Positions 1-64,000 of a stretch of 64,000 bases of DNA are shown here, piece after piece. Source of the DNA: Planctomycetaceae bacterium (GTDB lineage Bacteria > Planctomycetota > Phycisphaerae > Sedimentisphaerales > UBA12454); contig JAJFVK010000017.1 of assembly GCA_021371795.1 (NCBI GenBank), forward strand, positions 1 to 64,000. The letters run 5' to 3'. Within the stretch, counting starts at the first letter, position 1. Every line of letters starts with the position of its first letter. Below the pieces are notes generated by a model that made no database searches, was not told where the DNA came from, and worked only from the letters and a program-made list of their open reading frames with translations. The position numbers and the translations under genes are program-made.

Positions 1-107
1 TTGCCGAGCGGTGCAGAAGTAAAGTGCCATTATTTTGACAGAAAAAACCGTAATTTTGTGATAAAAGTTTCAAAAAAATACCTAAAAAAGTTTAACTGAA
101 AATTATG

Positions 108-131
108 CCTCTAAAATGCGATTTTTAGAGG
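108..131. repeat. CCTCTAAAA hairpin (dispersed repeat family)
   Basis: A perfect 9-bp inverted repeat, cctctaaaa (108-116) and ttttagagg (123-131), around a 6-base loop. The flanking right side continues as gtggcctt. The same core words recur at 6819-7001, 45386-45484 and 54579-54597, so this is one member of a dispersed family. The 299 bases before the first gene otherwise hold AT-rich sequence and a promoter-like pair at 235-262. Confidence 0.6.
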
Positions 132-234
132 TGGCCTTAAGTTTTAATTTTAAATTTGCAATTAAACATTATGAGGAATCTATTAAGAGAGAAATTCCTC
201 TATTTTCAATAGCATTGGCAGTCATTTTTTGGGC

Positions 235-262
235 TTGCGTTTCAGGATAGAACGGGTATGAT
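235..262 (+). promoter_or_regulatory. candidate sigma-70 promoter of the SEL1 gene
   Basis: TTGCGT (235-240) and TATGAT (257-262) are separated by 16 bases, 37 bases before the start codon. AAGGAG at 287-292 gives a good ribosome binding site 7 bases before the ATG. Read by eye only. Confidence 0.4.
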
Positions 263-299
263 ACTCTGGTTGTAAATTTCAATTTTAAGGAGCTTTAAA

Positions 300-1070
300 A
301 TGAAACGGATTTTTGTTATATCCATCCTTTGTCTGACTTTGCTGGCAGGCAACGCATATTCAGCTAAAAAAACCAAAGAGCCAAAACCCAAAAAGATTAA
401 AGAAAAAGCGGTCATCGCAAGCGTCAATCCGGTTACGCCTGAATCGCAAATCAAACTCGCGACGATGTATCTCAAGGGCGAACAGGTAAAGCAGAGTTAC
501 GGTAAGGCGAAGAAATGGTTCTTCAATGCCGCAATGGCGGGCAATCTTGTCGCTCTGGAAAGTCTCGGCGAAATTTACAAAAACGGCAACGGCGGATGGA
601 ACTATAAAAAATTATTCAAAACGCTGAACGCCTCTGCGCAAAAGGGCGACGCGAAAGTTTATACCAACGTCGGTTACTGCTGGCGCGGCGGATTCGGCGT
701 CAAGCGAAGCGATTACAACGAAGCGGTGAAATGGTTCGGCAAATCAGCCAACGCAGGGCAGGGCAGCGGAATGTTCTATATGGGCTGGATGACCTACAAC
801 GGATTCGGCACTACGCAGAATTATGCCGAGGCGATGAACTGGTACAGCAAGGCCGCTCTGGTAAATTATGCCGATGCGCAGCACGCACTGGCGAACCTTT
901 ATATGGAAAGTCCGGCCGTCAAGCAGGATTACGTCGAGGCGTATAAGTGGCTGCTGCTGGCCGAGAAAAATGGCGGTGATGTTTTCGAAGATAAATATCT
1001 GGTCGGCAAAAAACTCAACGCTGCTCAAACCGCAGATGCGAAAACGAAAGCGAATGCGTTTGGACGGTAG
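300..1070 (+). CDS. secreted SEL1-repeat protein
   Basis: 256 residues. It has a clear N-terminal signal peptide (MKRIF, then a hydrophobic stretch ending AYSA) and a Lys/Pro-rich linker. From about residue 49 there are roughly five SEL1-type (TPR-like) repeats with the usual pattern A..LG..Y..G.GV...Y..A..W..KAA..G, for example around the FGVKRSDYNEAVKWFGKSA segment. SEL1 repeats form alpha-solenoids that mediate protein-protein contacts; the partner here is unknown. The protein probably acts in the periplasm. The start is supported by AAGGAG 7 bases upstream. It is a single-gene unit that ends in a short-period repeat. Confidence 0.85.
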   Translation: MKRIFVISILCLTLLAGNAYSAKKTKEPKPKKIKEKAVIASVNPVTPESQIKLATMYLKGEQVKQSYGKAKKWFFNAAMAGNLVALESLGEIYKNGNGGWNYKKLFKTLNASAQKGDAKVYTNVGYCWRGGFGVKRSDYNEAVKWFGKSANAGQGSGMFYMGWMTYNGFGTTQNYAEAMNWYSKAALVNYADAQHALANLYMESPAVKQDYVEAYKWLLLAEKNGGDVFEDKYLVGKKLNAAQTADAKTKANAFGR

Positions 1071-1164
1071 CCACGAAGACACAAAGACACTAAGAAAAAA
1101 TTATTAGACTGGATTCCTGCTTTCGCGGGAATGACATTGCTTTGTGCCTTGGTGCCTTAGTGGC
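1070..1164. repeat. octamer-based imperfect inverted repeat
   Basis: The left arm (1070-1094) and the reverse complement of the right arm (1140-1164) match at 20 of 25 positions. Both are built of 8-base units (cacgaaga, cacaaaga, cactaaga on the left). The centre carries a smaller hairpin-like stretch (ggattcctgctttcgcggga). It sits between the convergent SEL1 and TerB-like genes and could fold in RNA from either side. The element family is unnamed to me. Confidence 0.6.
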
Positions 1165-1172
1165 TAAATAGG

Positions 1173-1745
1173 TTATTCAAATGCTTGTGTCAGTTTGTCG
1201 AGCATTTTTTGTTCGGCTTTGGAAATTTTATCGCCGAAGCCAAGAAACCCGCCGGCAGCCTGCGCGACATCTTTCGCGTGGCCGATTAGATCTTTTTTAA
1301 GTGCATTCTTCTGTTGTTTGGTCAACTGTTCGCACAAGCCCTGTATGTAATGCTTCCACGCATTGAACAGCTTTACGTTCGGTTTGTATTTTAGCCAGCT
1401 TTTGAGCAGTGCGTAATCGGGGCTTTCTTTTGTGATGAATATTTCACATGCGGCGTCGAGTATGACCCGTCGTTCATTTTTGTCGATTTCGCCGTCCGCC
1501 CATGCGACTTCAATCAACGGAATCATCGCAAGAGACGCGATAACTTCCGGCCGAATCTCAAGCTCGACGAGTTTTTCCAGAACCTTGTCATTCGTAATGC
1601 CGGACACTGTGGCCAGCGACTTTTTCGACTCTTTCATTCGCTCCATTTTGTGAAGCTGGGCGATGAGTTCCCTGTCCTTCTTGATGAAAAAGAGGTCTTC
1701 TAAAGTTTGTGTTTGTTCTTTCTGGAAAAAATCCGATTCTATCAT
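1173..1745 (-). CDS. TerB-like (tellurite-resistance B fold) protein
   Basis: 190 residues, no signal peptide or membrane segment. The middle segment IPLIEVAWADGEIDKNERR, followed by an ILDAACE helix, is the acidic Asp/Glu signature of TerB-type helical domains, which bind metal in some members. The C-terminal segment GFLGFGDKISKAEQKMLDKL resembles the second acidic helix pair. Cytoplasmic; the function is not known beyond the fold, and no other ter genes are nearby. It is transcribed convergently with the SEL1 gene. The family assignment is by motif and should be read as TerB-like, not as tellurite resistance. Confidence 0.7.
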   Translation of the reverse strand: MIESDFFQKEQTQTLEDLFFIKKDRELIAQLHKMERMKESKKSLATVSGITNDKVLEKLVELEIRPEVIASLAMIPLIEVAWADGEIDKNERRVILDAACEIFITKESPDYALLKSWLKYKPNVKLFNAWKHYIQGLCEQLTKQQKNALKKDLIGHAKDVAQAAGGFLGFGDKISKAEQKMLDKLTQAFE

Positions 1746-1838
1746 AAGGCACCTTGAATCAATTCAAATTCGTTTAACGTTTAGTCAACAGCATATCATC
1801 AAATCAACAAAAATCAATTTTTTTATAAGGAGGACGCT

Positions 1839-2330
1839 ATGTCTATGAAAGTAATTTTGTCATTAATTTTGGTAAGTTCAATTATGTTCGCGGCGGGCTG
1901 TCATTTTCTGTACGATTTTTATCCCGCACAGATTAGCCCTTTGGCCGTCAAATACGCGGGCAGGGACGCTAACAGCATCGCGTGGTACGAAAAGAATCTG
2001 CACACCGCGCAAGAAGTCAGAAACGAGGTGATTGATGTTTATACCGGTGAACAGCTTCGGCTGGACTATCTTGCGAATCTCAATAAGGAAAAATATCAGC
2101 AGGTTCTCGGCGTTTTGGATGTGTCAATCAAACAGGCACAGGCAGACAGGCAATCGATGATTGGCACGATTGACCAGCCGGGCTGGCTGCTGACTGGTTT
2201 GCTGACGCTTCTGCCGGTAGGTTCGTATGTCGCGGGTTGGCGGACACTTTGGCCGAGCCACTACACAGAGGAAGAAGTCAAAGCTGAAGTAGCGAAAGCA
2301 ACTGCGACAACCACTACAACAACGGCGTAA
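1839..2330 (+). CDS. small lipoprotein of unknown function
   Basis: 163 residues. A type II signal sequence ends in a lipobox-like FAAGC with Cys at residue 21. A strong ribosome binding site, aaggagg (1827-1833), lies 5 bases before the ATG and decides this start over the ATG two codons later. The mature part is polar, with a hydrophobic stretch near the C-terminus (PGWLLTGLLTLLPVGSYVAG) that could be a membrane segment, and a Thr-rich tail. I do not recognise the family. Confidence 0.7.
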   Translation: MSMKVILSLILVSSIMFAAGCHFLYDFYPAQISPLAVKYAGRDANSIAWYEKNLHTAQEVRNEVIDVYTGEQLRLDYLANLNKEKYQQVLGVLDVSIKQAQADRQSMIGTIDQPGWLLTGLLTLLPVGSYVAGWRTLWPSHYTEEEVKAEVAKATATTTTTTA

Positions 2331-2334
2331 AATG

Positions 2335-2408
2335 AGTGAAGAGTTGAAGAATGCTTAATTTTGAATTTCAAATTAAATTCTTCACTCTTCACTATTAGTT
2401 ATTCACTA
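2335..2408. repeat. heptamer-periodic tract with inverted ends
   Basis: From 2353 to 2408 the sequence reads as eight consecutive 7-base units (gcttaat, tttgaat, ttcaaat, taaattc, ttcactc, ttcacta, ttagtta, ttcacta). The left flank agtgaagagttgaagaat (2335-2352) is nearly complementary to attcttcactcttcact (2377-2393), so the whole can form a hairpin between two convergent genes. The tract overlaps the last bases of the next gene. It is one of a set of similar tracts in this window. Confidence 0.65.
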
Positions 2409-3464
2409 AAGTTTTTTTCGTATGAACAGCAGACCGCCGATTCCGAGAATGGCGATTGTTGCCGGTTCTGGAATGGCTTTAAGCAGGTACGCGGTTTCAG
2501 TGCCGTTGAGTATTCCGACGCCGACAATCCAGCCGTCATCGTTAATGTCATAAGCGTATCGCAAGTTCCAGCCGAGTGATGGGTCTATTAAGTCATTGAG
2601 GTTTATATTGTGTCCGCTGTCGGTTGGGTCGAACATGCACGCTATGGCGTTGTTTTCGCTGTCCATTGCGTAGCCGATGATTTCGTTTGATATGTTGTTC
2701 GCGATGGCCAAACTGCCGAGGCCGTCGAGTAATGTGTTTGCTTTGCCGCCCGTTTCGTCGAAGAGGCACGCGACGCCCTCATTGCTTCCAACGATTTTTC
2801 CTGCGTCGTTTATTGAATATGCAAAGCTTTCTAAATCGCTAAGCGTGATGTTTCCACCACTATTGAAGATGCAGGCGAAGTAATTTCCGCCGGTGTCGGC
2901 TTCGATTCCAACGACTGTTCCGGTATTGTTAATGGAAAGCGCGTAGCTGTCTTTTGTACTTAATTGCGCATCGGTAGTGAAGTTGTATGCCTTGTTGTCA
3001 TATCTGCCGACGGTTATGCCCGCGTTGTTAATTGCGATTGCCATGCCGTTTCCGGATTTTATTGATGCGACCGAGCCTGCACTGGTAGTGAAAGAACAAG
3101 CCGATGTGTCTGTGCTGCTGTTCTGCGACCAGCCGACGATTTGACCGCTGTCATTGATTGAGTATGCGTAGCTGTCGGAATAGCCGGCAAGTGCGCCGAG
3201 GTTTGTATTGCTTCCGCTGCCTGTGTTGTCAAAAAGGCATGCGATGGTTGTGCCGCTTGCGGTTTGCGCTCTGCCGACAATTACACCATCATTGTTAATA
3301 CTATACGCATAGCTTGCTCCGCCGGTAGTGAGAGAACCGAGGTTTACAATTTCATAATCAACTGCCAGCGCAGAGTTGCAGAGTGCGAAAATTGCGAGCA
3401 GGATAAAAAATTGAAATGCGGACTTTGTGCGCGAACGCGCAACTACAAATCGGAAAATCTTCAT
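2406..3464 (-). CDS. PEP-CTERM protein with HAF-type repeats
   Basis: 352 residues. It has a long N-terminal signal sequence (ending NSALA) and a C-terminal PEP-CTERM sorting signal: the IPEPATIAILGIG motif, a hydrophobic stretch, then RKKL. Between them are seven to eight beta-type repeats of the form AYSINNxGxIVGxxx...ACxF, about 35-45 residues each, matching the extracellular HAF repeat pattern. PEP-CTERM proteins are normally processed by an exosortase and exported to the surface or matrix. No exosortase gene is in this window. Probably structural or adhesive; no catalytic motif seen. Confidence 0.85.
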   Translation of the reverse strand: MKIFRFVVARSRTKSAFQFFILLAIFALCNSALAVDYEIVNLGSLTTGGASYAYSINNDGVIVGRAQTASGTTIACLFDNTGSGSNTNLGALAGYSDSYAYSINDSGQIVGWSQNSSTDTSACSFTTSAGSVASIKSGNGMAIAINNAGITVGRYDNKAYNFTTDAQLSTKDSYALSINNTGTVVGIEADTGGNYFACIFNSGGNITLSDLESFAYSINDAGKIVGSNEGVACLFDETGGKANTLLDGLGSLAIANNISNEIIGYAMDSENNAIACMFDPTDSGHNINLNDLIDPSLGWNLRYAYDINDDGWIVGVGILNGTETAYLLKAIPEPATIAILGIGGLLFIRKKL

Positions 3465-3633
3465 AACTTCGTCTCTTCCAGAAAAACTACATTACATTAA
3501 ACTGACATAATGAGCTTTTCTCCGATTTGGCTTTGTGATGAAACCAACTAACTCCCAATTGTGCGGTATTCTACCATAATCGCTTTAATTTGTCAAGAAA
3601 ATTGTAACACTTTAGCCATATGTTTTTAATTGA

Positions 3634-3703
3634 GGAAAAATGGGGACAGGCACAGCACGCCGCTAAAAACCGCGGCTTAGCTTGAGCCAGTCCCCATTTT
3701 TCC
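3634..3703. repeat. REP-like palindrome (ggggacagg type)
   Basis: A 14-bp perfect inverted repeat, ggaaaaatggggac (3634-3647) and gtccccatttttcc (3690-3703), extends by 4 more bases with one mismatch. It encloses a second hairpin, gccgc/gcggc (3659-3663 and 3672-3676). The AAAATGGGGACAGGC word is typical of REP sequences mobilised by Y1-family (RAYT) transposases; no such transposase is in the window. The rest of the 355-base gap 3465-3819 is AT-rich and holds nothing else I can name. Confidence 0.65.
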
Positions 3704-3819
3704 GGACTTTCAGGCCCAAAACGCGGATTTTTGAATAGCATTTTGTTTGTTATTTTACCGGCATAAAATGACGATATAAACCGAGTATAAAATGTGTTTT
3801 ATGCAGGAACTTTCTATAT

Positions 3820-5427
3820 ATGTCAGATAAACAACGCAAAATTCTTGTTATTGATGATAGTATGACAAACCTGACGCTGCTCAAGGCGCACCTTGGCAAT
3901 ATGGGGCTTGTTCCGCTTTTGGCAAGCAACGCGATTGAAGGTATCAACATTGCGATAGAGCAAAAGCCGGATGTTATTCTGCTCGACGTGATGATGCCGG
4001 ATATTGACGGCTTCGAGACGTGCAGACGTTTGAAAGCGGATACACGTACATCTTCGATTCCGATAATTTTCGTTTCTGCAAAAGACCAGAGCGAAGATAA
4101 AATCAGCGGCCTGAAACTCGGCGCGATTGATTATGTAACCAAACCATTCAACAAAGGCGAACTGCAGGCACGCATCGGTATTGTTCTGAAGATGATAGAC
4201 CTGCAGGAAAAACTTTTTTTGCAGGCGAATACTGACGAGCTTACGCAACTTGCCAACCGTCGGCACTTCTTCCAGATGCTCGACTATGAACTTCGACAGG
4301 CGAAAATCCGCGGCGGTTCTATCGCTGTGATGATGTTTGACGTTGATCATTTCAAGAAATTCAACGACACTTACGGCCATCTTTCAGGCGATAAAATTTT
4401 GCAGCAGGTCGGCAAGATTCTCAAAGAAAGCATTTATCCGATGGATATGGCTGCCCGTTACGGCGGCGAAGAATTTGTTATAATGATGCCTGGAATGCCG
4501 GTCGAGATTGCCACGCAAAGAGCCAACAAGCTCATCAAAATAATCGACGAAAGTCATTGGGAAGTCGATGGCAAAGAAATTTCCGTTACGTGCAGTGCAG
4601 GCGTTGCCGTTTTTGACGGCGGCGACAAGGCTGACCCGTACGAATTGATTCGCAGAGCTGACAATGCACTTTACACCGCGAAGAATCGCGGCAGAAATTG
4701 CGTTGTGCCGTATTCGGCGATAGATAAGCAGGAAGTTGTTACAACGCACGAAAGCAGCGATTTTCAGGAACTGCAGAGCAAAATATCCACGCTTGCGATG
4801 CAGGTTAAACAGCAGACGCTTGGGATCGTTCAATCGTTCACAAAAGCGATTGTCGGCAAAGACCCGTATCACGCAATTCATATGGACAATGTAAAGATTT
4901 ATGTTCAGGCGATTGCCCGCAAGATGGAAGTTTCGCAAATATTGATTGAGCAGCTCGGCGTTTGTGCAACGCTGCACGACCTGGGCAAAATCGTAATTCC
5001 AAATGAAATTCTGCACAAACTCCAGCAGCTTAGCGAAGAAGAAATGAGGATTATGCAGCGGCATCCGATTGTCAGCGCTGAAATACTTTCGCCGATAGGT
5101 GTGTTCAATCAGGAGATTGTGATTATCCGTCATCATCACGAAAATTTCGACGGCACAGGATATCCAAACGGTCTTGTCGGGAAAAATATTCCGATAGGCG
5201 CCAGAATACTGGCGGTAGCAAATGTGTTTGACGCGATGACATCGGCCAAGCCGTGGAATCCAAATCCGAAATCAGGCGATGAATCGCTGAAAGAGATAGT
5301 AAGTTTGAGCGGTTCACAGTTCGACCCTGAAGTTGTGGATGCGTTCAAAAAGGTGTACGAAGAAAACAAAACCGCCTGGCCGCTTACACAGAAACAGCCA
5401 ATAGATTCAATGGCGTTGAGTGTTTAA
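3820..5427 (+). CDS. REC-GGDEF-HD-GYP c-di-GMP response regulator
   Basis: 535 residues, three domains. An N-terminal receiver spans about 5-125 (IDD acidic pair, phospho-acceptor D56, K108). A diguanylate cyclase domain spans about 135-300 with GGEEF at 215-219. An HD-GYP phosphodiesterase spans about 335-500 (HD at 386-387, HHENFDGTGYP at 439-449). It could both make and break c-di-GMP under control of a sensor kinase. Upstream of GGEEF the inhibitory-site Arg is absent (Y206 at the Arg position of RxxD). In the HD-GYP domain the usual AVAD metal-ligand segment reads AVAN (N468). Cytoplasmic, apparently monocistronic. The partner kinase is not identifiable from position. Confidence 0.92.
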   Translation: MSDKQRKILVIDDSMTNLTLLKAHLGNMGLVPLLASNAIEGINIAIEQKPDVILLDVMMPDIDGFETCRRLKADTRTSSIPIIFVSAKDQSEDKISGLKLGAIDYVTKPFNKGELQARIGIVLKMIDLQEKLFLQANTDELTQLANRRHFFQMLDYELRQAKIRGGSIAVMMFDVDHFKKFNDTYGHLSGDKILQQVGKILKESIYPMDMAARYGGEEFVIMMPGMPVEIATQRANKLIKIIDESHWEVDGKEISVTCSAGVAVFDGGDKADPYELIRRADNALYTAKNRGRNCVVPYSAIDKQEVVTTHESSDFQELQSKISTLAMQVKQQTLGIVQSFTKAIVGKDPYHAIHMDNVKIYVQAIARKMEVSQILIEQLGVCATLHDLGKIVIPNEILHKLQQLSEEEMRIMQRHPIVSAEILSPIGVFNQEIVIIRHHHENFDGTGYPNGLVGKNIPIGARILAVANVFDAMTSAKPWNPNPKSGDESLKEIVSLSGSQFDPEVVDAFKKVYEENKTAWPLTQKQPIDSMALSV

Positions 5428-5445
5428 GATTGAAGAATGAAATTT

Positions 5446-5487
5446 TTAATTAAATATTAAATATTAAAAATTAAAAATTATTTCTTA
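5446..5487. repeat. heptamer-periodic AT tract
   Basis: Six consecutive 7-base units (ttaatta, aatatta, aatatta, aaaatta, aaaatta, tttctta) lie between the convergent c-di-GMP regulator and dnaA and include the dnaA stop codon (5478-5480). Confidence 0.6.
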
Positions 5488-6782
5488 ATTCGTTTTGTAA
5501 GCTCGGTGATTTGTGCCTGAATTTTTTCATCAGACTTTTCCAGTTTCATAATTTTTCCGCAGGCGTGCATAACGGTAGTGTGGTCTCTTCCGCCGAGGTG
5601 GCCGCCGATTTCCTCAAGACTGTGGCTCGTTAAATTCCTCGCAAGGTACATACATATCTGCCGCGGCATTGTAATGCTCTGACTTCGCTTTTTGCTCTGC
5701 AAGTCAGCGGGGCGGACGTCGTAATACGTCGTAACGGCTTTTATAATGTCCGTTATTGTTATGCTTCTGTCGCCGCTGTCGGCATCGCCGAGAGTTGCCT
5801 TTGCGAAGTCTTTTGTGATTTCCTGTCCGCTGCTGCCGACCAGCGCGTAGATCATCGTTAATGCGCCTTCAATCTCGCGGATGTTGGCTTTTACTTTTGA
5901 CGCGATATACTCGGCGGCATCATCCGTAATTTTCATTCCGCGAAGTTTGGCTTTTTTCTGCACAATCGCGATTCTTGTTTCATGAGTCGGCGGGTCGATT
6001 CTTGCCACCAGTCCGCATTTGAATCTGCTTGTAAGTCTTTCCGGAAGTGTCGGTATCTCGCCAGGCGGGGCGTCTGCGCTCAAGACGATTTGACTGCGAT
6101 TGTCGTACAGCGCGTTGAACGTATGGAAAAATTCTTCCTGACTCTGGTCGCGTTCTCGCAGGAACTGTACATCGTCGATTACCAAAAGGTCAACCGTTCT
6201 GAACTGGTTCTTGAACTGCGCAAGTGTGCCGGCCTCAATCGCGTTGATGAATCGGTTTACAAATTCCTCACAGCTTATAAACTGAATCTTTGCGTTCGGC
6301 AGCGAATTTACCGTCTCACGGCAGATTGCGTGCAGCAGGTGCGTCTTGCCGAGTCCTACCGTTCCGTAAATGAACAGCGGATTATATGTTTGCCCCGGCG
6401 ATTTGCTGACAGCTACGCAGCTTGCGTGCGCCAGACGATTGCACGGCCCGACAACGAAATTGTCGAACGTGTAGTCGGGATGAAGTTTGAGCGGAACGAT
6501 TGGTCTGCTGACTTCGCCTGTGTGATTCTGGCCGGAGAATTTGACGGTTACAAGATGGCCGGTGATTTGCTGCGCAGCGAGCGTGAAACTGCTTGTGCAG
6601 ACGTCCTGCAGGAAGCCTGCACTTTGAGCGTCCGGGCATTCGATTTCGAGTTGTCCGCCGCTGAAATTTTTATATTTTAACGTGTCAAACCAGCTTCTGC
6701 TGTTCACCGGGTCGAGAACCTTAACCCGGTCTATTATTGCATCAAATATTTCTGTTGAGTTTTGAGCCAAAGACTTCCTCAC
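5478..6782 (-). CDS. dnaA: chromosomal replication initiator DnaA
   Basis: 434 residues, normal for the family. The N-terminal oligomerisation domain covers about 1-85. The AAA+ ATPase domain has Walker A GTVGLGKTH (140-148), Walker B LLVIDDVQF and sensor segments. The C-terminal helix-turn-helix DNA-binding domain carries the DnaA signature GGRDHTTVMHA. It binds DnaA boxes and opens the origin. The neighbours are unusual: dnaN, recF and gyrB are absent, and the flanks are a c-di-GMP regulator and ftsY. The upstream 419 bases contain a repeat element but no exact TTATNCACA box that I could find. Confidence 0.97.
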   Translation of the reverse strand: MRKSLAQNSTEIFDAIIDRVKVLDPVNSRSWFDTLKYKNFSGGQLEIECPDAQSAGFLQDVCTSSFTLAAQQITGHLVTVKFSGQNHTGEVSRPIVPLKLHPDYTFDNFVVGPCNRLAHASCVAVSKSPGQTYNPLFIYGTVGLGKTHLLHAICRETVNSLPNAKIQFISCEEFVNRFINAIEAGTLAQFKNQFRTVDLLVIDDVQFLRERDQSQEEFFHTFNALYDNRSQIVLSADAPPGEIPTLPERLTSRFKCGLVARIDPPTHETRIAIVQKKAKLRGMKITDDAAEYIASKVKANIREIEGALTMIYALVGSSGQEITKDFAKATLGDADSGDRSITITDIIKAVTTYYDVRPADLQSKKRSQSITMPRQICMYLARNLTSHSLEEIGGHLGGRDHTTVMHACGKIMKLEKSDEKIQAQITELTKRIKK

Positions 6783-6818
6783 TTCGTATTACAGGATTTA
6801 AAGTATAGAATATAACTT

Positions 6819-7001
6819 AAGGCAACCTCTAAAAATTCATTTTGGCTTCGACCGGCTGCAATTCCCGCCGTCATCGTTATCGAGCCAAAATCGTCCTCAA
6901 TGTAGGGTTGCAACTACACTTGCGGCGATTTTGACTCTGCTGCCTCGCCTGCGAAAATTTCGCTTGGTCTCGCTTTAAAAGCAATTTTTAGAGGCAGCCT
7001 T
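6819..7001. repeat. inverted-repeat element, CCTCTAAAAA family (MITE-like)
   Basis: The left end aaggcaacctctaaaaatt (6819-6837) is matched in inverse by aatttttagaggcagcctt (6983-7001), 17 of 19 identical. The 145 bases between do not encode a credible protein. Size and terminal inverted repeats suggest a small non-autonomous element. It fills much of the dnaA-ftsY gap (6783-7201). The rest of that gap is AT-rich with a weak inverted repeat near 7130-7170 and no clear origin signal. Confidence 0.6.
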
Positions 7002-7201
7002 TAGCGAACATATAATAGTAAATTGTAAGTTTTTAGTTGTCAACTTAAAACTCATATCTTAATATTCTATCCTGTTTATACCACAGGTATATTAATATCG
7101 CGTTGAAATGTTAGTAAATCATAACACCAGCTTCGCTAAGTTGCGATGTACAGTCGCAGTTTTTTATTACCACCGGTATTAAGCAATTTTAAGGAAATGA
7201 T

Positions 7202-8125
7202 ATGGGAATTTTTACAAAGACACTTGATTATCTCAAAGGTCAGCTCGGCAAGACGCGAGACAAGATTAAATCTTCGCTGCAAAGTATCTTGACGCTCGGC
7301 CGGGACATCGACGATGCGCTTCTCGAACAGCTTGAGGAAACGCTTGTCGGCGACGACATCGGCATTGAGACGACAGAAAAACTCATCGGGGATTTACGCA
7401 AGGCGTACAAAGAGAAAAAAATTCTCAAGACAGACGACATCATCCCTTTCTTAAAAGAACATATGAAAGGTTACTGGCCGGAACAGGACAGGAAATTGAA
7501 ATTGTCGCCGACTAAGCCGACGGTCATTCTTATCGCCGGTGTCAACGGCAGCGGCAAAACGACCAGCATTGCCAAACTGGCGTATATGTTGAGCCGGAAT
7601 AAGGAAAAGGTAATCGTTGCCGCCTGCGATACGTTCCGCGCAGCAGCGGTAGAACAACTCACAATCTGGTCGCAGCGCATCGGCGTTGAAATCGTCAAGC
7701 ATGAACAAAATTCCGACCCCGCGGCTGTTGCGTATGATGCCTGTGCAGCGGCTCTTGCCAGAAAAGCTGATTATCTGATTCTCGACACCGCAGGCAGACT
7801 GCACACGCAGAAAAACCTGATGAAGGAACTTGAAAAGATTCGCGATGTAGTAACAAAGCAAATCCCAACCGCGCCGCACGAAGTTTTACTTGTTCTCGAT
7901 GCGACCACCGGCCAAAACGCGATTACGCAGGCCAAGATGTTCACGCAGTCGGTGAATGTCAGCGGCATCTTCCTTGCCAAACTCGACGGCACTGCTCGCG
8001 GCGGTATCGTTATCGCGATTAAAGACCAGCTTAATATTCCGGTAAAGTTTATCGGACTTGGCGAAAAGCCGGATGATATTGCCGAGTTTGACCCTGCGAC
8101 TTTCGTTGAGGCATTATTTAATTGA
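7202..8125 (+). CDS. ftsY: signal recognition particle receptor FtsY
   Basis: 307 residues. The NG GTPase domain is complete: helical N domain at about 20-95, G1 GVNGSGKTT (113-121), DTFRAAA, G3 DTAGRLHT and LDGTARGG. The acidic A domain of enterobacterial FtsY is missing, as in many phyla. It docks SRP-bound ribosomes at the inner membrane for co-translational insertion. The start is supported by an aaggaa stretch a few bases upstream. Divergent from dnaA. Confidence 0.96.
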   Translation: MGIFTKTLDYLKGQLGKTRDKIKSSLQSILTLGRDIDDALLEQLEETLVGDDIGIETTEKLIGDLRKAYKEKKILKTDDIIPFLKEHMKGYWPEQDRKLKLSPTKPTVILIAGVNGSGKTTSIAKLAYMLSRNKEKVIVAACDTFRAAAVEQLTIWSQRIGVEIVKHEQNSDPAAVAYDACAAALARKADYLILDTAGRLHTQKNLMKELEKIRDVVTKQIPTAPHEVLLVLDATTGQNAITQAKMFTQSVNVSGIFLAKLDGTARGGIVIAIKDQLNIPVKFIGLGEKPDDIAEFDPATFVEALFN

Positions 8126-8264
8126 TGATTTCAAATAAACAATTAAACAAGGTCTTTTTGGAAATAACAGGTTATCAGTATTAAAAATGGCGTTTTGAAA
8201 TAATGTAATTTTTGATGTAACTTGTTTGTCTGTAAGCGGTTAATAATAATTTTCTGCTTATTTT

Positions 8265-8293
8265 TTGCTTTTTGCCATTTTATTTGTTATAAT
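8265..8293 (+). promoter_or_regulatory. consensus-like promoter of the small ORF/RNA unit
   Basis: TTGCTT (8265-8270), a 17-base spacer and a perfect TATAAT (8288-8293). Transcription would begin near 8300 and run into the terminator at 8469-8495, giving an RNA of about 195 bases. Confidence 0.6.
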
Positions 8294-8324
8294 GCGTTCG
8301 CTGCTTTCAGGAAAGGAACGAAGA

Positions 8325-8429
8325 TTGGCAAGAATTAGAAGTTTTTATTATACGCAATGGCTACCGTTTACATCGAATAAGAAACGGATATTGTTGCTTG
8401 CCATTTTGAGTTACATCGCCTTGTGTTAA
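8325..8429 (+). CDS. candidate 34-residue small protein
   Basis: An ORF starting at TTG after an aggaaaggaa ribosome-binding-like stretch (8310-8319), 5-6 bases upstream. The deduced peptide begins MARIRSFYYTQWLPF, has a short basic patch (SNKKR), then a hydrophobic tail (ILLLAILSYIALC) ending in Cys. It could be a single-pass membrane micropeptide. It lies between a strong promoter and a strong terminator and is the only ORF in that transcript. Alternatively the transcript is a non-coding RNA and the ORF is chance. Family unknown to me. Confidence 0.4.
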   Translation: MARIRSFYYTQWLPFTSNKKRILLLAILSYIALC

Positions 8430-8468
8430 GTTACGTGATTTAACTTCTTAAAAATAGAGTTCGTACTC

Positions 8469-8495
8469 GGCCGACCTAAAAAGTCGGCCTTTTTT
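8469..8495 (+). terminator. rho-independent terminator
   Basis: Perfect 7-bp GC-rich stem ggccgac (8469-8475) and gtcggcc (8483-8489), 7-base loop, followed by six T (8490-8495). It ends the small ORF/RNA unit. The 525-base stretch from ftsY to hldD therefore holds promoter, small unit, terminator, inverted-repeat fragments (8551-8619) and a heptamer tract. Confidence 0.85.
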
Positions 8496-8619
8496 GTGCG
8501 CTATTTTTTGCATTTGACAACCAATCGGATTTTCCTTACTCTTTAAATCCGTTCCCGTAAGGGATTCAAGACCGTGTCATTCCCGCGCAGGTGGTTGAAA
8601 ACCCCTGTAGGGGGAATCC

Positions 8620-8654
8620 AATTTTTGATATTTAATTTTTGAAATTTGATATGA
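8620..8654. repeat. heptamer-periodic tract upstream of hldD
   Basis: Five 7-base units (aattttt, gatattt, aattttt, gaaattt, gatatga) run into the hldD start codon at 8651. Just before it, ggattc, cattcccgc and gggggaatcc are fragments of an intergenic inverted repeat. Confidence 0.5.
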
Positions 8655-9625
8655 TAATAGTAACAGGTGGTGCAGGTTTTATCGGCTCGGCAATAGTTGC
8701 CGCTCTTAACGCTAAAGGAATTAAAGACATTCTTGTCGTCGATATTCTCGGCGGTGATGAGAAGTGGAAGAATCTTCGTAATTTAGCGTACACGGATTAT
8801 CTCGAAGCGGACAATTTTCATGATATTATCACCGCGGGCAAATTCTTTTTGCCGGTCGAAGCGGTTTTTCATCTCGGCGCTTGTTCATCGACGACTGAAA
8901 CGGACGCATCGTATTTAACAAAGGTTAATTTTGAGTATTCCAAAACTGTTGCGCAATTCGCGATGGACAAAAAGGCGAGATTCATTTACGCATCGAGCGC
9001 AGCAACTTACGGCGACGGCGAAAAAGGTTTCTGCGATGACGAAGCGATGCTTTCGCAGTTGCAGCCTTTGAATATGTATGGCTTTTCAAAGCAGATGTTC
9101 GACCTTTGGTCACAGAACAATGGAATGGCGAAAAAAATTGTCGGCCTGAAATATTTCAATGTTTTCGGCCCGAACGAATATCACAAAGCCGATATGCGAA
9201 GTTTTGTGCTGAAAGGTTTCCAGCAGATTAAGCAAACCGGTCGCGTAAAACTGTTCAAATCGTATAATCCGCAGTACAAGGACGGCTGTCAGATGCGAGA
9301 TTTCCTGTATGTCAAGGATGCGGTCGATATGACGCTGTTTTTCCTTGAGAACAAAAAGGCCAATGGCGTTTTCAATGTCGGCACCGGCCGCGCACGCACA
9401 TGGCTCGATGTGGCTAATGCGATGTTTGCCGCGTTGGATATGCAGCCGAGCATTGATTTTATTGATATGCCGAGTATGTTGCGGGATAAGTACCAGTATT
9501 TCACACAGGCGGAAATCGGCAAGATTCGCGGAGCAGGCTATAAAAAGGAAATCACTTCGCTCGAAGATGCTGTCAGAGATTATGTGCAGAATTATTTAGC
9601 TGGTGAAAAGTATCTGTCTGCTTAA
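8651..9625 (+). CDS. hldD: ADP-L-glycero-D-manno-heptose 6-epimerase
   Basis: 324 residues from the ATG at 8651. An in-frame TTG at 8639 would add four residues, but the Rossmann strand MIIVTGGAGFIGS begins at this ATG, as in the family. It is an extended SDR: NAD(P) motif GGAGFIGS, catalytic YASSAATYGDG and MYGFSK (YxxxK), and substrate-binding FNVFGPNEYHK. It epimerises ADP-D-glycero- to ADP-L-glycero-manno-heptose for the LPS inner core. The other heptose genes are clustered at 57-61.5 kb, so this step is encoded separately. No good ribosome binding site; the upstream bases are repeat-derived. Confidence 0.93.
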   Translation: MIIVTGGAGFIGSAIVAALNAKGIKDILVVDILGGDEKWKNLRNLAYTDYLEADNFHDIITAGKFFLPVEAVFHLGACSSTTETDASYLTKVNFEYSKTVAQFAMDKKARFIYASSAATYGDGEKGFCDDEAMLSQLQPLNMYGFSKQMFDLWSQNNGMAKKIVGLKYFNVFGPNEYHKADMRSFVLKGFQQIKQTGRVKLFKSYNPQYKDGCQMRDFLYVKDAVDMTLFFLENKKANGVFNVGTGRARTWLDVANAMFAALDMQPSIDFIDMPSMLRDKYQYFTQAEIGKIRGAGYKKEITSLEDAVRDYVQNYLAGEKYLSA

Positions 9626-9646
9626 AAAATTGTAGTTAAATAAAAA

Positions 9647-9681
9647 TTAGTGTTAATTCGTGTTCATTCGTGGTTTCAAAT
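9647..9681. repeat. decamer-based repeat (ttcattcgtg type)
   Basis: The units ttaattcgtg and ttcattcgtg occur in tandem with a partial copy ttagtg before and gtttcaaat after. The same words appear at 52637-52665 (inverse) and 53076-53119. The GTG start of the next gene (9670) lies inside this repeat. Confidence 0.6.
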
Positions 9682-11454
9682 TTTTTACCCGCAACAGCAC
9701 AAGAAATGGCCTCGCGTGGCTGGAATCAGCCGGATGTCATTCTCGTTACCGGTGATGCGTATGTTGACCATCCGTCGTTTGGCGTTGCGCTGATTGGCCG
9801 ATGGCTCGAAAAGCACGGCTTCAAAGTCGCGATACTCGCGCAGCCCGACTGGAAGAGCGCAGATGCGTTTCGGATTTTTGGTCCGCCTCGATTGTTCTGG
9901 GGCATAACTTCCGGCTCAATCGATTCACGCTTTAATAATTATACTTCGCTCGGCCACAAACGCAGAGAAGATGTTTATTCGCCCGGCGGCGCACTTGGCA
10001 AACGCCCTGACAAACCTTTGCTTGCTTACGCGGCAAGAGCAAGAGAAGCGTTCAAAAATATTCCAATTATCATCGGCGGCCTTGAGGCGAGTCTCAAGCG
10101 GCTTGTGCATTTTGATTACATTGAAAACCAGCTCAAACGCAGCGTTCTTGTTGACGCCAAAGCTGACATGCTCGTTCACGGTATGGGCGAACTTGCGACG
10201 CTTGAAATCGCCAGAAGACTTGCGGCAGGGCAGTCGATTCGTGAAATTACAAATATCGCCGGTACTGCTTATCCTGTCTATAAAGGCGTTATACCGCCTG
10301 AAGACGCGATTGAGCTTCCGTCACTTGAACAGCAGATTAGCAAGCCTGAAATGGCAATGGAATCGCAGTTGCTGTATCAAAATCAAATCGCTTCTGACGG
10401 TAAACCTGTGCTGCAAGACCATGGCGCAGCGAAAATTATCGTGATGCCGCCTGCCGAACCGCTCGACGAAAAAACGATGGACGAAATTTACGCTATGCCG
10501 TTCACAAAATGCTGGCATCCGATGTACGACAAACGAGGCGGCGTGCCCGCGCTTGAGCCGGTGCAGACTTCGATAATCACGCATCGCGGCTGTTTCGGCG
10601 GCTGTTCGTTCTGTTCGCTTTATTTCCATCAGGGCAAACAGATTTCCAGCCGGTCAGTTGGTTCGATACTTGAAGAAGCAAAGAAACTCACAACTGAAAA
10701 ATTCTTCCGCGGCACGATTTCCGATATTGGCGGCCCGACGGCGAATATGTACGGTATGAAATGCGGGAATGATAAACCGTGCTTGCGGAATAGCTGTTTG
10801 TTCCCGACGCCGTGCAAATTTTTGAAAGCGGATTATTCACGGATGCTCAAGCTGATGGACGAGATTTTGAAATTCAGCAGGGCGGACAAACGCAAAATAA
10901 ATGTTTACATCGCTTCAGGCGTTCGGCACGACCTTGCGCTGATGAATGATGATTATATAAATCTGCTGACGCAGCATTTTGTCGGCGGGCATTTGAAAGT
11001 TGCGCCGGAGCATTCTTGTCCGAGAGTGTTGCAGTTGATGGGCAAACCGCCGTTTGAGCTTTTCGAGCAGTTTGCGGACAAATTCGCCGAAGCGTCGAGA
11101 AAAGCGGGCAAGCAGCAGTATCTTGTTCCGTATTTCATTAGTTCGCACCCCGGCTGCACAGCCGATGACGCGCTGCAACTGACGGAGTATCTGTTGGATA
11201 AGAATTGGCGTTTGGAGCAGGTTCAGGATTTCACACCTGTGCCGCTGACGCTTTCGACTGCGATGTACGTTTCGGAAAAGGACACCAAGGGCAAAAAGAT
11301 TTTCGTACCCAAAGGCCACAGCGACAAAAAATTGCAGTTAGCGCTTTTGCAGTACAGCCGACCGGAGTATCAGCAAATGTTGAAAAACTTCCTGTCGTCC
11401 AAAGGCCGAAAAGATTTGATTGCGAAATTAGGGAAGAATAAACATTATCGTTAA
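9670..11454 (+). CDS. YgiQ-family radical SAM protein
   Basis: 594 residues. The N-terminal segment FLPATAQEMASRGWNQPDVI and DAYVDHPSFGVALIGR are hallmarks of the YgiQ (UPF0313) family. The radical SAM cluster motif is CFGGCSFC (CxxxCxxC) near residue 314, followed by a large SAM-binding barrel and a basic C-terminus. It presumably binds a [4Fe-4S] cluster and generates a 5'-deoxyadenosyl radical; the substrate is unknown for the family. The GTG start is chosen because the conserved FLP..EM..GW segment lies before the first in-frame ATG. That start codon is supplied by a repeat. Confidence 0.93.
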   Translation: MVSNFLPATAQEMASRGWNQPDVILVTGDAYVDHPSFGVALIGRWLEKHGFKVAILAQPDWKSADAFRIFGPPRLFWGITSGSIDSRFNNYTSLGHKRREDVYSPGGALGKRPDKPLLAYAARAREAFKNIPIIIGGLEASLKRLVHFDYIENQLKRSVLVDAKADMLVHGMGELATLEIARRLAAGQSIREITNIAGTAYPVYKGVIPPEDAIELPSLEQQISKPEMAMESQLLYQNQIASDGKPVLQDHGAAKIIVMPPAEPLDEKTMDEIYAMPFTKCWHPMYDKRGGVPALEPVQTSIITHRGCFGGCSFCSLYFHQGKQISSRSVGSILEEAKKLTTEKFFRGTISDIGGPTANMYGMKCGNDKPCLRNSCLFPTPCKFLKADYSRMLKLMDEILKFSRADKRKINVYIASGVRHDLALMNDDYINLLTQHFVGGHLKVAPEHSCPRVLQLMGKPPFELFEQFADKFAEASRKAGKQQYLVPYFISSHPGCTADDALQLTEYLLDKNWRLEQVQDFTPVPLTLSTAMYVSEKDTKGKKIFVPKGHSDKKLQLALLQYSRPEYQQMLKNFLSSKGRKDLIAKLGKNKHYR

Positions 11455-11475
11455 TTTTTTTGTAAGGAAGGAACC

Positions 11476-12081
11476 TTGAACAAGAAAATTGTACCTTTAG
11501 CGTTACTGGCTTTATACGTCGTTGTATTCATTGTTTGTGCGATTTCGCCTTATGACAGGAATGTATGGTTTGCGGAAAACGCCCCGATTGTTTTGATTGT
11601 CATTGTTATTATTATTGTTTCGCATTTCCATCTTTTCAGTCCTTTAAGTTATATTATGATGTCTGTGCTTGTGATTCTGCATACTATCGGCGGACATTAT
11701 ACTTTCGAGAGGGTGCCGTTCGATTTTATAACGAATCTTTTCGGCTTTGAACGCAATCATTACGACAGGGTTGCTCATTTTTCGGTTGGTTTCTACGCAT
11801 GTCCGATAGCTGAACTTTTGCTTGCGAAAAAATCACTCAATTCAAAATTGGTTTTGATTTTGTTTCCTGTTTTCGCAATCGTAACAGTCGCGGCGGGTTA
11901 TGAAATTTTTGAATGGCTGTACGCTGTCAACGCGGATAAAGAAGCGGGTATAGCTGTGCTTGGTTCGCAGGGCGATATCTGGGATGCGCAAAAAGATATG
12001 CTTGCGGATACTCTGGGAGCTTGTTTTACGATGGTGGTTTTCTGGCTGACAAACCGCAAAAAACTTAACGAAATCAATTAG
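11476..12081 (+). CDS. DUF2238 (YjdF-like) inner membrane protein
   Basis: 201 residues starting at TTG, supported by aaggaagg just upstream. There are about five or six predicted membrane segments. The family signature lies around residue 90: NLFGFERNHYDRVAHFSVGF with conserved Asp, Arg and His, plus a later YEIFEW. The molecular function of the family is unknown. It follows the radical SAM gene by 21 bases, so they may be co-transcribed. Confidence 0.85.
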   Translation: MNKKIVPLALLALYVVVFIVCAISPYDRNVWFAENAPIVLIVIVIIIVSHFHLFSPLSYIMMSVLVILHTIGGHYTFERVPFDFITNLFGFERNHYDRVAHFSVGFYACPIAELLLAKKSLNSKLVLILFPVFAIVTVAAGYEIFEWLYAVNADKEAGIAVLGSQGDIWDAQKDMLADTLGACFTMVVFWLTNRKKLNEIN

Positions 12082-12133
12082 CCGATTCTGCGTTGCACTT
12101 ATAGTGTTTTTGGCATATAATATTGAATAGCTT

Positions 12134-13459
12134 ATGATATACATATATGAAATAATAATAATCGTTGTGATGTTGGTTTTTAACGCCATTTTTGCGGCGT
12201 ATGAAATGGCGATTGCGTCTGTAACTTCGGCTCGGCTGGAGGTTCTTCGCGGCGAAAACAAAAAGGGCGCAAACGAAGCGGTCTTCATGAAAAACAATAT
12301 GGAGGCCAGTCTTGCGGTTATTCAGCTTGGTATCACACTGGCGGGCGCATTCGCAGCGGCCACCGGCGGCGCAGGCATCGGCGAAAGTCTAACGCCGTAT
12401 CTTGTCAAAACGTTCGGGCTTCATCTGATTCTCGCACGCACAATTTCGATTATTTTTCTAATCATTCCATATACATTCATCGTTATGGTTTTTGGCGAAC
12501 TTGTGCCGAAGATGCTGGCTCTTAAAAACAAAGAGAGAATTATTTTGCTGCTGTCTCCGCATATGAAGCGTCTGGCAACCGTCGTTAATCCGATTATTTC
12601 GATAATTGAAGTGATAGTGAAACGCCTTGTAAGTCTTGTAACGAGTTTTAGCCCGCTGAAAGGTATCGAACGCACGCACGGCTTTTACGATTTTCGCGCA
12701 GCGGTTTCACTCGCAAGGGCGTCGAAACTGCTTAACGCTCATCAGGAAAAAATCGTACTGTCAAGCGCGCTGCTGTCTATTCGGCCGGTGAAGGAGATTA
12801 TCATTCCCGCGCAGGACATTGCGATGGTTTGGTCTGAAGACAGTCTGATGGAAGCGCTCGTCAGGGCGCATTTGGATATGCACACGAGATTTCCCACCTG
12901 CCGGGTTAAGAACGACCCGCAGACAATCGAGGGATACATAAATTTCAAGGATATCGTATATGCCCTTAAAACAGTGCCTGCCGATCCATCGCTTAAAGGC
13001 ATTGTGCGAACGATAAAAAAAATCGACGGCGAGCATACTATTTCGCAGGCGATGGAAAAAATGATTCAGGAAAAACTGCACATCGCTGTTGTTACCGGCA
13101 AAGATGGCAAAATTATGGGTATGGTAACGCTTGAGGACATTCTCGAAGAGCTGGTCGGTGAGATTGAAGACGAGTTCGACTATCTGCCGACGCACATAAG
13201 TTCGTGCGGTTCGGACTGCTGGATTATGGGCGGCGGGCTGCCGATGAGCAAGGTCTATTCGACACTGGGCAGAAATTTTGCGGTTCAGGAGGGCGAAAAA
13301 ATGCCCACGCTTAACGAATGGATTATGCAGCGGGCCAATCGTGAACTTGAGGGCGGCGAAGTTATCGAAGCTGATAACGTTAGAGTTGTTGTGCGAAAAT
13401 TCAGACGCAAAAAAATATCCGAAGCCCTCGTCGGCCTAAAACCACAGCCCCAGCCGTAA
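12134..13459 (+). CDS. CNNM/CorC (hemolysin-C-like) transporter family protein
   Basis: 441 residues. An N-terminal DUF21/CNNM membrane domain (about 1-190, three to four membrane helices, with a conserved GELVPK segment), then a paired CBS (Bateman) module (about 205-335), and a C-terminal CorC_HlyC domain (about 350-430). Family members bind Mg2+-ATP in the CBS pair and are linked to Mg2+/Co2+ export. Inner membrane. It lies 52 bases after the DUF2238 gene and is convergent with the next gene, 10 bases apart. Start chosen at the ATG preceding the first membrane helix. Confidence 0.9.
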   Translation: MIYIYEIIIIVVMLVFNAIFAAYEMAIASVTSARLEVLRGENKKGANEAVFMKNNMEASLAVIQLGITLAGAFAAATGGAGIGESLTPYLVKTFGLHLILARTISIIFLIIPYTFIVMVFGELVPKMLALKNKERIILLLSPHMKRLATVVNPIISIIEVIVKRLVSLVTSFSPLKGIERTHGFYDFRAAVSLARASKLLNAHQEKIVLSSALLSIRPVKEIIIPAQDIAMVWSEDSLMEALVRAHLDMHTRFPTCRVKNDPQTIEGYINFKDIVYALKTVPADPSLKGIVRTIKKIDGEHTISQAMEKMIQEKLHIAVVTGKDGKIMGMVTLEDILEELVGEIEDEFDYLPTHISSCGSDCWIMGGGLPMSKVYSTLGRNFAVQEGEKMPTLNEWIMQRANRELEGGEVIEADNVRVVVRKFRRKKISEALVGLKPQPQP

Positions 13460-13469
13460 CGCAGAGAAA

Positions 13470-13922
13470 TCAGAAAATCGCTTTTACCACTTCTATCGGT
13501 TCGACTCTATACACAGAGCCTTTTCCCTCGAAGAAATTGTGTTGTTCGATGAGATGAATATTCAAATCCGTCCATTTGACGATTATTCCAGTTTGGGTGT
13601 TTTTTACGAAAGTGATTCTTTTGGCATATCTGCACGAATCAGGCCACGGACACGTTATAATGCCCTTGGCTTCCTCAACTCTCGTCTCGTGTGTTTTGTC
13701 AATATTTGTCCAGTTGCCCATAGCGGGTATTGCCTTTTTTGTAATTTCTTTCATTCGTTCGACTAATGTCGAGATAGTTTTTTCCGCCTTGGCGAGTTCG
13801 GCTAAATCATTGCTGATTATTTCATCCAGGTTCCGGGAATCTGTTCCCAAAAAACCGCCTGCCACAACAACTGACGAACGTAATATATTGTCCAAATTTT
13901 CCAAATCAGAAAGCTTTTTCAT
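13470..13922 (-). CDS. conserved-looking unknown protein, partner of the NqrF-like gene
   Basis: 150 residues, cytoplasmic by composition. The N-terminal half is helical (LDNILRSSVVVAGGFLG, LAELAKAEKTISTLVERMKE). The C-terminal half carries CPWPDSCRYAKRI and IKW/VKW-type beta strands ending NIHLIEQHNFFEGKGS. The CPWPDSC pair of cysteines could bind metal or be redox-active. It starts 11 bases after the NqrF-like gene stops on the same strand, which suggests a shared operon. I do not recognise the family. Confidence 0.65.
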   Translation of the reverse strand: MKKLSDLENLDNILRSSVVVAGGFLGTDSRNLDEIISNDLAELAKAEKTISTLVERMKEITKKAIPAMGNWTNIDKTHETRVEEAKGIITCPWPDSCRYAKRITFVKNTQTGIIVKWTDLNIHLIEQHNFFEGKGSVYRVEPIEVVKAIF

Positions 13923-13933
13923 ATTCCATCTCT

Positions 13934-14989
13934 TTATTCGAACTTGTCATAGAAAATATTTTCTTCTTTTGTTCCCATTTCTTTCAGAACTTTTACAGAT
14001 GCGTCAATCATACCCGGACTTCCGCAAAGATATGCTTCGCTCTCGGCTGCGTTTTTTAAATCTTCACGAACGACCTGTGTTATGAGCCCGGTTTTTCCGT
14101 TCCAATTTTCACCCTCATCAGGCGATGCGACGGCAGGTATGAATTTGAAGTCTGCCAGTTCTTTTTCAAATTGACTCATCAGCTTAAGGCCGCATAAATC
14201 TTTTACTTTATTTGCACCGAGGTAAAGCACAGCCTTGCGTTTGCTGCCGGTATTTTTCAGATTATGCAGCATACATTTAATTGCTGATATGCCCGAGCCG
14301 CCTGCGATAAAGACTATTGGCGTGTTTGTATCAGACAGTTTGAATTGACCGTAGGGGCCGCCGAGCCGTATGTTATCACCGACTTTCAGATATTTGAAGC
14401 AATATGTTGTGGATATGCCGTCCGGCGCAAGACGCATAATAAATTCAATATGGTTTTTATCGGAAGGGTCCGACGAGATAGAGTATGCTCGGACAGTTGG
14501 CTGACTGGATTTTTCATAAACCGGAACAAACAGATGCATATATTGTCCCGGCGTGTAATCTAATTGCCCGCCGGCCGGCAGTTCAAATCTTAATTGTTTT
14601 ATGTCGTAGTTAAGGTCGGTTATTTCAACGCATTTGCAGCTATATTCTTTGACGGCAAAAAGTTCAGGCGGGATAATAATTTTTAAATCTTTTTCGACTT
14701 TGACCTGACAGGACAGTCGGACATTCGATTGTTTTTCCTTATCGTTAAGCAGCGGCTCTTCGCTCGCAAGCACAGGGCCTGCGCCTTCGAGAACCTTTAG
14801 CTTGCACAGCCCGCATTTAGCTTTGCCTCCGCAAGCGGTGGGGATAAATATTTTTTGTCGGCGAAGCGTTGAAAGCAGACTCTTGCCGCCCTCAACTTCG
14901 ATTTCCTTTTCTTCGTTAATCTTTATTTTATACATTTTTTGCCGTGGAGATGTATTGTCGATGCTGTCTGCTTTTTGGGAATCTGCCAT
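13934..14989 (-). CDS. soluble NqrF-like ferredoxin-FAD-NAD(P)H reductase
   Basis: 351 residues. An N-terminal plant-type [2Fe-2S] domain has Cys53, Cys59, Cys62 and Cys94 (CGGKAKCGLC then C). An FAD-binding barrel has RAYSISS at 167 and GGPYGQF, and an NAD-binding domain has IAGGSGISAIKCML and the C-terminal LCGSPGMI and YDKF. This is the layout of NqrF and of oxygenase reductases. Unlike NqrF it has no N-terminal membrane helix, and no nqrA-E genes are adjacent, so it probably passes electrons from NAD(P)H to an unidentified soluble acceptor. Ribosome-binding-like aaggat lies upstream. Confidence 0.85.
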   Translation of the reverse strand: MADSQKADSIDNTSPRQKMYKIKINEEKEIEVEGGKSLLSTLRRQKIFIPTACGGKAKCGLCKLKVLEGAGPVLASEEPLLNDKEKQSNVRLSCQVKVEKDLKIIIPPELFAVKEYSCKCVEITDLNYDIKQLRFELPAGGQLDYTPGQYMHLFVPVYEKSSQPTVRAYSISSDPSDKNHIEFIMRLAPDGISTTYCFKYLKVGDNIRLGGPYGQFKLSDTNTPIVFIAGGSGISAIKCMLHNLKNTGSKRKAVLYLGANKVKDLCGLKLMSQFEKELADFKFIPAVASPDEGENWNGKTGLITQVVREDLKNAAESEAYLCGSPGMIDASVKVLKEMGTKEENIFYDKFE

Positions 14990-15178
14990 CTATCCAATCC
15001 TTTTTTTTACGGCTTTTCTGCTTTTTATCATATTTCTTTTAATAAATCAAATTAAGAGTTTAATTGATGGGGCGATTGTTTGCGGGGAATCAATATTTTT
15101 TTTCGGACGTTCCCCGGAAGAGTGTATGCTATTTTGTGAAAAATTTTATGAAATTTACATTTAGACAGCAGGGATGTA

Positions 15179-15478
15179 TTAAGCTATTCCAAGAGTAATT
15201 GCGCGTTTTACAAGGTCTGCGGCTGTTTTTGCACCTAATTTATGCATTACTCTATTTCGATGATATTCTATTGTTCGTTCGGTTCGGTTGATTTGTTGTG
15301 ATATTTCCTTGTTTGTATGTCCTGCTACTATGAGGTCTAATATCTCTGTTTCTCTTTTTGTTAAGTTGTTGTCTTCAAAGGGTTTACATAGTGTTGTCTC
15401 AAGAAGCTCATCGTTTTGGAAACGTGAATATTCCGGAGAGATACTTTTTTCCAACAATAATTCTTGAGCATCGGCCAT
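15179..15478 (-). CDS. LuxR/GerE-type helix-turn-helix regulator (short)
   Basis: 99 residues. The C-terminal 65 are a complete LuxR-type DNA-binding domain: LTKRETEILDLIVAGHTNKE, then TERTIEYHRNRVMHKLGAKT. There is no receiver or autoinducer domain; the first 35 residues are acidic and featureless. Such short members may act with a separate receiver protein, and the two-component genes beginning 215 bases upstream on the opposite strand are plausible partners. That link is inference. Confidence 0.85.
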   Translation of the reverse strand: MADAQELLLEKSISPEYSRFQNDELLETTLCKPFEDNNLTKRETEILDLIVAGHTNKEISQQINRTERTIEYHRNRVMHKLGAKTAADLVKRAITLGIA

Positions 15479-15692
15479 GAGACAGCCCTCTGTATTTATT
15501 TTTGTTCCAGTTTACAGTCCTTACCAATTTGATTCTCGCAAGAAGCCGGCGTAACTTAAGTGGGAAATTTCCTTATTTCTGGTATTTTCCGAAGTTAATA
15601 CATCCTATAAAATGCCGAAAATACTATAAGAGAGAAATATAAATAGAGTTAAAACCGCAACTTGCGGGGAAATTAAGCGGAAGGATCATAAA

Positions 15693-16091
15693 ATGTTCAA
15701 AGCAAAAACAATAATGTCCAGGAACGTGATAAGTGTGAAAAGGGACACAGAGGTTTACGATGCGATTAGAACTTTAGATGCGAATGATATTACAGGCTTG
15801 CCGGTCGTCAACGATGATATGACCATTGCCGGCATTATTACCGAGAAAGACGTTCTAAGTTTGCTGTATGATACAGACAACAAATCCAGCAAAGTAGAGG
15901 ATTTTATGACAAAGGGCATTGTCAGTTTCAACGAGGACGACAGTCTCATAGACATCACGGAGTGTTTGATAGAAAACAGTTTCCGAAGAGTGCCTATCAC
16001 ATCCGGCGGAAAGCTTGTTGGAATTATCAGCCGCAAAGACATTATCAGTTACATTTTGAAATTGAGACATCAGGATAAAAGTCATTCGTAG
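15693..16091 (+). CDS. two-CBS-domain protein
   Basis: 132 residues made of a CBS pair (about 7-60 and 70-128) with DITGLPVVNDD, AGIITEKDVL, RRVPIT and GIISRKDIISYI. CBS pairs bind adenosyl ligands and act as energy or nucleotide sensors. A strong ggaagga (15679-15685) lies 7 bases before the ATG. It ends 12 bases before the histidine kinase gene, so it likely belongs to that signalling operon. Confidence 0.9.
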   Translation: MFKAKTIMSRNVISVKRDTEVYDAIRTLDANDITGLPVVNDDMTIAGIITEKDVLSLLYDTDNKSSKVEDFMTKGIVSFNEDDSLIDITECLIENSFRRVPITSGGKLVGIISRKDIISYILKLRHQDKSHS

Positions 16092-16103
16092 AAAGTTGAA
16101 ACT

Positions 16104-19100
16104 TTGCAGCAGAATGTGATAAAAATCCTGTTAGTGGAAGATAATGAGTCGGACATTATTCTGACACGGAAAATGCTGTCTGGATACAGCCGCAGAGTCA
16201 GGTTTTCTGTCGATTCAGCAACGACATTGAAGCAGGCGGTTGAGTGCCTTTCCGGGGACGAGAAAAGGTATGACGTGGTGCTGCTCGATATGGGGCTGCC
16301 GGACAGCAACGGATTAGAAACCATTCAAAGGGTTAGTCAGGCCAATCCATATGTGCCTATCGTTGTTTTAACAGGCTTGTCCGATGAGGAAACCGGCCTG
16401 GCAACGATACAAAATGGCGCATCGGATTATCTTGTCAAAGATAAGTTGTCGCCGGATATACTGGTTCGAACGGTTCTTTTTTCAATCGAACGCAAGCAAT
16501 CGGAAGAAGAACGCGAAAAAATGCTTTTCTTTCAGTTAGGTTTAAATTCACTCCAGCAGTCTCTTCTTAAAAATAGTCCACTTGAAGAACGGCTCAAAAG
16601 GGTAACAGACGATATTATACAATATTTCGACGTGGATTTTTGCCGTCTGTGGCTGGTTCGGAATGGCGATAAATGTGAAACCTGTATGCACGCGCAGACG
16701 AATGACCCGATACACGTCTGTCAGAACAGAGAAAAATGTTTGCACATGGTTTCCAGTTCGGGAAGATATACAAATATAGACGGTCCGGTTCACGGACGTG
16801 TTCCAATCGGTTGTTATAAAATTGGGAAAATTGCCAGTCGTGAAGAGCATAAATTCCACATTAAAGACGCTCAAACTGATGTTAATGTTCTGGACAATCA
16901 GTGGGCCAAAGAACTTGGCTTAAAGTCCTTCGCGGGATACCAGCTCTGTCTTGAAGGCGGCGATGTTTTGGGGGTTTTAGGACTATTCTCACAGAAGATT
17001 ATTGAGCCTTGTGAAGAAGCGATGCTGGATGTTATCAGCAGTAATGTCGCTATGACTGTTCATCAGTCTATAATGTCAGAACAAATTCGGGAGAGCGAAG
17101 AGAGATATCGTGAGCTTTTTGACGGCTCCAATGACGCGTTAATGACAATGGAGCCGCTCTCGTGGAATTTTACATCGTGTAACAGGGCGACTTTAAAATT
17201 ATTCAGAGTTTCAGACGCGGAACAGTTTAAAAAGCTTACGCTGTGGGAGTTATCGCCGGAATATCAGCCGGATGGGAATCTTTCATCTGTCAGGGGCAGG
17301 GAGATGGTCGAAAGAGCATTAAAGGAAGGTTCCGCATATTTTGAATGGCTGCACAAGAGATTAGACGGCGAGGAATTGTATACTACAATTTTACTCACCA
17401 GAATCGAAAAGGCCGGCGTACACTTTATCCATGCGACAGTTCGCGATATCACTGAATCCAAAATAGCGGAAGAAGAATTGCGATGGAAAAGTGCTCTACT
17501 CGAGTCGCAGGTGGAAGCGAGTCTTGATGGTGTGTTTGTCGCGGATAAACTCGGACAAAAGGTTCTGATAAACAAACGTCTGATTCATATGTGGAATATT
17601 CCGTATGAGCTGATTGAAAATCAGGATACCGGTTTATTTCTGAAATATTCTGCGGATATAGCGGAAAATCCGACACAGGTTCTTGAGAAAATAAAATATC
17701 TTGGTGAGCATCCCCACGAAACAAGCAGAGATGAAATAGAGTATAAAGATGGTACAGTGCTTGATATGTATTCATCGCCCATTACTGATAAAGTCGGCAA
17801 ACATCTGGGCAGAATCTGGACTTTCCGGGATATTACAGACCGCAAGAAAGCGGAAATCGCCATAAAGCAAAATGCTACCGTTATCAACAGTATTTTCCTT
17901 GCTGCGCCGGTCGGCATAACGCTTATGAAAAAACGAATCTTTAGCAAAATGAACGACTTGTTTGCTGAAATACCCGGCTATAGTCGTGAAGAACTTATCG
18001 GCCAATCTTCGCTTATGTTGTATCCGGACAGAAACGAATATGAAAAGGTTGGTATGGGACTTTATACAAATCTTTTCAAAAATGGACGCAACAGTGTGGA
18101 GTCCAAATGGCGGCGAAAAGACGGCACTTTGGTAGATATATTATTGAATTCTTCGCCGCTTGACGTTAATGACCCGATGATGGGTGAAGTGGTTACTGTG
18201 CTGGATATAAGCGACCTTAAACGTTCGCAGGAGGCTATTCTGCGTGAGCGTAATAAAGCACAGAGCTATCTCGATGTCGCCGGCGTGATTATGCTTGTTC
18301 TTAATGAAGATTTGACAGTGCATCGAATCAATAATAAAGGCTGTGAGATTCTGGGATATGAGGAACATGATATCATTGATCGCAACTGGTGTGATAAATG
18401 TATTCCTGAAGAATTCAGGAACGATACACGAGACATTTACAATTTGATTTTCAAAGGCAAGGTAGAAGATTTCGAATATCATGAGGGTACTGTGCTGGCC
18501 AAAGACGGAAAAAGGCGTTTGGTTGCGTGGCACAATTCCGTATTGAAAGATAAAAAGGGCAATATAAAATCCATATTAAGTTCAGGTGAGGACATAACCG
18601 AGCGCAAGGAAGCTGAAGAGGCGATTAAAAAGGCTTATAAGGAACTTGAAAAAGCCAACAGTGATTTGAAAAATATGCAGATGCAGATTATTCAGAGTGA
18701 AAAACTCGCATCGATTGGTCAGCTTGCCGCAGGCGTTGCGCACGAAATGAACACGCCGGTCGGATTTGTCGCCTGCAATTTTGAAACGCTGGAAAAATAT
18801 CTCGAAAAGTTCAAGAAGCTGCTTGAAATGTACAACCATCTTTCTCTTGAAGCTCCGAATTTGGAGAAGAACAAGATACTTGACCATTATGAGACGATTA
18901 AAAAGATGGCGCAGGATATGAAGATCGATTTCATAATCGAGGATATCGAATCGCTGTTTAGCGAATCGAAAGAGGGGCTAACCAGAGTTACGACAATTAT
19001 ACAAAACCTTAGAGATTTTTCGAGAATAGACCAGATTGAATCGTTCGACCAGTTCGATTTGAATCACGGCATAGAATCTACCCTGGCGGTAGCGAGGAAT

Positions 19101-19580
19101 ACGATAAAGTATCAGGCTAATGTGATAACGGAATTTGCTGATATTCCAAAAGTGATGTGCACTGGAAGCCAGATTAATCAGGTGCTGCTGAACATTCTTG
19201 TCAATGCTGCTCACGCCATAGAATCGCAGCAAATGGATGAAATGGGCACTGTTAAAATACGAACTTATGCGGATGAGGATTACGTAAGCTGTGAAATCGA
19301 AGACAACGGCCCTGGAATTCCTCCGGAATATCTGAAGAAGATTTATGAGCCGTTTTTCACTACCAAGCCGGCCGGCAAAGGCACAGGGCTTGGACTTTCG
19401 GTTTCGTATGATATTATCGTTAATAAGCATAAAGGCGAACTACAGGTAGATAGTACGTTGGGTAAGGGAACTAAATTCACCATAAAGCTGCCGTTGAAAA
19501 CGACGATAGATACACAACATCTTGAAAATCAAATTTCTGTTGACGCGGCGAATCAAGAAAATATAGGAGAAAGGGTATAA
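16104..19580 (+). CDS. REC-GAF-PAS4 sensor histidine kinase
   Basis: 1158 residues, cytoplasmic. Order: N-terminal receiver (phospho-acceptor D62 in LLDMGLPD), GAF domain at about 150-325 with a Cys-rich insert (CETCMHAQ, VCQNREKCLHMV) and VPIGCYKIGKIAS, four PAS domains (about 340-450, 470-590, 590-710, 720-845), a coiled coil, a dimerisation helix with phospho-acceptor H880 in GVAHEMNTPVGF, and an HATPase (NILVNAAHAIE, DNGPGIP, GKGTGLGLSV). Start codons are TTG 16104 or GTG 16116; neither has a good ribosome binding site. It is followed after 2 bases by its probable partner regulator. The signal is unknown. Confidence 0.93.
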   Translation: MQQNVIKILLVEDNESDIILTRKMLSGYSRRVRFSVDSATTLKQAVECLSGDEKRYDVVLLDMGLPDSNGLETIQRVSQANPYVPIVVLTGLSDEETGLATIQNGASDYLVKDKLSPDILVRTVLFSIERKQSEEEREKMLFFQLGLNSLQQSLLKNSPLEERLKRVTDDIIQYFDVDFCRLWLVRNGDKCETCMHAQTNDPIHVCQNREKCLHMVSSSGRYTNIDGPVHGRVPIGCYKIGKIASREEHKFHIKDAQTDVNVLDNQWAKELGLKSFAGYQLCLEGGDVLGVLGLFSQKIIEPCEEAMLDVISSNVAMTVHQSIMSEQIRESEERYRELFDGSNDALMTMEPLSWNFTSCNRATLKLFRVSDAEQFKKLTLWELSPEYQPDGNLSSVRGREMVERALKEGSAYFEWLHKRLDGEELYTTILLTRIEKAGVHFIHATVRDITESKIAEEELRWKSALLESQVEASLDGVFVADKLGQKVLINKRLIHMWNIPYELIENQDTGLFLKYSADIAENPTQVLEKIKYLGEHPHETSRDEIEYKDGTVLDMYSSPITDKVGKHLGRIWTFRDITDRKKAEIAIKQNATVINSIFLAAPVGITLMKKRIFSKMNDLFAEIPGYSREELIGQSSLMLYPDRNEYEKVGMGLYTNLFKNGRNSVESKWRRKDGTLVDILLNSSPLDVNDPMMGEVVTVLDISDLKRSQEAILRERNKAQSYLDVAGVIMLVLNEDLTVHRINNKGCEILGYEEHDIIDRNWCDKCIPEEFRNDTRDIYNLIFKGKVEDFEYHEGTVLAKDGKRRLVAWHNSVLKDKKGNIKSILSSGEDITERKEAEEAIKKAYKELEKANSDLKNMQMQIIQSEKLASIGQLAAGVAHEMNTPVGFVACNFETLEKYLEKFKKLLEMYNHLSLEAPNLEKNKILDHYETIKKMAQDMKIDFIIEDIESLFSESKEGLTRVTTIIQNLRDFSRIDQIESFDQFDLNHGIESTLAVARNTIKYQANVITEFADIPKVMCTGSQINQVLLNILVNAAHAIESQQMDEMGTVKIRTYADEDYVSCEIEDNGPGIPPEYLKKIYEPFFTTKPAGKGTGLGLSVSYDIIVNKHKGELQVDSTLGKGTKFTIKLPLKTTIDTQHLENQISVDAANQENIGERV

Positions 19581-19582
19581 TT

Positions 19583-19999
19583 ATGGAGTCAAGAACTATT
19601 CTTTTTGTTGATGATGACAAGTTTGTACTTAGCTCTTTAAGACGTGGGCTGATTGACGAACCATATAACAAATTATTTGCTGAAAGCGGCAAAGAAGCGC
19701 TGGTACTGCTCGAGCAGAATGAAGTTCACGTTATTGTGACTGATATGAGAATGCCGGAGATGCTCGGTCTGGAGCTTTTGAAAATCGTCAAGGAGAGGTA
19801 TCCGCACATTATTCGGCTCGTTCTTTCCGGATATACGCACGTAAGTACGCTGCTGACTGCGATTAATCAGGGAGAGATTTTCAGATATATTACCAAACCG
19901 TGGAAGCTGGAAGAGGAATTTAAACCTACTATGCGGCAGGCTATCGATTTTTATAATGCCACATCGGCATACGCAAAGCAAAAGCAGCAGACTACGTGA
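19583..19999 (+). CDS. single-domain response regulator
   Basis: 138 residues, one receiver domain: VDDDK acidic pocket, phospho-acceptor D54 (VIVTDMRMPEM), conserved Ser in LVLSGYT, and Lys in YITKPW. This RpfG-type receiver has no output domain, and the last 25 residues are a Gln/Lys-rich tail. Its aggag ribosome binding site lies inside the end of the kinase gene, so the two are translationally close. It probably acts as a phosphate shuttle or by protein contact. Confidence 0.92.
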   Translation: MESRTILFVDDDKFVLSSLRRGLIDEPYNKLFAESGKEALVLLEQNEVHVIVTDMRMPEMLGLELLKIVKERYPHIIRLVLSGYTHVSTLLTAINQGEIFRYITKPWKLEEEFKPTMRQAIDFYNATSAYAKQKQQTT

Positions 20000-20041
20000 T
20001 TTATGAGTTATACCAAGGGGCATTAAAAAATACCTGTGGTA

Positions 20042-20425
20042 TTAGTCCCTATACATCCAGTCCCATCTTGTTGGAATTTGTTTTTGCCGGATTTTTTGTG
20101 CCATTTCTTTATTTTCTTTTTTCAGCTCATGCTCATAAATATATCTTCGTTCGCAATTGTTATATCTTGAAAAATTCTTTTGCATGGCTGATGACGGATA
20201 GAAATCCACAGCGCAGTAATATGTCTTTAAGTCGGGAATGTATTTATAATCGCACTGCGTTACGATTCCAACCATATTGTTTTTTAAAGTTTCGCAGATA
20301 ACAACATCGCCGTTTTTGAACATTGGAGCGGGGGCGTTGGCGGCAGGATTACGAAGTCGTTCTGTACACCCGGCTGACATAAACATCATCAGCAACAACG
20401 CCGGTATCAACAGTTGTTTATTCAT
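20042..20425 (-). CDS. small lipoprotein near the secretin operon
   Basis: 127 residues with a type II signal sequence and lipobox FMSAGC (Cys at about residue 19). The mature part is soluble, has two or three further Cys (CETL, QCDYK, NNCERR) and could be a small beta domain (NGDVVICETLKNNMVGIVTQ). aggag precedes the ATG. It is 138 bases downstream of the minus-strand secretin operon and on the same strand, so it may be the last gene of that unit or separate. Family unknown to me. Confidence 0.7.
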   Translation of the reverse strand: MNKQLLIPALLLMMFMSAGCTERLRNPAANAPAPMFKNGDVVICETLKNNMVGIVTQCDYKYIPDLKTYYCAVDFYPSSAMQKNFSRYNNCERRYIYEHELKKENKEMAQKIRQKQIPTRWDWMYRD

Positions 20426-20563
20426 TTATGAGACTCCTATACGCAAATAAAAGCCGAAAATAGACAATTGTCTATTTCTGACTTATATTTAAAACATAAT
20501 AATTGGAGGTGTATTTGTCAAATTGCAGAATGCACTAAAGATGTGTAAGAGATGTAATAATTT

Positions 20564-21118
20564 TTATCTTTTTGGCGTACTGCCCGGCTGGTTTGAAAGT
20601 TTTTGAAGTCTGCCGTTGAGGATTTTTACGACCTCGGCATTGCGGCGCTGAAGGCTGTTAAGCTCGTCGGTTACTTCATCTAATTTCTCTTTCATAGCTG
20701 TCGTTTCAGTTTTCGAAGTATCCAGTTGGCTGCGGGCGCCTGTGAGTTCGGAATAGGCTTTCAGAACTTCGGCGTTTAGTTTTTCGGCTTCAGCTTTGGA
20801 ATCCGACAGTTTTGTTTCGAGTTTCGCGGTGTTTACCGCTTTGTCGTTCAGGAGTTTATTATTTTTGTACAAATCCAAATACATAAAAGCCGAACCGACA
20901 AGGCAGACTCCCAGAGCGATAGCAGTGCATTTCCATATAAATTTGGCTTTTGTCTGGTCTGTTATGATGTCAAGGAGAATGCTGTTGTTTATATGCAGCT
21001 TCTTTTCGACTTTTTTGGATGCGTTGCCTTGCGTCTCTAATGAGTCGAGAATAGAATCTTCCGAGGCTAATACCTCGTTCAATTCATCCATAACAGCACT
21101 GTTCGTTTTATTTTTCAT
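20564..21118 (-). CDS. membrane-anchored coiled-coil protein of the secretin operon
   Basis: 184 residues. About 55 cytoplasmic residues, one membrane helix (about 57-80, FIWKCTAIALGVCLVGSAFM), then about 100 residues of heptad-type coiled coil (KLETKLSDSKAEAEKLNAEV and onward) predicted in the periplasm. The ATG at 21118 overlaps the stop of the previous gene as ATGA, which decides this start over an in-frame TTG 12 bases upstream. The topology resembles inner-membrane connectors of secretion machines, but no family is recognised. Confidence 0.75.
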   Translation of the reverse strand: MKNKTNSAVMDELNEVLASEDSILDSLETQGNASKKVEKKLHINNSILLDIITDQTKAKFIWKCTAIALGVCLVGSAFMYLDLYKNNKLLNDKAVNTAKLETKLSDSKAEAEKLNAEVLKAYSELTGARSQLDTSKTETTAMKEKLDEVTDELNSLQRRNAEVVKILNGRLQKLSNQPGSTPKR

Positions 21119-21615
21119 AATCCGTCCCAAGTAACGGTAATAGTTTGTGTGGCTGTATAATCGCCCGCATCGGAGACTTCATTAGGCCTGTTGCTTGCCT
21201 GAACATGCAGCGTTACCTGCACATTAGTGTCGCCTCCTGCTTGCTGAATATGCAAACCGTCGGAGAGAAAAGTGTCATAAGCTACATATTCTGTCATGCT
21301 GGTTCCGCCTGAACCGCTTGTCCCGTCGCCGTCAAAGGTTAGCTTGTATTCTGTTACAAGGGTGTCTGTTCCGTTACTTAATTGTGCCGCAGTGGTATTG
21401 TCAGCTGTTATAACAGCTTCAGGGTCAGCTCCGCTAATAGTAAGAGTTATGGTAGAAGAGCCTTCGCGGACATCAGACTGTTTGGAAATGTTTGTCAGTG
21501 AAATTGTCGCAGGATTGAAAGTGCCCCATACATATTCATTGACAGCGCATATAATTTGCGGCAATGTGATTATTGCCAGTACCATTACAACAAAATGTTT
21601 GTTTGAAAACATCAT
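21115..21615 (-). CDS. small secreted beta-rich protein, paralogue 2
   Basis: 166 residues with a signal peptide ending IICA. The mature part is Thr/Gly-rich beta sequence sharing blocks with the products at 24491-25087 and 25368-25880: TADNTTAAQLSNGTDT, LVTEYKLTFDGDGT, AYDTFL, a VTLHVQA strand and a C-terminal QTITVTW. The order (ladder of strands, SNG..L.Y.L, final YTATQTITVTW) recalls spore-coat-U/Csu-type pilin subunits, but the similarity is distant. Its ATG overlaps the secretin stop codon (ATGA), so it is translationally coupled to the secretin. Confidence 0.75.
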   Translation of the reverse strand: MMFSNKHFVVMVLAIITLPQIICAVNEYVWGTFNPATISLTNISKQSDVREGSSTITLTISGADPEAVITADNTTAAQLSNGTDTLVTEYKLTFDGDGTSGSGGTSMTEYVAYDTFLSDGLHIQQAGGDTNVQVTLHVQASNRPNEVSDAGDYTATQTITVTWDGL

Positions 21616-23174
21616 TTCTTTTTATTTTCGTTAGTCGCTTCGGAATCGACTGCCAACAGCGAAATTGCTTCCTGCAACATTTGTCTTTCCTGTTCAGGCG
21701 TCATTTCATTATTCGATGACGATACCTTAGAGATATTGTTTCCGCTGTCCATCTGGTCGTCGAGAAGGGTTACTGCATTGTTTAGAGACTTAATTTCTTC
21801 GTCTGTTTGTTTCTTTATTTTATTCTTTTCGTTTCTTGCAAACACTTCCGGCGAACGCAGCTTTTCTGTTTCTTTGGCGGCGTCAATCAGTTGATTACGG
21901 TCTGCGAATGCTATCTCATTATCCCTCATTAACTGCGGGGTAATGAAAATCATAACTTCTTTTTTCGTTGTGGTGTCTTCTTTGCTCTTGAAAAGACCGC
22001 CCACTACCGGCATATCGCCCAAAAGCGGGAATTTCCCGTGATTTGTCGATTCCTGTGTTTCGATAAGTCCGCCGATTACGATGGCGTCGCCTTCTCTTAC
22101 GCGGACGTGTGTATCGGCTTTACGTCTGCGAATTACAGGCAAATCGCTGCTTGATGTTGCGCTTGCACTGCCTGTGCTTTGCGAATTGCGTCTGGACGCG
22201 ACATCGCTGACTTCAGTTTGTACGTCAATGGTAATGTATCCATCTTCGCCGATGTGCGGCGTCATTTCAAGCGAAACGCCTGACTTAATAACTTCAAGCT
22301 CTGTTCGCAGAGATGTGCCGTAAAGGTCGGTGATAATGGTGTAATATTCATCCAATGAAATATCTATTTTTGCTTTTTGGCCGTTGAGTGTCGCTACTCT
22401 TGGCCTTGACCTTATGCTTGCTTTTTTCTCTTCAATCAATGCGCGAAGAGTCAAATTCAGTTGCAGTAAATTGCTTGCCGCTACGCTTGTATAACCTGCA
22501 AGTCCTGCGAAGCCGGCAACGCCTTTTGCCATACTAAACGATGTATGTGCCCCTAAAATATCCCAGTCAAGTCCGAACTCGTCGCTTGTGCCTTCCCAAA
22601 GGTCAACGACAAGCACTTCGAGCATAACCTGTTCCTGTGGGACGTCGAGTTTCTTTATGATATCCAATATATGTTCAGATATTTCAGGAACTGCGTAAAT
22701 CAGAGCTTCGTTATCTCTTTGTCCGCTGGTTACGTATTCCTGCAAAGACTTCGGCAGTGAATCGTGAAGATGTTTTGCTGATATATAATTGAGATACACC
22801 GGCATTGAGTTTACAGTCTCCACTGTGCTTGGACACATCGGGTCGCCGCAGGAAATCAGGTAAAACCTGTCACTTTTCTTCTTTACAAAAAGTCCCTGAC
22901 CGACGATGAGTTCATTGATACATTCTTCCAGCGGTTTGCCTTTTGCTGCGTCCAGTGAGACCATTAGGTCTGGTACGTGAGGACAGGTCGCCAGAATAAC
23001 GCCGTTCTCAACTGATATATCGCGGAAAATTTGGCTTAATGGTACATCTACCCAGACATTTTTGACAATGACTTCATCTTTGGACGCTTTTTCAGCAGCT
23101 CCGCAGAGAATCCCTGATAATAGTATCATAACTATTATAGCTGTCTTATTAAAATGTCTGATGTTATTTATCAT
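21612..23174 (-). CDS. outer-membrane secretin with coiled-coil tail
   Basis: 520 residues: signal peptide; a short N0/STN-like domain (about 35-100, VPLSQIFRDISVENGVI and a FYLIS strand); an N1-type repeat (about 125-180); the secretin pore domain (about 185-415: MLEVLVVDLWEG, SRPRVATLNGQKAKI, IVIGGLIETQE, LLGDMPVVGGLFKS, MIFITPQLM). The last 100 residues are polar coiled coil, unlike a typical S-domain. Secretins form 12-15-subunit outer-membrane channels for T2SS, T3SS, T4P or phage. It is distinct from the secretin at 40848-42314. The chaperone-like gene ends 7 bases upstream and paralogue 2 overlaps its end. Confidence 0.9.
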   Translation of the reverse strand: MINNIRHFNKTAIIVMILLSGILCGAAEKASKDEVIVKNVWVDVPLSQIFRDISVENGVILATCPHVPDLMVSLDAAKGKPLEECINELIVGQGLFVKKKSDRFYLISCGDPMCPSTVETVNSMPVYLNYISAKHLHDSLPKSLQEYVTSGQRDNEALIYAVPEISEHILDIIKKLDVPQEQVMLEVLVVDLWEGTSDEFGLDWDILGAHTSFSMAKGVAGFAGLAGYTSVAASNLLQLNLTLRALIEEKKASIRSRPRVATLNGQKAKIDISLDEYYTIITDLYGTSLRTELEVIKSGVSLEMTPHIGEDGYITIDVQTEVSDVASRRNSQSTGSASATSSSDLPVIRRRKADTHVRVREGDAIVIGGLIETQESTNHGKFPLLGDMPVVGGLFKSKEDTTTKKEVMIFITPQLMRDNEIAFADRNQLIDAAKETEKLRSPEVFARNEKNKIKKQTDEEIKSLNNAVTLLDDQMDSGNNISKVSSSNNEMTPEQERQMLQEAISLLAVDSEATNENKKK

Positions 23175-23181
23175 TAAAACC

Positions 23182-24453
23182 TTAATCTATCGTTATAGTT
23201 ATAGGAACACTGTACTGGACGGTTTGTTTTTTTGTTGTGCTTTCCAAACCGGACTCTTCCATTTCAATTATTACTGACCATTTATAAACTCCGGCTTTTG
23301 CATCCGCAGGCACTTTGATTGAGCAGGGCATTGATGTTGAGCTGTTTGGAGCCAGTGTAAAGTCGGATGTTTTGAGTTCGAGCCAGTCGTGTTCGGATTT
23401 TTCAATACGGCAATTAGCTGCGATAGTATTCAAACCCTGATTTTTAATCTGGAAACTTATGCTTGTGTTGCGGCCGGGATTCAATTTTAAATCAATCTTT
23501 TCCGGTGCGAACTCGAGCTTTGTTATGTTATTTTCATTTCCAACATTTTTCGCCCATACGTCCGCCAAATCCTGACTTATGACTAATTCCGTGTCTTTCA
23601 TCAGTTGGCGTTTGCTGTCTTCTGATGAGAATATTACGCGAAGTCTGTATTCGCCTGCCGGCAGGGGCTGCGACATTATACCTGTAAACCATCTGGTATC
23701 GCCCGGCAGAACATTATTTCTGCTGACATATAGCGGAACAGTCGCTATTTTTTTCATATTTTCATTATATATGTATGCCTTTGCTTTTGACTTAATAGAG
23801 ATTAAACCTTCATTTTTTATCTTTGCTTTGATTTTTAAAGATTGTTTTTCATTTATTTTATATTGGTCGATTTCTGAAAGCTCTTTTTTAAGTGGACCCG
23901 TCTCAAAAGCAGGTATTATGACATTTACATCCGTAATAGTGCCGCGTTCAACGTGGGTTCGGCGAACGACGCGAATAAACAAACCAGTTGCTGTACGCAA
24001 TTTGACTTGTACGCCTTTTTCACCTTCTTTTGTTTCACCCATTGAGACCATTGCAGAAGCCCAGTAATCGCCGTCTGCGTCCAATGGTGCGGTAACTGTG
24101 CCTTTTATTGTTTTTGATTCGCCGGGTTTGAGTGTGATTTCATTGGTATCGAGACTTATCCAGTCGGCCGCGGACCTCTCATGTTTATTTTCAGGTCCGA
24201 ATGAAAGAACTCCCTCATCGGAAACCTTAAAATCGAGAATCTTAATTTTGACAGGACACGGACTTGTTTTTTGGTCTCGTTGATTATTTTCCAGACTGAT
24301 AGTGAAACTTGCCTTTTTACCCGGCTTGACCTCAATATGCTGTGTTACAGGACTTACAGCCAGTCCTGCCAGAACAGTGTGCTGTAATACAAAAATGAGC
24401 AGAGTTACTAAGCCAACTCCCGTTGCCTTCCTTACTTGTGCTTTTCTTTCCAT
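23182..24453 (-). CDS. periplasmic multi-Ig (PapD/chaperone-like) protein
   Basis: 423 residues with an N-terminal signal sequence (GLVTLLIFVLQHTVLAG) and no further membrane segment. The first mature domain starts LAVSPVTQHIEVKPGKKASF and continues with ISLENN, DWISLDTNEITLKPGESKTI and GLFIRVVRR. This is the layout of PapD-type chaperones and of DUF916-like surface domains. At least two more Ig-like beta-sandwich domains follow (LSEIDQYKINEKQSLKIKAK; KIDLKLNPGRNTSISFQIKN), ending without an anchor. It is encoded directly before a secretin and between genes for putative subunits, so a subunit chaperone or fibre-base role is plausible but inferred. Confidence 0.7.
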   Translation of the reverse strand: MERKAQVRKATGVGLVTLLIFVLQHTVLAGLAVSPVTQHIEVKPGKKASFTISLENNQRDQKTSPCPVKIKILDFKVSDEGVLSFGPENKHERSAADWISLDTNEITLKPGESKTIKGTVTAPLDADGDYWASAMVSMGETKEGEKGVQVKLRTATGLFIRVVRRTHVERGTITDVNVIIPAFETGPLKKELSEIDQYKINEKQSLKIKAKIKNEGLISIKSKAKAYIYNENMKKIATVPLYVSRNNVLPGDTRWFTGIMSQPLPAGEYRLRVIFSSEDSKRQLMKDTELVISQDLADVWAKNVGNENNITKLEFAPEKIDLKLNPGRNTSISFQIKNQGLNTIAANCRIEKSEHDWLELKTSDFTLAPNSSTSMPCSIKVPADAKAGVYKWSVIIEMEESGLESTTKKQTVQYSVPITITID

Positions 24454-24490
24454 AGCTTTAATCCCTTAAATAATACAATTCCTGTTTCTG

Positions 24491-25087
24491 TTAGTTATCG
24501 CTGACCCATGAAGCTGTAATAGTCTGAACGGCCTGATAAAGACCGGAGTCTGCGACATTGTCTGTGTCGAAAGTTGCTTCAACTTCCAGCGTAACTTCAA
24601 CGGCACCGTCAGTATTGAAATGGGTTATATCAAGCGGCTCGGCAAGAAAAAGGTTGTGTACCACGTATGCATCGGAACCGCTGGCAAGTATGGCAACAGC
24701 CGAAGCGCCGGTGGCAGGATCGCCATCGCCGTCAGTTGAGATTTTGTATTTTGTTACTAACGCGTCTTCATTGGCTCCACCGCCTCTTTGATGTGTCAGT
24801 TGTGAAGTGGCCGTGTTGTCTGCGCTAAGTTCGACATTACAGTTCGTCCATAAAGTATAGGCTGCACTGCCTTCAGGACTGCTGTTCTGTGCGGTAAGGT
24901 GGCCTTCCTGCGCATCGAGGTCGATAGCCGCAAAATTCGCTCCTTCCCACTCGATAATTGTATCGACGGTTACTGATATATCGCACGTCGCTGAATCATC
25001 ACCTGGGTCGGCACCATAGAGTTTGGAGTTACAGCTTATCACCATAACACAAACAGCCAGTACTAACAAAATCCTATTCGTTTCCAT
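24491..25087 (-). CDS. small secreted beta-rich protein, paralogue 1
   Basis: 198 residues from the ATG at 25087. An in-frame ATG at 25102 exists, but its following codons contain the aagga that serves the second ATG. The signal sequence could be type I (ending LYGA) or type II (VISC). The mature N-terminus ATCDISVTVDTIIEW and TNCNVELSADNTATSQL give a Cys pair of the kind seen in Csu/SCPU subunits. Shared blocks LVTKYKISTDGDGD and C-terminal QTITASW link it to the other two paralogues. First gene of the minus-strand operon. Confidence 0.75.
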   Translation of the reverse strand: METNRILLVLAVCVMVISCNSKLYGADPGDDSATCDISVTVDTIIEWEGANFAAIDLDAQEGHLTAQNSSPEGSAAYTLWTNCNVELSADNTATSQLTHQRGGGANEDALVTKYKISTDGDGDPATGASAVAILASGSDAYVVHNLFLAEPLDITHFNTDGAVEVTLEVEATFDTDNVADSGLYQAVQTITASWVSDN

Positions 25088-25330
25088 TGTTTTATCCTTC
25101 ATTAAGATTTTATACTTATGTAAAGCTTACAAAATATTTATAGTTAAAGCGCAAAAAATGCTTTGTAGACCTATTCGTCATTAATTTAGAAGGTTGTTAT
25201 TTCGGAAAATACCTGATTTTAGCAATTTTCATCTGTTCGCAAGGTTTAAGTTTATTCACAAAAATAAGGCATTTCTTATGGGACACTAAACAGAGAAACT
25301 TTCAAATATATCCGTTGTAAGGTAATTTTC

Positions 25331-25359
25331 TTGATTATAGGACGTTAATTTGGTACAAT
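25331..25359 (+). promoter_or_regulatory. candidate promoter giving a near-leaderless mRNA
   Basis: TTGATT (25331-25336), 17-base spacer, TACAAT (25354-25359). The ATG of paralogue 3 is at 25368, only 8 bases after the -10 element, and no ribosome binding site is present. Transcription start and start codon would nearly coincide. Confidence 0.4.
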
Positions 25360-25367
25360 AACAAATT

Positions 25368-25880
25368 ATGAATTGCGTTAAATTTTTTATTTTATTTTTG
25401 GTTTTAAGCAGTTTCTCGCCGTTGGCAGGGGCTTTCCAGCCGCCTCCGCCGGCCTCTGCGACGTGCAGGATTACGTGCCGAGTTGCGGAAGTTATCGAAT
25501 GGTCGGAAGCTTCATTCCAGGACATTGATTTAGGTGAGCTTTCACCAAAACGAACCGAGGCCGCCGGCCAATCTGTTCTTACTCTTTACACCAATGGCGA
25601 TGTGATTATCACTGCTGATAATTCTGAAACTGCGAAGTTGTCCAATGGCCGATATCAGATTAGAACGCAATACCAGTTGCAGTGTGGTAGCGGTACTGTA
25701 TCTACACAGTGGTGTGCTTATGATACGTTTCTAAAAGAGGCGGTGGAAATAATACACCGGCAGACCGATGGGGCGGTAGTGGTGATTTTGTCAGTGAAGG
25801 CGCAAACAAATGATTTTCGGCCCGGCAGCGGTGGTGAATACGCCGCAGTGCAGACTCTCACGGCTTGTTGGAAGTCGTAG
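25368..25880 (+). CDS. small secreted beta-rich protein, paralogue 3
   Basis: 170 residues with a signal peptide ending LAGA and a short Pro run (QPPPPAS). The mature start SATCRITCRVAEVIEW, TADNSETAKLSNG, AYDTFLKEAVEI and C-terminal QTLTACW align with paralogues 1 and 2 at 21-25 kb. It has extra Cys residues (LQCGSG, QWCAYD, TACW). Divergent from the secretin operon, with 280 bases between the start codons. Its last 23 bases overlap the end of the giant coiled-coil gene on the other strand. Confidence 0.75.
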   Translation: MNCVKFFILFLVLSSFSPLAGAFQPPPPASATCRITCRVAEVIEWSEASFQDIDLGELSPKRTEAAGQSVLTLYTNGDVIITADNSETAKLSNGRYQIRTQYQLQCGSGTVSTQWCAYDTFLKEAVEIIHRQTDGAVVVILSVKAQTNDFRPGSGGEYAAVQTLTACWKS

Positions 25881-28800
25881 AATCTTTTGGTTCTTCCATT
25901 TGTTCCTGTTTTGTATATCCTCGCAGTTTCTCTGTAAATTTTTTGATATTGTAGAAATCTTCTTCCGGTTCCGCGTCGGAAGTCTGCGAAGGGGCTGTTT
26001 TGTGAAGTTTTAATTCCAAATCTGCCATCGCAGAATCGGCAAGGATGGTTCGCAGGTTATCTATTTGTTTTTCCTGCTGTTTAGTTTTCATTTTCTCTTG
26101 CGCCAGTGCACCGTCCGATTCTATTTTCATCCGAACCATTCGCATTCCAAGTTCAGCTTTGAGTTTGGCGATATCTGCCTCGTACATAGCGGATTTTTTG
26201 GCAGTTTCGGTCTGAATCGTTTCAATTGCGCTGATATAGGCGTTTTCTTTGCCCTGACTGCGTGCCTTTTCGGTGTAGATTGCATCCTGTGTTTCGGCCA
26301 GCATTTTGGCCAATTTTTCACCGAATTCCGATTTGACATTGGCGATAGTCTGCTGCGCTTCGGTTCTGATTTGATGGACGGACTGTTCCGCTTCGGCCTT
26401 TATCTTTGTGAACATCTGTTCGTAAGTCTGCGACTTGGCTTCCATCTCTACTTTAAGAGCTGTTTCAGCGGCCTGTAATTTTCGCTGTTCGTTTGCGATT
26501 GTATTTTGAGCATCCTGCTGAACACTGGCCAGTGTCCCCTGTAAGTTCTTTTCCTTTTCCGAGATTTCGGTTTTGAGATTCGCAATGATTGTGTCGAATT
26601 CAATCTTTTGCGTTGTGAGTTTTTCTTCCGCACGCAGTTCAACTTCGGCGATTTTTCTGGTTAATTCCTCGACCTTTGCCTTTTCGATATTTAATTGCTC
26701 TTGTGTGCGTATTCGCGTTTTTGATTCCAGCGTTGCCAGAGCATCAGCTTTTTCTGCCTGCTGAACCTGCTCGACGAGTTTTTTATCCATTTCAGCTTTA
26801 ACTTGAGCAATAGCGTCCTGATGCTGTGCTTTCAGTTCGCTGATTTCCTTTTGATAAGACCTGTATTTAATTTCGTTTTCAGTTTGCAGCCTTGCGATTG
26901 CCTCTTGAGTTTTCGCCTGTTCCTGAACGATTGACCGTATAGACTCGGCCTCGATTTCAGCGGTCTTTCTTATTAATTCATCAAATTTTGACTGTTCGTT
27001 GTGCAACTTGTCCTGTAATTCAGCTTTGAGCTTGATTTCAGAAGTCGCCACAACCTCGGCCTTGACTGTAAGCTGAATTTGAGCCGCGAGTTTCTCTTCG
27101 GACTGCTGTTTGATTTCCGCGATAGCTTTTTGCGATTCGGCTTTTACGTTTTCAATCTGCTCTTTGTAGTATTTTACTATTTTTTCGAATTCGCTTCTCT
27201 GTTCTGCGAAATTTTGTTCTGATTGCGTCTTTAGCTCTTCGAGTTTGTTTGTTAAATCGTCATTATTGCGTAACGCCAGATACAGATTTTCTTCAATTTT
27301 AGCTTTCGCTTTAGCTTCAAGTGCGACCTGTGCTTCAGCTTTGCCGGTGACCTGAATTTGCTCGGCGAGTTTTTCCGCATTTTGACGATTTATATCATTA
27401 ATAGTGTTTTGTGATTCAGCTTTTACATTTTCAATTTGTTCTTTATAGTATTTTACAATTTTTTCAAATTCGCTTCTCTGCTCGGCGAATTTCTGTTCCG
27501 ATTGTGATTTGAGTTCTTCGAGTTTATCTGTTAAATCATCATTGTTGTGTAACGCAAGCTGGAGATTTTCCTCGATTTTCGCTTTCGTGTTGGCTTCGAG
27601 TTTAGCCGTTGCCTCTGCTTTACCTGTAAGCTGAATTTGAGCCGCCAGTTTCTCTTCCATCTGCAGTTGAATATCCTCGATATCCTTCTGCGCCTCGGCC
27701 ATCGCGGTTACGAGCTGTTCTCGGTAGGAATCGGCGGTCTTTTCAAATTCGTTTCTTTGCAGGGTTAATTTTTCATCCGCATTCTGCTGTGTCTGGGCGA
27801 CATCCCTTTGCGCATCAGCTTTAACGATTTCGAGTTGTTTCTGCAGACCTTTAATAATCTTTTCAGATTCTATTTTTTGCGTTGTAAGTTTTTCTTCCGC
27901 CTGTAGTTTTATTTCAAGGGCATTCTTTTGTGACTCGGCTTTTGTGGCTTCAAGTTGTTCCTGATAGCGTTTTATCGTTTGTTCAAATTCCAGTTTTTGA
28001 GTCGCTAATTTTACATCATCCTGCAGTCTTGCCTCGGTGAGCTTTTTCTGTGATTCGGCTTTTATGCTTCCAATTTGTTCTTTATGATATTTTACGGTTT
28101 TTTCAAATTCGTTTTTTTGTTCCGCAAGTTTTTGTTCGTATTGTGATTTTTGTTCATCAGTCTTTTTTGTCAGCGTGTTGTTATTAAGCAGGGCGATTCG
28201 CAGATTCTCTTCAGCCTTGGCTTTTGCCTGTGCCTCCGATGCCGCCAGTGCTTCTGCTTTGGCCGTTAGTTCCGCCTGGTCGGCCAGTTTCTCATCGGCT
28301 TCGTACATTGCTTTCGCCAGCGAATGTTTTGCATCGGCGATGGTTTTTGTCAACGCGGTTTCGTATTCCTGTTTTAGTTTGGAGATTTCTTCTTTGTGAG
28401 TTTTTGAATTTGTTTCGAGTTCGGATTTGAGCGTAGAAATTGTCTGCTGTGCGTTTGTCTTCTCGAACGCGAGTGCTTTTCTCGTTTCCTCTTTGATTTC
28501 CGTTATTTGCTGCAAATATTTCGCTTCGGTTTGCGTCCATTCGTTTTTAAGCGTTTCAATCGCCTGATGTTTTTCGGCCTGCGCCTCGGCTCGTTCTCTG
28601 TTTATCGCCGCACAAGCATCTGCTTTTGTTCTGTCAATCTCTTCTGTCCGTTCGGAGTTCAGTTGAGCGGTTTTTTCCTGATAGAATAAATTAAGTTCCG
28701 CGGTCTTTTTAGTGAGTTCTTCTGCTTTTGCTTTTTCTTTATTAAACAGTTCTTCGGTATGTGTTTTCGCTTTTGATATTGTTTCTATCGCCGCTTCGGC

Positions 28801-30852
28801 GTTTTCCGCACGTTTCCGCAGATTTTCTATTTCTTCGTAGGCCTCGACTCTGATTTTGGCCAGGGCGTCTTTAGATTCTGTTTTGAGCAGGTCAACGATT
28901 TTTTCGTTTTCCGCCTTGAGATTGGCAATCTCATTTTCATAATACTTGGAGACGGTATGAATTTCCGTCCGCTGGCCTGTTATGAGTTGCTGTGATTTTG
29001 CCTGTTCTTCAGATAATGTTTTTTGGAACTCTGTTGTGATTTCCTGAATCTGCTGTTCAAGATTTAGTATCTTTTCACAATATTCCGCGTTTATATTTTT
29101 GATAAGCGATTGTGAGGTTGCCTGTTCTTGTGCGATGGCATCTGCCGCTTTTGTTTCGACTTCACAAATCTTTTTCTCGAGACTTTTCTCTTTCTCGGAG
29201 TATTCAGCTTTAAATTTTTCTGTTGTTTGTGCCAGTTTGGCCGCGGCAGTTGTTTTCTCTCTGTTTATCGTTTCCTGTGTATCGGCTTTTATGCGTTGAA
29301 TTTCCGCTGAATTTTCCGCTTTGAGTTGCGCGACTATTTTTTCAGTGTCCGTTGTCAGCAGGGTGGCCGATTTTTTTGCATCGCTCCTGATTGTCGCGAT
29401 ACTCTGCTGCGATTCTGTTTTGATTTTTTCAAATTCTTCTTCGTAATGTCGTGTCTTTGTGTCAATCTCATTTTTCAGCGTCGAGATAATATCCTTCGCC
29501 TTTGCGTTTTCTTCAGCCGCTGATTTTTCTATCTGTGCGATCTGCCGGATGTAGTTTGCTTCTTTCTCGGCGTATTCGTCTTTGATGGTTGTTATTGCCT
29601 GATGAATCTCTGTCTTCGCAGCCGTTTTAGCCTTGTCCATCGCTGCTGATAGTTCTGATTTCACACGTGCCAGTTCGCTTGAGTGTTCCGATTTGAGCTG
29701 AATTATTTCTTTGTCCCGTTCGCTGATTTTAAGCGTCTGGCTGTTTAATTGTTCCTGAAGGCGTATTTTGTTTTTCGCTTCCAGTGCCGCCGCTGTTTGC
29801 GATTTTACGGTTTGCTCTATTTGGCCGGCAAGTCTTTCCTCATAATCGGCTTTAAGCTGAAAAATCGCCTGATGTGAATCAGATTTTATTTTCGCGATTT
29901 CTTCCTCATACCGTCGGCATTTGGAATCGTTCTCGATTTTGATAGCGTCTATGACATCTTCGGTTGACGCCTCTATTTGACGAATACGCTGTTCGTACTC
30001 TTTTTCTTTTTCCCTGCTTTCAGCTTTTACTGTATTTACTGTCTCTTTGGCTTCTCTGTATGCCTGTTCTTTTGTTTCGCTTAATATTTTGTTCGAGTCT
30101 AATTTAAGGCCTGATATCTCGGCGGAATGTTCTGCTTTGAGTTTTATTATATTTTCGTCCGCCTGTACCAGTCTGGCTGTTAGTTCCTCGATTTTTACTT
30201 TTTCTTTTTTCAGTTGTTCTATCGCCTGAAACTTTGCCTCGTTTTCAGAGTTTGCGACAGCTTCATTTTTCAGAATCTGCTGTAATTGAGAAGCGGATTT
30301 TACTTCTGCGTCTTTTTTAATATGTAAAATTATTTCGTTAAATTCTGATTTGGCTCTGGACAGTTCTTCGGCGTGTATTTGTGATTTTTCTTTCAGTTCC
30401 TGTTTGAGCGAAGATATTATTTCCTGATGTTTTGCCTTGTCTTCCGAAAGTGATTTTTCCGCTTTAGCTTCGGCTTCAGTTATGCGGAGTTTTAGATTTT
30501 TCTCTTTTTCCTCGTATTCAGCTTTAAGTTTCGCACTGTCCTTCTGATTTTGCGACAGGGCGGTTTCTTTTTCTTTTTTCAGTTTTCCTTCGAACTCTGA
30601 TTTCAGTCGAAGTATTTCAGCGGATGATTCAGCCTTGAGTTTCGCAGTGTTATTTTGGTTTTCAGCTATTAGTTTGGTGATAACCTCGTTGTAGGCTTTG
30701 CTTTTTCTGTCCGCAGTGGCAACGATTTGATTTAGATGGTTGTCTGTTTCCTGGGACAGAGCCTGTCCGTCAGATTGAGGTGTCGATTCAGCCTTGAGCA
30801 TTGCTTTGGCAATCAATTTCCCAATTTTAGGTTTGAATCTTAACAGAGACAT
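25858..30852 (-). CDS. giant cytoplasmic coiled-coil protein
   Basis: 1664 residues, almost entirely Lys/Glu/Ala/Gln heptad sequence from about residue 20 to 1600, without signal peptide, membrane helix or nucleotide-binding motif. A basic N-terminus (LLRFKPKIGKLIAKAMLKA) and a non-coiled C-terminal tail (EDFYNIKKFTEKLRGYTKQ) are the only other parts. There are long internal near-repeats of 93 residues (FEKIVKYYKEQIENVKAESQ occurs twice). Fully extended it could exceed 200 nm. It may be a filament or scaffold; no family is recognised. Convergent with paralogue 3, and its start is 256 bases from the divergent pilB-like gene. Confidence 0.85.
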   Translation of the reverse strand: MSLLRFKPKIGKLIAKAMLKAESTPQSDGQALSQETDNHLNQIVATADRKSKAYNEVITKLIAENQNNTAKLKAESSAEILRLKSEFEGKLKKEKETALSQNQKDSAKLKAEYEEKEKNLKLRITEAEAKAEKSLSEDKAKHQEIISSLKQELKEKSQIHAEELSRAKSEFNEIILHIKKDAEVKSASQLQQILKNEAVANSENEAKFQAIEQLKKEKVKIEELTARLVQADENIIKLKAEHSAEISGLKLDSNKILSETKEQAYREAKETVNTVKAESREKEKEYEQRIRQIEASTEDVIDAIKIENDSKCRRYEEEIAKIKSDSHQAIFQLKADYEERLAGQIEQTVKSQTAAALEAKNKIRLQEQLNSQTLKISERDKEIIQLKSEHSSELARVKSELSAAMDKAKTAAKTEIHQAITTIKDEYAEKEANYIRQIAQIEKSAAEENAKAKDIISTLKNEIDTKTRHYEEEFEKIKTESQQSIATIRSDAKKSATLLTTDTEKIVAQLKAENSAEIQRIKADTQETINREKTTAAAKLAQTTEKFKAEYSEKEKSLEKKICEVETKAADAIAQEQATSQSLIKNINAEYCEKILNLEQQIQEITTEFQKTLSEEQAKSQQLITGQRTEIHTVSKYYENEIANLKAENEKIVDLLKTESKDALAKIRVEAYEEIENLRKRAENAEAAIETISKAKTHTEELFNKEKAKAEELTKKTAELNLFYQEKTAQLNSERTEEIDRTKADACAAINRERAEAQAEKHQAIETLKNEWTQTEAKYLQQITEIKEETRKALAFEKTNAQQTISTLKSELETNSKTHKEEISKLKQEYETALTKTIADAKHSLAKAMYEADEKLADQAELTAKAEALAASEAQAKAKAEENLRIALLNNNTLTKKTDEQKSQYEQKLAEQKNEFEKTVKYHKEQIGSIKAESQKKLTEARLQDDVKLATQKLEFEQTIKRYQEQLEATKAESQKNALEIKLQAEEKLTTQKIESEKIIKGLQKQLEIVKADAQRDVAQTQQNADEKLTLQRNEFEKTADSYREQLVTAMAEAQKDIEDIQLQMEEKLAAQIQLTGKAEATAKLEANTKAKIEENLQLALHNNDDLTDKLEELKSQSEQKFAEQRSEFEKIVKYYKEQIENVKAESQNTINDINRQNAEKLAEQIQVTGKAEAQVALEAKAKAKIEENLYLALRNNDDLTNKLEELKTQSEQNFAEQRSEFEKIVKYYKEQIENVKAESQKAIAEIKQQSEEKLAAQIQLTVKAEVVATSEIKLKAELQDKLHNEQSKFDELIRKTAEIEAESIRSIVQEQAKTQEAIARLQTENEIKYRSYQKEISELKAQHQDAIAQVKAEMDKKLVEQVQQAEKADALATLESKTRIRTQEQLNIEKAKVEELTRKIAEVELRAEEKLTTQKIEFDTIIANLKTEISEKEKNLQGTLASVQQDAQNTIANEQRKLQAAETALKVEMEAKSQTYEQMFTKIKAEAEQSVHQIRTEAQQTIANVKSEFGEKLAKMLAETQDAIYTEKARSQGKENAYISAIETIQTETAKKSAMYEADIAKLKAELGMRMVRMKIESDGALAQEKMKTKQQEKQIDNLRTILADSAMADLELKLHKTAPSQTSDAEPEEDFYNIKKFTEKLRGYTKQEQMEEPKDSTTSNKP
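27140..27697. repeat. 279-bp tandem duplication inside the coiled-coil gene
   Basis: Bases 27140-27418 and 27419-27697 are near-copies (for example gcttttac, ttcgaattcgcttctctg versus ttcaaattcgcttctctg), encoding a 93-residue unit twice. A more diverged copy starts near 28058. Differences are mostly at third codon positions, which points to an old duplication kept by selection on the protein. Confidence 0.7.
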
Positions 30853-31108
30853 ACTAATCTTTCACTATTCATTAAAGACAAAACGTATTCATAACCATTT
30901 GTATTTATAAAAGGTTAGAACAGCTACATAATGTAATTTTCGGCATTTTATCGGAATAAACTGTAAAGTTATTGGTCCTAAACTAATATAAAAAATAGTT
31001 TTTTAGCTCATAAGTCATTTATATCTTATGTTTTAAGTATTAGGCAGCAGAAAACACGTCAAGCGACGCCTGTAAAACAACGATAACACCAAGGATAGAC
31101 TAAATAAA

Positions 31109-32872
31109 ATGGCAACATTAGCACCTAAAAATATTGAAGTGAAAAACGAAGTTCCATTCGGCCAATGGCTGGTATCAAAAGGGATAATCAGTCAGGACGA
31201 GTTGAGCGATGCGCTCAAGGAGCAGAAAAAGGCTGGCGGCAAGCTGGGCGAAGTGCTTTTGAGGCTCAAAAAGCAGGAATCAACCTCTATCACACGTTTT
31301 CTTGCAGACTATCTTTCAATGGAGTACAGATCACTTGAGGAAGTCAGCAAGATGGATATGACGGTTGCAAGACTGCTGCCAGAGGCAATTGCCAGGCGTT
31401 TTTGTCTTGTAGCGGTTGGAACAGATGATGAAAAGATTGTCGTCGCAATGGCCGACCCGCTGGATGTTGTCGCGGTCGATACGATTAAACAAAGGTTAAA
31501 GAAAGAACTGAAATTAGTTGTAAGCTCGCAGGAAGAAATCAACCATGCGATAGAATTGATTTATCATGGTTCAGATGTGGAAGAGCAGAGCCTTCGAGAC
31601 CTTGTTGAAACTGAGATTGTTGAAGAGCAGCATGAAATTCAATCTCTAAAAGACAGCCAGGACGAGATTGAAAATACAACTCCTGAAGCTGCTACGCAGG
31701 CTCCTGTTATACGTTTCGTGGATTTGCTTTTGAGCCAGGCCGTGAAGAGCAGGGCAAGCGATATTCACGTTGAGCCGCAGGAAAACACTATGGATATACG
31801 TATGCGTATAGATGGTGTGCTGCGGGATATGGTTCCGCCTGCCAGAAAGATGCAGGCCGCTGTTGTTACAAGAATTAAAATTCTTTCGGATATGGACATT
31901 GCCGAGCATCGTTTGCCGCAGGACGGTCGTTTCAAAATTAAAACCGCAGGCAGAGACATTGATGTTCGTGTTTCGCTCATTCCGGTTATCTACGGCGAAA
32001 AAATCGTTATGCGTATTCTCGACGCAGGCGCCTTGAATCACGACATTACGCAGCTTGGTTTTGAACCGAAGCGGATGGAGGAGTTTAAGACGATACTTAG
32101 TCAGCCGCATGGAATTATTGTCATTACAGGCCCTACAGGAAGCGGTAAAAGTACGACATTGTACTCGGCGTTGAATTATTTGAAGAGTCCGACTGAAAAC
32201 ATCACAACGGTTGAAGACCCGGTTGAATATAGATTGAAGGGCATAAATCAAATTCAGGTAAAATCAGAAATAGGGCTTGATTTCGCGTCCTGTTTGAGAG
32301 CGATTTTAAGACAGGACCCTGATGTGATTTTGGTTGGCGAAATACGTGATAAGGAAACTGTTGAAATAGCGATTAAGGCTTCGCTTACAGGCCACCTTGT
32401 GTTGAGCACATTCCACACAAACGATGCGCCAAGCGCGATCAGCAGATTGATATATATGGGTATTGAGCCGTATTTGCTTGTATCTTCGCTTAATCTGATT
32501 ATTGCGCAAAGACTTGTAAGGAGGATTTGCGAACATTGCAAAGAGCCTGTCGAGTTGAGCGAAGAATTGCTTAGGCGTTTGAAATTTACTCCGGAGCAGG
32601 TCAAAAATGGCAATATATGCAAAGGCAAAGGCTGCTCTGCCTGTGGATGGTCCGGATATAAAGGCAGAATGCCGATTTTTGAATTTCTTGTTATTGATAA
32701 TGATATTCGTGAATTAATCATTAAAGGCGGCAATGAGATGGATATCAGGGCAATGTCCCGTAAAAAGGGCTATGACGGGCTGCTTGAGTGCGGTGCCGGC
32801 AAAATTTTGCTGGGCATGACGACAGCCGAAGAAGTGCTTAGTGTTGCTTTTACTGAAAACATATCGGGGTAA
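31109..32872 (+). CDS. PilB/GspE-type secretion ATPase
   Basis: 587 residues. An N-terminal MshEN-type domain (about 15-150; GQWLVSKGIISQDELSDALK), then a hexameric ATPase domain with Walker A GPTGSGKST at about 341, Asp box and Walker B (DPDVILVGEIRD), His box (STFHTND) and a C-terminal zinc motif (CEHC, CKGKGCSACGW). It powers assembly of type IV pili or type II pseudopili. MshEN domains can bind c-di-GMP in some members. First gene of the plus-strand filament cluster. Confidence 0.95.
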   Translation: MATLAPKNIEVKNEVPFGQWLVSKGIISQDELSDALKEQKKAGGKLGEVLLRLKKQESTSITRFLADYLSMEYRSLEEVSKMDMTVARLLPEAIARRFCLVAVGTDDEKIVVAMADPLDVVAVDTIKQRLKKELKLVVSSQEEINHAIELIYHGSDVEEQSLRDLVETEIVEEQHEIQSLKDSQDEIENTTPEAATQAPVIRFVDLLLSQAVKSRASDIHVEPQENTMDIRMRIDGVLRDMVPPARKMQAAVVTRIKILSDMDIAEHRLPQDGRFKIKTAGRDIDVRVSLIPVIYGEKIVMRILDAGALNHDITQLGFEPKRMEEFKTILSQPHGIIVITGPTGSGKSTTLYSALNYLKSPTENITTVEDPVEYRLKGINQIQVKSEIGLDFASCLRAILRQDPDVILVGEIRDKETVEIAIKASLTGHLVLSTFHTNDAPSAISRLIYMGIEPYLLVSSLNLIIAQRLVRRICEHCKEPVELSEELLRRLKFTPEQVKNGNICKGKGCSACGWSGYKGRMPIFEFLVIDNDIRELIIKGGNEMDIRAMSRKKGYDGLLECGAGKILLGMTTAEEVLSVAFTENISG

Positions 32873-32952
32873 TATCGAAGCATAATTATTAATTAACCGA
32901 GTGTTTAATAATGCCGATAGCGTTAAATGGGTTGTAGAAATCAGGTATTAGT

Positions 32953-34164
32953 ATGCAGGTTTATAGTTATACAGTTAAAACTTTTGCCGGCGAGCGTAAG
33001 GAAGGCGTCAAGCAGGCTGCTTCAGTCAATGAGCTTTCGGGCTGGCTGCGAGAGCAGGGCTTTATACCTATAAAAGTGCATGAGATATCTTCGGAAAGAA
33101 AAAAGAAATCGAGTAGTTCTTCGCGTAAGAAAGTCAAGGCCGCCGAATTGTCTGCGGTTTATTGGCAGTTGACCACGATGCTTGAAAGTGGTGTTCCGGT
33201 AGCGACGGCTTTGGGGACTATTGCCGAAGATATTGAGAATGCGTATCTGCAAACAATAGTTAAGGATATTTTGGCGAAAGTTAATAAAGGCGAACCCTTT
33301 TCAGTTGGTATTGCCGACTATCCCAAAGTATTTAACAAAATAACATGCGCGATGATTTTGGCAGGTGAAACGAGTGGTAATTTGCCGGATTCGCTGAAAA
33401 GGCTTGCCGAGTATTTTGACGGCAGGGACAAGTTCAGCAAAAAAGTCAAGGTTGCGCTTGCGTATCCGATTTTCGTACTGATTTTTATCGTTTTGCTCGT
33501 TGTGTTTATGATGAGTTTTATCGTACCGCGATTCAAAATGATTTTTGACCAGTTAGGCGGGGAACTGCCCGCTTTTACACGCGGGTTTATGGCAGTGTAT
33601 GATATGCTTCGTCATTATATTGTTTTTATGGTTCCTGCGATTTTTGGAATTGTGAGTTCGTTGGGTTGGATTTACAAAAAAACACAAAAGGGGCATCTGT
33701 TTTTCAGTAAGAGATTTCTTGCGATTCCGTTATTTGGAAGGTTAATAAAATACGCATTTGTCGCGATGTTCTGCAAAACTATGGCGGCATTGCTGAACGC
33801 GGGCGTTTCGGTGCTCGAAGTTTTTAATATTCTTTCATCGATGAGCAATAACGATGTCATAAAAGCCGCGGTTATGAAGACAAAGGAACGTATTGTTGAA
33901 GGTACGAGTATTTCGGCAAGTATGATATCGGTCGGTTTCTTTCCCAATATGGTCAATAAAATGGTGCAGATTGGCGAAGAGAGCGGTTCGCTGCCCTCGA
34001 TGCTCGAAAGAACGGCTGATTTTTACGAACGCAAGGTTGACTCGATATTGACGGCTCTATTAAGTTTGCTTGAGCCGATAATGATTGTAACTGTCGGCGG
34101 AGTCGTGCTTACGGTTGTATTAGCGCTGTATTTGCCCATTTTCACGATGGGGGGTAAGGGATAA
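32953..34164 (+). CDS. PilC/GspF inner-membrane platform protein
   Basis: 403 residues, the usual length. Two homologous cytoplasmic helical domains (about 70-195 and 275-395; LTTMLESGVPVATAL and MAALLNAGVSVLEVF are the matching starts) with three membrane segments. The LAGETSGNLP and QIGEESGSLP repeats are family hallmarks. It forms the platform on which the ATPase turns to add pilins. It follows the ATPase gene after 80 bases. Confidence 0.95.
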   Translation: MQVYSYTVKTFAGERKEGVKQAASVNELSGWLREQGFIPIKVHEISSERKKKSSSSSRKKVKAAELSAVYWQLTTMLESGVPVATALGTIAEDIENAYLQTIVKDILAKVNKGEPFSVGIADYPKVFNKITCAMILAGETSGNLPDSLKRLAEYFDGRDKFSKKVKVALAYPIFVLIFIVLLVVFMMSFIVPRFKMIFDQLGGELPAFTRGFMAVYDMLRHYIVFMVPAIFGIVSSLGWIYKKTQKGHLFFSKRFLAIPLFGRLIKYAFVAMFCKTMAALLNAGVSVLEVFNILSSMSNNDVIKAAVMKTKERIVEGTSISASMISVGFFPNMVNKMVQIGEESGSLPSMLERTADFYERKVDSILTALLSLLEPIMIVTVGGVVLTVVLALYLPIFTMGGKG

Positions 34165-34285
34165 AAAAGATTTTAATGGCCATAATTTGGTATTTAAGAA
34201 AATATTTATTATGGTTTAGATTAGTGAAGTAGAGAAAGTTTTTGTTAAACTTATTAACTGTTTTTTAAGAATTAGGAGACAAAAA

Positions 34286-34696
34286 ATGAAAGCAAAAAAA
34301 GGTTTCACTCTGATTGAGTTGATGGTCGTTATTATGATCGTCGGCATTTTGGCTGCGGTGGCTATCCCGTTGATGCGGGGCAGAGTAGATTCAGCAAAAT
34401 GGTCAGAAGGCAAAGCAGTTGCAGGTACTATCGCTACAGCGCTTCGTGCGTATGCTGCTGAAAAAGGCGGCCAGGGCGCATGGGCAAATCCAACTCTCGC
34501 AGAACTTGGATTTACAACAGGCGATATGCTCGGCACATATTTTGCATCGACCAACTACAGCTGGACAACTACTTATGATGAAACAGCAAACCCGCCGCTC
34601 CAGTTTACAGTGACGGTAACAAAACCGACTGCGATTGCTTCAGGTACTGACCTGACGTTGACCGAAGCGGGTGTCTTTGCCGGGGGACCTCAATAA
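34286..34696 (+). CDS. major type IV pilin / pseudopilin
   Basis: 136 residues. Short basic leader MKAKKG, cleavage before FTLIELMVVIMIVGILAAVA with the required Gly at -1 and Glu at +5, then a Gly/Thr-rich head domain. A good aggag lies upstream and a strong terminator directly follows, as expected for the most abundant subunit. The head has no Cys pair and lacks the usual GspG calcium-site pattern, so I keep the call general. Processing would need a prepilin peptidase, which is not in the window. Confidence 0.92.
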   Translation: MKAKKGFTLIELMVVIMIVGILAAVAIPLMRGRVDSAKWSEGKAVAGTIATALRAYAAEKGGQGAWANPTLAELGFTTGDMLGTYFASTNYSWTTTYDETANPPLQFTVTVTKPTAIASGTDLTLTEAGVFAGGPQ

Positions 34697-34724
34697 TCCG
34701 GTAGTATAAACCTAAGTACTAAGT

Positions 34725-34757
34725 TCAGAGGGGCTTCCAGGCCCCTCTGATTTTTTT
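34725..34757 (+). terminator. terminator after the major pilin gene
   Basis: A 10-bp stem tcagaggggc (34725-34734) and gcccctctga (34741-34750), 6-base loop, followed by seven T (34751-34757). Placed inside the cluster, it probably lowers read-through into the minor pilin genes. Confidence 0.85.
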
Positions 34758-34778
34758 CGGGGATGTATGGAGATTTGA

Positions 34779-35288
34779 ATGCGGTTAGTAAGGTATAAAA
34801 AATCGAAAGCATTCTCGCTTACGGAGGTAATGCTGACTGCGGCTGTTATTGGAATAGTCTCTGTCGGCGTTCTTGATTATCAGCATCATTCACTCAAACA
34901 GAGCAGAATCGCTAAGGTTCAAATCACCGCCGCAAGAACGGCGCAGCTCCTTTTGGAAGACTGGAAAAGCACCGGCGGTTCAACTGCGTATAATCCTTCA
35001 GATTTAAATTTGGGATTTTCATCTTCAGCGGCCGGTTCTGATTTCACAACAGGATACTCAATCGGCGGAATTTTAAACAACGCAATCTATTCTATAACCA
35101 TAAATAATGTACCTATGCTGGTTGTTCTGGCGTACAGCGATGTCGACCACGATGAAGTTGCCGATACTACTCTGCGGCAGATTACTGCGATGGTTCGGTG
35201 GCGTATGGGAAAGGCTACCGGCAGCGGCGGTACTACTTTATGTACGTCGCCGGTAATTTTAACGACCTATGTAAGGCTTGACGGTTAG
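34779..35288 (+). CDS. minor prepilin-like protein (PilV/GspI type)
   Basis: 169 residues. The leader ends KSKA before FSLTEVMLTAAVIGIV, so position -1 is Ala rather than the usual Gly, while Glu at +5 is kept. The soluble part is Ser/Gly-rich. ggag precedes the ATG. First of three minor pilin-like genes after the terminator; such proteins prime the filament tip. Confidence 0.82.
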   Translation: MRLVRYKKSKAFSLTEVMLTAAVIGIVSVGVLDYQHHSLKQSRIAKVQITAARTAQLLLEDWKSTGGSTAYNPSDLNLGFSSSAAGSDFTTGYSIGGILNNAIYSITINNVPMLVVLAYSDVDHDEVADTTLRQITAMVRWRMGKATGSGGTTLCTSPVILTTYVRLDG

Positions 35289-35297
35289 AAATTATCA

Positions 35298-35981
35298 ATG
35301 AGTTATCGCAATAAAAAATTTCGTTCAGGCGTTACGCTTATCGAGTTGTGTACATCGATGCTGGTAGCGTCGATTCTTATGCTCGTTGTCGGTGTGCTTA
35401 TTGTCGGCTCTGCAAAGGGCTGGCAGCAGAATTATGATATTGCGCACAAAGAGATAAATGAACAGGCCACCGCGGTTACGCTGGCGTTCGCCAACATAGG
35501 CAGACGCTCGAATTTTAATAATTATGAGGTATATGTCAAATCTACCGGCTCGACATTTGTACCGGCAACATCGCCCACGCCCGCCGAGGAAACCGTTGTT
35601 TCAGGAGATGCTGTGGAGTTTCGCTATTGGGATGTTGAGCTGGATTCCGGTGATTCGCACGATTTGATGGATTTTTCCAAGACAGCCACTGTTTACGCAC
35701 TTTTTTATCTTCAGAACGGAAAATTAAAAGTTGATTATGGTCAGTATCCGCCCGGTGGTATTCCTGCAGGCGGCGGCACGAGAAACACTACGGACATAAA
35801 AACAGTTACGCTTGCCGAAAATGCTTCTGCCGGTCCGGGCTGTGGCGCTTTCAGTCATACAAAACTTAGCGGCGCAGGAAAGGGCTGTGTTAGGATTAAT
35901 GTTATTTTGACTGACCCGAATGACGGTGAGCAAGTTAGAATTTCCAATTCTGTTCTGTTGAGAAATAAATGGCCGCGATAA
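35298..35981 (+). CDS. minor prepilin-like protein (PilW/GspJ type)
   Basis: 227 residues. Leader ending RSG before VTLIELCTSMLVASILMLVV, with Gly at -1 and Glu at +5. The head domain includes a run of conserved-looking strands (DAVEFRYWDVELDSG) and a Gly-rich loop with a Cys pair (GPGCGAF, GKGCVR). It lies 9 bases after the previous gene and 1 base before the next. Confidence 0.82.
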   Translation: MSYRNKKFRSGVTLIELCTSMLVASILMLVVGVLIVGSAKGWQQNYDIAHKEINEQATAVTLAFANIGRRSNFNNYEVYVKSTGSTFVPATSPTPAEETVVSGDAVEFRYWDVELDSGDSHDLMDFSKTATVYALFYLQNGKLKVDYGQYPPGGIPAGGGTRNTTDIKTVTLAENASAGPGCGAFSHTKLSGAGKGCVRINVILTDPNDGEQVRISNSVLLRNKWPR

Positions 35982-35982
35982 T

Positions 35983-37680
35983 ATGAAACGAATATTAAGA
36001 CAAAATGTTGAGAACCGAAAAGGTTCAGTGCTCGTAATGGCAGTTGTTGCGATGATGATTATGACTGCTTTTGGAATCGGTATGCTTGCGATTGCGTATG
36101 GAACAAGGCAGCAGGCGATACAGCAGAAAAACGAAGCGGCGGCAATGCTCGCTGCTGAAGCCGGTTATGAAAGGGCGGTTTTCTGGATGAGCCAGCAGCG
36201 GGATATGCTCACTACGCTTTACACTGGTTCGTCGGACACATCCGGCACAATTGCTTTTACTGGTGCCAAATGCGATTACAGCATAAATTTCCACACTTTC
36301 GTTAATTCCAGACCAGTTTTCAGAATCGTTTCAAACGGACATAGCGGTCAGTTCAACAGAACTGTTGATACTCTTGTAGTGCAGGCCATCAGCGGATGGG
36401 CTATGGGCATGTGCAGGGTGCCGTCAGGCACGACTTCTACTGTCGCCGTTAATTTTGCAACCGGCGAAATTATTGATATGCCGATTCACATTAATAAATA
36501 TGATGATGGTTGGTCTGATGAAAGGGATATCGCTATTAGTGGCACTCCGCGATTCCTGCAGTCCGTTGCGATGGGCGAATCAAGATATAGGGCAAACGGC
36601 ACGGATAAATATAGCAGTGTGCTTTCGTTATTTGAGGGCGGCATTTATTTTAATCAGCCGGATTCGAGAGTATCCGATGAAGCAACTGTCCAGGCAAAAA
36701 TTGACCGCTTTGAGAATAGTACTGCCGCTGCATATAAATATACACTGACTGCTTCTGATGCTTCCAATAAAGTAGGTACATCTACAACGAGATATCCGGC
36801 AGTTCAGCTTGAGTTTTTCGTTGACGGCGGTGTTGGAAAAGTGCGTATCACAGACAAATGTACTGTTTACGCTATTACAGGGAAAACTTATGACTACCAG
36901 ATAGTTCCGGGCAGTACTTCAACTTATAAAACATATAAGGTTTATGGTTATCATTATAAAAATACTTCTACAGCATCCAGTCCGGTGATAACTGTACCGA
37001 TTACCGACACGTATGTTTCGCAGTCGTTTAACGGTATAGATTCAGAGCCGGGAGGTCAGATTTACGTTAAAGGTAATGTTATTATCGGCAGCAGTGATTA
37101 TGTAAATATGGTAGTCAAGGGCAAGATAACTGTTGTTGCCGCCAGATGCGCAGATGGTACTGGTGGTAATATTTGGATTGCCGATGCGATTACCGTCGAT
37201 GGCGATCACGATGCGGATGGTTTGCCTGAGGAAAATAATCCAAATGTGCTTGGTCTTATTGCACAGGGTATTGTCAAAGTCGTCAATCCTCGCAGAGGCC
37301 CGACTTCACCCATTAGCGGGCTTACTTATCAGCCTATTGGTATAACAAAGGGGACTATTGACCCCAATGAACGTTATTTGCCGCACGATATGGTTGTTGA
37401 AGCGGCTCTGATTGTCGGCGGCGGCGGATGGGGTGCCGAGTATGTTGGTTCCACAAGTGACGGAAGAAGGGAATACACTGCTAATGTCATGGACAATATC
37501 ATTGTTCGTGGTGCTATCACAGAGTCGTGCAGAGGTGTTGTTGGTTCAGGAAGTAGTGAAGGTTACATCAAAAAATATTACCTCGACAAAAGATTGCTCG
37601 AAGGTATTTTACCAGGTGATATCGGACTTCAGGGCAAATACATTCCCGCACCGGCAGGCTGGCATGATTATAGGAACTAA
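35983..37680 (+). CDS. PilX/GspK-like pilus assembly protein
   Basis: 565 residues. The basic N-terminus and KGSVLVMAVVAMMIMTAF helix followed by AAEAGYERAVFWMSQQRD are typical of PilX-type N-terminal domains, which are often not cleaved at a canonical site. The long C-terminal region (about 400 residues) is beta-rich with Gly/Ser/Thr and a DHDADGLPEENN acidic loop that could bind calcium. Probably a large tip subunit or adhesin of the filament. Confidence 0.75.
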   Translation: MKRILRQNVENRKGSVLVMAVVAMMIMTAFGIGMLAIAYGTRQQAIQQKNEAAAMLAAEAGYERAVFWMSQQRDMLTTLYTGSSDTSGTIAFTGAKCDYSINFHTFVNSRPVFRIVSNGHSGQFNRTVDTLVVQAISGWAMGMCRVPSGTTSTVAVNFATGEIIDMPIHINKYDDGWSDERDIAISGTPRFLQSVAMGESRYRANGTDKYSSVLSLFEGGIYFNQPDSRVSDEATVQAKIDRFENSTAAAYKYTLTASDASNKVGTSTTRYPAVQLEFFVDGGVGKVRITDKCTVYAITGKTYDYQIVPGSTSTYKTYKVYGYHYKNTSTASSPVITVPITDTYVSQSFNGIDSEPGGQIYVKGNVIIGSSDYVNMVVKGKITVVAARCADGTGGNIWIADAITVDGDHDADGLPEENNPNVLGLIAQGIVKVVNPRRGPTSPISGLTYQPIGITKGTIDPNERYLPHDMVVEAALIVGGGGWGAEYVGSTSDGRREYTANVMDNIIVRGAITESCRGVVGSGSSEGYIKKYYLDKRLLEGILPGDIGLQGKYIPAPAGWHDYRN

Positions 37681-37724
37681 CACAATTCATAATACCACAT
37701 CGCGAATAGGATAGTTTGTAAATA

Positions 37725-37913
37725 AAAAATCAAAATGGAAAAATTAAAATGACAAATCAAAATTGAAAAATGATTTCGCCTGCACTTTTTAGGATGCTTG
37801 TTCTTTTGTGATTAATTCATAATCTGCCCCAAAAAACAGACAAATTCAGAGAATTGGCCATTTTAAATTTTACATTGTCATTTTGCATTTTGATTTTTGA
37901 TGTTTGATTTTCT
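37725..37913. repeat. pair of inverted heptamer-periodic tracts
   Basis: The left tract (37725-37773) reads as seven 7-base units (aaaaatc, aaaatgg, aaaaatt, aaaatga, caaatca, aaattga, aaaatga). The right tract (37858-37913) reads as eight (ccatttt, aaatttt, acattgt, cattttg, cattttg, atttttg, atgtttg, attttct) and is roughly the reverse complement. They fill most of the 352-base gap between the pilX-like and pilM genes (37681-38032). I see no terminator or clear promoter there. Confidence 0.6.
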
Positions 37914-38032
37914 GATATCCCAAACTAACTTATTCGCGCTGTAACATTAAATAATACGTTATTTTAGGACCTTTCCGCCAAATATTTCAATCTGTTGGTT
38001 AATTCACGTCTTTTTGCGGTCGATAAAACAGT

Positions 38033-39124
38033 ATGATTTCTATTAAACAATATCATTCTAAGATTAACGACGGACTTGCACGCTGGCGGGAATTTTATAA
38101 ATCCTGGCAGAAGCAGCAGGTATTTGGTCTTGATGTCGGCACATCAGCAATCAAGCTTGTTCAGCTTCAGAAAACTGAAGACGGTTATTCTGTAGCTGGC
38201 GCTGGAATCGCTTTTGTAAATGAGCCTAATGACGAGAGTCATAGAGACGCTAATTTATCAAAGGCGATACGTCAGTGCTGGCAGTCGGCGAACATCAAAA
38301 ACAAACTTGCCGTTTGCGGCGTCCGCGGTCAGGAAACTGCCGTGCGCCATTTCAGTTTTCCCGCTCTGCTGCCGGAAGAAGTCGAAGGCGCTGTTGAGCT
38401 TGAAGCAAAGCAGTTCTGTCCGTTCAACACCGATGAAGGCGTAATTGATTATCAGGTGATTGCGGGAACTGAAAAGGAGATACAGGGCTTTCTGGTTGTC
38501 GCAGCGAATAAAATTCTTCGCGACAAGACCAGAGTTGTTTCTGATTCTTCTCTGTCGAATGTGCTGATGGACATTGACGGCCTGGCTTTAATAAATTGTA
38601 TGAAGTATTGTCGTGGAGACGAAACCGGCACATCGGCAATTTTGAATATCGGGAATGAATACACCACACTGGCGATTATCGGCGACGATGATTTGCCTTT
38701 TGTTCGTGATATTAATTTCGGCGGAAAAGAAGTTATTGAGCAGCTTACTGTTGAAAATCAGTTCCCGCGTGATGTAGTGGAAAGAGTATTGAGAGGCGAA
38801 GAAAAACAGCAGGACATCCAGGACAAGATTCTGCTGAATCTCGAATCTGCCTGCCATAAATTAATTTCCAACGTAACAGAAACGCTGTATTACGATGCGG
38901 TTCGCAGAAAATCGGAAATTGTGAACAAAATATATTTGTGCGGCGGTTTTTCGCTTGTCGATGGTTTTTTAGATTTGCTGAAAACAAAGTTGCCGACTGA
39001 AACCGTATTATGGAATCCTTTTGACAAAATATCCTGTGACCAGTCTTTGGAGTGCTGTGATTTATTAAGCAAGAATGGCCCGGCTTTTGCCGTCGCCGCA
39101 GGTCTGGCTATGAGGCAAATATGA
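38033..39124 (+). CDS. pilM: PilM-like actin-fold pilus assembly ATPase
   Basis: 363 residues of the PilM/FtsA-like actin fold: phosphate-1 motif FGLDVGTSAIKLVQLQK at about residue 33, AILNIGNEYTTLAII as phosphate-2, and NKIYLCGGFSLVDG as the adenosine motif. Cytoplasmic; it binds the N-terminus of PilN and couples the inner-membrane complex to the motor. The stop overlaps the next start (ATGA). No good ribosome binding site precedes its ATG. Confidence 0.88.
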   Translation: MISIKQYHSKINDGLARWREFYKSWQKQQVFGLDVGTSAIKLVQLQKTEDGYSVAGAGIAFVNEPNDESHRDANLSKAIRQCWQSANIKNKLAVCGVRGQETAVRHFSFPALLPEEVEGAVELEAKQFCPFNTDEGVIDYQVIAGTEKEIQGFLVVAANKILRDKTRVVSDSSLSNVLMDIDGLALINCMKYCRGDETGTSAILNIGNEYTTLAIIGDDDLPFVRDINFGGKEVIEQLTVENQFPRDVVERVLRGEEKQQDIQDKILLNLESACHKLISNVTETLYYDAVRRKSEIVNKIYLCGGFSLVDGFLDLLKTKLPTETVLWNPFDKISCDQSLECCDLLSKNGPAFAVAAGLAMRQI

Positions 39125-39774
39125 GTAACACAAAATTGCTTAAAATTGATTTGCTGAAAGGTCAGGGGATTCCCACAAGGAGCAATCCTGAAAAAATCGC
39201 CCTGATGGCGATTACGATTTTAGTGCCGACCATTATGTCGATTGGGATGTTCGGTTATTTTTGGAAGTACAATGTGCTTATCTCGATTGAAAGGCAGAAA
39301 ATCGCCAATTGCGAGAAAGGCATTCAAAGTATGGCAAAAGCGCAGGCTCTGCTGGACAAAAGCCAGAAGGAAAAAAAGTTTAAAAATGATTGCCTGGGCG
39401 AAGTTGCAAAAATTATTAACAGCCGTTATCAGTGGACGCCGGGCATTGTTGAAATAGTGAAGTTGATGCCGGACAGCGTGTTGCTCAAGGAGATTGAAAT
39501 CAAGCAGAGCAATATCAAAAAAAATGTTCCGTCGAAAACAGAAGTCGGCCAGATGATTGAAATTACCCTTCCGGTTACGAAGATGAAAATCAGTGTAACT
39601 GAAAGATTGCCGGGCAGCGGCCCGCATATTAGAGAATTCCAGAACAATTTGCGTTCTTCCGAGGTTTTCGGACATATTTTGGATTACGTTACTGTTTCGC
39701 AGGGGGTGGATTCATACAGAGAGCAGAGTATGGTTTCATATCAGATAGAATGTTCTTTTAAGGCCGAAAAATAA
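39121..39774 (+). CDS. pilN: PilN-like inner-membrane protein
   Basis: 217 residues. A short cytoplasmic N-terminus, one membrane helix (about 27-48, MAITILVPTIMSIGMFGYFW), a coiled-coil linker (SIERQKIANCEKGIQSMAKA) and a periplasmic ferredoxin-like domain. Position directly after pilM with a 4-bp overlap and before the PilO-like gene supports the assignment; sequence conservation in this family is low. Confidence 0.8.
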   Translation: MSNTKLLKIDLLKGQGIPTRSNPEKIALMAITILVPTIMSIGMFGYFWKYNVLISIERQKIANCEKGIQSMAKAQALLDKSQKEKKFKNDCLGEVAKIINSRYQWTPGIVEIVKLMPDSVLLKEIEIKQSNIKKNVPSKTEVGQMIEITLPVTKMKISVTERLPGSGPHIREFQNNLRSSEVFGHILDYVTVSQGVDSYREQSMVSYQIECSFKAEK

Positions 39775-39780
39775 TCAGCT

Positions 39781-40347
39781 ATGAAAAAGAAACTAAAAAA
39801 ACATGTTAAATTTATAAACCTTGTGTGGATCAGCAGTGTCGCGCTGTCGGTGTTTACTTATTTTGTCGCGATTGCGCCGCAGAGCAAGGTTAAGCAGCAG
39901 GTAACTGCGCAATTGGCCGACAGGGAAATGGCGTATGCTACTATTTCAAAAATCAACAACAAACAGGCGCAGGAAGATTTGAATAACAAGATGAAGCAGT
40001 GGAAGGACGACATCAAACAATATGTAATAGCTGAAAATGAGCTTGCAGGCTTGACGTTCGATATAGGCCAGATTGCAAAAGATACCAAAATTGATTCGTT
40101 CAGTATTACGTTGAACGATGCGTATTTAAAGCAGAAAACAACTACTAAATACATTACGGAAAAGCAGTTGAAAGTGGAGTTTAAGACAGACTTCAATAAA
40201 TTTGCCGCTTTTCTGAACGCGGTTGAAAGGCATCGGCCGGCCGTTGTTATTAACGAGTTTACAATCGGCAACGCGGAGCACGATGCTTCCGCCAGTCAGG
40301 TTAATATGATTCTTTCTGTTTTCGTTAGTAAAAAGCAGGGCAGTTAA
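39781..40347 (+). CDS. pilO: PilO-like inner-membrane protein
   Basis: 188 residues with one N-terminal membrane helix (about 13-30, LVWISSVALSVFTYFVA), a helical linker, and a periplasmic alpha/beta domain ending in a strand (QVNMILSVFVSKK). Same topology as PilN and located between PilN-like and PilP/GspC-like genes, as in type IV pilus operons. Assigned by order and topology. Confidence 0.78.
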   Translation: MKKKLKKHVKFINLVWISSVALSVFTYFVAIAPQSKVKQQVTAQLADREMAYATISKINNKQAQEDLNNKMKQWKDDIKQYVIAENELAGLTFDIGQIAKDTKIDSFSITLNDAYLKQKTTTKYITEKQLKVEFKTDFNKFAAFLNAVERHRPAVVINEFTIGNAEHDASASQVNMILSVFVSKKQGS

Positions 40348-40349
40348 TT

Positions 40350-40814
40350 ATGGGTTTTGCGGAAATTAAAGATAATTTATTTAAAATGGAATCGCCCGAC
40401 GCAGGCAAAAACAAAAAAATGCTGATGCTGATGCCGGTGCTGTTCATCATTATGATTTTTGTGGTAACTCGTGCGCTAAAGCAGCCGGCGGCAAGTTCCG
40501 CTGCGGTCGACACTTCTGCTAAAACCGCGACCGAATCGAATTCGGTTAAAATCAACTGGAAAATACCGGAAGTTTATCCGACAAATCTGCGCGACCCTAT
40601 GCAGGAAGGTTCTGCGACAGCAGGCGAAGATAAATCCGGAAGCGTTGTCATAAAAGGTATTATTTACAGCAAGGACAAGCCTGCTGTTCTTATTGATGAT
40701 AAAATTATGCACGAAGGCGACAAAGTCGCCGGTGCGACGATTGTTAAAATTAATTCAAAGAATGTGGAATTTGAAAAGAATGACAAAACCTGGACGCAGG
40801 AAGTCCAGCATTGA
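40350..40814 (+). CDS. PilP/GspC-like periplasmic connector
   Basis: 154 residues: one membrane helix (about 24-43, MLMLMPVLFIIMIFVVTRAL), a flexible Ala/Thr linker, and a small beta domain (VVIKGIIYSKDKPAVLIDD, MHEGDKVAGATIVKINSKNV) resembling the homology region of GspC/PilP that touches the secretin. Encoded just before the secretin, as expected for such a connector. 2 bases separate it from the PilO-like gene. Confidence 0.75.
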   Translation: MGFAEIKDNLFKMESPDAGKNKKMLMLMPVLFIIMIFVVTRALKQPAASSAAVDTSAKTATESNSVKINWKIPEVYPTNLRDPMQEGSATAGEDKSGSVVIKGIIYSKDKPAVLIDDKIMHEGDKVAGATIVKINSKNVEFEKNDKTWTQEVQH

Positions 40815-40847
40815 GGATTTGAATAGTTGAATAGGAAGGGTACTTAT

Positions 40848-42314
40848 ATGAAGTTCCGTGAATTAGGATGTGTAACACTGCTGACCGTGGTTTTCTCCGC
40901 CGGATATGCTTTAGCCGCTGACAGTAATGGTACTGGCAATGAAGTGCTTTCGTCGCTTGCGCAGCGAATGCAGAAACCGATCAGTGTTGATTTCAGAAAC
41001 ACGCCGATTGAGGATGTTATCAGAAGTCTGGCTGACCAGTCTGAAGTTGACATTGTCAAAAGCCCGAAGGTTACAGGTAATGTAACAGCCACGCTTACCG
41101 AAATTCCGCTCGATGAAGCACTCAATAATATTCTTGCTGCGCACGGCTTCGGCTATATCGCCAGCAATAGTATGATTCGTATTGTTCCGCTGGAAGAGAT
41201 GAGCGAGATTTCTGAAAGACTCGTCAGCAGAATTTACCGCATTAATTACGCAGGCGTAAAAGACGTTGAGGATTCACTGAAGAAATTTATTTCGCCTCGC
41301 GGCTCACTTTCCTGCAACGTCGGCACGAGCAACATTATCGTTACCGACAGCGAAAGCAAGATAAAGGCGATTGATACGTTCGTTGATGAAGTTGACCGTA
41401 TAACGCCGCAGATTGAAGTAGAGGCTCGAATTTACGATATTACCAGCAAAGACAGAATGGATCTCGGCGTTGAATGGCAGATGGGACGCAATTCAACTTA
41501 TACTAACGGCACTGTTGGGTCTAATGTTACTGCAGGAAGGCAATGGCCGTTTACGACCGGTACATTTTCAGCAGCAACAGGTAAAACTGAAAGTACAACC
41601 GGCTCTCTTAGATTTGGCTGGCTCAACGCAGGCATTGATTTGGATGTTATATTAAGAGCGCAGCAGGAAAACCTCGAAGCCAAACTGCTGGCCAATCCGA
41701 GAATATTGGTTTTGGATAATGAAAAAGCGAACATTAAAATTATCCAGGAAATTCCATATCAGGAGCTTACCGAAACTTCCGGCGGCGGCAGCATAGGTAC
41801 TATCGCGTTCAGGGAAGTCGGTGTTGAACTTGAAGTTACTCCGCATCTGACGCGTGAAAAAATGATTCGTTTACTGTTGGTTCCAAAATTTAGTGTGCAA
41901 ACTGGTACTGTCGATGTTGGTACAGAAACGCAGTCTTTTCCGCAGCCGGTTATTGATAGAAGAGAAGCGCATACGACGCTGCTGATTGAAGATAAGCAGA
42001 CAGTAGTGCTTGGCGGCTTACGCAAGAAAGATGTCAGCAAACAGGTAAACAAAATACCTTTGCTTGGCGATTTGCCATTGGCTGGCGCCGCGTTTAGATA
42101 TGAAGGCGAAAGTACTACAACAAGCGAACTGGTTGTTTTTATTACGCCTACGCTTATTGAAAAGCCGGTTCTTTCAGCACTGGCAAAGCAGCAGTATCAG
42201 GTTACAGAATTCAATGGCCCGGTACCTTTCGAAACAAGAGCGGAAAAGCCGAAACAGGAAAAGCAGAAAAAAGAGAAGGTTAAAAAGGTAAAGACCGCTA
42301 AAAGCAAAAAATAG
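40848..42314 (+). CDS. PilQ/GspD-type secretin
   Basis: 488 residues from the ATG at 40848, which has aggaaggg upstream; an in-frame TTG at 40827 is less likely. Signal peptide (ending ALAA), STN/N0 domain (about 35-105, DFRNTPIEDVIRSLADQ), an N1-type repeat (about 118-180), secretin domain (about 185-440: QIEVEARIYDI, LANPRILVLDNEKA, VVLGGLRKKD, LLGDLPLAGAAF, LVVFITPTLI). The tail is very Lys-rich (KPKQEKQKKEKVKK). Outer-membrane pore of the filament machine. Confidence 0.94.
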   Translation: MKFRELGCVTLLTVVFSAGYALAADSNGTGNEVLSSLAQRMQKPISVDFRNTPIEDVIRSLADQSEVDIVKSPKVTGNVTATLTEIPLDEALNNILAAHGFGYIASNSMIRIVPLEEMSEISERLVSRIYRINYAGVKDVEDSLKKFISPRGSLSCNVGTSNIIVTDSESKIKAIDTFVDEVDRITPQIEVEARIYDITSKDRMDLGVEWQMGRNSTYTNGTVGSNVTAGRQWPFTTGTFSAATGKTESTTGSLRFGWLNAGIDLDVILRAQQENLEAKLLANPRILVLDNEKANIKIIQEIPYQELTETSGGGSIGTIAFREVGVELEVTPHLTREKMIRLLLVPKFSVQTGTVDVGTETQSFPQPVIDRREAHTTLLIEDKQTVVLGGLRKKDVSKQVNKIPLLGDLPLAGAAFRYEGESTTTSELVVFITPTLIEKPVLSALAKQQYQVTEFNGPVPFETRAEKPKQEKQKKEKVKKVKTAKSKK

Positions 42315-42348
42315 TTTTCGGTGATATATTTATTTACGGAGAAAGACA

Positions 42349-42771
42349 ATGGTTTTTTTTGAATGGACTGACGAACTTTCAGTTGGTGTTGAACAGATGG
42401 ACATTCAACACAAAAAACTTATCACTCTTATCAATAATTTTCATAAAGCCATTGACATGGGCGAAGACAAATCTGCCGTACAAAAGGCTATTGATGGTCT
42501 TGTTGATTATGTGAAAGTGCATTTTATTGATGAAGAGGCGCTGATGCAGGAATACAATTTCCCGCAGTTAGATATTCACAGGCGAATGCATGAACACCTT
42601 GCTCGGGATGTCAATGAATATGCGGAAAAATTACAAGCCGGCCAGAAAATTATGGGCATTGAGATGGCTTTTTTCCTCAAAGGCTGGCTGGAAAATCATA
42701 TTGGCGAAACAGATAAAAACTACGGTCTTTACATCGCTGAACAAAAAAATATAGAAGTAATTAAGAAGTAA
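42349..42771 (+). CDS. bacteriohemerythrin
   Basis: 140 residues, a single four-helix hemerythrin domain with all di-iron ligand motifs: DIQHKKL (His), VKVHFIDEEALM (His and Glu), HRRMHEHL (two His) and NHIGETDK (His, Asp). It binds O2 reversibly and serves in oxygen sensing, storage or delivery. ggag precedes the ATG. It follows the secretin by 34 bases and may be read through from that operon. Confidence 0.94.
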   Translation: MVFFEWTDELSVGVEQMDIQHKKLITLINNFHKAIDMGEDKSAVQKAIDGLVDYVKVHFIDEEALMQEYNFPQLDIHRRMHEHLARDVNEYAEKLQAGQKIMGIEMAFFLKGWLENHIGETDKNYGLYIAEQKNIEVIKK

Positions 42772-42816
42772 GAGTAAGGAGAGATAACCAACCCGGCACA
42801 TTTTTTAGGTCCGGCG

Positions 42817-42844
42817 TTGTTTGGAACGAAGCACGTCCTATAAT
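42817..42844 (+). promoter_or_regulatory. candidate promoter for the 136-residue unknown protein
   Basis: TTGTTT (42817-42822), 16-base spacer and a perfect TATAAT (42839-42844). It would leave a leader of about 90 bases before the ATG at 42944. Confidence 0.35.
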
Positions 42845-42943
42845 CCTATTTTTCACCAGTTTAACTCATTTTGCTAATAGGGGTCGGTTTATCTGTCGAA
42901 ATAACAGTGGAAGCAAATTGATAACTAACAGGGAATGTTAAAA

Positions 42944-43354
42944 ATGATTATTGATAGAATAGCACGCACAGTGATGGAAAACTTCGAGGAGAGTGAAGCT
43001 ATAATTGCAATCGCCGACCGCGATGGCTGTTATGTTTCAAGCAAAACCGATGAGTTCGAGGGTGTATTTGCCGACCCGCAGATTTTAGATGGTATTTGCA
43101 GTCAAATTGACGATGGCTGTGAACCGGCAACTTCTGTTATTGGCGGATATTTCGTTGCGGGCTATTCTATTAATAGTAATGGTTATGCGATTCTTCTGGT
43201 TCCAAATTACACATCAGAAAAAGCCGCGGCGTATCACGATTTGGCTGAAATCGTACTCAAACAGGTCGCGATGTTGGCTGAAAATGCGATCACTGAAGCA
43301 CAAGCATCAATATTCACACACAGTTCAGAATTACTGGCAGTATCATCAAACTAA
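42944..43354 (+). CDS. small unknown cytoplasmic protein
   Basis: 136 residues from the ATG at 42944, which is 9 bases after an aggga; an ATG at 42935 lies too close to that site. Composition is acidic with alternating helices and strands (IIAIADRDGCYVSS, SVIGGYFVAGYSI, GYAILLVPNYT), like a small GAF- or roadblock-type sensor fold, but no family is recognised. It stands alone between hemerythrin and the GH10-like gene. Confidence 0.6.
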   Translation: MIIDRIARTVMENFEESEAIIAIADRDGCYVSSKTDEFEGVFADPQILDGICSQIDDGCEPATSVIGGYFVAGYSINSNGYAILLVPNYTSEKAAAYHDLAEIVLKQVAMLAENAITEAQASIFTHSSELLAVSSN

Positions 43355-43538
43355 ATTGATAAATTGCAGGTGCTTTGGCCAAGCCATTCCTTGGGGACAG
43401 CCCACACGGTTCTATAAATTAGCAATTCTATACCCCGCAAGTCTAATTTTTATGCTTTCCTGTTTTTCTAAAGAATAATTGCAATTTTGGTCTTTTTTGC
43501 TAAAATCTCGGAATTATTGTCATTTTTAAGGTTAAACT

Positions 43539-45017
43539 GTGAAATTTCAGGTATTTAGAGACGGAAAAATAGCGAATGATTTTGTACCTGTCGGCGTAAC
43601 ACTGTTCGGAGCCGACCGGATACCATTTCGCAGCACCAAATATATCACTTGGCAGGATGGAATCATTGACTGCAAGGCTCGCGGCTCTGAACCTGCCGGT
43701 TTGAGTCTGCTTTGGCCGGTGGAGGGCTTCGGAAACGTAATGCTCTATACGACCCGACTGCCCGAAAGAGAGCAGCCGTACAATCTCAACGTCGAAATCG
43801 TTCGCGGCAAGCTGATGGAAATCGCCACAAAGCGTGAAGATTGGGCGATTTTCGACCAGACTCCGGAGTTGAAAGCCAAAGGCGATGAACTCCAGAACTG
43901 TTTCATTGAGATGCTTGCGAGTATGAGCGCCCCGGCGGAGGCTTCCGTTTTGGCGGATAAATGTCTGGCAAAAGCTATGATGTATGCCGAGCAGCTTGCG
44001 GGCAAATATTCAAGTGTGCTTTTCGAGGTCAGACTTCGCAATCGTGGCTTCGCAAGGTCGAGCCTTGGCTGTCAACTTGATCCTGATAAATTGAATGATA
44101 AAAATTATCTCAAGGGCGCGTTCGAATTGTTTGCGCACGTTTCGCTGCCGATAAGCTGGGCGAAAATCGAAAAGGAAAGAGGCCAGTACGATTTTTCAGA
44201 ACTTGATGAGTGTATGAATACTCTTGGCCGGCGCAGGCTTTTGCTTTGCGCAGGGCCGCTGCTGAATTTCTCGCCGGATAGTCTGCCTGCCTGGATGAAG
44301 GGCAAACACGAGTTCGATACGATTCGCGAAGCTGGCTATGAGTTTGTGTCGAAAGTTGTAACAAGATACGCAAAATACGTTCACATGTGGAAAGTTATCA
44401 GCGGACTGAATGCTGAAAATATTTTCAAGTTCAGTTTCGAGCGGATTCTTGAAATTACCAGAACCGCGTGCCTTGCCGCAAGGGAAGCGGACAACCGCAG
44501 CGTGAAGATGATTGATATTATTTATCCGTGGGGCGAATATTACGCGCACGATTCGGATACGATTCCGCCATTGGTTTACATTGATATGGTAACGCAGGCG
44601 GGAATCAATTACGATGCGCTTGGCATACAGATGCTTTTCGGCAAAGACCAGCCGGGAATGCACATCCGCGACATGATGCAGATTTCCGCGATGCTCGACA
44701 AGTTTACGCCTCTGCCAAAGCCGATACATATCACGGCGTTTTCTGTGCCGGACAACAACACCGCCAAACAGCAGAGCGGGAAAAACGCCGGCGTATGGCG
44801 AAAGCCGTGGGATGAAGATGTGCAGGCAAAATGGATTGAGGAATTTTGCAAAATCGCGTTCAGCAAGCCCTTTGTCAGCACGATTACATACTCGACGCTG
44901 GCCGACAGCGATACAAGTAATGTCAGCGGAGCGGGACTTTTGAGCGATGAACTCAAACCGAAAAAAGCGTTTATGTCGCTGGCAAAACTGCAAAAGCAAA
45001 TTCTGCAAAAAAGCTGA
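43539..45017 (+). CDS. GH10-like (xylanase-fold) protein, probably non-catalytic
   Basis: 492 residues from a GTG start. Residues about 1-170 form a beta-rich domain, and about 190-480 look like a GH10 TIM barrel (SLPISWAKIEKERGQYDFSE is the typical strand with an early Glu; PAWM; HMWKVISGLNAEN in place of WDVVNE). In GH10 enzymes the nucleophile Glu ends a strand of the form ITELxxP; here it reads ITAFSVP, with Ala in that place. There is no signal peptide. It may be a degenerate or repurposed glycoside hydrolase. No carbohydrate genes adjoin it. Confidence 0.7.
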   Translation: MKFQVFRDGKIANDFVPVGVTLFGADRIPFRSTKYITWQDGIIDCKARGSEPAGLSLLWPVEGFGNVMLYTTRLPEREQPYNLNVEIVRGKLMEIATKREDWAIFDQTPELKAKGDELQNCFIEMLASMSAPAEASVLADKCLAKAMMYAEQLAGKYSSVLFEVRLRNRGFARSSLGCQLDPDKLNDKNYLKGAFELFAHVSLPISWAKIEKERGQYDFSELDECMNTLGRRRLLLCAGPLLNFSPDSLPAWMKGKHEFDTIREAGYEFVSKVVTRYAKYVHMWKVISGLNAENIFKFSFERILEITRTACLAAREADNRSVKMIDIIYPWGEYYAHDSDTIPPLVYIDMVTQAGINYDALGIQMLFGKDQPGMHIRDMMQISAMLDKFTPLPKPIHITAFSVPDNNTAKQQSGKNAGVWRKPWDEDVQAKWIEEFCKIAFSKPFVSTITYSTLADSDTSNVSGAGLLSDELKPKKAFMSLAKLQKQILQKS

Positions 45018-45051
45018 TTGTAAAACCTTGTCTTGTGTTATATGAAGTGTT

Positions 45052-45387
45052 ATGGATGAACAAAACAATAACAACCGGCAGCAGCAAAAAGAGCCGATAA
45101 AGACGGCGTTTTTTATCGGCGTGATTTTATGTGTTTATTTTGCATTGTCGAGCCTTCCGAATCTTAAAAAAACTGTCTTTGAACCTGTCGATAATAAAAT
45201 AAATCCGAACACCGCGAGCATTTATGAACTTGCCGAACTGCCCGCAATCGGGAAGGCAAAAGCCGAAGCGATAACAGAATACAGAAAGAAAAGCGTTTTT
45301 GAAAACGCCGAGGACCTTGAAAAGATAAAAGGCATTGGCGAAAAAACCGTGAACAAACTCGAACCATTATTGAAATTTAACGATTAA
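45052..45387 (+). CDS. ComEA-like helix-hairpin-helix protein
   Basis: 111 residues: polar N-terminus, one membrane helix (about 18-36, TAFFIGVILCVYFALSSL), then a ComEA-type double helix-hairpin-helix domain (INPNTASIYELAELPAIGKA and LEKIKGIGEKTVNKLEPLL). ComEA proteins bind incoming DNA at the membrane during natural transformation. With a type IV filament cluster nearby, a DNA-uptake role is plausible. No ComEC in the window. Confidence 0.85.
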   Translation: MDEQNNNNRQQQKEPIKTAFFIGVILCVYFALSSLPNLKKTVFEPVDNKINPNTASIYELAELPAIGKAKAEAITEYRKKSVFENAEDLEKIKGIGEKTVNKLEPLLKFND

Positions 45388-45484
45388 GGTAACCTCTAAA
45401 AATGTAAAAATCAGAGCCGCGAGCGTCAGCGACCGGTCAAAAACGGTGTTATTGTTTTTGATTGTCAATTTTTAGAAACAACAT
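45386..45484. repeat. CCTCTAAAAA-family element
   Basis: Left end aaggtaacctctaaaaat (45386-45403) and a diverged right end aatttttagaaacaac (from 45467). About 99 bases, starting in the last codon of the ComEA-like gene. It contains no ORF. Confidence 0.5.
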
Positions 45485-45506
45485 TAATTATTTTCAGGAT
45501 GAATAA

Positions 45507-46001
45507 ATGGCAGACTGGGAAATACATAAGCCGCTTGGAACTTGTACCGGAACCGGCAAAGTGATTGAGCCGGATGAAGAATATATCGCAACGCTTTTCG
45601 AAACGCCCGAAGGTATGCAGCGAAAAGATTACTGCATCGAGTACTGGAACGCGAACAAGCCCCAGGTTTACTGCTATTGGAAAAGCGTAATGCCAAAGCC
45701 CGACCAGAAGAAGAAACTGTTTATTGACGATAATATGCTGATGGCGTTCTTTGAACGGATGGCGACTGAAACAGATATCGAGAAATTAAACTTCAGATTT
45801 GTGCTTACGCTGATACTGATGCGCAAACGTCTGCTTAAATACGATTCTACGAAAAATGAGGACGGCAAAGAAATCTGGTTTTTAAAAGTAACCGGCAAAG
45901 ATCAAATCGAACAGGTTCTCAATCCGCAGTTGGCGGAAGATAAAATTGAACAGTTATCAGAACAGCTCGGTCAGATTTTACAAGTGGAATTGAATGGCTA
46001 A
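45507..46001 (+). CDS. unknown cytoplasmic protein
   Basis: 164 residues. The N-terminal 60 have beta character with conserved-looking Cys (GTCTGTGKVI, KDYCIEYW, VYCYWKS). Then comes a charged linker and a helical C-terminal half (LMAFFERMATETDIEKLNFR, LILMRKRLLKYDS). It ends inside the next gene (8-base overlap), so the two are probably co-translated. Possibly a planctomycete-specific family; not recognised. Confidence 0.7.
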   Translation: MADWEIHKPLGTCTGTGKVIEPDEEYIATLFETPEGMQRKDYCIEYWNANKPQVYCYWKSVMPKPDQKKKLFIDDNMLMAFFERMATETDIEKLNFRFVLTLILMRKRLLKYDSTKNEDGKEIWFLKVTGKDQIEQVLNPQLAEDKIEQLSEQLGQILQVELNG

Positions 46002-46851
46002 AAAACAAAATCAAAAATCAAAGCTTGTCCTCACGAAAGTGGGGATCAAATATCAAAAATTTGGAATCCCGCTTTGCGGGACGACCTCTTTCTATGTTCT
46101 ATGTTCTATATTCTATGTTCTATTTGTTACCGGTTGTGGCCCGCCCAAGCGGTCTTGTCCGGCACTTGCGGATGCGGTTGAGGGGCAAAAATTTTTAGCT
46201 GATTATGCCGCAAAAGTTAAGCCTCTCCGTGCGACCGGCAGTTGCACATTAAACTATATAAACGAAAAAGGCGAAAAATTTACACAATCGTTTCCAATCC
46301 GAATCTGGTACATCGACAGCGGAAAATTCTGTATATATGGAGACGTTTTCTTTAATCCCAGAGGCGTTTGCTTTGCCGTAAGCGATGAAAAATACTGGGT
46401 TTACGCAAAACCGATGGGGATTTCTGTAAAAGGAGCGGTCAACAGTGCCGGCGACGATTATTTTTCAAATCCGGCGCTTTTAGTTGATTTTTTACGTGCG
46501 GAAGATTCAGAATGTGAGAAAATAGCCTTTACGAAGAATGGGATTGTCTGTCAGGCAGGACAGAAGCAAATATTTATTGATACATGCACCGGGACGGTGA
46601 ATAAAATCATATACGTCGGACAAAATTCAAAACCTCTGCTCGTTATCGATGCGGAAAAATATGAAAAAGTTAGCGACAGCGATTTTTTGTTCCCGTGCAG
46701 TTTGGGCTATGAATACTATGACAAAAAAAACGGTAAAAACCGAATGGAAATCAAACTTGATTCTGTAAAGTTATGGCACCCTGAAGAACAGCAAACCAAA
46801 GCATTGTTTACACCACCTGTTGAAAATGAATTTAAGGAGTCAAAGAAATGA
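45994..46851 (+). CDS. lipoprotein with repeat-derived signal peptide
   Basis: 285 residues. The signal sequence is odd: about 30 polar residues, then FYVLCSIFYVLFVTGC ending in a lipobox Cys (about residue 48). The hydrophobic part is translated from five tandem ttctatg-type heptamers. The mature part is a beta-rich domain (GSCTLNYINEKGEKFTQSF, IRIWYIDSGKFCIYGDVFF, KYWVYAKPMGI), compatible with a LolA/LolB-like lipoprotein fold, though this is only by pattern. A GTG at residue 16 is an alternative start. It overlaps the next gene by 4 bases. Confidence 0.7.
   Translation: MAKKQNQKSKLVLTKVGIKYQKFGIPLCGTTSFYVLCSIFYVLFVTGCGPPKRSCPALADAVEGQKFLADYAAKVKPLRATGSCTLNYINEKGEKFTQSFPIRIWYIDSGKFCIYGDVFFNPRGVCFAVSDEKYWVYAKPMGISVKGAVNSAGDDYFSNPALLVDFLRAEDSECEKIAFTKNGIVCQAGQKQIFIDTCTGTVNKIIYVGQNSKPLLVIDAEKYEKVSDSDFLFPCSLGYEYYDKKNGKNRMEIKLDSVKLWHPEEQQTKALFTPPVENEFKESKK
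46001..46124. repeat. stacked short repeats inside a coding region
   Basis: 46001-46021 and 46044-46064 are aaatcaa-type heptamers, between hairpins (cctcacgaaagtggggat; tcccgctttgcggga). 46090-46124 is five ttctatg heptamers. Such material is intergenic elsewhere; here it is in frame and supplies the signal peptide of the lipoprotein. Confidence 0.7.
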
Positions 46852-47750
46852 GCAAAAAAACATTAAAAGAAAAATTGTCGGCCGGCCTTTTGTTTGTTGA
46901 TGGCGCGATGGGCACGCAGTTAATGGCAAAAGGAGTCGAAGCTGGAAAATGCAACGATTATCTGAATATCGAATCGCCGAAAATTATTACCGACATTCAC
47001 CGCAGTTATTATGACGCCGGCAGCGACGCGGTTTATACCAATACGTTCGGAGCAAATGAAATTACGCTTGCCAGACATAACCTTGCCGACAAGGTTGAGG
47101 AAATAAACGCCGCGGCGGTAAAGAACGCTAAACTGGCTGCGCAGGCAGCGGGCGGCGACAGATACGTTATCGGCGACATCGGCCCGTGCGGAGATTTTCT
47201 CCAGCCGCTCGGATCGCTTGAGCCGCAAACGCTCCGTGATGCTTACGCAAGACAGGCGAAAGCCCTTTATAACGCAGGCGTTGACGGGTTTGTCGTCGAA
47301 ACATTTATGGCTGCCGATGAAGCGGCAGAAGCTGTTAAAGGCATAAAATCTGTTTGCGATTTGCCGGTGTTCGTATCATTTGCGTTTGATTCTACCGGCA
47401 GCGATTTTAGAACGATGATGGGCGCAAGCGTCGAAATGGAGATTACTATTTTCAAAGACTTGGGCGTTGATGCGATTGGATTTAATTGCGGAACACTGAA
47501 GATGGAACAATATCTGCAACTGACTGAAAAGTTCGCCAAGCTGCTCAAAGTAAAGAACATCGTGTTGTTGGCCAAACCAAACGGCGGAAAGCCGGAGCTT
47601 GTTGACGGCAATGCGGTTTATAAACTTCAGGATAAAGAATTCGGCGACTGGATTGAGAAGATTCACAAGGCAGGGGCTGTAATCGTCGGCGGATGCTGCG
47701 GCACTTCGCCTGCGCATATAAAAGCGATGACAAAAAAGCTCAAAAGTTAG
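46848..47750 (+). CDS. homocysteine S-methyltransferase domain protein
   Basis: 300 residues matching the N-terminal barrel of MetH: VDGAMGTQLMAKG, YTNTFGANEITL, GDIGPCGDFL, VETFMAADEA, and the three zinc Cys in FNCGT and GGCCGTSP. It would transfer a methyl group to homocysteine using a donor that cannot be named; stand-alone forms partner with other MetH modules or act on S-methylmethionine or betaine. None of the other modules is in the window. Overlaps the upstream gene by 4 bases. Confidence 0.9.
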   Translation: MSKKTLKEKLSAGLLFVDGAMGTQLMAKGVEAGKCNDYLNIESPKIITDIHRSYYDAGSDAVYTNTFGANEITLARHNLADKVEEINAAAVKNAKLAAQAAGGDRYVIGDIGPCGDFLQPLGSLEPQTLRDAYARQAKALYNAGVDGFVVETFMAADEAAEAVKGIKSVCDLPVFVSFAFDSTGSDFRTMMGASVEMEITIFKDLGVDAIGFNCGTLKMEQYLQLTEKFAKLLKVKNIVLLAKPNGGKPELVDGNAVYKLQDKEFGDWIEKIHKAGAVIVGGCCGTSPAHIKAMTKKLKS

Positions 47751-47755
47751 GCTCA

Positions 47756-48484
47756 ATGAAAAACAGAATTGGCAAACACAGGGGGCTTTTCATTACTGCT
47801 ACGGATACTGGTGCAGGAAAAACTCTGATTAGTGGAGCTATTGCGAAAATAATTTCGCAGCCAGACAAAACCGTCGGCGTCTTTAAACCAATCGCGACCG
47901 GATGCAGAAAAGTTAAGCAGAAATTCGTCAGCGAAGATGCGGAGTTTCTAAGTCATTGCGCAAACACAAATCTTGCACATGATATAATCACGCCGATAAA
48001 ATTCAAAATCCCTGCGGCGCCTTTTGCGTGCGAGAAAGCGGAAAAGAAGAAAGTATCGCTGAAAAAGATTTTCAATGCTTACGAACAAATTTGTAGAAAT
48101 TCCGATTTTGTAGTAGTTGAAGGCATTGGCGGCGTAAAAGTGCCCATTACAGATAACTTTGACGTGCTGGATTTGGCAAAGGCTTTGAAGCTTCCGGTAG
48201 TGATTGTCGCAAGGGCACAATTGGGCACTATTAATCATACGCTTTTGACGATTGAAGCGGTTCGGCGAAAGGGACTTTTGCTTGCAGGAATAATCATTAA
48301 TGGTTATGATGAAAAGACTAATGATTATGCCCAAAAGAGCAATGCAGAGATTATAAAAAAGCTTGGCAGGGTAAAGATTCTGGCCGTTGTGCCGTATGAC
48401 AAAAAGTCGAGCGTTGAGAAAAAATTGCTCGGACAAAAGGCGTTGAATGCTCTGCGGAAAGTAAACTGGTTAAAAGTGAAATGA
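47756..48484 (+). CDS. bioD: dethiobiotin synthetase
   Basis: 242 residues from the ATG at 47756; a longer in-frame start lies inside the upstream gene and is unlikely. P-loop TATDTGAGKTLISGAIAK at the N-terminus with the family Thr-Asp-Thr, EGIGGVKVPIT as the second substrate loop, and VVIVARAQLGTINHTLLT. It closes the ureido ring of biotin from DAPA, CO2 and ATP. No other bio genes are nearby. Overlaps nadB by 4 bases. Confidence 0.92.
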   Translation: MKNRIGKHRGLFITATDTGAGKTLISGAIAKIISQPDKTVGVFKPIATGCRKVKQKFVSEDAEFLSHCANTNLAHDIITPIKFKIPAAPFACEKAEKKKVSLKKIFNAYEQICRNSDFVVVEGIGGVKVPITDNFDVLDLAKALKLPVVIVARAQLGTINHTLLTIEAVRRKGLLLAGIIINGYDEKTNDYAQKSNAEIIKKLGRVKILAVVPYDKKSSVEKKLLGQKALNALRKVNWLKVK

Positions 48485-50112
48485 TGAATGAATCGATAAA
48501 AATAAAAAGACCTGAATTGAGACGCTATCTTGTTCCGATTAACACGGCCGCAAGTCAGCAGATGTTTACCGATTGCCTGGTGATAGGTTCCGGCATTGCG
48601 GGGCTGCGGGCTGCGATTGAAGCCGCGTCTGCCGGCTGCGAAGTGATATTGGTCTGCAAAAAAAATCTTCAGGACAGCAATACATGGAAAGCGCAGGGCG
48701 GAATTGCATCCGTTCTCGCCAGTGACGACAGTATTGTATCTCATGTAAAAGATACATTAAATACCGGCTGCGGAATTTGCATTACTGATACTGTTGAACA
48801 GGTTGTCGCCGATGGGCCGGGGCTGGTTAAAGAAATGCTCGAATGGGGTGCGGAATTTGATAAAAACTCAACAGGTTCGATTTCAGTTTCATTGGAAGGC
48901 GGGCACAGTCATGCTCGTGTTGCCCACGCACATGGCGATAACACCGGCAGGGCAATGGCCGAGGCACTGATAAATAAAGTCAGACAATTCGAGAATATCA
49001 CCGTCATTGAAAACTTTTTCGCGATTGACTTTATTACTAATGACGATGGAGTCTGCATCGGCCTAATCGGCAAAAATTCTAAAAGCACGAGCGAAATCAT
49101 CTGGGCGAAATCGATAATTCTGGCCAGCGGCGGAGCGGGAAGGCTTTATCGTGAAACGACAAATCCCGATGTCGCGACAGGCGACGGTTTGGCGATGGCC
49201 GCAAGAGTCGGCGCGGTGCTGCGGGATATGGAATTTATGCAGTTCCATCCGACGACGCTTTATATCGCCGGTGCTTCAAGAGCGTTGATTACAGAAACGC
49301 TTCGCGGCGAAGGTGCGATTCTGCTCGATGTAAATCATCAGGCGTTTATGAGTGAGTACCACAAAAATGCCGAGCTTGCGCCGCGAGATGTGGTGAGCAG
49401 AGCCATTCTTGACAGAATGCTTAAAACAGGTTCAACACACGTTTATCTTGACGTTAGGCATTTTAAGAAAGATTATTTTGCAAAACGGTTTCCATTTATA
49501 AATGAACTGCTTGTAAGTTTCGATATCGATATAAGCAAAGACCTGATTCCTGTTCGGCCAAGCGCGCATTATATGGTTGGCGGCGTAAAGACCGACAGTC
49601 AGGCGAAGACAAATATTCCTAATCTTTTCGCGTGCGGCGAAGTTGCGTCGACCGGCTTGCATGGCGCAAACAGACTCGGCAGCAATTCGCTGCTTGAAGG
49701 TCTTGTCTTTGGCAAAATCGCAGGCCGAAATGCCGCGACAGCGGCTAAAAAAATTAGCAAAACGGCAGGTCCGCCGAAATACAGATATGACATTCCCCAA
49801 TCAGACCGCAGCAGGCTTGATACCGAAGACGTGTTGAATTCGCTGCGTTCGCTGATGTGGCGAAACGTCGGTATTACACGTCTGGCAAAGCCGTTGGCCG
49901 AAGCACAGGAAATCATTACTTTCTGGCAGCGGTATGTTTTGGACAAAATTTTCGATTCACCGGTCGGCTGGGAGTGTCAGAATATGTTGACGGTGTGTAT
50001 GATGATGGCAAAAGCCGCTGAAGTGCGTACCGAAAGCAGAGGCGTGCATTTTAGAAGTGATTATCCGCAAATAGACGATACGAAATTTAAAACACATCTG
50101 GAATTTGAATAA
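48481..50112 (+). CDS. nadB: L-aspartate oxidase
   Basis: 543 residues. FAD dinucleotide motif VIGSGIAGLRAAIEA, NTWKAQGGIASVLAS, substrate loop GGHSHARVAHAHGDNTG, MQFHPTTLYI, RGEGAILLD, and HYMVGGVKTD with GANRLGSNSLLEGLVFG. Together they fit NadB of the succinate dehydrogenase/fumarate reductase flavoprotein family. It makes iminoaspartate for NAD synthesis; nadA and nadC are not in the window. The stop shares a base with the gatC start. Confidence 0.93.
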   Translation: MMNESIKIKRPELRRYLVPINTAASQQMFTDCLVIGSGIAGLRAAIEAASAGCEVILVCKKNLQDSNTWKAQGGIASVLASDDSIVSHVKDTLNTGCGICITDTVEQVVADGPGLVKEMLEWGAEFDKNSTGSISVSLEGGHSHARVAHAHGDNTGRAMAEALINKVRQFENITVIENFFAIDFITNDDGVCIGLIGKNSKSTSEIIWAKSIILASGGAGRLYRETTNPDVATGDGLAMAARVGAVLRDMEFMQFHPTTLYIAGASRALITETLRGEGAILLDVNHQAFMSEYHKNAELAPRDVVSRAILDRMLKTGSTHVYLDVRHFKKDYFAKRFPFINELLVSFDIDISKDLIPVRPSAHYMVGGVKTDSQAKTNIPNLFACGEVASTGLHGANRLGSNSLLEGLVFGKIAGRNAATAAKKISKTAGPPKYRYDIPQSDRSRLDTEDVLNSLRSLMWRNVGITRLAKPLAEAQEIITFWQRYVLDKIFDSPVGWECQNMLTVCMMMAKAAEVRTESRGVHFRSDYPQIDDTKFKTHLEFE

Positions 50113-50423
50113 TGGAACAGAAAAAAATAGATATTGAGCAGGTTCGGCAGGTTGCGAAATTGAGCAGGCTTGATTTGAGCGAAGAAGAAATCTCGCAATT
50201 TTCAGGTCAGTTGAGTGCAATCCTCGGATATGTCGAAAAAATCAATCAGCTTGATACAGGCAGTGTCCAGCCTTTGGCGCATTGCCTGCCGGTAAGCAAT
50301 TGTTTGCGTGCGGATGAAATTAAGCCGTCGCTGGGAACTGAAAAGACTTTGTCAGTCGCACCTGACAAAGACGAACATTTTTTTATTGTACCGAAAATTC
50401 TGGAAGGAGAGTTGACGTTATGA
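50112..50423 (+). CDS. gatC: Asp/Glu-tRNA amidotransferase subunit C
   Basis: 103 residues, typical GatC: IDIEQVRQVAKLSRLDLSEE, ILGYVEKINQLDT, and C-terminal FFIVPKILE. It stabilises the GatA-GatB contact in the complex that converts Glu-tRNA(Gln) or Asp-tRNA(Asn) to the amide. Immediately after nadB. Its end overlaps an esterase gene by 4 bases, an unusual neighbour. Confidence 0.93.
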   Translation: MEQKKIDIEQVRQVAKLSRLDLSEEEISQFSGQLSAILGYVEKINQLDTGSVQPLAHCLPVSNCLRADEIKPSLGTEKTLSVAPDKDEHFFIVPKILEGELTL

Positions 50424-51157
50424 TTGAAATTTTGAAAAAAGCGGTAGTCGTTATTTGTGTTATTTTAATTTTTTGTTTTTTTACAGGGAAGGCGTTTTCT
50501 ATGCAGTCAGTGCAGCAGGAAAAAGAATTTAAAGACAAAGCGAGTTTGAAATATTTATTATATGTGCCAAAGACATACGATGCGAACAGCGAAAAGATGC
50601 CTTTGATTATATTCCTGCACGGTGCCGGAGAGCGTGGAGACGATTTGAACAGAGTGAAAGTTCACGGAATCCCGAAGATGATCGAAAACGGGGAGGATTT
50701 TCCCTTTATTGTGGTTTCGCCGCAGTGTCCGGAAAAAGGTTGGTGGACGGATTATACACAAACTCTCAAGTCTTTAATTGACAGTATTGTGAAGGAGTAC
50801 AACGTTGACGAATCCAGAATTTATATGACCGGTTTGAGTATGGGCGGATTCGGAACATGGAATATGATAGCGCGTTATCCTGATTTCTTTGCCGCGGCTG
50901 CTCCGGTTTGCGGCGGCGGAGATGCATTCTTTGCCAAGTATATCAAAACGCCTGTCTGGGCGTTCCACGGCGCAAAAGATGATACTGTACCGATGGTGCG
51001 GTCGCAGGAAATGGTTGATGTAATGAAAACCAACGGCGTCGAGGTTGAATTTACGATTTATCCCGAGTTGGGGCATAATTGCTGGGATGCCGCGTACGCT
51101 AACGAACAATTGTATAAATGGTTTTTGAAGCACAAAAGAGATAACAGTAAAAAATGA
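50420..51157 (+). CDS. secreted alpha/beta-hydrolase (esterase-like)
   Basis: 245 residues with a signal peptide (hydrophobic stretch ending GKAFS). Alpha/beta-hydrolase fold: LIIFLHGAGERGDD as the oxyanion strand, nucleophile Ser in GLSMGGFGTW, Asp in GAKDDTVP, His in LGHNCWD. Resembles carboxylesterases and feruloyl/PHB-type esterases; the substrate is unknown. It lies between gatC and gatA with 4-bp overlaps on both sides, so it is co-translated with tRNA amidation genes although it is exported. Confidence 0.88.
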   Translation: MIEILKKAVVVICVILIFCFFTGKAFSMQSVQQEKEFKDKASLKYLLYVPKTYDANSEKMPLIIFLHGAGERGDDLNRVKVHGIPKMIENGEDFPFIVVSPQCPEKGWWTDYTQTLKSLIDSIVKEYNVDESRIYMTGLSMGGFGTWNMIARYPDFFAAAAPVCGGGDAFFAKYIKTPVWAFHGAKDDTVPMVRSQEMVDVMKTNGVEVEFTIYPELGHNCWDAAYANEQLYKWFLKHKRDNSKK

Positions 51158-52629
51158 ACGAAGAAATACTAAAACTTGATGGTGTCCGGCTTCGCGACAA
51201 AATCGCCAAAGGCGAAATCAAAAGCGCAGATGCTGTGCAAACTGTTTTTGAACGCATAGAAAAATGCGAACCAAGAGTCGGCGCGTTCTTGAGCACATTC
51301 AAAGAACAGGCGATGAAAAAAGCCGCTGAAGTTGACGCCAAAATAAGCAAAGGCGAAAAAGTCGGTGCTCTTGCCGGCCTGCCGATAGCGGTGAAAGATA
51401 ATATGTGCACTGCGTTTGGCGCAACGACGTGCGGCTCGAAAATACTTGAAAATTTCCATTCGCCTTACAATGCGACGGTAATTGAAAAATTACTGGCCGC
51501 TGATGCCGTGATAATCGGCAAAACAAATCTCGATGAATTCGCGATGGGTTCGAGTACAGAAAATTCAGGATTGAAGAAGACTTTCAATCCGTGGGATTTA
51601 TCGCGTGTTCCCGGCGGAAGCAGCGGCGGTTCGGCTGCCGCAGTAGCAGGGCAGATGAGTTTTGCTTCGCTCGGCTCGGATACAGGCGGCTCTATCAGAC
51701 AGCCGGCCAGTTTCTGCGGCCTTGTTGGTCTTAAACCGACATATGGCAGAGTCTCGCGTTACGGCCTTGTAGCTTACGGTTCAAGTCTTGACCAGATTGG
51801 TCCGTTCGCAAGAAACGCTTCTGATTGTGCGCTGATGCTGAATGTTATCGCAGGCCACGATGAAAAAGACAGTACCAGCGTTGATGAAAAAACAGCGGCG
51901 TTGCCGAATTATCTTGCGAATATCGATAAACCTCTTGAGGGTTTGAAGATTGCGATTGTGCCGGAGTTGTTTGAAGGCGCTGAAGGTGAAGTTGTCTTGT
52001 CTGTCAAAGACGCGATTGAAATTTACAAAAAACTTGGTGCTCAAATCATCGAAATTAAAATGCCGTACTTTGAGTATTCGATAGCGGCGTATTATTTGAT
52101 TGCGACAGCGGAAGCGTCGAGCAATTTAGCACGATATGATGGCGTACATTACGGCTACCGTTCGCAAAACGCCAAAGATTATATTGAGGTTTATTCGAAG
52201 TCCCGCGCCGAGGCGTTGGGCAGCGAAGTGAAGAGACGTATAATGCTCGGCACTTATGCGTTGTCGAGCGGATATTACGATGCGTATTATTTGAAGGCGT
52301 TGAAGGTTCGCAATCTTATTCGCAGCGATTTTACGGCAGCGTTCCAAACGGCCGATTGTATAATGATGCCGACAAGTCCGACGACAGCGTTCAAGGTTGG
52401 CGAAAAAACAGCAGACCCGTTGCAAATGTACCTTTCGGACGTTTATACAATAGCGGTAAACCTTGCCGGCGTACCGGCGATTAGTATTCCCTGCGGCTTC
52501 GACAGCAAAAATCTGCCGATAGGCCTGCAAATCATTGGCTCGACTTTTGAAGAAGAAAAATTGTTGAGAATCTCAAGAATGTTTGAAGGGCAGACGGATT
52601 ATCATAACAGGAAACCGCAAATATTATAA
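51154..52629 (+). CDS. gatA: Asp/Glu-tRNA amidotransferase subunit A
   Basis: 491 residues. Amidase-signature enzyme with the Ser-cisSer-Lys triad visible: Lys in GLPIAVKDNMC, cis-Ser and nucleophile region in PGGSSGGSAAA and LGSDTGGSIRQPASFCG. It releases ammonia from glutamine or asparagine for GatB. Followed by a repeat-bounded insertion and then gatB. Confidence 0.95.
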   Translation: MNEEILKLDGVRLRDKIAKGEIKSADAVQTVFERIEKCEPRVGAFLSTFKEQAMKKAAEVDAKISKGEKVGALAGLPIAVKDNMCTAFGATTCGSKILENFHSPYNATVIEKLLAADAVIIGKTNLDEFAMGSSTENSGLKKTFNPWDLSRVPGGSSGGSAAAVAGQMSFASLGSDTGGSIRQPASFCGLVGLKPTYGRVSRYGLVAYGSSLDQIGPFARNASDCALMLNVIAGHDEKDSTSVDEKTAALPNYLANIDKPLEGLKIAIVPELFEGAEGEVVLSVKDAIEIYKKLGAQIIEIKMPYFEYSIAAYYLIATAEASSNLARYDGVHYGYRSQNAKDYIEVYSKSRAEALGSEVKRRIMLGTYALSSGYYDAYYLKALKVRNLIRSDFTAAFQTADCIMMPTSPTTAFKVGEKTADPLQMYLSDVYTIAVNLAGVPAISIPCGFDSKNLPIGLQIIGSTFEEEKLLRISRMFEGQTDYHNRKPQIL

Positions 52630-52636
52630 AATTTAA

Positions 52637-53119
52637 TTAACCACGAATGAACACGAATAAACACTATATAACTGATACGATATAAATGTGTGATGAAGCT
52701 GAAATAATTTATAAGGATTTATCTTACAAGATTACCGGCTTGGCTCTTGAGGTACATAACGAGTTGGGCTGCGGTTTTTTGGAAAAGGTATATGAGAATG
52801 CGATGATGATGCTTTTAGGAAGCGAGAAGATTCTCGCAAAACAGCAGGCTCCGGTTAATGTTTATTTTCAGGAAAGAGTGGTAGGCGAGTATTTCGCGGA
52901 TATTCTGGTTGATAACAAAATAATTTTGGAATTGAAAGCGGTGGATGCCATTACGAATATTCACGCCGCGCAAGTGTTGAATTATCTGCGGGCGACAGGA
53001 ATAAAATTGGGAATAATATTAAATTTCGGCAACCCAAAGTTTACTTTCAAGCGATTAGTATTATAAAAAAATAATTAGTGTATATTCGTGGTTAATAAAA
53101 AGTAATAATTCGTGGTTAA
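52637..53119. mobile_element. candidate repeat-bounded cassette (GxxExxY gene)
   Basis: The left side 52637-52665 (ttaaccacgaatgaacacga, then ataaacacta) is inversely matched by 53076-53095 (tagtgtatattcgtggttaa), with a further copy attcgtggttaa at 53108-53119. Between them lies only the GxxExxY gene. Terminal inverted repeats around one gene and its position between gatA and gatB suggest an inserted cassette. No target-site duplication was established. Confidence 0.4.
52686..53066 (+). CDS. GxxExxY family protein
   Basis: 126 residues. The family motif is GCGFLEKVYENAM (GxxExxY); further conserved parts are VYFQERVVGEYFADILVDNK and IILELKAVDAI, which have the D...E.K pattern of PD-(D/E)XK nucleases. 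The C-terminus is YLRATGIKLGIILNFG. Family function is uncertain; a nuclease-like fold is inferred from the motif. Such genes are common, scattered and often repeat-flanked. Confidence 0.9.
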   Translation: MCDEAEIIYKDLSYKITGLALEVHNELGCGFLEKVYENAMMMLLGSEKILAKQQAPVNVYFQERVVGEYFADILVDNKIILELKAVDAITNIHAAQVLNYLRATGIKLGIILNFGNPKFTFKRLVL

Positions 53120-53120
53120 A

Positions 53121-54581
53121 ATGATGGCTATAGATAAAAAAATTATTGTAGGTTTGGAAATTCACGTTCAGCTTGCGACGAAAACGAAAATGTTTTGCGG
53201 GTGCGAGCTTGTTTTTGCTGGCGAACCGAACAGCAGGGTTTGCCCGGTGTGTTTGGGGCTTCCCGGCGCACTGCCGGTGATGAACAGACAAGCGGTCGAA
53301 TTTTCCATGTTGACGGCGACGGCACTGAATTGTAAGGTTGCTGAATTTACAAAATGGGATCGCAAGAGTTATTATTATCCGGATTTGCCGAAAAATTATC
53401 AGATTAGCCAGTATGATTTGCCGATTGGCTCGAACGGCTTTATTGAAATTCCGGTCGGCGATGCTTTCAAGAAAATTCGAATCCTCCGTGCGCATCTTGA
53501 AGAGGACGCCGGCAAAAATATCCATTCCGGCAATTGTTCGCAGGTCGATTTGAACAGGGCGGGCACTCCTTTGCTGGAGATTGTAACCGAGCCTGATATG
53601 AACAGCCCTGAAGAAGTAAAGGCGCTTGCGGTTGAATTGCAGCGGATTGTGCGGTTCCTCGGCGTTTCCGAAGCGGATATGCAAAAAGGGCACATGCGGT
53701 TCGAGCCGAATATAAATCTGCACATTACCAAAGACGGTCAGGTTTATAAAACGCCGATTACCGAAGTGAAGAATCTCAACAGCTTCAAGGCCCTTGAAAA
53801 AAGCGTTGCTTATGAAGTGCAGAGGCAGTTCGACGAATTTATGGAAACCGGTCAGTGCCTCAAGAGCGGCAATAAAAAAACTTTCGGCTGGGATGATGTA
53901 CGTGAAGTAACAGTTTTGCAGCGTGAAAAAGAAGAAGCACACGATTACAGATATTTCCCTGACCCCGACCTTGTTCCGGTTGTTGTTGATGAAAAATGGC
54001 TCGGCGAAATTAAGACAAGGCTTTGCGAACTGCCTTTGGCTATGCAGGCAAGATTCGTCAGTCAATATGGCTTGAGCGAGTATGACGCGTCCGTGCTGAC
54101 AGGCGACAAAGAAACCGCGGAATTTTTTGATAGTGCCGTAAAGGCAGGCGGTGAGCCGAAGAGGATTTGCAATCTCGTTACGCAGACAGGTTTGAAAATC
54201 GCGAACGAAAAAGGCTGCGGCGTCGCACAGATTGGCATTGAACCGCAAAGACTTGCCGAACTTGTGAAAATGATTGCAGCGGGGCAAATAAGCGCAACGG
54301 CCGCGGTAACGATATTTGTTGAAATGACCGGCAGTAAAGAATCGCCGGAGCAGATTGCCGCAAGGTTAAACCTGATTCAGAAAAGCGACGCGGGCGAACT
54401 TGAGAAAATCGTCGATGAAGTTTTAGCGGCCAATGCGCAGGCAGTTGCGGATGCCAAAAGCGACGGCAAGAAAAGCAAAAAATCTGTCGGCTTTTTGATG
54501 GGTCAGGTTATGCAGGAGACAAAAGGAACTGCAAATCCGCAGGTTGTCGCAAAAATTCTTGATGCCAAGCTGAAAGCGTAA
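53121..54581 (+). CDS. gatB: Asp/Glu-tRNA amidotransferase subunit B
   Basis: 486 residues from the ATG at 53121 (ATG 53124 and GTG 53112 also possible; the GTG is part of the upstream repeat). Kinase-like catalytic cradle: VGLEIHVQLATKTKMFCGC, CPVCLGLPG, YYYPDLPKNYQISQYD, HLEEDAGK, plus helical and YqeY-type tail domains (KSVGFLMGQVMQET). It phosphorylates and amidates the mischarged tRNA with ammonia from GatA. The start region has no clear ribosome binding site. Confidence 0.95.
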   Translation: MMAIDKKIIVGLEIHVQLATKTKMFCGCELVFAGEPNSRVCPVCLGLPGALPVMNRQAVEFSMLTATALNCKVAEFTKWDRKSYYYPDLPKNYQISQYDLPIGSNGFIEIPVGDAFKKIRILRAHLEEDAGKNIHSGNCSQVDLNRAGTPLLEIVTEPDMNSPEEVKALAVELQRIVRFLGVSEADMQKGHMRFEPNINLHITKDGQVYKTPITEVKNLNSFKALEKSVAYEVQRQFDEFMETGQCLKSGNKKTFGWDDVREVTVLQREKEEAHDYRYFPDPDLVPVVVDEKWLGEIKTRLCELPLAMQARFVSQYGLSEYDASVLTGDKETAEFFDSAVKAGGEPKRICNLVTQTGLKIANEKGCGVAQIGIEPQRLAELVKMIAAGQISATAAVTIFVEMTGSKESPEQIAARLNLIQKSDAGELEKIVDEVLAANAQAVADAKSDGKKSKKSVGFLMGQVMQETKGTANPQVVAKILDAKLKA

Positions 54582-54651
54582 AGTAACCTCTAAAATGTCA
54601 TTGCGAGGAGTCCCATTGAGCGTAAGCGAATATCGGGACGACGAAGCAATC
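54579..54651. repeat. CCTCTAAAA end joined to a cattgcgag palindrome
   Basis: taaagtaacctctaaaa (54579-54595) matches one end of the CCTCTAAAAA family. It is followed by a nested inverted repeat: attgc (54600-54604)/gcaat (54646-54650) and gtccc (54610-54614)/gggac (54635-54639). Lies between convergent gatB and plsY and may act as a bidirectional hairpin. Confidence 0.55.
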
Positions 54652-54668
54652 TCAATCGTGCGAAAAGA

Positions 54669-55316
54669 TTAGGTTTTCTTTTGCAGAACTTTGTGTTCTG
54701 TGCCTGCGAGGATTCTTTTGATATTGCTGCGGTGAAGATATATCACCAATGAACACAAAACGACCGCGACCAGAATCAACGGCATAAGATTTTTGAAATG
54801 CCAGCTTTTAATTGCCGCCGTAAAGGCGATTAATATTACAGGAAACACCGCCGCTGCAATAACCGACGCCAGCGAAATATATTTCCAGATTAAAACGATA
54901 ATCGCCCACAGTGCAAACGCGATAATGCCGGGGATTGCCAGATAAGGCCAAACTCCCAGAACCACGCCGAAACTCGTCGCGACGCCTTTTCCGCCTTTGA
55001 ACCCGTGATACACAGGAAATACGTGTCCGAGTATCGCCGCAACTCCGACCGCAAGCCAGACGCAGAAAACCGCAGGCGTAGGCGAATCCGGAATAATCAA
55101 AATTTTCGCCGCAAGAACAGGAATGAACCCTTTGAGCACATCGGTTGCAAAGCAGACATAAGCCCATTTTCGTCCGCACGCGCGAGAAAGGTTCGTTGCG
55201 CCGAGATTGCCGGAGCCGATTTTGCGAAGGTCGACGCCGTGCGCTTTAGCGATGAGCATCGCGAATGAAACCGAACCGATAAGATATGATATAATAATCA
55301 GAATAAATGATTTCAT
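54669..55316 (-). CDS. plsY: acyl-phosphate:glycerol-3-phosphate acyltransferase
   Basis: 215 residues with five predicted membrane helices. The three PlsY motifs are visible: GSGNLGATNLSRACG, GHVFPVYHGFKGGKGVAT and a later helical motif before the C-terminus. It starts phosphatidic acid synthesis at the inner membrane. Last gene of the LPS/envelope operon, overlapping the GT4 gene by 4 bases. Confidence 0.94.
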   Translation of the reverse strand: MKSFILIIISYLIGSVSFAMLIAKAHGVDLRKIGSGNLGATNLSRACGRKWAYVCFATDVLKGFIPVLAAKILIIPDSPTPAVFCVWLAVGVAAILGHVFPVYHGFKGGKGVATSFGVVLGVWPYLAIPGIIAFALWAIIVLIWKYISLASVIAAAVFPVILIAFTAAIKSWHFKNLMPLILVAVVLCSLVIYLHRSNIKRILAGTEHKVLQKKT

Positions 55317-56491
55317 TTTGCAGTCCTGTTGCGGATTATTTCTTCATAGAGTTCGAGAAGTTTTGCGCAGTGAGCCTTGATGGAAACTTTCGATTTTATG
55401 TTGTCTTCTTCAATTGCTTTTTTCGCCGCGGCGATATTTTCCGTAATGCAGTAATATTTTATAGCTTCGGCCAAAGCGCCGATATTGTCCGGCGAATCGA
55501 AAACTTTGCCGTGCCTGTCTGCGGCGAACAAATCCGCTGCGCCGTTGAATTTTGTCGTGATGACAGGTTTGCCTGCGCCGAGTGCTTCGAGGATGAATCT
55601 GCTTGCAGGGTCGTAATACGTCGGCAGAACCGCAACATCTGACATCATAACCAGATTTTGTATGTTTCCGGTCTGGCCCATATAAATTATTTTGTCCTTT
55701 ATGCCCGCCTTCGCCGCGATACTTTTGTATTTTTCGATTTGTCCGCGTCCCGCAACGATTAAATACGCCGGCCTCCTGGTGGTTCTTTCCTTTATCATCG
55801 CCATCGCATCGATAAGACTCAACAGGCCTTTAAGCCGGAAATTATTCGCAGCGAAAAGAAAAAACACAGGGTCGTCACTTTCTTTTATATTGAATCGCGA
55901 AAGTATCAAAGCGCGTATTCTATCGATTCGACTTTTATCAATGTTCCTGAATAATTTTACGCCGTTGGGAATTATGCGGATTCTTGAATCAGGCAGACTA
56001 TAATGCTTTTGAAATTGTTTTTTAACGTATTCGCTCAAGGCTGCGATGATTGGACCGTTTTCTTTTTCACACAATTTTCGTTCCGCGCGAACAAGTTTCG
56101 TCCTTTTGAAATTGGCGAAACTCGTCAGCATTTTGAATATCCTCACGGCATTGCCTTTGTAGCTGGCGGCGTTGCGAATGGCAGCTTCCGCATAGCTTCC
56201 GCCTCGCGGCTGATATATGTCGGCAAAATCCAGAGGAAGCGTGCTGTGGATTATATCGTATTTGTTTGCCTTGAAATGTTCGACAAGAGCGTCGCGAAAA
56301 ACATCAAAGCTGATTCGTTTTTCGGATTCCGGAAACAAAACCTGCACACGTCGCGAATGAGCGGTGCCCGTAGCAGCGAGGACTTTCACATCCGTGCCGT
56401 TCATTGCCAACGAGGCGGCAAGTTCGAAGATGCTTCGTTCAGCTCCGCCAAGGGATATATTTGCGCGTTCTGTTATTATCGCTACTTTCAT
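55313..56491 (-). CDS. family 4 glycosyltransferase
   Basis: 392 residues, GT-B fold: N-terminal ISLGGAERSIFELAASL, and C-terminal nucleotide-sugar domain with VAGRGQIEKYK and LPTYYDPASRFILEALGAGK (the E-x7-E region). It probably adds a sugar to the LPS core, as its operon partners make heptose and a core kinase. Donor and acceptor are unknown. 4-bp overlaps on both sides. Confidence 0.88.
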   Translation of the reverse strand: MKVAIITERANISLGGAERSIFELAASLAMNGTDVKVLAATGTAHSRRVQVLFPESEKRISFDVFRDALVEHFKANKYDIIHSTLPLDFADIYQPRGGSYAEAAIRNAASYKGNAVRIFKMLTSFANFKRTKLVRAERKLCEKENGPIIAALSEYVKKQFQKHYSLPDSRIRIIPNGVKLFRNIDKSRIDRIRALILSRFNIKESDDPVFFLFAANNFRLKGLLSLIDAMAMIKERTTRRPAYLIVAGRGQIEKYKSIAAKAGIKDKIIYMGQTGNIQNLVMMSDVAVLPTYYDPASRFILEALGAGKPVITTKFNGAADLFAADRHGKVFDSPDNIGALAEAIKYYCITENIAAAKKAIEEDNIKSKVSIKAHCAKLLELYEEIIRNRTAK

Positions 56492-57300
56492 TTCGTCTCG
56501 TAAGGCACAGGTCTGTTATGTTTTTTATCGTGTTTAGCCATCTGTAAGGCTTTGGCTTTTATTTTTTTTATCATTATTTTATCAGAATAACCGAGTTTTT
56601 CTTTTTGCATGTATAACAAAAAGAATCTTAACCGGTCTGCCTTGCTTATCGTATTGCCCGGCGAAGAATAGTAAAGCTGTGCGAGGTCTTTTATAAGGTA
56701 TTTTCGTGAAAAAAACAAAGGTTTAAATACTCTGGCCAAATCGATGAGCGTAAACAGACAATGCGAATTGCAGAAAATATGGCAAAGATACAAATCACGA
56801 TGACGAAAACCGGTGTCGTGGAATTTTCGCACAAAGGCCGCGAGTTTTTTTATAAAGTCTTTATCGTCCGGCAGTTTTTTCTCAAGGCTGACCGAATCAG
56901 GGATTTGTTCAGTGATGATAAAACTGCGTTTTTCAAAAATACCATCCCACTCCTGACCGAATGCGATTGTTCGAGGCGCATTTATACCGAATTCACGCAG
57001 CTTTTCGGCAGGTTCCATATCGCAGACGCTTGTGGAGATTCTCTTTTTGTGATTCAGCCAGTTTTTAATTTGTACGAGTTTGGGAGTATCCTGATAACGT
57101 TTTAAATATAGCGTGTTTTTTGGATTATCTGTTTCGAACATTATCCGCTCGCGAAATTTTGCGAGATTTTCTTTTGCGAGATTCTTACCTTTATCAAAAG
57201 AGAAAACTTTGTCTATACTTGCCAGGTCAATCCTGCCAAAACAGCGGGCAAAATTGTCATGAACAAAAAAACCGGGATTTAATTCCTTGAAGTTATTCAT
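56488..57300 (-). CDS. LPS core kinase (WaaP/KdkA family)
   Basis: 270 residues with a protein-kinase-like fold. Catalytic loop GFRHRDLYLCHIFC and metal site LIDLARVF are the WaaP/KdkA patterns; an N-terminal VSLEKKL/EQIPDSVSL segment follows the nucleotide-binding strands. It would phosphorylate a core sugar (heptose or Kdo). Cytoplasmic face of the inner membrane. It overlaps waaF by 8 bases and the GT4 gene by 4. Confidence 0.85.
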   Translation of the reverse strand: MNNFKELNPGFFVHDNFARCFGRIDLASIDKVFSFDKGKNLAKENLAKFRERIMFETDNPKNTLYLKRYQDTPKLVQIKNWLNHKKRISTSVCDMEPAEKLREFGINAPRTIAFGQEWDGIFEKRSFIITEQIPDSVSLEKKLPDDKDFIKKLAAFVRKFHDTGFRHRDLYLCHIFCNSHCLFTLIDLARVFKPLFFSRKYLIKDLAQLYYSSPGNTISKADRLRFFLLYMQKEKLGYSDKIMIKKIKAKALQMAKHDKKHNRPVPYETK

Positions 57301-58330
57301 TCTTTAATTTTCCCAATATCTTTTCAGCCTCCGAGCAAATCATCTCGGCCGAAATGGATTCCATACAATAATGCTTGTCCTGTTTGCATACAGGCTTGTC
57401 GCACGGCACGCATGGAGCCTGCCCGACGATTTTAATTTCGTCTTTGTAATCGTTGGAAGTCCATGCCGGATTATTTGGCCCAAACATCGTGATAAGTTTC
57501 CTGTTCATCGCAATTGAGATATGGCGGGGGCCTGTATCATTGGTTATTACAAGACTGGCAAAAGAGAACAACGCTTTAAGCTGACCCAGAGAAACGGGAT
57601 TTTTACCGAGATTAGTAATTGAGCATTTCGCAAGCGAGCAGATTTTTTCAGCAATGTCTGTTTCCTTTTTTACAGGACTTACTGAAACAAAAACCTGTGC
57701 GGAGAATTTCTCGGCTAAAAAGTCCGCTGTTTTAGCGAATCTTTCCTCCGGCCACATCTTGCTTGGCCCGAAAGCTCCGCCCGGCACGAGAATCACTATT
57801 GGCTTTTTGCTGTTTGGAGTAATGCCGAACTTTTCAGGAATTATTTTTTTGTCGTTTTCATTAACGGATAATTCTGTTTGTTTGTTTGAGATATCAGCGC
57901 CCAGTGCCGCGGGGATTTTCAGGTAATAATCGATTACCGAAACCGGTTTATATTTGAAAAATGAAATTTTTTCAGGCTGAAGTTTTCGCGTCAAAAGGAG
58001 TCCTCTGCCGTCTCTTGCGTAGCCGATTCTGTTTTTAATTCCCGCTAAAAAAACCGCCAGTGCCGATGCGAAAGAGTTTTTGAACAGAATCGCGTCGGTG
58101 AATTTGTATTTTTTCAGTTCTTTTGCGATTTTGAACGGGCTGTTTTCTTTCAAGATTACCCAATCGTCGCAAAATCGGCAGCCAGTTAGTATTTCAGCGT
58201 TGGTTTTGCCCGCCAGAAAGAAAATTTTGTCGTTGGCATAGATTTTCCGCAGACAGCGAAGTGCCGGCGTCGCCATTATAGCGTCGCCCATCGGAGCAGG
58301 AAGCCAAACTAATATATTTCGAACGCTCAT
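57293..58330 (-). CDS. ADP-heptose:LPS heptosyltransferase (GT9)
   Basis: 345 residues: WLPAPMGDAIMATPALRCLR at the N-terminus, LVPGGAFGPSKMWPEERF and TNDTGPRHISIAMN in the donor domain, and a C-terminal Cys cluster (APCVPCDKPVCKQDKHYC) found in WaaF-like members. It transfers L,D-heptose from ADP-heptose to the growing core. Located directly after the ADP-heptose synthesis genes. Most like WaaF, but WaaC or WaaQ roles cannot be excluded. Confidence 0.9.
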   Translation of the reverse strand: MSVRNILVWLPAPMGDAIMATPALRCLRKIYANDKIFFLAGKTNAEILTGCRFCDDWVILKENSPFKIAKELKKYKFTDAILFKNSFASALAVFLAGIKNRIGYARDGRGLLLTRKLQPEKISFFKYKPVSVIDYYLKIPAALGADISNKQTELSVNENDKKIIPEKFGITPNSKKPIVILVPGGAFGPSKMWPEERFAKTADFLAEKFSAQVFVSVSPVKKETDIAEKICSLAKCSITNLGKNPVSLGQLKALFSFASLVITNDTGPRHISIAMNRKLITMFGPNNPAWTSNDYKDEIKIVGQAPCVPCDKPVCKQDKHYCMESISAEMICSEAEKILGKLKNE

Positions 58331-59493
58331 AAATGCTTGTTACCATCTTTTTGCATAATAAAAAGCGTAAGAGACATAAGCTGAAGCACAATCGCGAAAC
58401 CAATCGCCGTGAAGACGGCACCATCTTTTCCGGTCGGCGAAAGTTTGTACCAAATCGCGACGACAAGACAGAATATTACAGCTGCCTGCAAGATGCCTGC
58501 CAGCAGTTTGAACGCCGAAAATTCCGAATATTGTTCCACGCGGTTCTTGCTCTTGAGCAGAAGTTTAATTTCCTCGAGCAGGTATTCTGTTTTAGAGCCT
58601 GTCTCAAACATCATCGGCTTATCTTTTTTCTCTTCAGCGGGCTGAACTTTTTCCTCCACCGGCTTCTCCTGTTGAACGGCTTCTTGTTGAATAGTTTCCG
58701 GCTGAACAGCTTTCTGCTGAATTGGTTCGCTTGCAGTCGGTTCAGTTTCCTGTTGCGGCTCCGGCTTAATTACCGGCAGTTTTTGTTCTATGACAGGTTC
58801 TTCTATTATTAAAGGTTTTTCTTCCGGCAAAACCGTTTCCTGTACGACAGTTTTCTTTTCTTCGATTTTTGGTTGCTCTTCTGCGGGTTTTTCGTTCACA
58901 ACCATTTTCACCGCAGTTGCGACAGGCCTTGAAGATGTTTCTCGTTTAATGATATTTACCGCTTCACGCAGATTTATAGCCTCGAAATCTGGCAGCGGGT
59001 CGTTGGCTTGTTTGGCAACCGATTTGATGTAGGATTTCACGAGGATTGTTTTGCAGCCGGCGGCTTTGCCTGCGCCGATGTCCCTGAAGTCGTTGCCGAT
59101 CATCCAGGAATTTTTCAAATCGATTTTCATTTCCTTTGAGGCGGCAAGCAGCATACCGGGTTTTGGTTTTCGCCAATCGCTGTCTTTCCTGTATTTTTCG
59201 ATTACGCCTTCCGGATGATACGGACAATAGTAAATTCTGTCGAGATATGAATTCTGCTCAGCCAGAAGGATTTTCAGCTTCTCGTGTACTTGTGTAAGGG
59301 TATTCTCATTAAAGATTCCTCGTGCAATGCCGGACTGATTTGTAATGACCACCAGTTTGTATCCCATTTTGCGAAGCTCGACCAGTGACGCTGCCGCGGC
59401 GGGAATAAGCTTCACCTGCTCGGGGCTGCTGATATAGCCGCTGTCTTCAATGATTGTATCATCCCTGTCGAGAAAAATCGCTTTTTCCGCCAT
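58327..59493 (-). CDS. gmhB: GmhB-like HAD phosphatase fused to a membrane tail
   Basis: 388 residues, about twice the normal GmhB length. Residues about 1-175 are the HAD phosphatase (FLDRDDTIIED, VITNQSGIARG, RKPKPGM, MIGNDFRDIGAGKAAG) acting on D-glycero-D-manno-heptose 1,7-bisphosphate. Then comes a Pro/Glu/Gln-rich linker (about 185-300) and two membrane helices at the C-terminus (about 328-348 and 358-380). In the zinc-loop region CPYHPEG is kept, but the following CxC of GmhB is DSDW, so half of the zinc site is missing. It probably anchors heptose synthesis at the membrane. Confidence 0.88.
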   Translation of the reverse strand: MAEKAIFLDRDDTIIEDSGYISSPEQVKLIPAAAASLVELRKMGYKLVVITNQSGIARGIFNENTLTQVHEKLKILLAEQNSYLDRIYYCPYHPEGVIEKYRKDSDWRKPKPGMLLAASKEMKIDLKNSWMIGNDFRDIGAGKAAGCKTILVKSYIKSVAKQANDPLPDFEAINLREAVNIIKRETSSRPVATAVKMVVNEKPAEEQPKIEEKKTVVQETVLPEEKPLIIEEPVIEQKLPVIKPEPQQETEPTASEPIQQKAVQPETIQQEAVQQEKPVEEKVQPAEEKKDKPMMFETGSKTEYLLEEIKLLLKSKNRVEQYSEFSAFKLLAGILQAAVIFCLVVAIWYKLSPTGKDGAVFTAIGFAIVLQLMSLTLFIMQKDGNKHL

Positions 59494-59501
59494 ATAGACT
59501 C

Positions 59502-60068
59502 CTACGAAAATTGTTTCTCCACCAAACCGCAGATAATATGATACGCAATTTGATGTATTTCCTGCGTGGCGTAGCTTTTTTCAGCCTCCGCGCACAGGCA
59601 TACATCGGCCAGCTTTTCGAGAGGCGAGTTTTTTCTGCCGGTGAAGGCGATTAATTTCGCTCCGATTTTTTTTGCGAGTTTCGCCGCCTTTAGAACGTTC
59701 GGACTTTTGCCGCTCGTTGAGAACGCCCAAAGGCAATCCTGTTTTTTTACTAATCCTTCAACCTGTTTTACGAAAATGTCATCAAAGCTGTAATCGTTAG
59801 CGATGCTTGTCATAACCGATGTGTCTGTTGACAGTGCAACCGCAGGCAGGGCTTTGCGGTTGACCAAAAATCTGCCGATAAGTTCGCCCGCGATGTGCTG
59901 CGCGTCGGCAGCCGAGCCGCCGTTGCCGCAGATGTAAATCGTTCCGCCTTTTTTTATGCTTTTGACGATTGTGTTTGCGACATCTTCAACGGTTTTGATT
60001 CCGGTTTTCTGGAATTCATCAACCATTTTTTTGTGCTGTTCGATAATTTGGTTTATATGCTGTTTCAT
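59502..60068 (-). CDS. gmhA: sedoheptulose-7-phosphate isomerase
   Basis: 188 residues, SIS fold: YICGNGGSAADAQHIAGELI, the acidic helix, STDTSVMTSIAND, FSTSGKSPNVLKAA and a C-terminal HQIAYHIICGLVE with zinc-ligand His residues. First step of heptose synthesis (sedoheptulose 7-phosphate to D-glycero-D-manno-heptose 7-phosphate). It overlaps hldE by 4 bases and is 8 bases from gmhB. Confidence 0.95.
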   Translation of the reverse strand: MKQHINQIIEQHKKMVDEFQKTGIKTVEDVANTIVKSIKKGGTIYICGNGGSAADAQHIAGELIGRFLVNRKALPAVALSTDTSVMTSIANDYSFDDIFVKQVEGLVKKQDCLWAFSTSGKSPNVLKAAKLAKKIGAKLIAFTGRKNSPLEKLADVCLCAEAEKSYATQEIHQIAYHIICGLVEKQFS

Positions 60069-61549
60069 TTATCACGTTTCCACAATGATTTCATCTTTTC
60101 GATTGTGCCTGTCGAGCTTTTGCCTTCGACAAGCTGCGCGAGTACAACTTTACCGCCGTTGCCTTCGACGAATTCTCTGCCGATAACGCCTTTCTCTGCC
60201 CAGTCCTGACCTTTAACGAGAATGTCAGGTTTTACCTGCATTATTATATTGAGCGGGTCAGGCTCATCGAAGATGACGATATAATCTATGCTTTCAAGAC
60301 CGGCAAGAACAGCGGCTCTATCGAGCTGATTGTTAATCGGTCTGTCCGGCCCTTTGATTTTTTTGATACTGCTGTCGCTGTTAAGGCCGAGTACGACAAT
60401 GTCGCCTTGCTTCTTGCAGAAACTTAAATATTCGATATGTCCCCGATGCAGCACATCGAAGCATCCGTTTGTGAAAACGATTTTCTGCTTGTGATTTCTG
60501 TGCCAGTCGAGTTGCGGGGCAAGCTGTTCACTGCTTTTGATTTTTGAGCCGCTTTTTTGCTGCCTGCTGATAAGTTCGTTCACTATTTCATCGATAGAAA
60601 CGGTCGCTGTTCCGAATTTTTCAACTTCGATACCGCCTGCTACGTTTGCGATTTGCACCGAGTTGGTATAATCGATACCCGCCGCAAGAGCCGCCGCCAA
60701 AGCCGCGAGCACCATATCGCCCGCGCCGGAAACATCGTAAACTTTCCTTACAATCGTCGGGATATGCTCAGCGATGGAATTTGTTTTTAAATATGCGCCG
60801 TCTTTGTCGAGCGTAATTATAACAGCTTCAAGGCTCAATTTTTTGATTAGAAATTCAGCCGCTTTCGCCGCGTCATCGACAGTTTTTATTTCAATGCCTG
60901 ACGCTATTGATGCTTCCAGACGGTTTGGCGTTATTACCGATGCGCCTGCGTATTTTATGAAGTCCGCTTTGGGGTGCGGGTCTATCAGAATTTTTTTGCC
61001 GGCGTGTTTTGCGATTTTGATTAAGTTTTTGCAAAAACTTTCTTCGAAAAAGCCCTTATTGTAATCCTGCAAACAGACGATATCGACTTTATCTATTAAT
61101 GATTTGAAACGTTCGATAAATTGCGTGTACAGTTCTTCGCCCAGAAGGCCGTCTTCTTCTTCGTCAACCCGCAGGAGTTGCTGCGGATGAATATGCTGGG
61201 CAAGTCCGACAAATCTCTGTTTGGTAATTGTCGGCCTGTTAGCTAATTCAATCAAACCGGTTGTGTCCGCTTGGCCTCCGAGCAATGTTTTAAGTATATT
61301 GGCGTTTAAATCTTTGCCGATAACGCCCAGACAATAAGGCTTGCATCCCAACGCTGAAAGGTCAGCCGCGACAGACGCCGCTCCGCCGGGACGATGTTCT
61401 TTTTTAACGACTTTCAAAACAGGCACCGGCGCTTCAGGACTAATCCGCAGCGCATCGCCATAGACGTAAACGTCCAAAAGAAAATCACCGGCAAGCATAA
61501 TTTTCGGCGAGCCGAGGTTTTGAACAAGTTTTATCAGTTCATCATGCAT
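60065..61549 (-). CDS. hldE: bifunctional heptose kinase/adenylyltransferase
   Basis: 494 residues, the normal fused form. The N-terminal PfkB-type kinase (about 1-325; GGAASVAADLSALG, DYNKGFF, DVSGAGDMVLAALAAA) phosphorylates C1 of heptose 7-phosphate. The C-terminal nucleotidyltransferase (about 350-494; FTNGCFDVLHRGHIEYLSF, LNSDSSIKKIKG) forms ADP-heptose. With gmhA, gmhB and distant hldD this completes ADP-L-glycero-D-manno-heptose. Confidence 0.96.
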   Translation of the reverse strand: MHDELIKLVQNLGSPKIMLAGDFLLDVYVYGDALRISPEAPVPVLKVVKKEHRPGGAASVAADLSALGCKPYCLGVIGKDLNANILKTLLGGQADTTGLIELANRPTITKQRFVGLAQHIHPQQLLRVDEEEDGLLGEELYTQFIERFKSLIDKVDIVCLQDYNKGFFEESFCKNLIKIAKHAGKKILIDPHPKADFIKYAGASVITPNRLEASIASGIEIKTVDDAAKAAEFLIKKLSLEAVIITLDKDGAYLKTNSIAEHIPTIVRKVYDVSGAGDMVLAALAAALAAGIDYTNSVQIANVAGGIEVEKFGTATVSIDEIVNELISRQQKSGSKIKSSEQLAPQLDWHRNHKQKIVFTNGCFDVLHRGHIEYLSFCKKQGDIVVLGLNSDSSIKKIKGPDRPINNQLDRAAVLAGLESIDYIVIFDEPDPLNIIMQVKPDILVKGQDWAEKGVIGREFVEGNGGKVVLAQLVEGKSSTGTIEKMKSLWKRDK

Positions 61550-61565
61550 TCAATTTAAATCCTTT

Positions 61566-61614
61566 ATTCAGTATTCAATAGCTAATGACTAATGGCTATT
61601 GAATAATGCTTTAT
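61566..61614. repeat. heptamer-periodic tract at the lpxK end
   Basis: Seven 7-base units (attcagt, attcaat, agctaat, gactaat, ggctatt, gaataat, gctttat). attcaatagc (61573-61582) and gctattgaat (61595-61604) form a perfect 10-bp inverted repeat. The lpxK stop codon (61589-61591) is inside, so the last residues of LpxK are repeat-encoded. Confidence 0.65.
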
Positions 61615-62647
61615 CTACAAGGGCGATAATATTTTCTTTGCCGTCGACGAAATCAAGTTCGACCATCATCGCCGCGAACGGAATCTGAAATCTGTCCATA
61701 CTCAAAAGTGCCGTTTTGATCCAGTCTTTATGCGTCGTAATGACAAACTCCGCCTTATTATAACGCGCGTCTTCATAGATAGCTTCGATATCGTCGTTGG
61801 TGTATAAGTGATGGTCATTATATACTTTTTTGCCGACAATGTTAAGTGCCATATCTGTCAGCGTCTGAAAAAAAGCGTCAGGATTACCAATGCCGCAAAA
61901 CGCGTAAATTTTCTTGCCCTTCATCTGTTCCAGCGGTATCTGCTGGTCTTTTAGCAGTTTCACATACATCGGCTTATGTACCGCCGCGGCAAAAACCATA
62001 TCAGGTTTGATTTTCGTTACTCTGCGTTTAATCTCTTCGATTATTTCAGGACTGTTCTGATTCGCGCGTGTAATCACCACAGCGTCGGCTCGTTTGAGCG
62101 ATTCAATCGGCTCACGAAGCAGACCGGCCGGCAGAAGTTTTTCATTTCCGAAAGGCACAGTCGCGTCGATTGCGACGATATTCACATCTCTCGCCAACCG
62201 CCTGTGCTGAAATCCATCGTCCATAACGAGCAGTTTTGCTTTGTGTTCGTTAATCGCCTTTTCCGCACCCGCGACTCTGTCATGATTTACAATTACTATT
62301 ATCGACGGCACTGCTTTTGTCAGCATCGCAGGCTCATCAGCGACATCGCCTTTTTTCTTATAGCCTCTGGTCAGCACAGCCGTTTTGATATTTTTGCCGA
62401 TGAAGTAATTGCACAGCCACGCAACTAATGGCGTTTTGCCCGTTCCACCAGTGGTAATATTGCCTATACTTATTACCACGGCAGATACTTTTACAGTTCG
62501 CAAAAAAGAAATGTCGTAAAGTCTGTTGCGCACACCGACAACCAGACGGTAAAACCATGACAACACAGTCAAAACCAGACACAACGGCGCATAGCAGATG
62601 TGCTGCTTTTTGGAAGTAACGAGTTTTCTCCAAAATTTTTCTTTCAA
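61589..62647 (-). CDS. lpxK: tetraacyldisaccharide 4'-kinase
   Basis: 352 residues. An N-terminal membrane helix (about 18-38), then VISIGNITTGGTGKTPLVAW (Walker A), DDGFQHRRLARDVNIVAID and a late strand ending in TTHKDWIKT. It adds the 4'-phosphate to the lipid A precursor at the inner membrane, which shows that the organism makes true lipid A. First gene of the envelope operon; hldE starts 39 bases downstream. Confidence 0.94.
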   Translation of the reverse strand: MKEKFWRKLVTSKKQHICYAPLCLVLTVLSWFYRLVVGVRNRLYDISFLRTVKVSAVVISIGNITTGGTGKTPLVAWLCNYFIGKNIKTAVLTRGYKKKGDVADEPAMLTKAVPSIIVIVNHDRVAGAEKAINEHKAKLLVMDDGFQHRRLARDVNIVAIDATVPFGNEKLLPAGLLREPIESLKRADAVVITRANQNSPEIIEEIKRRVTKIKPDMVFAAAVHKPMYVKLLKDQQIPLEQMKGKKIYAFCGIGNPDAFFQTLTDMALNIVGKKVYNDHHLYTNDDIEAIYEDARYNKAEFVITTHKDWIKTALLSMDRFQIPFAAMMVELDFVDGKENIIALVDKALFNSH

Positions 62648-62672
62648 ATTGCCTCGCCGAAGGCGACTCCAT

Positions 62673-62707
62673 AATTTTGCATTTTGATTTTTAATTTTTT
62701 ATTTTTT
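62673..62707. repeat. heptamer-periodic T-rich tract at the isocitrate dehydrogenase end
   Basis: Units aattttg, cattttg, attttta, atttttt and attttttt run through the stop codon of the dehydrogenase gene (62691-62693). Confidence 0.5.
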
Positions 62708-63770
62708 TTATTATCGCGTCCGCCATCTGACTTGTGCCGACGGCTGTCGGGTCGTTTCGGTCAGCCTTCATATCATAAGTAACGTCTTTGCCTTCTGCGA
62801 TTACCGCCGCGACCGCGTCTTCGAGTTTTTTCGCTTGTGCTTTTTTGCCCATATACTCCAGCATCAAAACGCCCGAAAGAATCAACGCACATGGATTAAC
62901 TTTATTTTGCCCTGCATATTTCGGTGCGCTGCCGTGCGTCGCTTCGAAAATCGCGCCCTTATCGCCGATATTCGCGCCCGGCGCTACGCCAAGTCCGCCG
63001 ACTAATCCTGCGCACAAATCGCTCAATATATCGCCATACAAATTCGGCAGAACCAGAACATCGTACAACTCCGGCTTTTGAACCAACTGCATACACATAT
63101 TGTCAACGATGCGGTCTTCAAATTCTATATCGTTGTATTGCTTTGCGATTTGCCTGCTGACTTCAAGCCAAAGGCCGTCGCTGAATTTCATAATGTTCGC
63201 TTTGTGAACAGATGTAACTTTCTTTCGGCCGTGACTGCGGGCATACTCAAAAGCATATCGCACAATCTTTTCCGTACCCTTAACGCTTATCGGCTTTATA
63301 CTAACGCCCGCATCGCTGCCGATTTGACGTTTGCTGTGCTTATTGAGCCAGTTGATTAGCTCGGTCGTATCGTCTTTGCCTTTTTCGAATTCGATACCTG
63401 CGTAAAGGTCTTCGGTGTTCTCACGAACCAGTACAAGGTCAATATCTGAATATCTGCTCCGCACGCCTTTATAACTTTTGCAAGGCCGAAGGCACGCGTA
63501 CAGTCCGAGTTCCTGCCTCAAGTAAACGTTGATACTCCTGAACCCTGTTCCGACAGGTGTAGTGATTGGAGCTTTGAGGCCGAGACCATTTTTCTTTACC
63601 GAGTCGATTGTCGCCGCAGGCAGGGGATTTCCCGTTCGTGCCATAACGTCAACGCCGGCCTCTGCCATTTCCCATTTAATGCCCGCGCCGGTAGCGTCGA
63701 TACATCTTTTCGCCGCTTCGGCTATCTCCGGCCCAATTCCATCGCCTGTTATAAGTGTTACTGTAGTCAT
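62691..63770 (-). CDS. NAD-type isocitrate dehydrogenase (IDH/IMDH family)
   Basis: 359 residues. [20 protein letters not shown], substrate motif [28 protein letters not shown] (the ENTE/EDLYAG pattern of NAD-dependent isocitrate dehydrogenase rather than isopropylmalate dehydrogenase), metal-binding [17 protein letters not shown], and the nucleotide loop [12 protein letters not shown]. It oxidises isocitrate to 2-oxoglutarate. Homoisocitrate or tartrate activity cannot be excluded. It lies upstream of lpxK with 43 bases between and seems metabolically unrelated. Confidence 0.9.
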
Positions 63771-63776
63771 TATTTA

Positions 63777-63825
63777 GTATCTCGTATCTGGTATTTCGTA
63801 TCTCGTTTTCGCTTCACGCTTCACG
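63777..63825. repeat. heptamer tandem repeat (gtatctc type)
   Basis: Seven units: gtatctc, gtatctg, gtatttc, gtatctc, gttttcg, cttcacg, cttcacg. It lies just before the start codon of the minus-strand dehydrogenase gene, in its presumed promoter/leader region. Confidence 0.7.
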
Positions 63826-63925
63826 AACCGCAAGATACCTTAAGTTATTAAAACACAATATGTTAAATTATCCGTTGGCCTTTGTCAATAAAAGAGTTAG
63901 CGTGTTTTTTTGTGGATTCGATTAG

Positions 63926-63947
63926 CCCTGCCAACGCTTTGGCAGGG
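63926..63947. other. strong hairpin
   Basis: A perfect 9-bp stem ccctgccaa (63926-63934) and ttggcaggg (63939-63947) with a 4-base loop. There is no T-run on either side, so it is a structured site rather than a clear terminator. The window ends soon after. Confidence 0.5.
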
Positions 63948-64000
63948 TTCGTTGTTTAGCCGTTTCCGGCATTCTAATCCTCGATTCTTCAGGATTTTTC

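Follow-up and report, generated by a model that had tools for sequence, protein, structure and literature searches.

How pilin-like subunits could reach the cell surface in a bacterium that lacks the usher is the question raised by a compact gene set in the window (the whole 64,000-nucleotide stretch of DNA analysed here). To our knowledge, donor-strand fimbriae are assembled by an usher in every described system; secretins are known from type II, type III and IV-pilus-like machines. Here, a secretin gene lies between those of a candidate chaperone and a pilin-like subunit. Taken together, we hold with moderate confidence that the locus encodes a surface-fimbria system of chaperone-secretin type, which would combine donor-strand subunits, a WxLIP-type chaperone and a dedicated secretin.

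The gene set and its pilin-like subunits

From its upstream end, the minus-strand operon reads: par1 (24491-25087; 198 residues from the ATG at 25087); ig (23182-24453; 423 residues); the secretin gene (21612-23174; 520 residues); par2 (21115-21615; 166 residues); and a coiled-coil gene (20564-21118; 184 residues). A divergent gene, par3 (25368-25880, plus strand; 170 residues), lies on the other side of par1. Downstream of the operon, a small predicted lipoprotein gene (20042-20425, minus strand) encodes a signal with a lipobox-like MSAGC. Its product is a possible pilotin, and its membership of the set is uncertain, with an orthologue at the equivalent place in two relatives only (L032 and L033). 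The initial annotation had placed all seven reading frames correctly, and the four-base ATGA overlaps that it described at the secretin/par2 and par2/coiled-coil junctions are seen in the sequence.

The end of par3 overlaps a convergent gene for a 1664-residue protein that is almost all coiled coil (25858-30852), beyond which, about 6 kb from the operon, lies a cluster for type IV pilus/type II-like assembly (31109-42314), which is complete and comprises PilB, PilC, two prepilin-like genes, PilM, PilO and a secretin (40827-42314). G004 and G005 also retain the order par3, long coiled coil, PilB-like gene, on different contigs (L155 and L156).

The three paralogues are the sole members of their family in the genome, share 36-38% identity and can be aligned over their full length. 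All three end in QT(I/L)TxxW, as had been described; the other motifs proposed as common to them hold in par2 and par3, and par1 deviates slightly (SADN..QLTHQ, YKI). No convincing Pfam family, WxL included, was found across 39 members, and PDB sequence searches with the paralogues returned nothing useful. In particular, none of the 39 sequences matches PF05229 at E<=1, so that the membership of the Csu/spore-coat-U family suggested at the outset is not supported.

The pilin-like character suggested at the same time is borne out by the modelled fold. An AlphaFold2 model of par1, built from 39 sequences, has a pLDDT of 85.7 and, apart from the signal peptide, leaves only residues 27-44 unordered. 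Its closest Foldseek matches in the PDB are FimA, CfaB, the PapG pilin domain, PapA, the CS17 pilin and Caf1, with E-values starting at 6e-5, probabilities reaching 1.00 and TM-scores, by target, reaching 0.60. Sequence comparison adds less. A full-length profile match to pilins (92%) was inflated by signal peptides; with mature parts, the paralogues compared with 19 E. coli K-12 fimbrial subunits score 45% (133 columns, E 2e-4). Controls from 20 column shuffles and a reversed profile stay at or below 0.4%, and single paralogue groups score under 8%. As the match is weak once signal peptides are removed, the fold comparison carries the pilin claim. On that basis, the computational evidence places par1 in the fold class of chaperone-usher pilins, with par2 and par3 as pilin-like paralogues.

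The N-terminal regions divide the paralogues further. Counted from the estimated signal cleavage site up to the first column with a conserved tryptophan, the orthologues of par1 and par3 carry a hydrophobic extension of about 18-25 residues with the pattern ATCxIxxTVxxIxEW (21 residues in par1 and 22 in par3 of the window). The exceptions are one value of 27, for L060, where the cleavage site is uncertain, and one row without a readable signal. In par2 orthologues, only 3-7 residues separate the signal peptide from the first core strand (15/15). The distant loci L090, L091 and L092 likewise appear, by eye, to have subunits with the extension plus one without. In chaperone-usher pili, such an extension serves as donor strand and is missing from the tip subunit. 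The par1 extension, which is not folded onto its own domain in the model, is thus a candidate donor strand.

By the same analogy, and from its sequence, par2 is a candidate tip or first subunit. In G056, par2 accounts for the final ~150 residues of a secreted protein of 706 residues (L154:1818-3938), which is one of exactly three paralogue matches in that genome. The N-terminal region of this protein matches no Pfam family and appears, by eye, fn3-like and repeat-rich; the layout is that of a two-domain tip adhesin.

A WxLIP-family protein and a dedicated secretin

The product of ig contains, in the order found in WxLIP proteins, a WxLIP_PGBD match (PF06030; E 1.3e-11, over the cut-off) and then a WxLIP_HBD match just under it (PF11797; E 5.4e-6, 26.8 bits against 28.9), the best stretch of which falls on the third Ig domain. 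The AlphaFold2 model (pLDDT 82) has three Ig domains. Its good-quality Foldseek matches are the Enterococcus WxLIP structures 9i1y and 9i25 (TM 0.51-0.57), the class 5 chaperone CfaA (4ncd; 0.58-0.60) and CsuC (5d6h and 6fq0; 0.52-0.57). The multi-Ig axonemal proteins that head the hit list were discarded as repeat matches with poor TM-scores (0.03-0.31).

Relationship to PapD is not seen at the sequence level: ig has no PF00345 or PF02753 match, hhalign of the Ig family against nine E. coli K-12 chaperones gives 0.2-1.9%, and a PDB sequence search with the family returned nothing useful. By sequence, ig is therefore a member of the WxLIP (DUF916/DUF3324) family and not of PapD. Of the two affiliations first offered for this protein, DUF916 is supported and PapD, by sequence, is not, while the chaperone-like fold stands, as reflected in the WxLIP, CfaA and CsuC matches.

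Analysis of conserved positions suggests how ig might engage subunits. The most conserved peptides of the family, ADGDYWA and VKLRTATGLF, fall on the F1 and G1 strands, matching the WxLIP hairpin; the loop between them (145-150) is unordered in the model. For Gram-positive clusters, the prediction is that the DUF916 hairpin of WxLIP completes the WxL sandwich by inserting into it (PMC10599100). By analogy, ig may bind the par subunits through its own hairpin.

The length of ig relatives varies with their neighbours. Those linked to a secretin have 392-612 residues. Shorter relatives (269-326 residues, two Ig domains) adjoin a protein of 900-1200 residues, and the third, C-terminal Ig domain is absent from the relatives linked to usher-like proteins. 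Since the longer chaperones are those with a secretin, the third Ig domain goes with the secretin, for which it may be a docking module.

The pore gene itself was recognized as a secretin from the start, and PF00263 agrees (E 4e-42; 144 bits against a cut-off of 27.5). It falls below the cut-off of every named subfamily model tried (the GspD, PilQ, SctC and MshL NCBIfam models), with 169.7 bits against 351 for GspD. The genome has seven secretin matches, the second in the window being that of the type IV pilus/type II-like cluster. In a secretin tree, the chaperone-linked secretins and five other secretins of the genome split in 84% of bootstraps (support 88/46), a weakly supported branch that is compatible with, and no proof of, a single lineage dedicated to the gene set. 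Predicted lipoprotein genes adjoin the secretin in several distant loci (L090:8506-9522, L091:1264-2280, L092:5762-6139, L093:3679-4326 and L111:9899-10429); their products are candidate pilotins.

The usher family PF00577 has no match in the whole genome, which is 98% complete, so that the missing usher noted in the initial annotation extends well beyond the locus. Among 148 relatives, PF00577 gave one weak match, at a different type of locus.

The last gene of the operon encodes a predicted inner-membrane-anchored, periplasmic coiled coil, with a transmembrane segment at about residues 60-78. The secretin of the window ends in a C-terminal tail of ~105 residues with EERQMLQEAISLL. Across loci, where the coiled-coil gene is present, the tail has ~100-130 residues and ends in an EExxxLQEAIxLL-like motif. 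Gene and long tail occur together in 12/12 cases, and a short tail goes without the gene in 8/8; because the lineages share ancestry, the 20 cases do not count as independent. Direct contact between coiled coil and tail is an attractive inference. The coiled-coil family also has paralogues in unrelated places elsewhere (L152 and L153). The coiled coil is thus best regarded as an accessory, and the case for it as a hallmark in common with usher-like loci (L043) is weaker.

Conservation of the gene set

The relatives searched are mostly uncultured metagenome-assembled genomes (MAGs), as is the window genome, and the proposed system is described here from their genes. In the order-level sample of 148 genomes, ig has 14 strong orthologues besides that of the window, and their surroundings retain the arrangement of par3 facing par1-ig-secretin-par2, with or without the coiled-coil gene. 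The divergence of par3 from par1 is seen in most relatives whose contig spans the region; in two genus members, G004 and G005, par3 lies on a separate contig. A named collection yielded 16 loci with matching gene order, almost all from MAGs labelled Planctomycetota, Phycisphaerae or Sedimentisphaerales, with one labelled Brocadiaceae. The full set recurs as a unit, with one gene arrangement, in some 15 genomes of this taxonomic order, which is far more than chance would give.

Subunits and Ig protein also track each other. The paralogue profile is positive in 16 of the 148 genomes, with three copies each in 15; the sixteenth, G130, holds a remnant of par2, secretin and a par3 fragment. Paralogues and Ig protein occur together in 15 genomes, paralogues only in one, the Ig protein only in none and neither in 132 (Fisher p 1e-19, a value made too small by the kinship of the genomes). 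No Ig orthologue was found in the order outside the 15 paralogue carriers.

In the phylum-level sample of 392 genomes, the gene set is carried by eight. There, operons of the form par-par-ig-secretin are seen again in G157, G244 and G226, and pairs of ig and secretin occur in G500, G445, G503 and a second locus of G157; the pair in G503 is flanked by two small secreted proteins with, by eye, a pilin-like last strand. A further pair occurs in G112, a member of the same order. The adjacency of ig and secretin is thus found within the order, in one Brocadiaceae genome and in further families, and pared-down ig-secretin(-par) versions occur across Planctomycetota. Conservation as a unit, to which the initial annotation had looked for corroboration, is established computationally by the order-wide recurrence together with these reduced versions. 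None of the findings that the initial annotation had listed as counting against its reading was encountered.

In three loci (L061, L062 and L064), par3 adjoins a flagellin-like gene, and in L061 fliG/fliF-like genes also lie close by; both observations were made by eye.

Proposed assembly route and competing explanations

We infer that ig binds the subunits, that these exchange strands, that export runs through the secretin and that a fibre results. In this route, signal peptides would take par1, par2 and par3 into the periplasm, where each would be a pilin subunit with an incomplete Ig fold. There, ig would bind them and complete the fold, probably with the F1-G1 hairpin at about residues 128-162, and so act on the subunits as WxLIP is predicted to act on WxL domains. 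Assembly would begin with par2, which lacks the extension and would become the tip, and par1 and par3 would be added by donor-strand exchange through the ATCxIxxTVxxIxEW extension. Subunits or growing fibre would then exit via the dedicated secretin, which would stand in for the usher. In most lineages, the inner-membrane coiled coil may tether the secretin, by its C-terminal tail, to the inner membrane.

Much of this proposal parallels the chaperone-usher pathway of type 1 and P pili, class 5 CFA/I and archaic Csu: pilin-fold subunits with an N-terminal extension, and one without; a periplasmic chaperone fold of two Ig domains; and an operon of chaperone, pore and subunits. In contrast to that pathway, the genome has a secretin instead of an usher, the chaperone is a WxLIP-family protein with a third Ig domain and the subunits match no fimbrial Pfam family. 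The proposed system would work like a chaperone-usher system but, given the negative usher search, does not belong to that pathway. Several observations count against the fimbrial reading: sequence similarity of mature paralogues to pilins is weak and that of ig to PapD nil, the usher match of the alternative pore is weak and confined to one type of large neighbour, and the secretin clade has weak support. An assembly ATPase and a pseudopilus normally assist secretins in the export of folded substrates; the operon encodes neither of these, nor a platform protein.

If ig permanently held the paralogues on the envelope, the secretin would need only to let them out, and there would be no polymer or strand exchange. 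This WxL-like surface complex is unlikely, but it draws on real resemblances to the Gram-positive WxL/WxLIP (DUF916-DUF3324) clusters. By Pfam and fold, ig shares their chaperone family (by sequence WxLIP, not PapD); one such protein accompanies several small beta-sandwich partners, as WxL clusters typically pair one WxLIP with two or more (PMC10599100); and a W-containing C-terminal strand ends the paralogues. WxLIP has been proposed to hold WxL proteins on peptidoglycan (PMC10599100). The partners here are nonetheless pilin-like and not WxL: across 39 members no WxL or other Pfam model matches convincingly, and the par1 model retrieves chaperone-usher pilins, its 50 best hits including no WxL chain. 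Furthermore, the C-terminal transmembrane helix of WxLIP (PMC10599100) has no counterpart in the ig model, which ends in a third Ig domain and a beta strand, and the host is a diderm with a secretin. An extension lacking in exactly one paralogue, together with the adhesin fusion, points to serial strand exchange.

The nearby type IV pilus cluster leaves room for an explanation in which that machine drives export. Here, the secretin would serve a type IV pilus/type II machine (e.g. 31109-42314), the paralogues would be cargo or surface accessories and ig a periplasmic carrier. Like the secretins of type II, type IV pilus and type III machines, that of the operon combines the secretin domain with an N-terminal ring region, and small lipoproteins adjoin it in several loci; unlike them, it scores far below every named-model cut-off and its operon lacks the ATPase, pseudopilins and platform protein. 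A complete PilB-PilC-pilin-PilM-PilO-secretin cluster 6 kb off, the par3-long coiled coil-PilB order in G004 and G005, and a pseudopilin-like and a PilB-like gene after the ig-secretin pair of G500 speak for such a role. The cluster, however, has its own secretin, and most other loci have no such neighbours: flagellin is found in L061, L062 and L064, and sugar-nucleotide and other genes in L090 and L091. As this explanation also leaves the pilin fold, the extension pattern and the adhesin fusion unaccounted for, we consider it improbable.

That secretin and coiled coil instead clamp the membranes of an envelope-spanning structure (e.g. crateriform-related), with the Ig-fold proteins as collars and no export, is very improbable: it would suit the constant pairing of coiled-coil gene and long tail (12/12, with neither in 8/8) and the crateriform structures that link both membranes, with 12-nm pili-like fibres in Planctopirus (PMC5394234), but the gene set occurs in a minority of genomes (16/148 in the order, 8/392 in the phylum) whereas crateriform structures are reported from many planctomycetes.

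The chaperone-secretin reading, if true, would make the pore of a donor-strand module exchangeable and represent a new way to build fimbriae; proof of the pore exchange would justify a separate category for it. It would also link Gram-positive WxL/WxLIP proteins to fimbrial chaperones by a common mechanism, and raise the question of how a secretin orders subunits without an ATPase. The gene set is a candidate for planctomycete surface fibres. No published description of a chaperone-secretin fimbria system was found in the open literature, which leaves out most subscription journals.

Related loci extend the proposal beyond the secretin. In L046-L048, the plug region of the large proteins resembles ushers, weakly but repeatably (PF00577 E 1e-4 to 2e-3; 31-59% by hhalign, against at most 3.2% for shuffles). 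PDB sequence searches with these proteins returned nothing useful. The similarity is confined to this type of large neighbour; the second type (L043-L045 and L109) reached 6.5% by profile and was rejected as an usher. Tentatively, and short of an even expectation, Planctomycetota may have a phylum-wide chaperone-secretin pathway, an additional way across the outer membrane for donor-strand fimbriae. In it, the WxLIP-type chaperone/pilin module would have had its exit pore exchanged, the pore being a secretin or a large, partly usher-like protein by lineage, with the third Ig domain as secretin adaptor.

The loci with the second type of large neighbour (L043, L044, L045 and L109) encode a two-Ig WxLIP-like protein beside a protein of 900-1200 residues with Ig repeats, a putative barrel and carboxypeptidase-regulatory-like domains. 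It is possible that they represent a further fimbria-like system of planctomycetes; L044 and L109 also contain three or four tandem small secreted paralogues.
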